IMG/VR virus record: IMGVR_UViG_3300000956_000076
Span: 1 to 25,774 of that record
Reading direction: 5' to 3' (one strand)
DNA from: a virus
Length of the DNA stretch: 25,774 nucleotides
In this document: positions 1-25,774 of the stretch, in pieces
How positions within the stretch are numbered: position 1 is the stretch's first letter
Layout: every line of letters starts with the position of its first letter
Notes under the pieces: model-generated
Databases searched by the model: none
Seen by the model: the letters and a program-made list of their open reading frames with translations, nothing else
Told to the model about the DNA's origin: nothing
Translations under genes and position numbers: made by a program

Positions 1-1572
1 TGCGAATCCAGCCGCGATATCCTCTGACTGCTGCTTGAAACCTTCATTTGCCGAAAGTGTAGCTTCTTCGTTTATTCGTTGGGTTTCTTCGATATCCATT
101 TGCTGTTGGATATAGTGGGCATGCATTGTGTCAGATAGGTTCTTAAAACCAGCATTGGCTATTAATGTCTGCTCCCTAACCCTTCGTATTGCTTCCCCAG
201 TATTTGTCGTAACAACCGCTGTTGTAGCTATAACTGGATTTAATGCCTCTTGTTCTTTTTTCTGTTCTGCAACCTTTCTTGTGTAACTCTCTATAAATCC
301 AGTTAAGTTATAAACGGCACTTTGATATTTTAGTAAATTTGCATTTTGCGCATCGACATTTCTACCCGCAGCTATATCAGCCTGTGCACGTGTTATCGAC
401 CTATTGTAAGCTTCAAGTCTTGACTTTGCTTCATTGAGAATAGTGCTTGATCGCTCGAATTCTGTAGCGCCTGCCTTGACTCCTTTAGCCAACGAATATT
501 GACTAATTGCTGCTTCGTCGGCTTCAGCATTTACCTTATTTAGGGAGTCTACCAATCCGGCCACAAGCCCAACAGCGGCAGTAATTGCAGTTAGCCAAAG
601 GAATGCTGGGTTGAGAGTCGCGAGTGCTGAAATTGCGGTTTTTACTGTTCCAATTGCAGTTGTAAGTCCGCCGAAAGCTTGAGCAAGTTTTCCGATAGTT
701 CCAATCAAGGGACCGGCAGCGGCAGCGGCGAGTGCGATATTGACTATTGTCTTTTTAGTTTCCGGGTCAAGTTTGTTGAATTCTTGTATTAGGCCAGAAA
801 CAGTCTTCATGATGTCGCGAAGAGTTGGCAGGAGTATTTCGCCAAAACCGCGGGCAAGTTCCATCGCATCATCTTTTAGGGTAGATAGCTGACCAGCGAA
901 CGACTTGCCGAGCTTTTCGGTTCCTTGAAAGAATCTACCACCTTCGCTTGTAGCGCTTGTAAATGCCTTGGCTACTTCTTCTGCTGAAATTCCACCTTCT
1001 TCCATGCGCTTCTTAAGCTCTGCCATGGTTTCGCCGGTGACTTTGCTTATTTCTTGAAGCGGGTTAAAGCCGACGTTTATGAGTTGGAGCAAGTCCTGCC
1101 CCATAAGTCGGCCAGTTGAAGAAATCTGACCGAAGACAACAGAAAGGGACTCAAACTTTTGAGAATCACCAAGGGCTATATCGCCGAGTTGTTTGGTTAT
1201 TGGCAGGATGCTTTCTGCGGCTACACCAAATGACAGAAGTGTTTTAGCACCTTGCGCAATGTCTTGAAACTCGAACGGCGTAGTTGATGCAAACTGTTTT
1301 AACTGCCCGAGTAGAACCTTTGCTTTCTCGCCCGACCCTAAAAGAGTTTCGAAGGCAATCTGAGCGGATTCCATATCAGATGCTGACTTAACGGCGGCGA
1401 CACCTATTCCGACCAATGGCAATGTAATGAATTTGGTGAGATTGCCGCCTATTTTGCTCGCGGTTTTGCCAAAGTCTTCGAGGTTTTTTTCGCTTTTGTT
1501 TATCGCGGAATCGAACTCTTTGTTCTCTCCTACGATACGCACGATCATGTCGCCAAGCGACCGGGTAGCCAT
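1..1572 (-). CDS. Tape measure protein, N-terminal part (3' end outside window)
   Basis: The reading frame is open from ATG at 1572 to the window edge, giving 524 residues with no stop. The N-terminal half matches the phage tape-measure N-terminal domain pattern: a TTPFEFQ segment, LLSFGV, QLGDIALG, FGQISSTGRLMGQDLLQLINVG, FNPLQEISKVTG and GGRFFQGTEKL. This is followed by an Ala/Gly-rich hydrophobic stretch, as expected for a membrane-interacting segment, and then coiled-coil-like Ala/Glu/Gln-rich sequence. Proteins of this family set tail length and are ejected during DNA entry. The start shares one base with the stop of the chaperone extension (TAATG), so translation is probably coupled. 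What is missing is the C-terminal portion, whose length cannot be judged. Family assignment is firm. Confidence 0.93.
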   Translation of the reverse strand, partial: MATRSLGDMIVRIVGENKEFDSAINKSEKNLEDFGKTASKIGGNLTKFITLPLVGIGVAAVKSASDMESAQIAFETLLGSGEKAKVLLGQLKQFASTTPFEFQDIAQGAKTLLSFGVAAESILPITKQLGDIALGDSQKFESLSVVFGQISSTGRLMGQDLLQLINVGFNPLQEISKVTGETMAELKKRMEEGGISAEEVAKAFTSATSEGGRFFQGTEKLGKSFAGQLSTLKDDAMELARGFGEILLPTLRDIMKTVSGLIQEFNKLDPETKKTIVNIALAAAAAGPLIGTIGKLAQAFGGLTTAIGTVKTAISALATLNPAFLWLTAITAAVGLVAGLVDSLNKVNAEADEAAISQYSLAKGVKAGATEFERSSTILNEAKSRLEAYNRSITRAQADIAAGRNVDAQNANLLKYQSAVYNLTGFIESYTRKVAEQKKEQEALNPVIATTAVVTTNTGEAIRRVREQTLIANAGFKNLSDTMHAHYIQQQMDIEETQRINEEATLSANEGFKQQSEDIAAGFA

Positions 1573-1784
1573 TAACCAATCTCCCCATATTGCTTTCTAA
1601 GCTCTTCACGTTTCGCCGCTAATTCGTCGTATGTCATTTCAACGGCCTTTCTTGCATTCGGTTTTTCTGGCTGCGGATACTTTTGTTTCAATCCTTCATT
1701 GATGTACAAAATCAACTGCGCCCAGGTCATTTGCCAAAGGATGTATTCCTTTGTTGCCCACGGATACAGCATCCCCATAGTCAC
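1572..1784 (-). CDS. Tail assembly chaperone, -1 frame extension (GT-type)
   Basis: This is a 70-residue open frame between the chaperone gene and the tape measure gene. It is most likely not translated alone but as the C-terminal part of a frameshift product. In the -1 frame relative to the upstream gene it is open from the slippery site at 1829-1835 to the TAA at 1572-1574, which gives an 85-residue extension and a 204-residue fusion. The residues are polar with charged helices (for example MTYDELAAKREELRKQYG). A GTG codon at 1784 could in principle start it independently but has no good Shine-Dalgarno sequence. Position directly before the tape measure gene is the classic place for the G/GT pair of lambda-like tails. 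Confidence 0.82.
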   Translation of the reverse strand: MTMGMLYPWATKEYILWQMTWAQLILYINEGLKQKYPQPEKPNARKAVEMTYDELAAKREELRKQYGEIG

Positions 1785-1790
1785 GAATAT

Positions 1791-1835
1791 GGGGCCAAGC
1801 GTTAACTTACCGTCTTGGCCCCCTCCTCGTTTTTT
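1791..1835 (-). promoter_or_regulatory. Programmed -1 ribosomal frameshift signal
   Basis: On the minus strand the heptamer A AAA AAC occupies 1835-1829 in the correct zero-frame phase (codons TCA AAA AAC). After a 6-base spacer a perfect 9-bp stem follows: GGGGCCAAG at 1822-1814 pairs with CTTGGCCCC at 1799-1791 around a 14-base loop. Slippage by -1 continues as CGA GGA GGG into the open frame that ends at 1572. Heptamer, spacing and stem all fit known frameshift signals in tail chaperone genes. Confidence 0.88.
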
Positions 1836-2185
1836 GAGGCATACCGCTCAAGCCCCTGCATGGAATCATAAAGAGTCTTTCGAATCTCGCGCGCAAATAC
1901 CTGAACCTGCCCAACCGTGGTGTTACTCCTGAACCATTTTTCATCAAATTCGGGGTGGCTATGTTCACAAAAAAGGGCACATAGTTTGACAGCGAGATCG
2001 AAACCTTCCTCGGCTTTCTTCAAGTCGTTTTCAAGTTCTTTTGGTTTCATTGCGAAAAGCTTTTCAGCAATCTCGTTTACCCGGAACGTGATCGCTACCG
2101 GGATAAACGAAATATCAATTTCTTTGCCACCGAGCTTTATCTTTCGAGATTCGGTTTTGAGTATGTCGAGGTCAATTATGTCCAT
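1802..2185 (-). CDS. Tail assembly chaperone (G-type)
   Basis: The protein has 127 residues and starts at ATG 2185, four bases after the tail tube stop. It is acidic and helical with a LysLeuGlyGly-Lys-Glu-Ile start of the fold (KLGGKEIDISFIP). Length and position between tail tube and tape measure genes fit the first tail assembly chaperone, which binds the tape measure protein and recruits tube subunits. The last codons carry the frameshift heptamer, so two products are expected: this 127-residue form and a longer 204-residue form. No catalytic motif is present or expected. The call rests on synteny and the frameshift signal more than on sequence identity. Confidence 0.85.
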   Translation of the reverse strand: MDIIDLDILKTESRKIKLGGKEIDISFIPVAITFRVNEIAEKLFAMKPKELENDLKKAEEGFDLAVKLCALFCEHSHPEFDEKWFRSNTTVGQVQVFAREIRKTLYDSMQGLERYASKNEEGAKTVS

Positions 2186-2188
2186 GGC

Positions 2189-2743
2189 TTAGACCTGCTT
2201 AACGATGCTAAAGAGCTGAGCACCTGCGGTAAGGGTCGTATCGACTTCCGCACTGATCGTAATGGGCATGACGTTGATGGGGTCGGCGTCATTGTCAGAT
2301 TTTGCGGTGACCTGAAATCCGCTTTTGATGAAGCAGCGGAACAGAGTGACAACAAGCGTTTTCGTAGCCCCGGAAACCGTTGATGTATTCGTGAGCTTGA
2401 AAATCTTCGGGGTTATCGCAACGTTGCCACCACCAGTTACGGTATAAACCGTACCACCAGTAGTAAGCGTGATCGCACCACCCATGATGGTAGTAAGCAC
2501 CGAAAGATCGAACTCGATCAGTTCCATATCAACCGAGAACGCCTCAGTAGAAATACCTTCTACCGGGTCAGGCGAGTTGCCGGACTGGATGTCGTAGTAC
2601 TCGGGTGTGTATCCCCACGAATTGACCATTCCGGCACCGAGATTCGTATAGCTACCGGCTACCGTGGTCTGAGCCACTTCGATCTTGTAGTTACCGGTTA
2701 CAAGGTTGGCGCTTGTGGCCCTGCTTGTTTGATAATTAGGCAT
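2189..2743 (-). CDS. Major tail (tube) protein
   Basis: The protein has 184 residues and is rich in Thr, Val and Gly with predicted beta strands (GGAITLTTGGTVYTVTGGGN), in keeping with the tail-tube fold shared by long-tailed phages. It lies between the tail terminator and chaperone genes, the standard position for the tube protein, whose rings form the DNA conduit. A segment near residues 45-65 (YTPEYYDIQSGNSPDPVEGI) resembles the loop after the first strands in many tube proteins. The start is ATG 2743; the stop is directly followed by the chaperone start. No extra Ig-like domain is visible at the C terminus. Confidence 0.78.
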   Translation of the reverse strand: MPNYQTSRATSANLVTGNYKIEVAQTTVAGSYTNLGAGMVNSWGYTPEYYDIQSGNSPDPVEGISTEAFSVDMELIEFDLSVLTTIMGGAITLTTGGTVYTVTGGGNVAITPKIFKLTNTSTVSGATKTLVVTLFRCFIKSGFQVTAKSDNDADPINVMPITISAEVDTTLTAGAQLFSIVKQV

Positions 2744-2757
2744 TTAGCTGCCCTCCC

Positions 2758-3180
2758 TTATGATACCGTTTCCACACGGTAGACGATTTGCAAATCCAGT
2801 GGCGCGTTGAATGTTTGTTCATCCGGCTCTGGTATAAGTCCCTGATCTGTTATGGATGCGCGAGAAAAGTCGAACGTTGTCGGTGCGGTGCCCCAAATCC
2901 CATATGTAGTCATGCCTTCTGAACCGCCCCACAATTCTTTGACCTGTCTGGCAAGTTCCATTGCGGCTGATGCAGTTGCGGCCCGGCAGTTGATCGAATA
3001 GATTTCCGATTCCATGCCGTAATGGCGGTTGCCAGACAGTTTGAAATAGTTGATCGCGGGCAATGTTGAAGTTGACGGCCTGAGCCCGTGGTAGACTCGA
3101 CCGGAAGTGCCAGCGCCCACGATTGCCGTAATAGCTGTTGTGCTCAGCATAGCAAGCCCGATTGCATCATGCGCTTTCAC
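2758..3180 (-). CDS. Tail terminator / tail completion protein (DUF3168-like)
   Basis: The 140-residue protein begins with a helix (AHDAIGLAMLSTTAITAIVG) followed by RVYHGLRPSTSTLPAINYF and then YSINCRAATASAAMELARQVKEL. This is the layout of DUF3168-type tail terminators: an N-terminal 'positions and values' helix, a Pro-rich strand, and a helix after the YxINCRA strand. Such proteins form the ring that ends the tail tube and meets the head. ATG at 3180 overlaps the upstream gene's TGA (ATGA), so it is translationally coupled to the gp10-like gene. Confidence 0.75.
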   Translation of the reverse strand: MKAHDAIGLAMLSTTAITAIVGAGTSGRVYHGLRPSTSTLPAINYFKLSGNRHYGMESEIYSINCRAATASAAMELARQVKELWGGSEGMTTYGIWGTAPTTFDFSRASITDQGLIPEPDEQTFNAPLDLQIVYRVETVS

Positions 3181-3590
3181 TGTAGAAATTCCTTAAACAC
3201 AATCTTGCTTTCACGTTCGACAAGCGTGAGTGACCGACCTTCTGCTAAGGCAAGTGCTGGACGAAGGAATGGCTGTGCATTCGTTTTAGATGTGCCGAAT
3301 TCCATCCACGTGCCGTGCATTACTGCCGTGCCAACCCATGCCTCAAGTTCTTCTTGAGGCTTGCCGATCTTGTCAATTTCAAGAGCCGGTGATTCTACAT
3401 CCGTACCCTTAACTCGCGATTGAGTTGTTATACTTCCTGCAAGCTGGCCGGTATCGATTGGCGCAAGAGCCTTAGCCTGACCTTCGACAATCAAACCAAC
3501 CCCGAAAATGCTTTGCCCGACAGCTTTCTTGCCGAGTATTTTTACTTCTTTACCATTCCATACTTTTTCAATTGTTGTTTTGAAAGCCAT
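3177..3590 (-). CDS. HK97 gp10-like head-tail joining protein
   Basis: The protein has 137 residues. Two hallmarks of the HK97-gp10-like family are visible: AKALAPIDTGQLAGSI at about residues 35-50, and WMEFGTSKTNAQPFLRPAL at about residues 96-114. The family lies at the neck of siphoviruses, acting in head-tail joining or tail completion. It follows the head closure gene with a shared base and overlaps the tail terminator gene by four bases. Length matches the family's usual 120-150 residues. Confidence 0.85.
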   Translation of the reverse strand: MAFKTTIEKVWNGKEVKILGKKAVGQSIFGVGLIVEGQAKALAPIDTGQLAGSITTQSRVKGTDVESPALEIDKIGKPQEELEAWVGTAVMHGTWMEFGTSKTNAQPFLRPALALAEGRSLTLVERESKIVFKEFLQ

Positions 3591-3925
3591 CAGACAATCC
3601 TCTTCATGCCGACAACCATGAGTTGGCCGCGATTGGCTACGTCGTCAGGTATCCCGGTTAGCTGATAGGTCTTGCCTGCATATGTGGCGTAGGCATCGGT
3701 ATTCAAAATCCCATAATCACCGACTTCAAACGCCAGCACGTCTGTGCTTTCCTTTGCGATTTTGTCAGAGAGTAAACGGCTATTCGAACCGGGCTGCCAG
3801 ATACTTGCGCGTGCTACCGTGGTAGTCGTTGCCACTGTTGAAGTATTACCTAAACCATCATTCGAAATAGTTTCGCGAGTTATCGTAACGGCATTGATAA
3901 GATTTAAGGCATTTCTCAAACTCAT
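3590..3925 (-). CDS. Head closure (stopper) protein
   Basis: The protein has 111 residues and is dominated by short beta strands: RASIWQPGSN, TDVLAFEVGDYGIL, YATYAGKTYQLTGIPDDVANRGQLMVVGMKRI. The pattern of an N-terminal helix, a region listing the rate or value (VARASIWQP), and a C-terminal strand ending in a basic residue fits stopper proteins of the SPP1 gp16/HK97 gp7 type, which close the connector after packaging. The place between adaptor and gp10-like genes supports this. The start overlaps the adaptor gene's stop (ATGA). Sequence similarity is weak, so synteny carries the call. Confidence 0.68.
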   Translation of the reverse strand: MSLRNALNLINAVTITRETISNDGLGNTSTVATTTTVARASIWQPGSNSRLLSDKIAKESTDVLAFEVGDYGILNTDAYATYAGKTYQLTGIPDDVANRGQLMVVGMKRIV

Positions 3926-4482
3926 CGTATACTCGCTAATTTGAATACTGATAGCGCGTTTACCATTGATTGCGGGTAATTGCTTGTTTGATCGCTACCC
4001 GTTTCCCTTGTTTCAGACCAAGGACCAAGTGTAATTGATTTGACATTTGCATCCTGATTGGGACGGATGTCCACGTCAAACGCGACCATCTGAGCCGCTA
4101 TCTGTTTCAAACCTTCCGGCCATTGCACAACCGAGAAGTAAATTGTCCTGCCTGAAAGTTCGGCAATTGCGGTAGATGTAGTCACAAGGGTCATAACTGA
4201 TGTGGTTACGGTCGAAACTGTTTTGTACCCGTCATTTCTATGGGAATTTGAGATATATACCTCGTCCCCATTCATGAATCCGAAATCTTCCCAATGTGAC
4301 CCTATGGTTATCGTTCCACCTGAACCGCCTGAGAAATCCGCAAGGCTTGCAATGCACAGATCGGATACGAAATAGTTGTTTGTGATTAGGTTGATATTTC
4401 TTACCACCGAATCAATTTGCAGTTGAGTCGGTGTTCCAGTGATCGACGTGAAGGTAGAAATTTCTGCCGGAGTCAATAGCAC
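3922..4482 (-). CDS. Head-tail connector (adaptor) protein with inserted beta domain
   Basis: The protein has 186 residues. The N-terminal 35 residues (LTPAEISTFTSITGTPTQLQ, then a helix with NINLITNNYF) and the C-terminal helices (WPEGLKQIAAQMVAFDVD, then NALSVFKLASIR) look like the helical adaptor that attaches to the portal ring. Between them, at about residues 46-115, is a Gly/Thr-rich beta stretch with the pattern FMNGDEVYISNS-NDGYKTVSTV, a GD...S..NDG..tV motif that recurs in unrelated phage structural proteins. It is therefore longer than a typical 100-110 residue adaptor by about one small domain. Start ATG 4482 follows the hairpin at 4504-4519. Confidence 0.65.
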   Translation of the reverse strand: MLLTPAEISTFTSITGTPTQLQIDSVVRNINLITNNYFVSDLCIASLADFSGGSGGTITIGSHWEDFGFMNGDEVYISNSHRNDGYKTVSTVTTSVMTLVTTSTAIAELSGRTIYFSVVQWPEGLKQIAAQMVAFDVDIRPNQDANVKSITLGPWSETRETGSDQTSNYPQSMVNALSVFKLASIR

Positions 4483-4503
4483 TTAGTCAACCTTTCGAAG
4501 CAA

Positions 4504-4519
4504 GGGGCCTTTCGGCCCC
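4504..4519 (-). promoter_or_regulatory. GNRA-type hairpin between coding regions
   Basis: On the minus-strand RNA, GGGGCC-GAAA-GGCCCC forms a perfect 6-bp GC stem with a GAAA tetraloop in the 42-base gap between the small head protein gene and the adaptor gene. No T-run follows, so it is not a normal intrinsic terminator. It may be an RNA-stability or processing element that sets different levels for capsid and neck genes. That role is inference. Confidence 0.5.
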
Positions 4520-4524
4520 CGCTA

Positions 4525-4878
4525 TTAGAGCTGAATCGCCGATACGTACACGCCGGTAGATGTTGCCACCAGCAGTTGAACGTACCCGTTCGAGTTCAGA
4601 TACCGAGCAGATTCAAACGACGTTCCAGCCACCATGACCGTCCCGTTAGTCGCGGCCACAGTACCGAGTGTGAACGCGGTATAGTCGCCCTGACCGATTG
4701 CGCTATAGCCAGTCCCGGCCTTGAGCGTAACGACAGTTGTAACAGTATCGTTATTCTCGATGCAGATGACGGCTTTCGCATAATCTGTGATGCCAGATAC
4801 GTAATGAGTACCGGCAGTTACGAGCGTTTTAGCCCGAGTGGTAAATAGTCCGCCAGTTACGGCTGCTACTGTTGCCAT
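4525..4878 (-). CDS. Small Thr/Ala-rich probable head (decoration-like) protein
   Basis: The protein has 117 residues, almost no charged residues and strongly beta-type composition (Thr, Val, Ala, Gly), for example TTVVTLKAGTGYSAIGQGDY and VQLLVATSTGVYVSAIQL. It starts two bases after the major capsid stop and shares the capsid operon. Small beta-rich proteins in this position are often capsid decoration or head-fibre proteins. The repeated T-x-V strands would suit a surface-bound trimer. No specific family is recognised, so the role is inferred from composition and place. If the phage glycosylates its virion, the many surface Thr/Ser residues here would be an obvious candidate target. Confidence 0.6.
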   Translation of the reverse strand: MATVAAVTGGLFTTRAKTLVTAGTHYVSGITDYAKAVICIENNDTVTTVVTLKAGTGYSAIGQGDYTAFTLGTVAATNGTVMVAGTSFESARYLNSNGYVQLLVATSTGVYVSAIQL

Positions 4879-4880
4879 GA

Positions 4881-5747
4881 TTACGCCCCCTCAATCGCGT
4901 AGAGAGTGCCGAGAGAACTCGGACGCACTACCTTGGCGCCGTATACATACAGACCTTTAACAGCGGCGTTGAAACGCTTTTCCTGTTCGAAAGCCTGAAT
5001 CTTAGAAATCTGACCTGCATAAGAAATTGCCGAACGGTCACCGAACATGATTGCGTTGACGGTAGAAATAGTGGCAACGTTGTTCGACACGTAGAGGTCG
5101 AAGCCCCAAAGCCTACCAACAAAGCCTTCAATCAGTACGCCGCCGCCAAGGTCTTTGGTTGTTGCCGTAGCAGATACAGTACCGGTGTTAGCGATGACAA
5201 GCTTCTGATGGAACCACGGAGGTATTACCATCCAGCGGCCATTGCGGGGAACGTTGTTTTCGTCGGCATAACGAGATGCATAGGAAAGCGAAGTGATCGC
5301 ATTGCCGGTGCTCGAATAAACGGTAATTCCAGTACCAGAAGTGCCAAGGTTGGTAGCGTTACTGATGCCAGCTTCCGAATACTTGCTCGCAATGAACTGG
5401 TCGATGTTATCGCCAATTGCATAAGCGGCTTCGTCGGTTGCAGGATTCATGAGCTTCGGATTGGTCTGCGCGTTTTCTATGTCATCGATTTCAAAAGCGA
5501 AATACTTCTGTTGGTCGATGGTCAAAACTTTCTGCGCAGATTCAAGAGTCTGAATTGTGATATCGCTATGTGCCGTGTAGCTGTTTACGGTGATAGCTCC
5601 GATTTCGTTGATCTTGACCTGATCGCCATAGGCAGAAATTTCGCCCTGATAATCGGTATTCACAACGTTTCCATACACAAGATTCTTGCGGAGTCGTACG
5701 AAAATCTTCGAACTCCAAACCTCAGGTACAAAATGTGTTACTGCCAT
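4881..5747 (-). CDS. Major capsid protein
   Basis: The protein has 288 residues. Features typical of HK97-fold coat proteins of the P22-coat-like/gp5-like group are visible: the start THFVPEVWSSKIFVRLRKNLVYG (N-arm and first helix), GDQVKINEIGAITVNSYT, the LTIDQQKYFAFEIDDIE strand, a helical DEAAYAIGDNIDQFIASKYSE spine-like helix, then RWMVIPPWFHQKL and LWGFDLYVSNNV, a common P-domain pattern. It follows the scaffold gene and has a good ribosome binding site (AAAGGA). No fused protease or scaffold domain is present. Confidence 0.9.
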   Translation of the reverse strand: MAVTHFVPEVWSSKIFVRLRKNLVYGNVVNTDYQGEISAYGDQVKINEIGAITVNSYTAHSDITIQTLESAQKVLTIDQQKYFAFEIDDIENAQTNPKLMNPATDEAAYAIGDNIDQFIASKYSEAGISNATNLGTSGTGITVYSSTGNAITSLSYASRYADENNVPRNGRWMVIPPWFHQKLVIANTGTVSATATTKDLGGGVLIEGFVGRLWGFDLYVSNNVATISTVNAIMFGDRSAISYAGQISKIQAFEQEKRFNAAVKGLYVYGAKVVRPSSLGTLYAIEGA

Positions 5748-5762
5748 TAAGGTAGTCCTTTA

Positions 5763-6416
5763 TTAAGCGGTAAGGTATTTATCAAGTTCACCCTTCAATT
5801 CAAGTTCAATCATCTGCTCTTTGGTTAGGGTCTTGATATCCAACTTACCTTTCTCAGACTGGCCGGAGCCAGGCCGGTAGCTGCCGGAAGCAACCAATTC
5901 ATTTCTAATGCGGGCTTCCAAATCAGCGTCGCGTTTAGCAACCTTATCTAAGGCCACCAAACCTTCCTCAAGACTGGACGGCAACCAACCTGCTTCAATC
6001 AAGGCTATTGCATCGACTTTCTTCTTAGAACCTTCTTCGATTAGCTGACGCTGCAAGGTTTCCCGTGCGCGTGCCGACTTTTCGGATTCGAAGGATTCAC
6101 GAAGTTCGCGAATTTGTTTTTCTTGCTCAGTCTCAGCCGGATTTCGTTTAAGAATCTCAGCCGCGACCGCACGCTTAACTTCGGCGTCGATCTTTTCGCG
6201 TTCTTTCTTGACCGCCGTCTGAACGCCTTCCGAAACACGTCTGTCTGTCTCAGGATGGGTTTTCAGAATCCTTGCGCCTTCCTCTGTCTCAAGAAATGAA
6301 GCCACAAGCTCGGTAGTAACCTTTGGCGTTATTTCCGCCATGAAAGTCTTCACATCTTCACTGTCTTTGTTTTCAGCGAGATATGCCTTGATTTCATCGA
6401 TGCTCTCGATTGCCAT
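5763..6416 (-). CDS. Capsid scaffolding protein (DUF4355-like)
   Basis: The 217-residue protein is very rich in Glu, Lys, Arg and Ala. It contains a long predicted coiled coil at about residues 65-135 (VQTAVKKEREKIDAEVKRAV, then EQEKQIRELRESFESEKSAR), followed by a Gly/Ser linker (SGSYRPGSGQSEKGKL) and a basic/acidic C-terminal helix (TKEQMIELELKGELDKYL). A coiled-coil protein of about 200 residues directly before the major capsid gene is the normal scaffold arrangement, and the pattern is like DUF4355 minor structural/scaffold proteins. It is the first gene after the intrinsic terminator at 6508-6542, so its supply may be controlled by read-through. Confidence 0.85.
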   Translation of the reverse strand: MAIESIDEIKAYLAENKDSEDVKTFMAEITPKVTTELVASFLETEEGARILKTHPETDRRVSEGVQTAVKKEREKIDAEVKRAVAAEILKRNPAETEQEKQIRELRESFESEKSARARETLQRQLIEEGSKKKVDAIALIEAGWLPSSLEEGLVALDKVAKRDADLEARIRNELVASGSYRPGSGQSEKGKLDIKTLTKEQMIELELKGELDKYLTA

Positions 6417-6424
6417 GATATGCC

Positions 6425-6492
6425 TTTTGCCCGCTTGTTCGCGTGCTAACTGATTTTGCCCGCTAACAGTTCATTTGCCCTGCGCGTGCCAA
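6425..6492 (-). repeat. Short direct repeats upstream of the scaffold gene
   Basis: In the 90-base leader between the terminator and the scaffold gene, the minus strand carries GCGGGCAAAA at 6434-6425 and 6463-6454, plus a looser copy GCAGGGCAAAT at 6483-6473. It also carries TTGGCACGCG at 6492-6483 and TTAGCACGCG at 6449-6440, so a composite unit (TTRGCACGCG then RGGGCAAA) appears twice. This could be a protein binding site or an RNA element. No function is recognised. Confidence 0.45.
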
Positions 6493-6507
6493 TCGATTTT
6501 GACAAAT

Positions 6508-6542
6508 AAAAAAGGCCGACCATCCCCTAAGGGCGGTCGGCC
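6508..6542 (-). terminator. Intrinsic terminator in front of the capsid operon
   Basis: On the minus strand GGCCGACC (6542-6535) pairs perfectly with GGTCGGCC (6521-6514). An inner CCCTTAGGG can extend the hairpin, and the stem is followed by TTTTTT (6513-6508). It lies after the 56-residue membrane protein gene and before the scaffold gene, downstream of a probable promoter at 6574-6603. Confidence 0.88.
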
Positions 6543-6573
6543 TCTCGTTATTCAAGTCGGTCGATCTTTAACT

Positions 6574-6603
6574 AATATATAGCCTGTTCAAATACTTTTG
6601 CAA
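6574..6603 (-). promoter_or_regulatory. Probable sigma-70-type promoter before the terminator
   Basis: On the minus strand a TTGCAA box (6603-6598) is followed by TATATA (6581-6576, spacer 16) or TATATT (6579-6574, spacer 18). The same TTGCAA -35 is used at 23401-23406. The start point would lie about 25 bases before the terminator stem, so transcripts would need read-through to express the scaffold and capsid genes. Confidence 0.5.
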
Positions 6604-6610
6604 GGGCCCG

Positions 6611-6781
6611 TTATTTCTTTTGCTTTGCGGTTTCTGAACTTAACGCTATCAAAGCAATGACTGGACTAAACAACACAGCCAAAGAAAAATACTTCCACCC
6701 ACTTGCCCCTAATTTCTCAGCATGAACGCCTGAGAAAATTGCAGCGCCTACATACCACGCTATGCCAATGAAATATTCCAT
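6611..6781 (-). CDS. Two-helix small membrane protein
   Basis: The protein has 56 residues. Two hydrophobic segments are visible (FIGIAWYVGAAIFSGVHA at about 4-21 and WKYFSLAVLFSPVIALIALS at about 29-48), joined by a short charged loop and ending in a basic tail (KQKK). ATG 6781 shares its A with the stop of the upstream gene (TAATG), and AAAAGG precedes it. The shape fits a small holin or another membrane-active phage protein, but it sits in the head module with no endolysin nearby, so no function is assigned. Confidence 0.72.
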   Translation of the reverse strand: MEYFIGIAWYVGAAIFSGVHAEKLGASGWKYFSLAVLFSPVIALIALSSETAKQKK

Positions 6782-6954
6782 TATCTACCATCCTTTTTAG
6801 GAAGCGCTATTTTGTCGCTTTCCCTAATTTCTTTATCTACTCGCGTGACAACGCCATCGCAAACTGTGAACGAGACAGACACGGTGCCATACTCTACTGT
6901 TTTCAAATGCGCATCTAACCAGTTGAAATATTGAGAAAGAGCGGTTCCGGTCAT
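6781..6954 (-). CDS. Small hypothetical protein after the MuF-like gene
   Basis: The protein has 57 residues, starting MTGTALSQYFNWLDAHLKTV and ending in a Lys-rich tail. ATG 6954 overlaps the MuF-like gene's TGA (ATGA), and AGGAAG lies eight bases upstream, so this start is preferred over ATG 6960. It is soluble with an amphipathic helix and a beta hairpin (YGTVSVSFTVCDGVVTRV). No family is recognised. It is coupled on both sides, to the MuF-like gene and to the two-helix membrane protein. Confidence 0.72.
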   Translation of the reverse strand: MTGTALSQYFNWLDAHLKTVEYGTVSVSFTVCDGVVTRVDKEIRESDKIALPKKDGR

Positions 6955-7865
6955 GCCCATTTCTTCCTATTCTCTGACCATTGTGAAAAAGTTTGATAAG
7001 GGATAATTCCCTCATCGCGCGTTCGTCTTAGTTGTGGTTCATAGCCTTCGATTTCAAAATGAGTTCTGCACCGGCAATTTATACGCTCTGCTGCGGACAG
7101 CCCAGCGTAAGCAGGGTAAGGCGCGAATTCAGCCCCTATCTTGAAAAGCCCTTTTTCATCCTCGAATTCGCCATCTGCCGCACCGTGAGTCGGTCGCGTT
7201 CGGCCATCGAGTGAAGCGTCAAATCTTCTGCGACCATCGACCCCTTGCGATTTTGCTTTTGTGTAAGTATCTGCTTGCCCTGAGTTCTGTGCGGTTTGGC
7301 CTTCGGTTCTCAGAATCCTGATAGCTTCGAAGTTGAGAATATTCAACCCTTTTTTGAAATCCTTCATCATCTGAGTATATGACTGACCGCTAATCAAACC
7401 ATTCTGCAAAGCCTGTCTGGCGCGCATAGGCGCAGTTGCCTTGTATCGTTCGACAGCTATTTTATCAATCGGATTGTCGAGGTTTTCGAGCACCGCATCA
7501 CGATTCAGAACACCCCATTTCAGAGCAATCTCTGTAGCCTGATCCATCGCCCACGCGTAAGCAAAAAAAGCCTCACCGTACATTTCAGGCGGAACCCTTT
7601 TTAAGATGCTGACTATTTTGCTTGTTGCTGGTTTTATGATCGCGGTAATTTGGAGTTCGAGCGCGGTTAGACGCGAGTATTTGCTCATCTCGGCTTTCGT
7701 CAAAATACCATCGACCGCATACTTTTCATAAACCTTAGACATCTGAATGCGGATATCGTTAAGAGCCTGAACAAGAATAGCCGTTACTTCTTTTTCGTAT
7801 TTTAGTTGCTTGGCTTGTAGAAGTCTATGCGCCATATCCTCATATTCGTTAAGCGGTCTTGCCAC
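6951..7865 (-). CDS. MuF-like minor head protein
   Basis: The protein has 304 residues. The C-terminal half carries the MuF (SPP1 gp7/Mu gpF) signature: an RILRTEGQTAQNSGQADTY helix near 180-200, RRFDASLDGRTRPTHGAADG near 215-235, and the terminal ERINCRCRTHFEI motif near 258-270. The N-terminal half is helical. Such proteins bind the portal and enter the procapsid in low copy. It follows the portal gene as usual. There is no room for an extra C-terminal effector domain of the kind seen in some MuF polymorphic toxins. Confidence 0.92.
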   Translation of the reverse strand: MARPLNEYEDMAHRLLQAKQLKYEKEVTAILVQALNDIRIQMSKVYEKYAVDGILTKAEMSKYSRLTALELQITAIIKPATSKIVSILKRVPPEMYGEAFFAYAWAMDQATEIALKWGVLNRDAVLENLDNPIDKIAVERYKATAPMRARQALQNGLISGQSYTQMMKDFKKGLNILNFEAIRILRTEGQTAQNSGQADTYTKAKSQGVDGRRRFDASLDGRTRPTHGAADGEFEDEKGLFKIGAEFAPYPAYAGLSAAERINCRCRTHFEIEGYEPQLRRTRDEGIIPYQTFSQWSENRKKWA

Positions 7866-8049
7866 GATTACGCCTTTCGAAAAGCGCTACTTGGGCTGTC
7901 ATGAGTTTCATTTCTGTTTCGCTGCAATTCATCCAAATGAAATCCATTCTATCCTGGATTTTTCGCTTCTTTATTTCATCATTAGATAAAGAGTATTCCT
8001 CTAACAGTGCGGCATGGCGTGACAATGGTTCATAAGGTAATTTCGGCAT
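7849..8049 (-). CDS. Small protein between portal and MuF-like genes
   Basis: A 66-residue basic, helical protein (MPKLPYEPLSRHAALLEEYS at the start, MTAQVALFERRNRGKTA at the end). ATG 8049 is preferred to the longer GTG start at 8073. It overlaps the portal gene by 20 bases and the MuF-like gene by 17, which makes it part of one coupled head operon. No family is recognised. Met and Lys content and its place suggest a small head-associated or coupling protein, but this is not established. Confidence 0.62.
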   Translation of the reverse strand: MPKLPYEPLSRHAALLEEYSLSNDEIKKRKIQDRMDFIWMNCSETEMKLMTAQVALFERRNRGKTA

Positions 8050-9691
8050 CAACTTCACTCGCTTTGACCGCACTCGACGGCACTAATGCATTAAAATCAA
8101 TCGCTGGTCTAAGCATCTTCTCCACAATGTCACGCGTAATTCCAGGCAATGCGATTAAAATAAGATCGACCGCGCTTTCAAATGGTATTTCTTTCTTGGA
8201 AACTGACTCTACCATCTGAACCATTGATGCTAATTGAGCACCATTCAGTTGCAAATTAGCCACAGCGGCATCTGTTGAACCATCTTCAGCCATGCCAGTC
8301 CCACCCTCTATATCTGGTATCATGGCAAGTTGTTCTTCGGCTTGTCGATCAAGCTCTGCTTGAACATCCGGGATAACCGAGTCAGGCATAATCTCCGCAA
8401 TGACTTCGGCACTGAATCCGGCTTGTTTCATGATATTGGCTGTTTCTGCCAATTCTTTCAGGTCAAACGCAACGTTTCTCTTATGGGTAATGACAATGGT
8501 TCCAGGGTCTTGAGTCTGAACGCTTTTGGTCGTTTCCCAAATCTTGTTTATGAGCCTGATACGTTCATAAAGACCCGTATCAAAGTCAGCCTCGGCACTC
8601 GATACAACATTCTCGAAGTCGAACATAAGGCGTTCAATTGCGGCGCCAGATACATCCGTGAATTGCGCAAAGTCAGGCACAGACGATTGCGTATGAATCT
8701 GTTTCGCGAGAGTCTTTTCCATCCACTCAACGAAATCTTTGGGTATATCTTTGGTGAGGAAACTTACATCTTCTTTATTTTCAAGGTTTTCAAATACTCT
8801 GCTCTTGCGCAGCCTGGCAAGCCATTGCCAAGCTTGATTGTCTGGCTGACCACCATTAGGCACAGGCTTACGCCCGCCAATGCCCATTTTGACAAGACGC
8901 AGATAAGCATTCGCGAATCGGTCAAATTCTATGATTGAACCAGATATCAAATCGTCATAATCATCAATAAGCGGGATAACAGGCTGAATTATGCCCAAGC
9001 AATCATCACCGAAATAATAGGGTACTATGGGCACATCCTGAAAGAAATTCCTATACATCGGTCTTTCAAGATCAGGCGTAATTGCCCATTCATTCGAATT
9101 CTCGGCACGTTTCCGGTCGAATACCTCTACGGTTTCTTTGTAATAAACCTCTACCTTAAACCAGTCGTCCGTTATCGGATAATAACGAATGCCTATTTTC
9201 TTTTTAGGCTCTGGTGAATAGTCATAAAGCAAAATGATTTCTCGGGGGTCAACATAGAAGAATCTCGGCACAGCTTCTTTTGTAAGCTCTTCACCAATTT
9301 CGGTGTCAACGTAAACAAGCTCATATGAAAGCCCAAAAATACCGGTATTCCGACCATCCATCGCGGTCTTTATCGGCTCGTTATTCAGCTTGAAGTTTTC
9401 CATAAGATGTTTGAAATATGTCTGGTCTTTTTCTTCGGTTTTGTAGGTTATGTACTTAGGCCGATACGCATATCCGGTGAATGTGGTAATGATCTTGCGA
9501 CCAAACGGTACAGGCGTCCGATTATCAGGATTGCCCTCTTGCACTTTAGGCTTGCTCAGAATCTTGGTGTTATTGCCTTTGTAATAGTCCCAAAGCTTTG
9601 TGAGCCTTTGGCACTCGGCATAATGTTCGGTAATGAACTTTTCTATTTGCTTAGCGTCTAAATGTTCAAGATTCGTCTTGCGGTAATTCAT
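8030..9691 (-). CDS. Portal protein (SPP1 gp6-like)
   Basis: The protein has 553 residues. It has the SPP1-type portal layout: an N-terminal helical part (LWDYYKGNNTKILSK near 33-47), RTPVPFGRKIITTFTGYAYR near 58-78, DGRNTGIFGLSYELVYVD near 110-128, PRFFYVDPREIILLYDYS near 142-160, and an acidic, helical C-terminal clip/crown part rich in Ala/Glu/Met. The dodecameric portal ring is the DNA channel and the docking site for terminase. The ribosome binding site is AAGGAAA, 8 bases before ATG 9691. Here the portal is separated from terminase by about 8.9 kb of accessory genes, whereas in most phages the two are adjacent. Confidence 0.93.
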   Translation of the reverse strand: MNYRKTNLEHLDAKQIEKFITEHYAECQRLTKLWDYYKGNNTKILSKPKVQEGNPDNRTPVPFGRKIITTFTGYAYRPKYITYKTEEKDQTYFKHLMENFKLNNEPIKTAMDGRNTGIFGLSYELVYVDTEIGEELTKEAVPRFFYVDPREIILLYDYSPEPKKKIGIRYYPITDDWFKVEVYYKETVEVFDRKRAENSNEWAITPDLERPMYRNFFQDVPIVPYYFGDDCLGIIQPVIPLIDDYDDLISGSIIEFDRFANAYLRLVKMGIGGRKPVPNGGQPDNQAWQWLARLRKSRVFENLENKEDVSFLTKDIPKDFVEWMEKTLAKQIHTQSSVPDFAQFTDVSGAAIERLMFDFENVVSSAEADFDTGLYERIRLINKIWETTKSVQTQDPGTIVITHKRNVAFDLKELAETANIMKQAGFSAEVIAEIMPDSVIPDVQAELDRQAEEQLAMIPDIEGGTGMAEDGSTDAAVANLQLNGAQLASMVQMVESVSKKEIPFESAVDLILIALPGITRDIVEKMLRPAIDFNALVPSSAVKASEVDAEITL

Positions 9692-9854
9692 GGGCTGTTT
9701 CCTTAAAGGTGATTAAGGCGTAATCACCGCTTGATGGTATGAAACACATCGAATGGTTATAGGCGGCAATTGCCCGGTCAATATACCACCGGGCTTTTAA
9801 CTCGCCTATCTCACTCGTCAGTTGGCTTTGAACTTGTTCGAGTGTTTCCGGCAT
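9666..9854 (-). CDS. Small hypothetical protein upstream of portal
   Basis: A 62-residue frame that overlaps the upstream gene by 44 bases and the portal start by 26. It fills the otherwise empty 119-base gap between them. The sequence has one helix (SEIGELKARWYIDRAIAAY) then a short beta hairpin (MCFIPSSGDYALITF). It starts at ATG 9854 without a strong Shine-Dalgarno sequence. No family is recognised. Confidence is moderate because of the long overlap. Confidence 0.5.
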   Translation of the reverse strand: MPETLEQVQSQLTSEIGELKARWYIDRAIAAYNHSMCFIPSSGDYALITFKETAHELPQDES

Positions 9855-10032
9855 TCTTTACAACTTTTTGAAGTGCTTCGAGAAGTTCCTTACGCTGGTC
9901 TTCATTCAGCATTTCGATAAGACCTTCGGGTGTATATTCTGATCCTAATTGCATTATCGTTATCCTTTTTGGGCGATTACTCGAATAAAACTTGCCTTGA
10001 ATGGCGTTAGAAAAATCATATTCATCACGCAT
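9811..10032 (-). CDS. Small protein with a DEYDFSNAxxGKFY N-terminus
   Basis: The protein has 73 residues. It begins MRDEYDFSNAIQGKFY, a motif that recurs at the start of small bacterial proteins often associated with toxin-antitoxin loci or short DNA-binding partners, followed by the strand PKRITI. The second half is a different acidic helix (PEGLIEMLNEDQRKELLEAL). ATG 10032 abuts the stop of the 15-codon ORF upstream with no spacer (TGA then ATG), so it is expected to depend on termination-reinitiation. No partner toxin is recognised nearby, so an antitoxin role is only a suggestion. Confidence 0.68.
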   Translation of the reverse strand: MRDEYDFSNAIQGKFYSSNRPKRITIMQLGSEYTPEGLIEMLNEDQRKELLEALQKVVKNAGNTRTSSKPTDE

Positions 10033-10080
10033 TCAATAAGGCTTCGGGGGTCTTGGTTTCGGCTTAGGTTTTCGTTTCAT
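10033..10080 (-). CDS. 15-codon Lys/Pro mini-ORF linking two genes
   Basis: The frame encodes MKRKPKPKPRPPKPY. Its ATG overlaps the Mor-like gene's TGA (ATGA), and its own TGA directly touches the ATG of the next gene at 10032. Peptide composition (8 Lys/Arg, 5 or more Pro, including a PP) is extreme. It could slow ribosomes or simply carry ribosomes to the next start. It may not be a stable protein. Confidence 0.5.
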   Translation of the reverse strand: MKRKPKPKPRPPKPY

Positions 10081-10316
10081 TGGGCGTTCACTATAGATTG
10101 GACTCTCCGAATTGATAAATCGTTTTTCTCGGCAAGATTATGGTAAGCGTTCATACATGTCGAGCCAGACGATAACATTTGCGTGAATTCCGTTCTCATT
10201 TTTAGATTCCTTTCATGGATATCTGACTTTGTTGGAATATATATTCTTTGCCCGCCAAAAGCATCCGATAGTTTTGATAAAACATCTTCACCAAGAATAT
10301 CTATTAGTTTTTCCAC
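10077..10316 (-). CDS. Mor-like transcription activator
   Basis: The 79-residue protein matches the Mor/C family of Mu-like phages. It has an N-terminal helix, then the signature GGQRIYIP at residues 21-28, a short helix with R-x5-TEF, and a C-terminal helix-turn-helix (LAEKNDLSIRRVQSIV at about 61-76). Mor and C proteins activate middle or late phage promoters by binding as dimers and recruiting RNA polymerase. It starts at GTG 10316, with GGGGA upstream. It sits between the sugar cassette and the portal gene, so it may control late transcription here, though no target site can be shown. Confidence 0.8.
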   Translation of the reverse strand: MEKLIDILGEDVLSKLSDAFGGQRIYIPTKSDIHERNLKMRTEFTQMLSSGSTCMNAYHNLAEKNDLSIRRVQSIVNAQ

Positions 10317-10375
10317 AAAATCCCCTGCCGCACCTTACAACAGCACGCCTTACCTGACTACGCCTGGCCCGGCCA

Positions 10376-11209
10376 CTATTTTTCAGCAATACAAATTAGT
10401 GTGTCACAAAAGCCGAGTCTCTGCATGGTTTTAGCATACTCCAGTTTCAACATCGGTGACAATAGAAAGTCCCATCCACGCATACCGCCCGGCTTTTTCT
10501 CTTTCAACCAGTGAAGATGGTTGTTTATCGAATACCGTTGGAGTCCTTCAATGCTCACGTTTTTGAATCCGGCCATTTCAACAAGTTTTCTAAGCGTTTC
10601 CTCAGTGTACAAAACAGTATGATATTCACTCGTAAATGTGTGTGCCTTAAACTCAGGCAATTCGAGAAAGAACAGCAAGAAGTCACGCGCGCTTGGTATT
10701 TCGATGATTATCTGACCACCTGTTCTAAGATGCGATTTCAATTCAACCATTTTTTCAAGCGGATTTGTCAAATGTTCGAGAACGTGAAACATAGTTATCG
10801 TGTCGTATTCGCCGTCGATGCCGTTTATGTTCAAGCCGTCTCGCCGCAATGCTTCGGCTGCATCCTGTTGGATTTCATGACCAAATAATTTATTTGCCCA
10901 CGGTTTACATAGCGTCAAAAATCCACCGTTGCCACATCCGAAGTCAAGAACATCTTTACCAACAATGAAACTTCTGAACTGTTCGAATCGCCTTTTATCG
11001 TCAAGGATAGTTTTCTTTCGTGCTTCCTCAAGTGACGCGGTGCCCCAATAAGAAAGCGATTCGATGCGAGAATAGTCAATCGGCGGCTCATGATCCATGA
11101 ATATTACGCCAGTCTCAACATCCTTTAGCATTCTGACTTTTGAGTTTTCGAATTCCACTTCAAGTTCGTTGCCAGTTATTAGGCCGATGGATTGCAGATA
11201 TTCTTTCAT
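10376..11209 (-). CDS. Class I SAM-dependent methyltransferase
   Basis: The protein has 277 residues. Motif I VLDFGCGNGGFL (87-98) binds S-adenosylmethionine, and FHVLEHLTNP (141-150) is the usual acidic/His post-motif of the Methyltransf_23/11 type. GGQIIIEIPSARDF is the strand after motif III. This type often methylates sugars or glycan ends in surface polysaccharide clusters. It is the last enzyme of the sugar cassette, overlapping the preceding gene by ATGA, and a 59-base gap separates it from the Mor-like gene. O- or C-methylation of the cassette's sugar is inference; the substrate is unknown. Confidence 0.88.
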   Translation of the reverse strand: MKEYLQSIGLITGNELEVEFENSKVRMLKDVETGVIFMDHEPPIDYSRIESLSYWGTASLEEARKKTILDDKRRFEQFRSFIVGKDVLDFGCGNGGFLTLCKPWANKLFGHEIQQDAAEALRRDGLNINGIDGEYDTITMFHVLEHLTNPLEKMVELKSHLRTGGQIIIEIPSARDFLLFFLELPEFKAHTFTSEYHTVLYTEETLRKLVEMAGFKNVSIEGLQRYSINNHLHWLKEKKPGGMRGWDFLLSPMLKLEYAKTMQRLGFCDTLICIAEK

Positions 11210-11529
11210 GTTTTAAACCGAGCCTCGAAAATTTCAGCTCTTTCAATGCCGTCTACATATCCGTATGTCACATATCCAAGTTCGTGCATTTTGTTGATAA
11301 ACTCTTTTTCAACAGCAATGTAAGATTTCGTGACCAAATGCCCGCAACAACATTCAATTGTTTTTATTCCATAGCGCCACAGGAAGGCTATTTCCTCAAT
11401 CATACACGCGTCTATATTAACGAAATTTCCGTACGGTTTCCATGGCGGCTGTATTGCTGGTTGCCAGTCATAATTACCAAACGCCTCTCTACCAGGGTGA
11501 AGGCATTCATGAACTTTGAATCCGTTCAC
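11206..11529 (-). CDS. Small CCCGH-motif protein
   Basis: The protein has 107 residues. The core IKTIECCCGH followed by a YIAVE strand resembles small phage proteins with a Cys3-Gly-His element that may bind a metal. The N-terminus HECLHPGREAFGNYDWQP has further His/Cys. GTG 11529 overlaps the cytidylyltransferase TGA (GTGA), and its stop overlaps the methyltransferase ATG. It is one of the small genes that alternate with the sugar enzymes. Function is unknown. Confidence 0.78.
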   Translation of the reverse strand: MNGFKVHECLHPGREAFGNYDWQPAIQPPWKPYGNFVNIDACMIEEIAFLWRYGIKTIECCCGHLVTKSYIAVEKEFINKMHELGYVTYGYVDGIERAEIFEARFKT

Positions 11530-12263
11530 TTCATCCCACCCTTATTGTCAATCCAGTTTTGGCGGCGGAAGGCGTTTATATCTACAATATCGTTTCTGCG
11601 ATTGAGAAATTCCAATATTTCGAACAGAGGCACTATATTAGTGTCTATTCCCATTTCATGAAAAACTTTTCCAAAAAATTGATAGTCTTCGTGATAATCG
11701 AGAGTCAAGCGTATTTCATGATTGTAAAATATAGAGTTCTCGACATCCAAAAGCCCAACTCTATCAGTTATCGGCCTAATATATTGCATGAGGTCTTCGC
11801 TGACATCGCCGTCTTTTAGGTCAACGGCTTTCTTGAGAGTAGATGTTCTGACAGCCAATGTAAAAGAGCCCACAATCATATCAGGCGAAACCGTCACGGC
11901 ATCAAACCATCTTTCTTCAAGTTGCCTTAGCCCGAGCTCCATCAGGTATGGATCGCAGAATGGGTCGTCTCCATCCATTGAGGCAACTGCTTCTATACCA
12001 TAAAAAGCAGCGGCCCGATAGATTCGATCAAGCCTATCGTTCAAGCTACCGCCGTAGACTTTTATACCCTTGGCAATCGCAATATCTGCTAATCGCCTAT
12101 GATCTTCGTCATTCGGTATCGCGAGTATCACTTCGTCAACCTTAGTTGCAAGCGCCCGGTCAATCAGATGCTCAAGCACCGTCTTGCCGTTCAAAGGAAG
12201 TAGAATCTTCTCAGGCAATCGGCTTGAGTTTAGGCGGGCTGTTATGATTACGGCGGTTTTCAT
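11526..12263 (-). CDS. SpsF/NeuA-like cytidylyltransferase
   Basis: The protein has 245 residues. The N-terminus carries the nucleotide-binding signature IITARLNSSRLPEKIL (6-21) of CMP-sugar synthetases (CMP-NeuNAc, CMP-Kdo and SpsF types), where the conserved Arg, Ser and Lys contact CTP. A second acidic motif SMDGDDPFCDP (95-105) is where the metal-binding Asp is expected. The C-terminal part (RLTLDYHEDYQFF near 200) is typical of the SpsF branch. The expected reaction is sugar acid plus CTP to CMP-sugar. Its place two genes after the NeuB-like synthase supports a nonulosonic acid substrate. The exact sugar cannot be read from sequence. Confidence 0.87.
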   Translation of the reverse strand: MKTAVIITARLNSSRLPEKILLPLNGKTVLEHLIDRALATKVDEVILAIPNDEDHRRLADIAIAKGIKVYGGSLNDRLDRIYRAAAFYGIEAVASMDGDDPFCDPYLMELGLRQLEERWFDAVTVSPDMIVGSFTLAVRTSTLKKAVDLKDGDVSEDLMQYIRPITDRVGLLDVENSIFYNHEIRLTLDYHEDYQFFGKVFHEMGIDTNIVPLFEILEFLNRRNDIVDINAFRRQNWIDNKGGMK

Positions 12264-12484
12264 TGTGGTATACCCTGCCTGAAAACGATTGATTTATCGT
12301 CTCTTTGAATCATTACAATATCCATGCCTTTTGAAATCTCGACAGATATAGCATATGCCAACTGAGATAAAGAAATACTTCTATATGGCCCGTCAAGGTC
12401 TCTATAAACCGGCATAATGAAATCCGGCTCTTTGGGCATGCCGTCTGTTTTAGGTAAATCCATGATTCTTAGAACCTTACCCAC
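12260..12484 (-). CDS. Small hypothetical protein between NeuB-like and cytidylyltransferase genes
   Basis: The protein has 74 residues and starts at GTG 12484. AGGAG lies seven bases upstream, within the end of the NeuB-like gene, and the two genes overlap by eight bases. The longer frame reaching back to 12637 only mirrors the NeuB-like coding sequence. The sequence (EPDFIMPVYRDLDGPYRSIS, DIVMIQRDDKSIVFRQG) does not resemble the SAF/antifreeze-like domain missing from NeuB here. It looks like a small single-domain phage protein. Function is unknown. Confidence 0.75.
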   Translation of the reverse strand: MGKVLRIMDLPKTDGMPKEPDFIMPVYRDLDGPYRSISLSQLAYAISVEISKGMDIVMIQRDDKSIVFRQGIPQ

Positions 12485-13304
12485 GTAGTTTCTCCTTAGC
12501 CTTCTGTTCGCCATCATAAACCCGCTTGACTCCATCGCCAAGCATGGCCGGTACATCGTCAAGCCTTTTGCGCAGCATATCCATTGCGTGAACCTCAAGA
12601 CTCGCCGCCTGATCGCTGCCCCACATTCTGTGGTCAAGAGTAATATGCCGCTCGATTACCTCGGCACCAAGCACGGCAGCTGCGACACTTGGCTCCAGGT
12701 CAATTTCGTGGCCTGAATAACCAACTCGCTGGCCATATCGTTCTTTTAGCCATGGGATACAGCGCAAGTTCAGTTCATTTACCGGACAAGGGTATGTCGA
12801 ATTCGTGTGAAACAAAGTCAAACGTTCATTTGAGTATTTAAGGATAAGGTTGACTGCCTCGTCAATTTCCTCGGTCGTACTCATGCCGGTTGAAAGATAG
12901 ATCGGAATGCCAGACTTCGCGCATGCTTCAATCAATTGAGAATCGGTCAGCTTTGCGCTCGGAATCTTGATAAATGGCACCGGATATTGAACGAGAAAAT
13001 AAAGTGACGGAATATCCCAAACGCTCGCGGTCCAGCGAATAGGCTTTTCGGCGCAGTATTTGTTTATGTAGTCGTACTCTTGCTGGCCGAATTCCATCTT
13101 CTGCTTGTATTCGAGATAGGTCATCTGGCCCCACGGCGTTTGTTTGGGTTGATTCCTTTGTGATTCAGGAACGCAAAGTTCAGGTGTTCGCTTCTGAAAT
13201 TTGGCAACGTGCCAGCCTGTTGCGAACACGGCGTCAATTAGCCGCTTCGTAATTGCCATGTCAGCGTTGTGGTTTATGCCTATTTCGGCGATTAGTTCAA
13301 TCAT
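12477..13304 (-). CDS. NeuB-family sialic/nonulosonic acid synthase, TIM barrel only
   Basis: The protein has 275 residues. Family motifs in order are AEIGINHNADM (6-16), AKFQ (35-38), IKIPSAKL (112-119), STGMSTTEE (138-146), HTNSTYPCP (166-174), VGYSGHE (194-200) and IERHITLDH (217-225), with MWGSDQAAS after it. His199 and His220 match the two metal-binding His of NeuB. The enzyme condenses phosphoenolpyruvate with an N-acyl amino sugar to give a nonulosonic acid. Family members are usually about 335-350 residues, with a C-terminal SAF (antifreeze-like) domain; here the protein ends right after the barrel at KEKLRG. GSDQ rather than GPDH points to the SpsE-like branch. AAGGA lies six bases before ATG 13304. 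Confidence 0.92.
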   Translation of the reverse strand: MIELIAEIGINHNADMAITKRLIDAVFATGWHVAKFQKRTPELCVPESQRNQPKQTPWGQMTYLEYKQKMEFGQQEYDYINKYCAEKPIRWTASVWDIPSLYFLVQYPVPFIKIPSAKLTDSQLIEACAKSGIPIYLSTGMSTTEEIDEAVNLILKYSNERLTLFHTNSTYPCPVNELNLRCIPWLKERYGQRVGYSGHEIDLEPSVAAAVLGAEVIERHITLDHRMWGSDQAASLEVHAMDMLRKRLDDVPAMLGDGVKRVYDGEQKAKEKLRG

Positions 13305-13387
13305 TTTGATTCCTTATCCAGCAATAAGCCTGTTCTGTGGCTTGTAAACTGGTTTAGTACCATGCAATTTTGGGTTCGAAAGCAAAA

Positions 13388-13576
13388 TCATTCTTCCAGC
13401 TCGATTTCATGAACCTCAAGCTCATTATCAAAATCAGCCTCGAATTCATCCTTCTTGTAGTCATTCCATATCTGTTTTGCATGCTTATTGGCCTTTGCCT
13501 TTATCGAAAAGGCTTTGTCTGGAATCATATTGCCATCCCCATCATGAACACAAACTACAAAGATAGTTTTCACCAT
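13388..13576 (-). CDS. Small acidic hypothetical protein
   Basis: The protein has 62 residues. ATG 13576 lies nine bases after a GGAGG inside the dehydrogenase gene and overlaps its stop by seven bases. The N-terminal half is a beta strand plus helix (VKTIFVVCVHDGDGNMI, then KANKHAKQIWNDYKKDEFEA), and the tail is very acidic (EADFDNELEVHEIELEE). No family is recognised. It alternates with the sugar enzymes like the other small cassette genes. An 83-base gap to the NeuB-like gene follows and holds no clear promoter. Confidence 0.72.
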   Translation of the reverse strand: MVKTIFVVCVHDGDGNMIPDKAFSIKAKANKHAKQIWNDYKKDEFEADFDNELEVHEIELEE

Positions 13577-14274
13577 GCCGTCCACCCTCCATCAACAGGA
13601 TACACCCCGCCAGTGCAATAACTGGCCTTGTCGCTAATCAAGAACTCGACGAGTCCGCAGATTTCTTCAACCTTTGCCATTCGGCCCATTGGTGTGTGTT
13701 CTGCATAATCAAATTTGAAATGAGCAGATTGCCCATTCTCAACGCCACCAGGAACTATGCAGTTAACTCGCATATCCGGTGCCCAATGAGTAGCGAGGTG
13801 CTTAGTCAATTGAATGACGGCGGCTTTACTGACTCCGTAGGCTATATGTTTCTCGCCATCGCCATACATGTCAGGGTGCGGAGAACCAAGCCCATATGTA
13901 GAACTGAAATTGACGATTGAGCCTTTGGGATTATTTCGCTTGAACTCGCGGCAGACTGAGAAAAGTGCGGTCACGTTGGTTTTTAGGTAGGCATCGAAAG
14001 AATCGAGTGAGATACCCATGATTCTGTCGCCAGTTGATCGCGGCTGCCAGTGATTGTTTAGGGCGAAGCAGTTGATTAGGGCGTCGTATTCACCCATCTC
14101 GAAAAAATGGCCAACTGTCATTTCGTCGTTAAAGTCCATGTCGGATATATCAAGCCCAGTGACTTCGTAAGCGCAATGATACCCAGTTGGGTCAACATAC
14201 ATTTCGTATTCGGAAAGATATTCAACAACCGCCTTCCCAATAAGCCCTTCTGAGCCGGTGACTATGATTTTCAT
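13570..14274 (-). CDS. Short-chain dehydrogenase/reductase, PtmA-like
   Basis: The protein has 234 residues. The NAD(P)-binding motif TGSEGLIG (6-13), the active-site Ser in NFSSTYG (122-128) and the catalytic pair Tyr146-x3-Lys150 (YGVSK) are all present. RVNCIVPGGV (169-178) and the C-terminal GGVYPVDGGWTAW are typical of classical SDRs. SDRs with an NFSSxYG motif near NeuB, cytidylyltransferase and DegT genes occur in nonulosonic acid loci (Campylobacter PtmA). The substrate cannot be determined. It overlaps the 2-TM gene upstream by ATGA. Confidence 0.88.
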   Translation of the reverse strand: MKIIVTGSEGLIGKAVVEYLSEYEMYVDPTGYHCAYEVTGLDISDMDFNDEMTVGHFFEMGEYDALINCFALNNHWQPRSTGDRIMGISLDSFDAYLKTNVTALFSVCREFKRNNPKGSIVNFSSTYGLGSPHPDMYGDGEKHIAYGVSKAAVIQLTKHLATHWAPDMRVNCIVPGGVENGQSAHFKFDYAEHTPMGRMAKVEEICGLVEFLISDKASYCTGGVYPVDGGWTAW

Positions 14275-14501
14275 TCGTCTTTACCGTTCCCAAAATGGGC
14301 ACCTACTGCACCAGAAACAGAGGCCAAGATAATTGTAATTAAAATACCAAATCTGTTCTTGCTTTCAATTCTATCTGGCGTGTCTTCTATTGGAGATACC
14401 GCCCAGTACATAAATAGAGCCAGTATTATGACACAAATAACGCCAATAGTGCCGAAAATAATTGCAAATTTATGCGTTTTTACAAATTCGCTTATTTTCA
14501 T
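14271..14501 (-). CDS. Two-helix membrane protein in the sugar cassette
   Basis: The protein has 76 residues. It has hydrophobic segments at about 12-34 (FAIIFGTIGVICVIILALFMYW) and 50-69 (RFGILITIILASVSGAVGAHFG), a charged loop between them and a short charged tail. Both ends overlap the neighbouring enzymes by ATGA. Holin-like in shape, but its place between aminotransferase and dehydrogenase makes a role in the cassette, such as anchoring or a flippase-like accessory role, equally possible. No family is recognised. Confidence 0.78.
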   Translation of the reverse strand: MKISEFVKTHKFAIIFGTIGVICVIILALFMYWAVSPIEDTPDRIESKNRFGILITIILASVSGAVGAHFGNGKDE

Positions 14502-15631
14502 CCCAAAACACTCCTCAAAATCTCCGCCTGCTTCTTAGCGTCCTCAATATCCAGCCAGCTCGTTTTGAACTGCATAATCTGAGGCTGTATTCGTTCAGCT
14601 ACTGGACAATTGGCAGGATGCGGGCGGTCACCGATTCTGCTTTCAATTATCCCCGCAAATGCAGGCTCGTCGAATGGACAAGACCATGCGCCGTAAAATG
14701 GATGGCCACCCGCTGCAATGAAGCGCTTTCTAAACTCTTGCCAATCGCCTTCGTATTTAGCCGCGAAAGCCCAATAGGAATTGCCCTCAATAGGCTGCGT
14801 TCGCATATCATCTATTGCTGCATCTATCATTCGTAAACCTGATTCGCGCCGGGCCTTGCATAATTCGTCAACCCTTTCAAACTGCGCTAAAGCAACAGCC
14901 GCCTGCAATTCACTCATGCGATAGTTCCAGCCAATTTTAGCATGGCGTTTGTAACTTGGCGATTGAAATATTTCCTTATCACCCTTGACCCTGCCCGATT
15001 CGGCAGTTAGCCCGATAAATCCGTGACCGCCAATTCGACGAGCAATAAGCGCAAGGTTTTCGTCATCGGTAATAAGCATACCGCCCTCGCCGCAAGATAT
15101 GTGCTTGCTGTTCTCGAAACTGAATGAACCGAATGCGCCGATAGTACCTGCGTATTTGCCTTTGTAAGTCGCGAGTAAAGCCTGCGCGCAATCCTCAATA
15201 ACCGGCACGCCAAATGCCTTCAACGCGTCCATATCGCAAGGCAGGCCATAAAGGTGTACGCCGATAATCGCTTTAACGTCTGGCGTCATCTTTCGGGCAA
15301 CGTCTGTCGGGTCAATATTGAAAGTCGATTCTTGAACGTCCGCGAAAACAGGTATCGCGCCCGCGTGAATGACAGCGGCAGAAGTCATTATAGGACCAAG
15401 AGCCGGGACTATTACCTTGTCCCCACGCTTTACGCCGACCGCGACCAAAGCAGCATGCAAAGTCGATGTGCCGCTATTGAAAGCAATCGCGTATTTGCTG
15501 CCCATCTTCTTTGCGAACTGTTGCTCAAGTTCGTGCGTCCAACTACCCGAGGTCGCAGTCAGATGCTCGCCTTCCAATACTTTTGTCAGGTATTTTAGCT
15601 CGTTGCCGCCGAAGCGTTTGATAGTTTTCAT
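14498..15631 (-). CDS. DegT/DnrJ/EryC1/StrS-type PLP sugar aminotransferase
   Basis: The protein has 377 residues from ATG 15631, which overlaps the upstream TGA (ATGA); the longer start at 15661 is less likely. Family marks are FNSGTSTLHAAL (51-62), the PLP-ring Asp in IEDCAQA (145-151), the Schiff-base Lys176 in SFSFENSKHISCGEGGM (169-185), and GWNYRMSELQAA near 229-240. These enzymes transfer an amino group, usually from glutamate, to a nucleotide-keto sugar. In nonulosonic acid loci the homologues are PseC, LegC or SpsC. No partner 4,6-dehydratase is present in this window, so the keto-sugar would come from the host or from outside the window. Confidence 0.93.
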   Translation of the reverse strand: MKTIKRFGGNELKYLTKVLEGEHLTATSGSWTHELEQQFAKKMGSKYAIAFNSGTSTLHAALVAVGVKRGDKVIVPALGPIMTSAAVIHAGAIPVFADVQESTFNIDPTDVARKMTPDVKAIIGVHLYGLPCDMDALKAFGVPVIEDCAQALLATYKGKYAGTIGAFGSFSFENSKHISCGEGGMLITDDENLALIARRIGGHGFIGLTAESGRVKGDKEIFQSPSYKRHAKIGWNYRMSELQAAVALAQFERVDELCKARRESGLRMIDAAIDDMRTQPIEGNSYWAFAAKYEGDWQEFRKRFIAAGGHPFYGAWSCPFDEPAFAGIIESRIGDRPHPANCPVAERIQPQIMQFKTSWLDIEDAKKQAEILRSVLG

Positions 15632-15861
15632 TTCGCAGCCGCCAACAAGACATCTGTCCATTTCGAAATCATGAATGCGGCGAGTTCGACCACATCCTCT
15701 TTGCTTATAGAATCCTTGTCATAACTCTTTCCGACTATCAATTCGCTATCGTAGCCAGTTCTAAGCTCGCCAGAAATCAGATCGAGCCCAACGGTTGAAC
15801 TCAGGCAATAGACTTTCTTTCCGTTAGACCATTCAAGTTCGTCATTGTCGTTTAGCTTCAT
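15628..15861 (-). CDS. Small acidic hypothetical protein
   Basis: The protein has 77 residues (MKLNDNDELEWSNGKKVYCL at the start, helix VVELAAFMISKWTDVLLAA at the end). The ATG at 15861 lies 13 bases after the DUF115 stop; the longer TTG start at 15867 is less likely. Overlap with the aminotransferase is by ATGA. No family is recognised. It is the first small gene in the alternating enzyme/small-gene series. Confidence 0.72.
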   Translation of the reverse strand: MKLNDNDELEWSNGKKVYCLSSTVGLDLISGELRTGYDSELIVGKSYDKDSISKEDVVELAAFMISKWTDVLLAAAK

Positions 15862-15873
15862 TACCAACCTGCC

Positions 15874-17409
15874 TTAAACTTTATCCGCACTTGTCTTACC
15901 AACAATCGACGGCAAAACCGCCTCTTTCGCATTCATCGCGGTACCCGACGACAGAATCACATTCGGGTTGATTTTCCTCATCTCTGGCGCATCATCAATC
16001 TGATTGAGTGGCCCGTTAATATTCAACAGCTTGCGGAACTTCTTGATATTCGCCTGCATATCTATCGGGTTGCGTTTCAGGCTCTTTTGATGGCACCGCT
16101 CGCATTCTTTATTCGAGAAATCGTCATCGTTTGGAGCTTGGCCAATACCGCCGCACCCCGGCGTCTGGCACTCCCAATTACGATATGTCCCGCGCATGAA
16201 CGAAATCAATTCACCCTCATGCCGATTGCCGTTAGGGTCAATCCAGTCTTTGAGAGGACGAAGTGCTTCTACGAACTGATACGCTTTGCCAACGTTGACT
16301 ACGAACGCGCCTACCTTGGCCAAATACCCTTCGGCTTCTCTGATAATAAACTCGTGTGTGGTCCTCTTAAATCCTTTGCCTTGCGTCGCGATTACCTTTT
16401 CGATATCAGCGTAAGGGATTTCAGTCATGATGCCTTTGTCGCATGAATAGACATCCTGCAAACTCAATCGCCACGCGGTAATCATGTTCTTTTTGTAAAA
16501 CAGCATGATCGGGTTTGTTTTAAGCCCGTTCGCCGAGTCAATCCAGATAGGTTTCTTTTCGCCTTCGGGTGTTTCTACCGTTTCGTCTGGATTGTAGCGG
16601 TGTTCCTCTGCCTTCCACTTAGTCGGCACGATAACATCCGGTGCGTTGCCTACCTTTAGCAATTGCTCGGGCTTTTCGACAATGTAGTTTGTAAACCTTT
16701 CTTTGCCATCAATAATCCCGAAGTCACAACCGGCCAAAAAGATTCGACCATACCCAAGAATCTGAGCGGCGAACATCTGGCAAGGCGGCGAGCAAGCGAA
16801 TTGCGTAATCTCGGTACGAATGATGTAGTCGAAGAATGCATCGCGGCAGATACCGTCAGGGCTCGCGAGATATTCCGGGTCTTCCTCGTTCTTGGGCCGT
16901 CGAACCGTGAACATGCGCTTTTGCTGTTGGCCGTAATAGGTTTCTCGCGATCCAAGATTCTGGATATAGAGTAGCATTTCATTCGGCCATTTTTCAATCA
17001 ATGTGGGCCAAACTCCGGGTGTTGTAATCAACTTTGTTCGAGTCTTTGACCAATCGATACCAGCAATTTCTCCCCAACAATTGAACGGGTCAAGCGCCAG
17101 AATGTGAGTCGGTTCAATCCCGTGATAGACAAGTGAAAGAGCGTGCGAGGTCGTGCATATGATGCCTCCCTTCCAATCTTTCAGGTAGGGCAGGATTCTA
17201 TCGAGTGATGGGCCAGAGCCAAGAATGAAGCAGGGATCGCCATTGACTTTTGGCTCTTGATTAATATCTCTTGCGCGTCCTTCGTTATAAGCTTCAACGA
17301 TGACGTGATGATTGTAAGCGGAGTTATGCTCCTCATGTATCACTTGCTTGCCGAGTGTATTTTGGTTATAGGCGCTGGAATCGGTCCTAACTTCGAGCTC
17401 AGTGGGCAC
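15874..17409 (-). CDS. DUF115/Maf-like protein (MptE-like fold), candidate glycosyltransferase
   Basis: The protein has 511 residues and starts at GTG 17409, with AAAGG upstream. The DUF115 (MptE-like) domain is marked by CFILGSGPSLD (60-70), ICTTSHALSLVYHGIEPTHILALDP (84-108) and GRIFLAGCDFGIIDG (221-235). The family includes the motility accessory factors (Maf/PseE) that attach nonulosonic acids to flagellin Ser/Thr. The C-terminal region adds a four-Cys site, C414, C419, C436 and C439 (CQTPGC and CERC), absent from the core family. It is the first large gene of the cassette, four genes before NeuB-like synthesis. Transfer of the cassette's sugar to protein is inference; the phosphokinase alternative from the family name cannot be excluded. 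Confidence 0.82.
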   Translation of the reverse strand: MPTELEVRTDSSAYNQNTLGKQVIHEEHNSAYNHHVIVEAYNEGRARDINQEPKVNGDPCFILGSGPSLDRILPYLKDWKGGIICTTSHALSLVYHGIEPTHILALDPFNCWGEIAGIDWSKTRTKLITTPGVWPTLIEKWPNEMLLYIQNLGSRETYYGQQQKRMFTVRRPKNEEDPEYLASPDGICRDAFFDYIIRTEITQFACSPPCQMFAAQILGYGRIFLAGCDFGIIDGKERFTNYIVEKPEQLLKVGNAPDVIVPTKWKAEEHRYNPDETVETPEGEKKPIWIDSANGLKTNPIMLFYKKNMITAWRLSLQDVYSCDKGIMTEIPYADIEKVIATQGKGFKRTTHEFIIREAEGYLAKVGAFVVNVGKAYQFVEALRPLKDWIDPNGNRHEGELISFMRGTYRNWECQTPGCGGIGQAPNDDDFSNKECERCHQKSLKRNPIDMQANIKKFRKLLNINGPLNQIDDAPEMRKINPNVILSSGTAMNAKEAVLPSIVGKTSADKV

Positions 17410-17581
17410 TTTTAATTACCTTTCGTTTCATCTTTCCGCATAATTCGCATTGGAAATCAGTAACGTGTTTCTTGCGAAAACTCGTATGTGTATTCGGCAA
17501 CAATCCCATCAGCAGGAGCATTTCAGCTTGTGATTCGGTTTCGAATTGGTCGACAATGACCCATTTATGCCGGTGGAGCAC
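17399..17581 (-). CDS. Small Cys/His protein
   Basis: The protein has 60 residues from GTG 17581, placed eight bases after AAGGA. The longer frame back to 17659 overlaps the preceding gene fully and is not preferred. It contains HRHKWVIVD near the start and DFQCELCGKMKRKVIK near the end, a single Cys-x2-Cys knuckle with nearby His that could form a metal site. It overlaps the DUF115 start by 11 bases. Function is unknown. Confidence 0.65.
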   Translation of the reverse strand: MLHRHKWVIVDQFETESQAEMLLLMGLLPNTHTSFRKKHVTDFQCELCGKMKRKVIKSAH

Positions 17582-17741
17582 TTTTCTTTTCCTTAGCCGC
17601 CAATTTAGCGCGTTCTTTCTCGGCGAGTTTGTAGGCAAGCCGCTTAGTTGTCTCGTCATCCGTCATGTAGACGTAGCACTTGCCACTTTTACCAGCCCGA
17701 TAACCCGGCATGCCTCTGTCCATGCATGATTCGATATTCAA
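17565..17741 (-). CDS. Small Lys-rich hypothetical protein
   Basis: The protein has 58 residues from TTG 17741, which overlaps the preceding gene's TGA as TTGA, with AAAGGA nine bases upstream. An ATG at 17723 is an alternative (52 residues). It has a Gly/Lys start (MPGYRAGKSGKCYVYMTDDE) and a charged C-terminal helix rich in Lys, Glu and Ala. No family is recognised. Confidence 0.6.
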   Translation of the reverse strand: MNIESCMDRGMPGYRAGKSGKCYVYMTDDETTKRLAYKLAEKERAKLAAKEKKSAPPA

Positions 17742-18064
17742 TATAGCGGTCCTTTATAAGCCGAAATTATGTTAAACCCGTAACAAATGAAAAAATATGT
17801 TTTAGTGCGGTGCTGAATCATATCCACCGCTGTTATCTGTGAGCAAAAGTCACAAGGCACCTCTATCCAATCTTGGATGGAACACCTATCAACAAGGCTA
17901 CCGCATGCAATAACTTCACCACGGTATCTGGTGAAACGTGCAAATAAATCACTCTGAAAAACAGTCTTAAATAGAACAGAATCTTCTCTCAATTCGAATT
18001 TTTCTTTTCTGCCGTGTCCACTTTCAATTTCGACAATCATACGCAGAATATAGCCAGGAGGCAT
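17738..18064 (-). CDS. Hypothetical protein
   Basis: The protein has 108 residues from ATG 18064; a TTG at 18091 would add nine. Neither start has a good Shine-Dalgarno sequence. It is beta-rich, with four Cys in the second half (ACGSLVDRCSIQDW and VPCDFCSQI) and a hydrophobic end (TYFFICYGFNIISAY). No family is recognised. It lies in the first part of the accessory operon, downstream of the attenuator-like leader. Confidence 0.68.
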   Translation of the reverse strand: MPPGYILRMIVEIESGHGRKEKFELREDSVLFKTVFQSDLFARFTRYRGEVIACGSLVDRCSIQDWIEVPCDFCSQITAVDMIQHRTKTYFFICYGFNIISAYKGPLY

Positions 18065-18092
18065 TGGAAATTTATAGGGCAAAAATTGCAAA

Positions 18093-18434
18093 TTATTGAA
18101 TGTTGAGAGTAGTTATTCTTACGATGGTCTGTTTATTGCCAAATAGCCTGTCATTGAATCCGGTCGGTATAGGCGAAACTCTATTGGCCTTCTTCGCATC
18201 GCCCATTGAATCAAAAAGACCTACAGCCACCAATGCATGCGCCATATTCCACGATTCGTCAACCAAGAAAACAAGTTCGTCATCAAAAAATAGTCTTGCG
18301 TCATCATCAGAGCATCCAATCGCAATATTCAGATTTAACATAACGGGACCGCTACCCGATGCCCATGTTTTCTTATAATCAGCTATGACTTTTTCTCGCA
18401 CTTGAATTGGGGATAACTGTTCTTTCACAATCAT
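18093..18434 (-). CDS. Hypothetical protein, first gene after the attenuator-like leader
   Basis: The protein has 113 residues with a clear ribosome binding site (GAGGTG, five bases before ATG 18434). It contains an alternating strand/helix pattern (VMLNLNIAIGCSDDDARLFF, then DELVFLVDESWNMAHALVAVGLF). No family is recognised. Its start lies only 18 bases after the T-run of the terminator at 18452-18480, so any transcript must read through that hairpin. Confidence 0.75.
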   Translation of the reverse strand: MIVKEQLSPIQVREKVIADYKKTWASGSGPVMLNLNIAIGCSDDDARLFFDDELVFLVDESWNMAHALVAVGLFDSMGDAKKANRVSPIPTGFNDRLFGNKQTIVRITTLNIQ

Positions 18435-18451
18435 AATGTCACCTCATAAAT

Positions 18452-18480
18452 AAAAAGCCACCTGCTGGCAGACAGGTAGC
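18452..18480 (-). terminator. Intrinsic terminator between terminase and the accessory operon
   Basis: On the minus strand GCTACCTG (18480-18473) pairs with CAGGTGGC (18464-18457), with one T-G pair, around an 8-base loop, followed by TTTTT (18456-18452). It lies about 48 bases after the predicted start point of the promoter at 18535-18563 and directly before the next ribosome binding site, which is unusual for a simple operon end. Confidence 0.82.
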
Positions 18481-18534
18481 GAAAGGAGGTAGGAGAGGAA
18501 ACAAAGAACCGAAAAAGAAGGAGGTTGCCAGACA

Positions 18535-18563
18535 AGCATAAGCCCACATTACCCAATTGTCAA
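18535..18563 (-). promoter_or_regulatory. Strong sigma-70-type promoter for the accessory/late operon
   Basis: On the minus strand a perfect TTGACA (18563-18558), a 17-base spacer and TATGCT (18540-18535) follow directly after the terminase TGA. The predicted start point is near 18528. The leader to 18435 is pyrimidine-rich and carries CCTCCTT twice (opposite 18518-18524 and 18483-18489), followed by the terminator. Confidence 0.7.
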
Positions 18564-19874
18564 TCAGAATCCTAAGTCTTCGGTTGAGAAGTCGGAGATG
18601 CCGCCGTTGTATCGTTCGGGGTTATAGAAACATAAAAGCAAAGCGTCAGCCTTGTCAGGCGACTTGCCGCAACGTTTCTTATATTCTCGCTTAGGCTCGA
18701 TCTTACGCTGGTCTTTGTTTGTATAAGCATATTGACGTCCTGAAAGCTCACCCATAAGTCGCTGATCGTTCGGAATATCAACTTCGTTTATAGGAAAGTT
18801 AAACCACATTTCGTCAGCAACGCTTGTGTATTTCACATCATCGATAGGCTTGCCACCGAAATTGACCATAATCACATTCGCGCCTAAATCAACCAACTTA
18901 TCCGATACACCGCCGCCTACGCCTGAGTCGTCAACCTTTATCGGGATCGAAGAATTTCTTTTAGCCATGTCCCAAGCCTCGCGCGCAGTTCGTTGTGTAT
19001 CCTGTCCGCTGAATATCTTTTCTTCAACTACTTTCATGCCGATCCGCCGGTACATAACTGTGTCGTCATCACCAAATCGGGCAACGTCTATGCCTATTTC
19101 TTCTTCACCTTGTGGCTCGGCTATTTCACGATCCATCGCGGCACGAATTGCTATACGCGAAAGCACAGCCTTTTGACCTTGACTTCTCGGGCTCCCATTC
19201 CAGACATGTTCCGCCAAATCAGGATCGCGCTTGAAGTCCTCTTCCATTTCTCGTTGAAGTTCTTTAGTCCACCATGGATTATCGATAGCTCCGGGTTGTA
19301 ATGGGACAATCAAACAGTCTTCACGCGGGGTTATGCAAAAACGTTCAAAAACAGGATCGCGCTCAAGCTCACGATTGAAAGATATCCAGACCTCAGAACC
19401 AGGCTTTCGAATAGTCGGTATAAGAATGTCCCATGAATCATTGCTAACTGTGCTTGCTTCTTCAACCCAACAATAATCAACGTCTTCGAACCCTTTTATG
19501 CTGAGGCTCGCGCGAAGATTTTGAAGCCCGCGAAAGTGAAAGGTCGAACCAATGGGCGAGCTGATTATCTCGTCTGTGATCTGCCATCCCTTATACCCGA
19601 GCCGCATGATTTGCTGCTTGATTATTCGATGTACTGACTCCGGCATTGACAACTGGATTTCACGCGTACATAAAACACGGATGCATTTAGCCTGTGCGAA
19701 CTGGACAAGCAAACTCGCTATTGACCAAGTCTTGGCACCGGCACCACGGCCACCATATGCGATTTTAAGTCTGAACGGATCGCGGAATTTTTCAAGTTTC
19801 GGGCTTACCTTCAATAATTGCTCGAATTCAAGCAATTGAAGTAGCTCTATATCCTCATCCGTCGTTGCTGGCAT
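18564..19874 (-). CDS. Terminase large subunit
   Basis: The protein has 436 residues. The ATPase part has a Walker A-like GGRGAGAKT (41-49) and Walker B VDYCWVEEAS (132-141). The RNase H-like nuclease part has EIGIDVARFGDDDT (259-272; Asp263), VDDSGVGGGVSDKL (314-327) and a C-terminal SPDKADALLLCF. This pattern fits the Terminase_3/6 type that packages DNA through the portal. Walker A has an Ala before the Lys instead of the usual Gly, and one extra residue. It overlaps the small subunit gene by 20 bases. The downstream gene is separated from it by a promoter and a terminator, so terminase forms its own transcription unit. Confidence 0.93.
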   Translation of the reverse strand: MPATTDEDIELLQLLEFEQLLKVSPKLEKFRDPFRLKIAYGGRGAGAKTWSIASLLVQFAQAKCIRVLCTREIQLSMPESVHRIIKQQIMRLGYKGWQITDEIISSPIGSTFHFRGLQNLRASLSIKGFEDVDYCWVEEASTVSNDSWDILIPTIRKPGSEVWISFNRELERDPVFERFCITPREDCLIVPLQPGAIDNPWWTKELQREMEEDFKRDPDLAEHVWNGSPRSQGQKAVLSRIAIRAAMDREIAEPQGEEEIGIDVARFGDDDTVMYRRIGMKVVEEKIFSGQDTQRTAREAWDMAKRNSSIPIKVDDSGVGGGVSDKLVDLGANVIMVNFGGKPIDDVKYTSVADEMWFNFPINEVDIPNDQRLMGELSGRQYAYTNKDQRKIEPKREYKKRCGKSPDKADALLLCFYNPERYNGGISDFSTEDLGF

Positions 19875-20271
19875 TTCTTTTTGCTACAAGCTCAGCAATT
19901 CGTCTGTCTCGTTCTTCCTTGCTCATGGTGCCTATATCTATACCACCAGAATGCTCTATAGTTTCTTTAGGCTTTCCATGAGCACGATTGAGTATCATTT
20001 CAAATCCATTGAATATTCCGCGCTCATGGTCTTTAAGCATCGCATTAGCGGCACCGACGACAAGTATCGCAGATGTTGGGTCTGCAATTATCGCTTCAAG
20101 CTCACTTTTGTTCTTCATGGTAAGAGAGTTGAGAATAGCTGAAATATCAGCCGAACCAATTCCATTATTTTCAAGGTATTGTTTTATGTGCGATGGTTTT
20201 CGACCAGCCCCAGGAATAGGAGCATGACCTTTCTGAAACGGTGTTAGATTCTTTTCTCTATTAGGATTCAA
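19855..20271 (-). CDS. Terminase small subunit
   Basis: The protein has 138 residues from TTG 20271, with AAGGAA nine bases before it; no in-frame ATG lies near. The basic, Gly/Pro-rich N-terminus (TPFQKGHAPIPGAGRKPSHI) and following helices, with HGKPKETIEHSGGIDI near the C-terminus, are typical of small terminases, which recognise the packaging site and regulate the large subunit. The C-terminal helix (SKEERDRRIAELVAKR) is a likely large-subunit contact. The probable promoter at 20313-20340 drives it. Confidence 0.82.
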   Translation of the reverse strand: MNPNREKNLTPFQKGHAPIPGAGRKPSHIKQYLENNGIGSADISAILNSLTMKNKSELEAIIADPTSAILVVGAANAMLKDHERGIFNGFEMILNRAHGKPKETIEHSGGIDIGTMSKEERDRRIAELVAKRNASNDG

Positions 20272-20312
20272 TCGTCACAATTCCTTCACAAAAAAATTAG
20301 TCATGATTCAAA

Positions 20313-20340
20313 ATTATACTCAAACCCTCCCTTTAGTAAA
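20313..20340 (-). promoter_or_regulatory. Probable promoter for the terminase genes
   Basis: On the minus strand TTTACT (20340-20335), a 16-base spacer and a consensus TATAAT (20318-20313) lie just after the stop of the preceding gene. The start point would be near 20306, giving a leader of about 35 bases before the TTG start. The opposite strand at 20295-20307 reads AATTAGTCATGAT, related to the operator-like element of the promoters at 22713 and 23379. Confidence 0.6.
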
Positions 20341-20347
20341 GGCGTGG

Positions 20348-20614
20348 CTAAGAGCTTGCTTTATCAAACGCCTCGTCCCATTCCTTGAGTGCAATTTCAT
20401 GCGCGTGTAGGAACTGGTACATTTCTTCTACGGCCTCTTCTACCTGATCTATCGTAAGCATTTCTTTCTCCTGTGTTATGATTCTTTCTGCTTTGACCAA
20501 GATGGATTCCATTAACGTGGCGCTTTGCCTACTTCGAAACTTCTGATAAACAATCACGCCAGCGCCATACAGAAATATTACAATCGTCGTGATAGCTATG
20601 TAGTCAATTCTCAA
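20348..20614 (-). CDS. Single-span membrane protein
   Basis: The protein has 88 residues from TTG 20614 (TTGA overlap with the gene before). An N-terminal membrane segment YIAITTIVIFLYGAGVIVYQ (5-24) is followed by a basic stop (KFRSRQS) and a long charged helix (ITQEKEMLTIDQVEEAVEEM and LHAHEIALKEWDEAF). This N-in/anchor plus coiled-coil shape resembles small spanin- or cell-division-type phage proteins, but there is no lysis gene nearby. Function is unknown. Confidence 0.7.
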   Translation of the reverse strand: MRIDYIAITTIVIFLYGAGVIVYQKFRSRQSATLMESILVKAERIITQEKEMLTIDQVEEAVEEMYQFLHAHEIALKEWDEAFDKASS

Positions 20615-20853
20615 TTTTCTGGCCCATCGTGCATGTCTTCAGATTCCATGCGTTCCTTATATTCTCTAAGCTCGACAAGCTCTTTGAATAAAAGAATCTC
20701 TATTGGCTGCATTTCGATAAGACTTTCTCTTTTGGTTATCGTGCTTTTACCAGTTTCACAATCCGTGACTATCGATGTACCGGTAGAAAACCAGAAATGT
20801 TTCCCGTCATCATTGATTTGCACAATCCCCGCTTCTGTCTGTACTTTGGTCAT
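20611..20853 (-). CDS. Small hypothetical protein
   Basis: The protein has 80 residues, starting at ATG 20853 behind AGGAGGGTGAGGA. The N-terminal half is beta-rich (IVQINDDGKHFWFSTGTSIV) and the C-terminal half is a charged helix (LLFKELVELREYKERMESED). No family is recognised. Confidence 0.75.
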   Translation of the reverse strand: MTKVQTEAGIVQINDDGKHFWFSTGTSIVTDCETGKSTITKRESLIEMQPIEILLFKELVELREYKERMESEDMHDGPEN

Positions 20854-20885
20854 TCCTCACCCTCCTATCGATCCCGTGCGGTGGG

Positions 20886-21050
20886 TTAATTGGCTGCCAT
20901 CTCTTTCGCCTTCGAAATAACCTCTTCCAACACAGCCTTCCTTTTCATGTTAGCTGTATAATAGTCATTAGATTCATAGCGAAAATCCCGTTTGTCGATA
21001 TCCGAAACTTCGGATTCAAGCCATTCAATAAGTTTGTCTATCTTCTTCAT
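20886..21050 (-). CDS. Small charged helical protein
   Basis: A 54-residue frame with a strong ribosome binding site (GGAGAGAGGGA directly before ATG 21050). The sequence (MKKIDKLIEWLESEVSDIDK, then a helix ending EEVISKAKEMAAN) is two short charged helices. No family is recognised. It fills a stretch between two other small genes. Confidence 0.72.
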   Translation of the reverse strand: MKKIDKLIEWLESEVSDIDKRDFRYESNDYYTANMKRKAVLEEVISKAKEMAAN

Positions 21051-21077
21051 TCCCTCTCTCCTCGAATCGACGTGGGG

Positions 21078-21248
21078 TTATTCACTCGCCGACATCATCT
21101 TGATTAAGCGTTTCGCCTGTTCTATTCCTGCGATAAACCCATCGCGAAATTCCTGCGTGGTGCCTTTCTTTTCCTCATCGTTTGCAGATACGCACCAATA
21201 TTTTTCGGCATCAAGTGCCTTAATAATGTCTGTTACTGCCAGTTTCAT
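21078..21248 (-). CDS. Small protein with FRDGFIAGIEQA motif
   Basis: The protein has 56 residues from ATG 21248, five bases after AGGAGG; the longer start at 21266 lacks such a site. The C-terminal helix reads FRDGFIAGIEQAKRLI, an F-x2-G-[FYW]-x2-G pattern common in small phage proteins and present again in the genes at 22516 and 24813. Function is unknown. Confidence 0.75.
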   Translation of the reverse strand: MKLAVTDIIKALDAEKYWCVSANDEEKKGTTQEFRDGFIAGIEQAKRLIKMMSASE

Positions 21249-21308
21249 ACTTACCTCCTCACCCACTTCGTCATAACTCCGTTACCTTCAAGATGACATC
21301 TCGTGGGG

Positions 21309-21485
21309 TTATACCGTTTCCAGTATTTGTCCCTTGAGATACACAGTAAAAAGCTCTCGTGCTTTCTCTTCGTCAAACCCATGACCCACAAGACTGCCTT
21401 CTGTCTCATTAACCAGCGTCCCACCGATGAGCGAATAGACGCATATGTCGTCGGCATTGAATTTAACTTCGAATAGCTTGAACAT
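21309..21485 (-). CDS. Small hypothetical protein
   Basis: A 58-residue frame (MFKLFEVKFNADDICVYSLI start, FDEEKARELFTVYLKGQI near the end), with GGAGGGGGTAAGA upstream of ATG 21485. A different frame at 21251-21457 also looks open but is basic, lacks a ribosome site and is rejected. The last helix (EEKARELF) resembles the end of phage proteins with a beta-beta-alpha core. No family is recognised. Confidence 0.72.
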   Translation of the reverse strand: MFKLFEVKFNADDICVYSLIGGTLVNETEGSLVGHGFDEEKARELFTVYLKGQILETV

Positions 21486-21509
21486 TCTTACCCCCTCCCC
21501 ACCCCGCCT

Positions 21510-21716
21510 TTAGAGGGGGTGGTTATTTGCTTCCGCTTTTTTGAGCGGGCAATCTGCCGATTCTCGACCTACACAACGCATTCCTTTTACGAATAGCGCC
21601 CCGGAAGCTCGGATACGGCAGCAGTTTACAAGCCTTTGTGCGGGCACTCCGTATTGATCGCGAAGCTGCAATTTATAACGTTCCCGACATGCCTTAGTTG
21701 CTTTCGTGTAATTCAT
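21510..21716 (-). CDS. Small Cys-rich basic protein
   Basis: The protein has 68 residues; ATG 21716 overlaps the stop of the zinc-ribbon-like gene before it (ATGA). It contains five Cys (including VNCCRIRASGALFVKG and MRCVGRESADCPLKKAEA), so a metal site is possible. The N-terminal helix is basic (TKATKACRERYKLQLRDQYG). No family is recognised. Confidence 0.7.
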   Translation of the reverse strand: MNYTKATKACRERYKLQLRDQYGVPAQRLVNCCRIRASGALFVKGMRCVGRESADCPLKKAEANNHPL

Positions 21717-21913
21717 TTAGGCATCTTCCCGCGCTTGATGCTGCATTTTGGGCAGTAGCATTTGTGTTCTGATAGATTGAAAGACCAACCTTGCGCTCGG
21801 GCGACTTTCCGGCATTCGTTTTCGGTTTGTTCCATTTCTGCCGACTGCCAGAAACCGTTGCAACCTTCGCCATCGCAGTACAGGTGCATGTCGTAAACGC
21901 CAAGTATCGGCAT
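21713..21913 (-). CDS. Small zinc-ribbon-like protein
   Basis: The protein has 66 residues; ATG 21913 lies after GGGAGAAGGAT. It has two Cys pairs, YCDGEGCNGFW near 12-22 and CYCPKCS near 52-58, with the AR-x-QGW-x(10)-CYCPKC arrangement seen in many small phage zinc-ribbon proteins. The role is unknown; such proteins usually bind nucleic acid or another protein. Confidence 0.8.
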   Translation of the reverse strand: MPILGVYDMHLYCDGEGCNGFWQSAEMEQTENECRKVARAQGWSFNLSEHKCYCPKCSIKRGKMPK

Positions 21914-21944
21914 ATCCTTCTCCCATTCCTTACGATTTTTTGGG

Positions 21945-22271
21945 TTATTTTCGTCTGAACGTGTTAACTACACGCCATAGAAGACGTTGCCAATACATTC
22001 GCAGACGTACAGGCAATTCCTTGAGTTTTTGCTTCATAGGTTTACCTGGCCCCGTGTAATCGTCGAATGCGTCTTTTCTTTCGGAGTCATGCTTATCATT
22101 GTCATTTTCGAAATACAGCGGAAACTCCCAAAAACCGTTTCTGTCGAGTTCGCCGTATCCGTATGAAGGGGATTCTGCGATGTCGGTACTCGCCCCGAGT
22201 TGCAGGCCCATATTGTAACGCTTGATCGCTTCACGGTCGCTGCGTTTGATGTCTACTTTTCCTTTACTCAT
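21945..22271 (-). CDS. Hypothetical protein with basic C-terminal helix
   Basis: The protein has 108 residues from ATG 22271, six bases after GGAGG; the ATG at 22277 is too close to that site. Polar and acidic in the middle (ENDNDKHDSERKDAFDDYTG), with a strongly basic amphipathic C-terminal helix (PVRLRMYWQRLLWRVVNTFR) that could bind membrane or nucleic acid. No family is recognised. Confidence 0.7.
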   Translation of the reverse strand: MSKGKVDIKRSDREAIKRYNMGLQLGASTDIAESPSYGYGELDRNGFWEFPLYFENDNDKHDSERKDAFDDYTGPGKPMKQKLKELPVRLRMYWQRLLWRVVNTFRRK

Positions 22272-22307
22272 CCCCATCCTCCTCCAGGCGATCCTTTCGC
22301 CTTTTTA

Positions 22308-22445
22308 TCAGTCGGCAAACTCTACCGAATAAACGGTTTTCCTCTCACCGTTTTCTCGCTCGATATAGAAACTATACATTGTTCGTTCAAGCACAAGGAC
22401 TGTTTCCGTTTCTCCTGTCTTTTCGTTATACCAGTAAGCCGTCAT
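22308..22445 (-). CDS. Small beta-rich protein
   Basis: A 45-residue frame (MTAYWYNEKTGETETVLVLE start) with AGGAG seven bases before ATG 22445. Alternating strand pattern with YSFYIERENGERKTVYSVEF suggests a small two- or three-strand sheet. No family is recognised. Confidence 0.68.
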   Translation of the reverse strand: MTAYWYNEKTGETETVLVLERTMYSFYIERENGERKTVYSVEFAD

Positions 22446-22466
22446 CCTCTTTCTCCTTTGATCGTC

Positions 22467-22507
22467 GGTGACGTCACCCCTGACCATTGGCCCCGTGGTG
22501 TGGGGCC
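22467..22507 (-). promoter_or_regulatory. 12-bp palindrome and GC hairpin in an intergenic gap
   Basis: In the 70-base gap before the gene at 22445 there is a perfect palindrome GGTGACGTCACC (22467-22478) and, 10 bases away, a hairpin GGCCCC-ACACCAC-GGGGCC (22507-22489 on the minus strand). No T-run follows, so it is not an intrinsic terminator. It may be an operator or an RNA element. Confidence 0.45.
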
Positions 22508-22515
22508 TTGGGTTG

Positions 22516-22662
22516 TTAGTTGTTGTGCTGGAAGTATGAATTCCATCCAGCCATAAAATCCGAGTTTTCCGATTCTATGATTTCTTCTGCTACTTCCGAA
22601 TCCAGATTATAGTAATCTACATTCATAGCGGCTTCCTTGCCTCTTTCGAAATCGTTTTCCAT
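22516..22662 (-). CDS. Small acidic protein
   Basis: A 48-residue frame starting at ATG 22662 with GGGGGCGAAGGG upstream. It is acidic and helical (MENDFERGKEAAMNVDYYNL, then DSEVAEEIIESENSDF), ending MAGWNSYFQHNN. The end resembles the F-x-AG-[YFW] pattern of the genes at 21078 and 24813. It is the first gene downstream of the promoter at 22713-22740. Function is unknown. Confidence 0.72.
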   Translation of the reverse strand: MENDFERGKEAAMNVDYYNLDSEVAEEIIESENSDFMAGWNSYFQHNN

Positions 22663-22694
22663 TTGCCCTTCGCCCCCTAAGCGCTGTTAGTGGT

Positions 22695-22718
22695 TTCAAT
22701 CACCATGACCTAATTATA
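22695..22718 (-). promoter_or_regulatory. Operator-like element overlapping a start point (copy 1)
   Basis: The minus strand reads ATAATTAGGTCATGGTGAT and then TGAA, overlapping the -10 box and the start region of the promoter at 22713-22740. A near-identical element lies inside the promoter at 23379-23406. The shared core is AATTAG(G)TCATSGTGAT. Confidence 0.5.
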
Positions 22719-22740
22719 CACCACAACAACCAATTAGCAA
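22713..22740 (-). promoter_or_regulatory. Promoter for the 22662-and-onward small genes
   Basis: On the minus strand TTGCTA (22740-22735), a 16-base spacer and a consensus TATAAT (22718-22713) occupy the 126-base gap between two genes. The start point would be near 22706 and the leader about 45 bases. The gap (22663-22788) shows no other gene or terminator. Confidence 0.68.
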
Positions 22741-22788
22741 GAACTTTATCCGATAAATCATCTGGACAATCTTGCGGTAGGTTTTGTG

Positions 22789-23091
22789 CTAATTATGCCT
22801 GACAACAGCGCTCATTCCTTCGTCATCGCCATAGTAGAATTCGCAGAAGTTTATATAGTCACCGGTTTCTGCAATTATTTTATCTCGCACCGCGTCGCCA
22901 TTATCTGAATCAGCCCACCCTTCTTTTGAACCATCTGGGCTCAAGAAAAATGTGTAGTATGAGTTTATGTTCGATTTCATTATCGGCGTTACCTGGCTTT
23001 CTGCAAGTGATATAGCGAAAGCGTGAAGCTTTTTTATCTTAGTTTCATCATAGCTTGTGAAAGCTATTGCGTGGTGTCGTATGTACCCCAT
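22789..23091 (-). CDS. Phage protein with MGYIRHHAI start
   Basis: The protein has 100 residues. The start MGYIRHHAIAFTSYDETKI and the later SPDGSKEGWADSDNGD and FYYGDDEGM pieces match a family of small phage proteins of unknown function found in many siphoviruses. AGGAGATTGAAGA precedes ATG 23091. The fold looks alpha/beta with a ferredoxin-like order. No molecular role is known. Confidence 0.8.
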   Translation of the reverse strand: MGYIRHHAIAFTSYDETKIKKLHAFAISLAESQVTPIMKSNINSYYTFFLSPDGSKEGWADSDNGDAVRDKIIAETGDYINFCEFYYGDDEGMSAVVRHN

Positions 23092-23094
23092 TCT

Positions 23095-23358
23095 TCAATC
23101 TCCTTTTCGAGGTTTGCCCACCTGTTTGTTCCGATGCTGGAACTGTTCGACTTCCTCAAAGCTGAGCCAGTAGTCGCGGCCATGGCGCTTTACGTTGTTT
23201 TTCTTGCACCACTTCGAAACGGTTGACGGTTTGCAATGTTCGAGCTCCGCAACCTGCGCAGTCGTGTACACACTCATATAGCCTCTCAATCGCGGCATTG
23301 TTCTACCGCTTGTTTTGTCGGCATTTAGCCGGTCAACTTCTTGGATTAACGCACACAT
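23095..23358 (-). CDS. Helix-turn-helix DNA-binding protein (excisionase/MerR-like)
   Basis: The protein has 87 residues from ATG 23358, eight bases after GAGG. The upstream frame to 23388 runs through the promoter and is excluded. From about residue 28 the sequence MSVYTTAQVAELEHCKPSTV followed by SKWCKKNNVKRHGRDYWLSFEEVE is a winged helix-turn-helix of the excisionase/MerR-N type: helix, turn, recognition helix with SKW, then the wing RDYWLS. It is the first gene after the promoter at 23379-23406, whose spacer carries an operator-like element. It is thus a candidate regulator of that promoter and of the one at 22713. Confidence 0.8.
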   Translation of the reverse strand: MCALIQEVDRLNADKTSGRTMPRLRGYMSVYTTAQVAELEHCKPSTVSKWCKKNNVKRHGRDYWLSFEEVEQFQHRNKQVGKPRKGD

Positions 23359-23378
23359 GATTTTTACCTCGATTAAAT

Positions 23379-23406
23379 ATTCTATCACGATGACTAATTA
23401 TTGCAA
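23379..23406 (-). promoter_or_regulatory. Promoter for the helix-turn-helix gene
   Basis: On the minus strand TTGCAA (23406-23401), a 16-base spacer and TAGAAT (23384-23379), preceded by TGA as an extended -10. The start point would be near 23372, about 14 bases before ATG 23358. Confidence 0.7.
23383..23402 (-). promoter_or_regulatory. Operator-like element in promoter spacer (copy 2)
   Basis: The minus strand reads AATAATTAGTCATCGTGATA between the -35 and -10 boxes. It matches copy 1 at 22695-22718 except for one missing G and one C/G change. Binding here would block RNA polymerase. Confidence 0.5.
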
Positions 23407-23419
23407 GCGAAATCTCTCC

Positions 23420-23623
23420 CTACTTCCTGTTTTCTTTTGTGGTAGAAATTGTGCTAATCGGCTTGGTCGGGTAGTAATGGCTACATTCGGCGTCATCAGA
23501 CTCCCAATAGATCGAATCAAAATTAGCCCACCCCTGCAAGTATTCGTTTACTGGCGCGGTGAACCGGTAGCAAGTTTCTTTGATAGGGCAGTCTTGGCCG
23601 TAGCACTTTGTTATGTCAGCCAT
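23420..23623 (-). CDS. Small protein with Cys cluster (CYGQDCPIKETCYR)
   Basis: The protein has 67 residues from ATG 23623; the longer frame to 23728 lies over the upstream gene. The N-terminus carries CYGQDCPIKETCYRFTAP, a short Cys-rich loop seen in small phage proteins with a metal or disulfide motif. A fourth Cys lies in DDAECSHYYP. It overlaps the upstream gene by eight bases. No function is known. Confidence 0.76.
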   Translation of the reverse strand: MADITKCYGQDCPIKETCYRFTAPVNEYLQGWANFDSIYWESDDAECSHYYPTKPISTISTTKENRK

Positions 23624-23816
23624 CTTCGTAAAGACTCCCCTTCTGTCCTGGTTCGTTTGAATTAGTGCATTCGTTTCTATGATCCGCCGCATGCGGACAT
23701 CTCTTGTTTCCGCATATAGAGCAAACAATCATGAAGCTAAATCGAATCGGCATCCCGTCTTGAGTCAAGTTTGATTCACTTATGCATCTCGCGCATGAGC
23801 AGTCTCTATAGTCCAT
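23616..23816 (-). CDS. Zinc-knuckle phage protein (NKRCPHAxDH motif)
   Basis: The protein has 66 residues from ATG 23816, with GGATGGG upstream; the longer frame to 23879 overlaps the preceding gene. Cys pairs in CSCARC and CSICGNKRCPHAADHRNECT, followed by NSNEPGQKGS, match a widespread small phage zinc-finger-like protein of unknown function. At least six Cys and two His could form two metal sites. Confidence 0.82.
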   Translation of the reverse strand: MDYRDCSCARCISESNLTQDGMPIRFSFMIVCSICGNKRCPHAADHRNECTNSNEPGQKGSLYEDG

Positions 23817-23943
23817 GGCCCATCCTATCCAATATCTCGTCAGCTTCTTCGGGTGTTTGAGCGGTTGGCGGATATTCAACAGTTATCGTGTGATATTCCC
23901 AATGCGGTATAAGGTCTAATGTATTTATGCTCCAATCACTCAT
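23806..23943 (-). CDS. Small hypothetical protein
   Basis: A 45-residue frame that starts at ATG 23943 (GGGAG upstream, ATGA overlap with the gene before) and ends at TAG 23806-23808, overlapping the next gene by 11 bases. The sequence (MSDWSINTLDLIPHWEYHTI, then a short acidic helix PEEADEILDRMG) is not recognised. Confidence 0.7.
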   Translation of the reverse strand: MSDWSINTLDLIPHWEYHTITVEYPPTAQTPEEADEILDRMGHGL

Positions 23944-24122
23944 GATATCGTGCTCCCATATTTTTGGTTTTTACGAATGCAGTGCTTGCATGTAACATCG
24001 GCCTCTACTTCCGTCATTTCCAGATAGTAAACAACCCCGCCGAATTGCTTGCAACGTATACCAATTATCTTTTTGCCACCGAGATGACGAAATACCTTTT
24101 GGTGAACTTTGTTTTTAGTCAT
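23940..24122 (-). CDS. Small basic Cys-pair protein
   Basis: The protein has 60 residues; both ends use ATGA overlaps with neighbours. It is basic at the start (MTKNKVHQKVFRHLGGKKII) and has IRCKQFGG and VTCKHCIRK, a three-Cys pattern that could bind a metal. No family is recognised. Confidence 0.72.
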   Translation of the reverse strand: MTKNKVHQKVFRHLGGKKIIGIRCKQFGGVVYYLEMTEVEADVTCKHCIRKNQKYGSTIS

Positions 24123-24340
24123 GATGGAAACTCCAATGCATAATCCGAAGCGCAGGCTTCATAGTTGCCAGTTATACATGAATCAACATCTTCGCCTTCA
24201 TATTCAGCCAAGAGTTTTTCGTCTGTAGGGTAATCTTCGAGAATATCCCAATCGTTAACGCCCATAAGCATGGCCCATTGGCGATTTACTTCCGCTCGCC
24301 ATTCAGCACAATTGTCTTTGGTGAGAATTAGCTCATCCAT
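24119..24340 (-). CDS. Small acidic hypothetical protein
   Basis: The protein has 73 residues, starting at ATG 24340 behind AGGAG. It is strongly acidic with several Trp and Cys (NCAEWRAEVNRQWAMLMGVN, then DWDILEDYPTDEKLLAEYEG). No family is recognised. Confidence 0.74.
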   Translation of the reverse strand: MDELILTKDNCAEWRAEVNRQWAMLMGVNDWDILEDYPTDEKLLAEYEGEDVDSCITGNYEACASDYALEFPS

Positions 24341-24617
24341 TCGTTTCTCCTAAAACTGAATCAGCAACCGCATTCGATATCAGCTCTCTTTCTTTGGCTG
24401 TGTAATCGATATTAGGCAATTCCTCAATCGTGCTAACAACCATAGGAAACATGTCTGATTTTCGGCTGCATACGAACATTCCAGTAGTCTCGACTCTGCC
24501 GCGAAGCATTACCCACGTGCCGTTTGCTTGATAATCCATTTTCCCGAAAACATCTGGGTTCGAATCCTTACAGAAAAATACTCGGCACGGCTGACCTGAA
24601 AATTTATTAATCACCAT
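24333..24617 (-). CDS. Hypothetical protein
   Basis: The protein has 94 residues from ATG 24617; the longer start at 24644 would overlap the previous gene by 38 bases. The first part is beta-rich (MVINKFSGQPCRVFFCKDSN, then WVMLRGRVETTGMFVC) and resembles a small SH3- or OB-like sheet; the end is helical. Overlap with the previous gene is 11 bases. No family is recognised. Confidence 0.7.
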   Translation of the reverse strand: MVINKFSGQPCRVFFCKDSNPDVFGKMDYQANGTWVMLRGRVETTGMFVCSRKSDMFPMVVSTIEELPNIDYTAKERELISNAVADSVLGETNG

Positions 24618-24816
24618 GAAATACCGCCATATTATTAGCCGCAACCCTAAGTATCTCCCTCACCTGACCAGTCTGTTTCTCGACTTCTGCCAGGGCTGCT
24701 TTTAGGGCTGTGTTTTCGCGTTTTAACTCGTTGACCTCTCGCAAAAGGTCTTTGATTTGTTCTTGATAGAGTGATCTATTGATCGTCAGATTGTTCACTC
24801 CGGTTATGTTATTCAT
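24607..24816 (-). CDS. Small coiled-coil protein
   Basis: The protein has 69 residues. From about residue 15 it is a heptad-type helix (YQEQIKDLLREVNELKRENT, then ALKAALAEVEKQTGQVREIL), a leucine-zipper-like dimer former. ATG 24816 overlaps the stop of the preceding gene (ATGA). No DNA-binding basic region precedes the coil. Function is unknown. Confidence 0.75.
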   Translation of the reverse strand: MNNITGVNNLTINRSLYQEQIKDLLREVNELKRENTALKAALAEVEKQTGQVREILRVAANNMAVFHGD

Positions 24817-25010
24817 CCCTTCCCCCTTGCTTCCATCCCATCTAAATACCCGGCCCTGAAAAATGCAAAGTCCTGTTCAATTATGGCACTGGCATAATAC
24901 CGCGTGCCGTTTTTACTGCTCCATTCAGGCTTCCATCGTTCGAGGTTACCGTAATCGTCACCGAGGCTGCTTAAAACATATTTCTCGAATGCTTCTTGTA
25001 TTTCGGTCAT
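24813..25010 (-). CDS. Small protein with FRAGYLDGMEA motif
   Basis: The protein has 65 residues with a C-terminal FAFFRAGYLDGMEARGKG helix, the F-x2-G-Y-x2-G pattern common in small phage proteins. ATG 25010 overlaps the stop of the preceding gene. Function is unknown. Confidence 0.75.
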   Translation of the reverse strand: MTEIQEAFEKYVLSSLGDDYGNLERWKPEWSSKNGTRYYASAIIEQDFAFFRAGYLDGMEARGKG

Positions 25011-25279
25011 GCCTTGATCCTATCTGATTCTGTTTCAGTCGTCGTCTTGCCCCGTAATTGCGCATGAGGTTCATATGGTTCATCTTCATACCAATCTATG
25101 GCTTCATCTCTTTCCATTGCCGAATGGCATTCTGGATGAACGTAAAAATGGTATATAAAACCTTCTGACGAAACTGCTGAATGCATTGCGTTTTCTCTAC
25201 GGTTTATTTTTTCACTGCACCATTCGCAAGAGTGATCTTTGGCAACTCTAACAAATCCAGATTCAATTATTTTGCTCAT
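25007..25279 (-). CDS. Zinc-finger-like small protein
   Basis: The protein has 90 residues. HSCEWCSEKINRRENAMHSA then FIYHFYVHPECHSAM has a Cys-x2-Cys pair, a His after a strand and a HPEC pair: the spacing of a small LIM/treble-clef-like metal site that is frequent in phage proteins. The C-terminus is acidic and then polar. Both ends overlap neighbours by ATGA. Confidence 0.78.
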   Translation of the reverse strand: MSKIIESGFVRVAKDHSCEWCSEKINRRENAMHSAVSSEGFIYHFYVHPECHSAMERDEAIDWYEDEPYEPHAQLRGKTTTETESDRIKA

Positions 25280-25407
25280 CTCGTCACCACCCAGACAATC
25301 AAAAGAATCGCCAGTATTACGCCAATGAATGCGGCGCTCAACAAGGGCAATGCCGCAATAAACAATTCCCAGATTACTGACTGGGCTACTGATTTTTTGG
25401 TTCTCAT
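25276..25407 (-). CDS. Tiny single-span membrane protein
   Basis: The protein has 43 residues. After a basic start (MRTKKSVAQS) most of the chain is hydrophobic (WELFIAALPLLSAAFIGVIL and then AILLIVWVV), giving one long or two short membrane segments. Start and stop overlap both neighbours (ATGA). It is too short to assign. Confidence 0.7.
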   Translation of the reverse strand: MRTKKSVAQSVIWELFIAALPLLSAAFIGVILAILLIVWVVTR

Positions 25408-25703
25408 TTCGTCAACTCCCTGACTACAAAATCGATTCTGGTTTTTGATTTTTTATCTTTCGGGATAAGTCTAACCGCACCACATCGGGCGAACCATCCG
25501 TTATCGAGTAATATCCATATGTCTACTCTGACGGAAATATTAAACTTACGATACATTCGATCCATCTGAGTTTTTGTGTACAGTTCGCAAATCGTGAACC
25601 GGTCGCCCTCGGTAAATGGTGCACTAAATGCAGTATCCATATCGACAACTTCTATCAAGTCACCTTTACGAACCCTATTCCCATCTATGTCAATTCCTGT
25701 CAT
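25404..25703 (-). CDS. Hypothetical protein with KOW/SH3-like N-terminus
   Basis: The protein has 99 residues from ATG 25703, six bases after AAGGAG; the TTG at 25709 is less likely. MTGIDIDGNRVRKGDLIEVVD, followed by a strand-rich segment (FTEGDRFTICELYT and FNISVRVDIWILLDNGWFAR), looks like an SH3-like beta barrel. It ends in a basic tail. No family is recognised. Confidence 0.72.
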   Translation of the reverse strand: MTGIDIDGNRVRKGDLIEVVDMDTAFSAPFTEGDRFTICELYTKTQMDRMYRKFNISVRVDIWILLDNGWFARCGAVRLIPKDKKSKTRIDFVVRELTK

Positions 25704-25733
25704 ACTCAACTCCTTAACTTTAGATTGAACCGT

Positions 25734-25748
25734 TTAGAACGATTCTAA
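25734..25748 (-). promoter_or_regulatory. Inverted repeat, probable operator near the right edge
   Basis: TTAGAA-CGA-TTCTAA is a perfect 6-bp inverted repeat with a 3-base spacer in the leader before the gene at 25703. Upstream, at the window edge, the minus strand has TATACT (25772-25767), a possible -10 box whose -35 would lie outside the window. Confidence 0.45.
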
Positions 25749-25774
25749 GCTGTTTTTTTGCAAAGTAGTATAGT

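Follow-up and report, generated by a model that had tools for sequence, protein, structure and literature searches.

Between the terminase and portal genes of an uncultured tailed phage lies a region that is best read as a module for glycosylating a protein with an ulosonic acid made from host precursors, a virion protein being the most likely acceptor. We put the probability of this reading at about 0.6. The aminotransferase and the short-chain dehydrogenase/reductase (SDR) would prepare or tailor an amino-sugar intermediate, in dependence on host precursors; a NeuB-family synthase lacking the SAF domain would combine the intermediate with PEP into a 3-deoxy-ulosonic acid, and the cytidylyltransferase would turn this into a CMP-sugar. 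A DUF115 protein would then move the sugar from the CMP-sugar onto a protein in the cytosol; the likeliest acceptor is a virion protein encoded by the head genes next to the module. The methyltransferase may add a methyl group to the sugar. The exact sugar, the enzymatic activities, the order of the steps and the acceptor (virion or host surface) are what we infer; the gene content, the protein families, the intact PEP/metal site and the recurrent company of synthetase, DUF115 and head genes can be read directly from sequence or fold.

Organization of the Region

The window, that is, the whole stretch of DNA analysed, comprises 25,774 nucleotides (IMG/VR virus record IMGVR_UViG_3300000956_000076). 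Its relevant features are:

18564-19874, minus strand: terminase large subunit (TerL), left landmark (phrog_2, 1.9e-41)
18457-18480, minus strand: terminator-like hairpin and T-run directly 3' of terL (9-bp stem, 5 G-C pairs, TTTTT tail)
15874-17409, minus strand: DUF115/MptE-like protein, 511 aa, Maf-like putative CMP-ulosonate transferase (Pfam PF01973, E = 2.9e-12)
15628-15867, minus strand: small ORF, 79 aa, overlapping the aminotransferase start (no Pfam, PHROGs or NCBIfam match)
14498-15661, minus strand: DegT/DnrJ/EryC1 sugar aminotransferase, PLP Lys186 (Pfam DegT, 4.9e-77)
14271-14501, minus strand: small ORF, 76 aa, strongly hydrophobic over one stretch and probably a membrane protein (maximum 19-residue hydropathy 2.95)
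13570-14274, minus strand: SDR, Ser125-Tyr146-Lys150 (Pfam adh_short_C2, 6.6e-31)
13388-13585, minus strand: small ORF, 65 aa (ORF list)
12477-13304, minus strand: predicted short SAF-less NeuB-family 3-deoxy-ulosonate synthase, metal ligands His199/His220 (Pfam, 1.1e-67)
12260-12463, minus strand: small ORF, 67 aa if begun at ATG 12463 (the ORF list begins it upstream, at TTG 12637)
11526-12263, minus strand: CTP_transf_3 cytidylyltransferase (CMT), predicted CMP-ulosonate synthetase (Pfam PF02348, 1.6e-18, 67.7 bits)
11206-11529, minus strand: small ORF, 107 aa (weak match to phrog_12958)
10376-11209, minus strand: class I SAM methyltransferase (Pfam Methyltransf_23, 1.2e-20)
8030-9691, minus strand: portal protein, right landmark (phrog_64, 2.8e-73)

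All cassette genes thus lie on one strand in the gap of about 8.9 kb between TerL and the portal gene, as a preliminary description of this DNA had it, and PHROGs confirms both landmarks. The reading frames are intact and tightly packed, and most neighbours overlap or abut, so that the set reads as a coupled operon. The same description had proposed expression together with the late structural genes. The hairpin after TerL (18480-18457) speaks against simple co-transcription with the terminase and makes membership of the cassette in the terminase transcript uncertain; the region holds 15 terminator-like sites in all, about as many as chance would give (12.1 expected). Neither an Rfam match nor repeats flanking the cassette were found. 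The five small ORFs between the cassette genes were absent from the earlier gene list. The 76-aa ORF is the only one with a membrane-like stretch, none being found in the main cassette enzymes.

A Putative Maf-Like Transferase

The DUF115 protein is closest to the Maf flagellin glycosyltransferase, ahead of MptE, by profile search and by predicted fold. Its MptE-like/Maf_flag10 domain scores 47.1 bits against a Pfam cut-off of 34.6, and its profile finds Maf 5mu5 as the best PDB match (E = 2.7e-6; MptE, 0.13). Foldseek with the AlphaFold model (pTM 0.82) also places Maf first (1.8e-7; MptE, 4.6e-4), and the weaker matches include the CMP-using GT42 and GT29 sialyltransferases. The Maf-like family assignment made earlier is therefore upheld. 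The better Maf scores and the neighbouring CMP-sugar genes led us to reject an MptE (pterin) function.

With the Maf nonulosonate transferases (PF01973; Magnetospirillum Maf 5mu5, Clostridium CbMaf) the phage protein shares a GSGPSLD motif, a second Gly-Asp motif region and its place among CMP-ulosonate genes. Only the core domain is alike, at about 16% identity and with TM-scores of 0.26-0.32. Unlike Maf, the phage protein is shorter, has no detected match to the Maf N-terminal domain and ends in a zinc-ribbon-like motif; the Maf three-domain architecture (N-terminal Rossmann-like, C-terminal helical) is absent, and the 5mu5 match covers the central part only. The neighbours of the phage gene are head genes, whereas those of Maf are flagellin genes.

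The C-terminal motif (Cys414/419/436/439), whose four cysteines are conserved in 18 of 18 aligned DUF115 proteins, would also fit a DNA-sugar transferase whose tail contacts DNA, the ulosonate or amino sugar then decorating the phage genome. Phage glycosyltransferases frequently have DNA as their substrate (PMC12619734). Against this, the likeness to Maf and to sialyltransferases points to protein or glycan acceptors, and among the genes examined, which come from mostly partial genomes, we noticed none for base hydroxylation or hypermodification. Known DNA glucosyltransferases use UDP-type donors, which also counts against DNA decoration, and we regard it as very unlikely.

Proposed Synthesis and Activation of the Sugar

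Profile searches placed every enzyme in the family that the preliminary description had named, and the expected catalytic residues are present except at one position of NeuB. The synthase matches the full NeuB TIM-barrel profile (PF03102, 228.5 bits), and its AlphaFold model (pTM 0.91) retrieves Neisseria NeuB first (2.7e-22), ahead of DAHP and KDO8P synthases. The PEP/metal site is intact: E7, K35, Q37, K113, S116, H199 and H220 are all present, the counterparts of E25, K53, Q55, K129, S132, H215 and H236, which we take to be the PEP/metal residues of Neisseria NeuB. The protein (275 aa) ends after the barrel, and the C-terminal SAF domain with the substrate arginine is missing. The equivalent of Glu134 is Lys118, at a position replaced or variable across this NeuB clade; the NeuB_NnaB equivalog score is 218.7 vs. 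a cut-off of 399.65, and the nearest solved synthase is Leptospira 6ncs. The exact product is not fixed, because NeuB is of the short SAF-less type, and it may be other than a standard nonulosonate. Given the missing SAF domain and Glu134 equivalent, the sialic-acid-like nonulosonate proposed earlier is too specific, and 3-deoxy-ulosonate is the safer term.

In the cytidylyltransferase, previously called SpsF/NeuA-like, the RxxSxRLPxK loop and the Asp ligands are present, and R10, S13, R15, K19, D97-G98-D99-D100 and D189 are invariant in the CMT alignment. Its PDB matches are 6oew (8.4e-16) and then KdsB, and it groups with the CMTs of bacterial cassettes. For the aminotransferase, the SDR and the methyltransferase, Pfam confirms the families, and a residue check confirms the aminotransferase lysine (Lys186, or Lys176 as first numbered, with the start taken at Met11) and SDR Tyr146/Lys150. 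LegC and PseC are the best NCBIfam models for the aminotransferase, below cut-off, and its homologues in bacterial and viral cassettes are 41-55% identical. SDR homologues adjoin NeuB in five loci (L003, L004, L017, L028, and L053), and methyltransferase homologues occur in the bacterial cassettes L025 and L027.

The product could instead be an octulosonate (Kdo- or 8-amino-Kdo-like), with the SDR and aminotransferase acting on the ulosonate as KdnB and KdnA do and the remaining steps as proposed above. The loss of the SAF domain and Glu134 equivalent fits this, as do the best NCBIfam matches of the window CMT, which are KdsB-type, and the pairing of a NeuB with a GmhA-like isomerase in L075. 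An almost full-length alignment links the aminotransferase profile to KdnA 5k8b; other sugar aminotransferases, however, outscore KdnA, fold and sequence prefer NeuB over KDO8P synthase, and relatives carry PseB-, PseC-, PseH- and PseF-like genes. We consider an octulosonate unlikely.

As in the Pse and Leg pathways (PseB-C-H-G-I-F; LegB-C-H-G-I-F), the window has a DegT aminotransferase, a NeuB-type synthase and a CMP-transferase. It differs from them in that the synthase is SAF-less and all matches fall under the equivalog cut-offs. The dehydratase, acetyltransferase and hydrolase (hydrolysing epimerase) are absent from the window by ORF list and Pfam; the preliminary description had recorded this absence, which contradicts its term "complete". 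What stands of the making, activating and attaching proposed there is that a NeuB-type 3-deoxy-ulosonic acid would be made, activated and transferred in a Maf-like way; the profiles and the genes of relatives support this.

Recurrence in Related Viral Contigs

The DUF115 family was found in 18 other viral contigs, with a CTP_transf_3 gene immediately upstream in 16 and head or packaging genes within reach in 16. The relatives were found by alignment-based scans, single-protein queries being insufficient: single-sequence scans with DUF115, portal and cytidylyltransferase gave no matches. No DUF115 relative was found in INPHARED phages (tblastn), among 50,697 phage records or on plasmids, and the profile found nothing in eight bacterial genomes with NeuB relatives and 99 genomes of one of their phyla. 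NeuB has only three relatives in INPHARED, all below 45% identity. A DUF115/glycosyltransferase fusion (L024), matching in the GSGPSL motif region only, was left out of the count. In a portal-family scan, 14 of the 16 relatives having at least 6 kb upstream carried module genes, a figure that may be too high, since contigs bearing DUF115 supplied the portal query. A tie of the module to the terminase was rejected: terminase relatives mostly lack the module in the stretch examined, whereas portal and head-gene relatives have it.

Two relatives have larger, pseudaminic-acid-like gene sets as judged from sequence. In L077 the row is DUF115, PseB-like, PseC-like, mini-NeuB, PseH-like, CMT, methyltransferase and WbuX-type amidotransferase, thus including the dehydratase and PseH-like gene absent here; L020 is similar. 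As in the Pse pathway, PseB-, PseC-, PseH-, PseI- and PseF-like genes occur among L077, L020, and L022. One relative's synthetase has PseF as its best NCBIfam match (81.9 bits), the next being a KdsB-type model (33.9). The synthetase-DUF115 pair recurs beside head genes, and the sugar-making modules differ between phages. We read the CMP-ulosonate synthetase and the Maf-like transferase as a conserved core, to which each phage adds its own sugar-making module.

Virion or Host Surface as Acceptor

The recurrence of the two-gene core beside head genes points to glycosylation of a protein by these phages, probably of one of their own proteins. Maf enzymes use CMP-nonulosonates, and one accepts both CMP-Kdo and CMP-Neu5Ac (PMC11339370). 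Alternatively, the target may be the surface of the infected or lysogenic host cell (its LPS, capsule or flagellin), and one purpose of altering it could be to keep out superinfecting phages. Flagellin is the known Maf target (PMC11339370; PMC13317340), one small ORF of the cassette (14271-14501) encodes a membrane-like protein, and prophage enzymes, EpaA/EpaB and O-acetyltransferases, have been demonstrated to change capsular nonulosonates (PMC12053666; PMC6586298). These phage-encoded enzymes of known target resemble the present system in altering nonulosonates; unlike it, they modify a host-made capsule sugar, with no synthesis, activation or transfer (PMC12053666; PMC6586298). The module, however, lies repeatedly beside terminase, portal and capsid genes, Maf-type transferases are cytoplasmic protein glycosyltransferases, and Pfam finds no flippase, polymerase, lipid-linked starter or O-antigen gene in the cassette. 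A host-surface target is thus rather unlikely, and a virion protein is preferred.

Glycosyltransferases encoded by mycobacteriophages are likewise thought to decorate virions (Freeman et al., 2023, via PMC13313380 and PMC12619734); as far as PMC13313380 and PMC12619734 state, neither CMP-ulosonate synthesis nor a Maf-like transferase is involved there. Until now, Maf-type ulosonate glycosylation has been a matter of bacterial flagellins, and phages have been shown to affect nonulosonates on the host capsule. The comparative finding that is new, at the level of gene neighbourhoods, is the DUF115 family with an adjoining CTP_transf_3 gene beside head genes across viral contigs. We suggest tentatively, at slightly less than even odds, that an uncultured tailed-phage lineage has its own Maf-type CMP-ulosonate glycosylation, turned from flagellin to virion proteins; transferase and synthetase would form its constant core, and the sugar modules would be interchangeable and could vary virion surface chemistry. 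If so, charged sialic-acid-like coats would be a further means by which phages modify the exterior of the virion, adsorption, stability and recognition would be affected, and a phage lineage would swap whole sugar pathways around a kept synthetase and Maf-like transferase. DUF115 and the synthetase form a defined, testable protein pair.

Origin of the Sugar-Making Module

Of the insertion into a late operon proposed earlier, the part concerning the core pair does not hold, the pair being recurrent in the head-gene region of this lineage; the sugar-making module, a bacterial-type AT-SDR-NeuB-CMT-MT cassette (AT, aminotransferase; MT, methyltransferase), does look acquired. The closest homologues of the aminotransferase, NeuB and CMT are bacterial or come from other viral contigs, and L081 and L082 have nothing between terminase and portal. 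Both observations would also fit an assembly error that joined host DNA to a viral contig, or a transient insertion that does nothing for the phage. Such an origin is extremely improbable given the intact, tightly packed frames and the 18 other contigs, most with head genes and the adjoining synthetase; chimerism or contamination was rejected because the module recurs, which largely refutes it. The cassette resembles SAF-less NeuB cassettes of Nitrospirota, Desulfobacterota, Omnitrophota, and Bacteroidota, with homologues of all five enzymes at about 30-64% identity. L025, the only bacterial locus for which a detailed annotation was made, lies amid polysaccharide genes, whereas the phage cassette is tied to a DUF115 transferase. 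Several of the cassette homologues are adjacent to each other in the same bacterial loci.

Gene content of the window

The window is the whole IMG/VR record (25,774 bases), possibly part of a genome only. Its genes lie on the minus strand and include those for the large terminase (TerL), portal, minor head protein and HK97-type major capsid protein. The features needed here are:

18564-19874, minus strand, TerL
18480-18457, terminator-like hairpin immediately 3' of terL (9-bp stem, five G-C pairs, T-run)
14271-14501, ORF of 76 aa within the cassette, flanked by SDR and aminotransferase and containing a strongly hydrophobic segment
10077-10316, small protein located between portal and methyltransferase, with a match to phrog_836 (late transcriptional activator, 1.7e-10)
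8030-9691, minus strand, portal

Pfam confirmed the family of each gene reported between TerL and portal in the preliminary description: MptE-like/DUF115, DegT aminotransferase, SDR, NeuB-family synthase, CTP_transf_3 cytidylyltransferase (the synthetase) and class I methyltransferase. Catalytic residues of these enzymes are present, one NeuB position excepted; the aminotransferase lysine named there as Lys176 is in place, and is numbered Lys186 if an upstream start is used. Translational coupling is suggested by short overlaps, a few bases long, between most neighbouring genes. The gaps are occupied by small ORFs, and that at 14271-14501 may encode a small membrane protein. Homologues of the phrog_836 type also lie near the module in comparison loci L022, L065/L066 and L069.

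A conserved core beside head genes

By tblastn, the window DUF115 matched none of 50,697 phage records and none of 72,556 plasmids. The family was recovered when IMG/VR was scanned with an alignment: it occurs, mostly at 38-46% identity, in 18 other viral contigs (near-copies collapsed; loci annotated with custom-built profiles). A CTP_transf_3 gene overlaps DUF115 or ends at most 377 bases upstream in 16 of the 18, and 16 of the 18 have terminase, portal, minor head or capsid genes within reach. This pair, the synthetase and a putative Maf-like transferase (DUF115), is taken as the core of the module. The best NCBIfam model for the L022 synthetase is PseF, a pseudaminic acid cytidylyltransferase (81.9 bits; next model, 33.9). 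A portal-family scan yielded 16 loci that extend 6 kb or more upstream of portal, and module genes were found in 14 of them, a fraction that may be inflated because the query derived from DUF115-bearing contigs. Taken as a whole, terminase relatives mostly lack, in the stretch covered, the module, which tracks the portal and head genes and not terminase. Terminase and portal adjoin directly in L081 and L082; the window's 8.9 kb therefore lies where these relatives have nothing between the two genes.

Upstream of synthetase-DUF115-terminase in L022 are ABC-transporter genes (1204-4053; a solute-binding protein and two permeases), possibly host flank or a phage-borne transporter. A collagen-like repeat protein lies just downstream of portal in L020 (12996-13745). 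In a Clostridium genome (L057), a short NeuB and a synthetase lie close to a pair of proteins that the phage DUF115 profile matches, an arrangement that may link phage DUF115 to bacterial Maf loci.

Likeness of DUF115 to Maf

Compared with PDB sequences, a DUF115 profile built from 18 family members matched the Maf glycosyltransferase 5mu5 first (2.7e-6), against 0.13 for the pterin enzyme MptE. The AlphaFold model (pTM 0.82) also matched 5mu5 first (1.8e-7) and MptE-type HPPK second (4.6e-4); among the weaker matches are sialyltransferases of families GT42 and GT29, whose donors are CMP-sugars. The TM-scores of these matches are low (0.26-0.32), so the likeness to Maf is that of a common core domain and not full-length. 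Close to its C-terminus the phage DUF115 has four invariant Cys resembling a zinc ribbon; within the reach of the comparison, Maf has no such tail. Maf enzymes move nonulosonate from CMP-donors onto Ser/Thr of flagellin, and for CbMaf, Neu5Ac and Kdo donors serve as well (PMC11339370).

The sugar

The window NeuB is of the barrel-only, SAF-less form. For its confident model (pTM 0.91), Neisseria NeuB and Leptospira 6ncs are better matches than DAHP and KDO8P synthases. Glu134 of Neisseria NeuB aligns with Lys118; as the PEP and metal residues are retained and this position is variable throughout the clade, bacterial members included, the replacement points to a different aldose substrate rather than decay. 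The aminotransferase profile aligns over nearly its full length with KdnA (8-amino-Kdo transaminase), with other sugar aminotransferases scoring higher. On this evidence from NeuB form, residues and fold and from the aminotransferase, we predict the product to be some 3-deoxy-ulosonic acid, a nonulosonic one being likelier than an octulosonic one.

Sugar modules that differ among relatives

The sugar genes added to the core vary among relatives, most others showing synthetase and DUF115 only:

L077, contiguous with DUF115: PseB-like dehydratase (281.6 bits), short PseC-like protein, 209-aa mini-NeuB, PseH-like acetyltransferase, synthetase, methyltransferase and WbuX-type N-acetyl sugar amidotransferase (a family that includes Campylobacter PseA)
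L020: a similar set, without acetyltransferase or visible synthetase
L075: NeuB, B12-type radical SAM protein and GmhA-like isomerase

The mini-NeuBs (L020 6708-7319; L077 12803-13432) have 203-209 aa, clearly shorter than usual, are 55% identical and are kept in two phages. The B12-binding radical SAM protein and isomerase of L075 (7110-8962), between NeuB and the synthetase-DUF115 pair, suggest another ulosonate precursor route. The window synthetase clusters with those of bacterial cassettes (L025-L028) and of other viruses, not with the phage synthetases, and its NeuB clusters with the same set, separate from the NeuBs of L075 and L024; by this grouping, sugar modules seem to have been gained at least twice. 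Three longer viral contigs (L003, L004 and L017; 34-154 kb) have the same cytidylyltransferase-aminotransferase-SDR-NeuB order, but over the stretch covered no relative of the window's DUF115 or of its head genes was seen; L003 and L017 also have a second aminotransferase and dehydratase-type genes.

Proposed pathway and target

The analysis shows the genes, their families and residues and their recurrent linkage; in the pathway that we infer, host intermediates would feed the aminotransferase and SDR, NeuB would condense the intermediate with PEP, the synthetase would form the CMP-sugar, and DUF115 would transfer the sugar residue in the cytosol, methylation possibly following. A virion protein is the most likely target, given the gene position and the absence of flippase, polymerase and lipid-linked starter genes; a host surface target ranks second. 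Precedents are mycobacteriophage virion glycosylation (Freeman et al., 2023, as cited in PMC13313380 and PMC12619734) and, on the host side, prophage enzymes altering capsular nonulosonates (PMC12053666; PMC6586298). The neuB and neuA genes were reported in viromes long ago (PMC3877843), so a viral NeuB by itself is not new. A literature search covering few subscription papers found no description of a phage module combining CMP-ulosonate synthesis with a Maf-like protein: both the chemistry and the enzyme family are familiar, and the phage setting is one for which we found no earlier report.

Transcription after terL

Terminator-like sites across the region are near chance in number. Given the stem, G-C pairs and T-run of the hairpin 3' of terL, we would not claim a single transcript for terminase and cassette. 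A promoter-like site (10/12) lies at 18563-18535, just upstream of the hairpin; together (18457-18563) they could be a regulatory leader.
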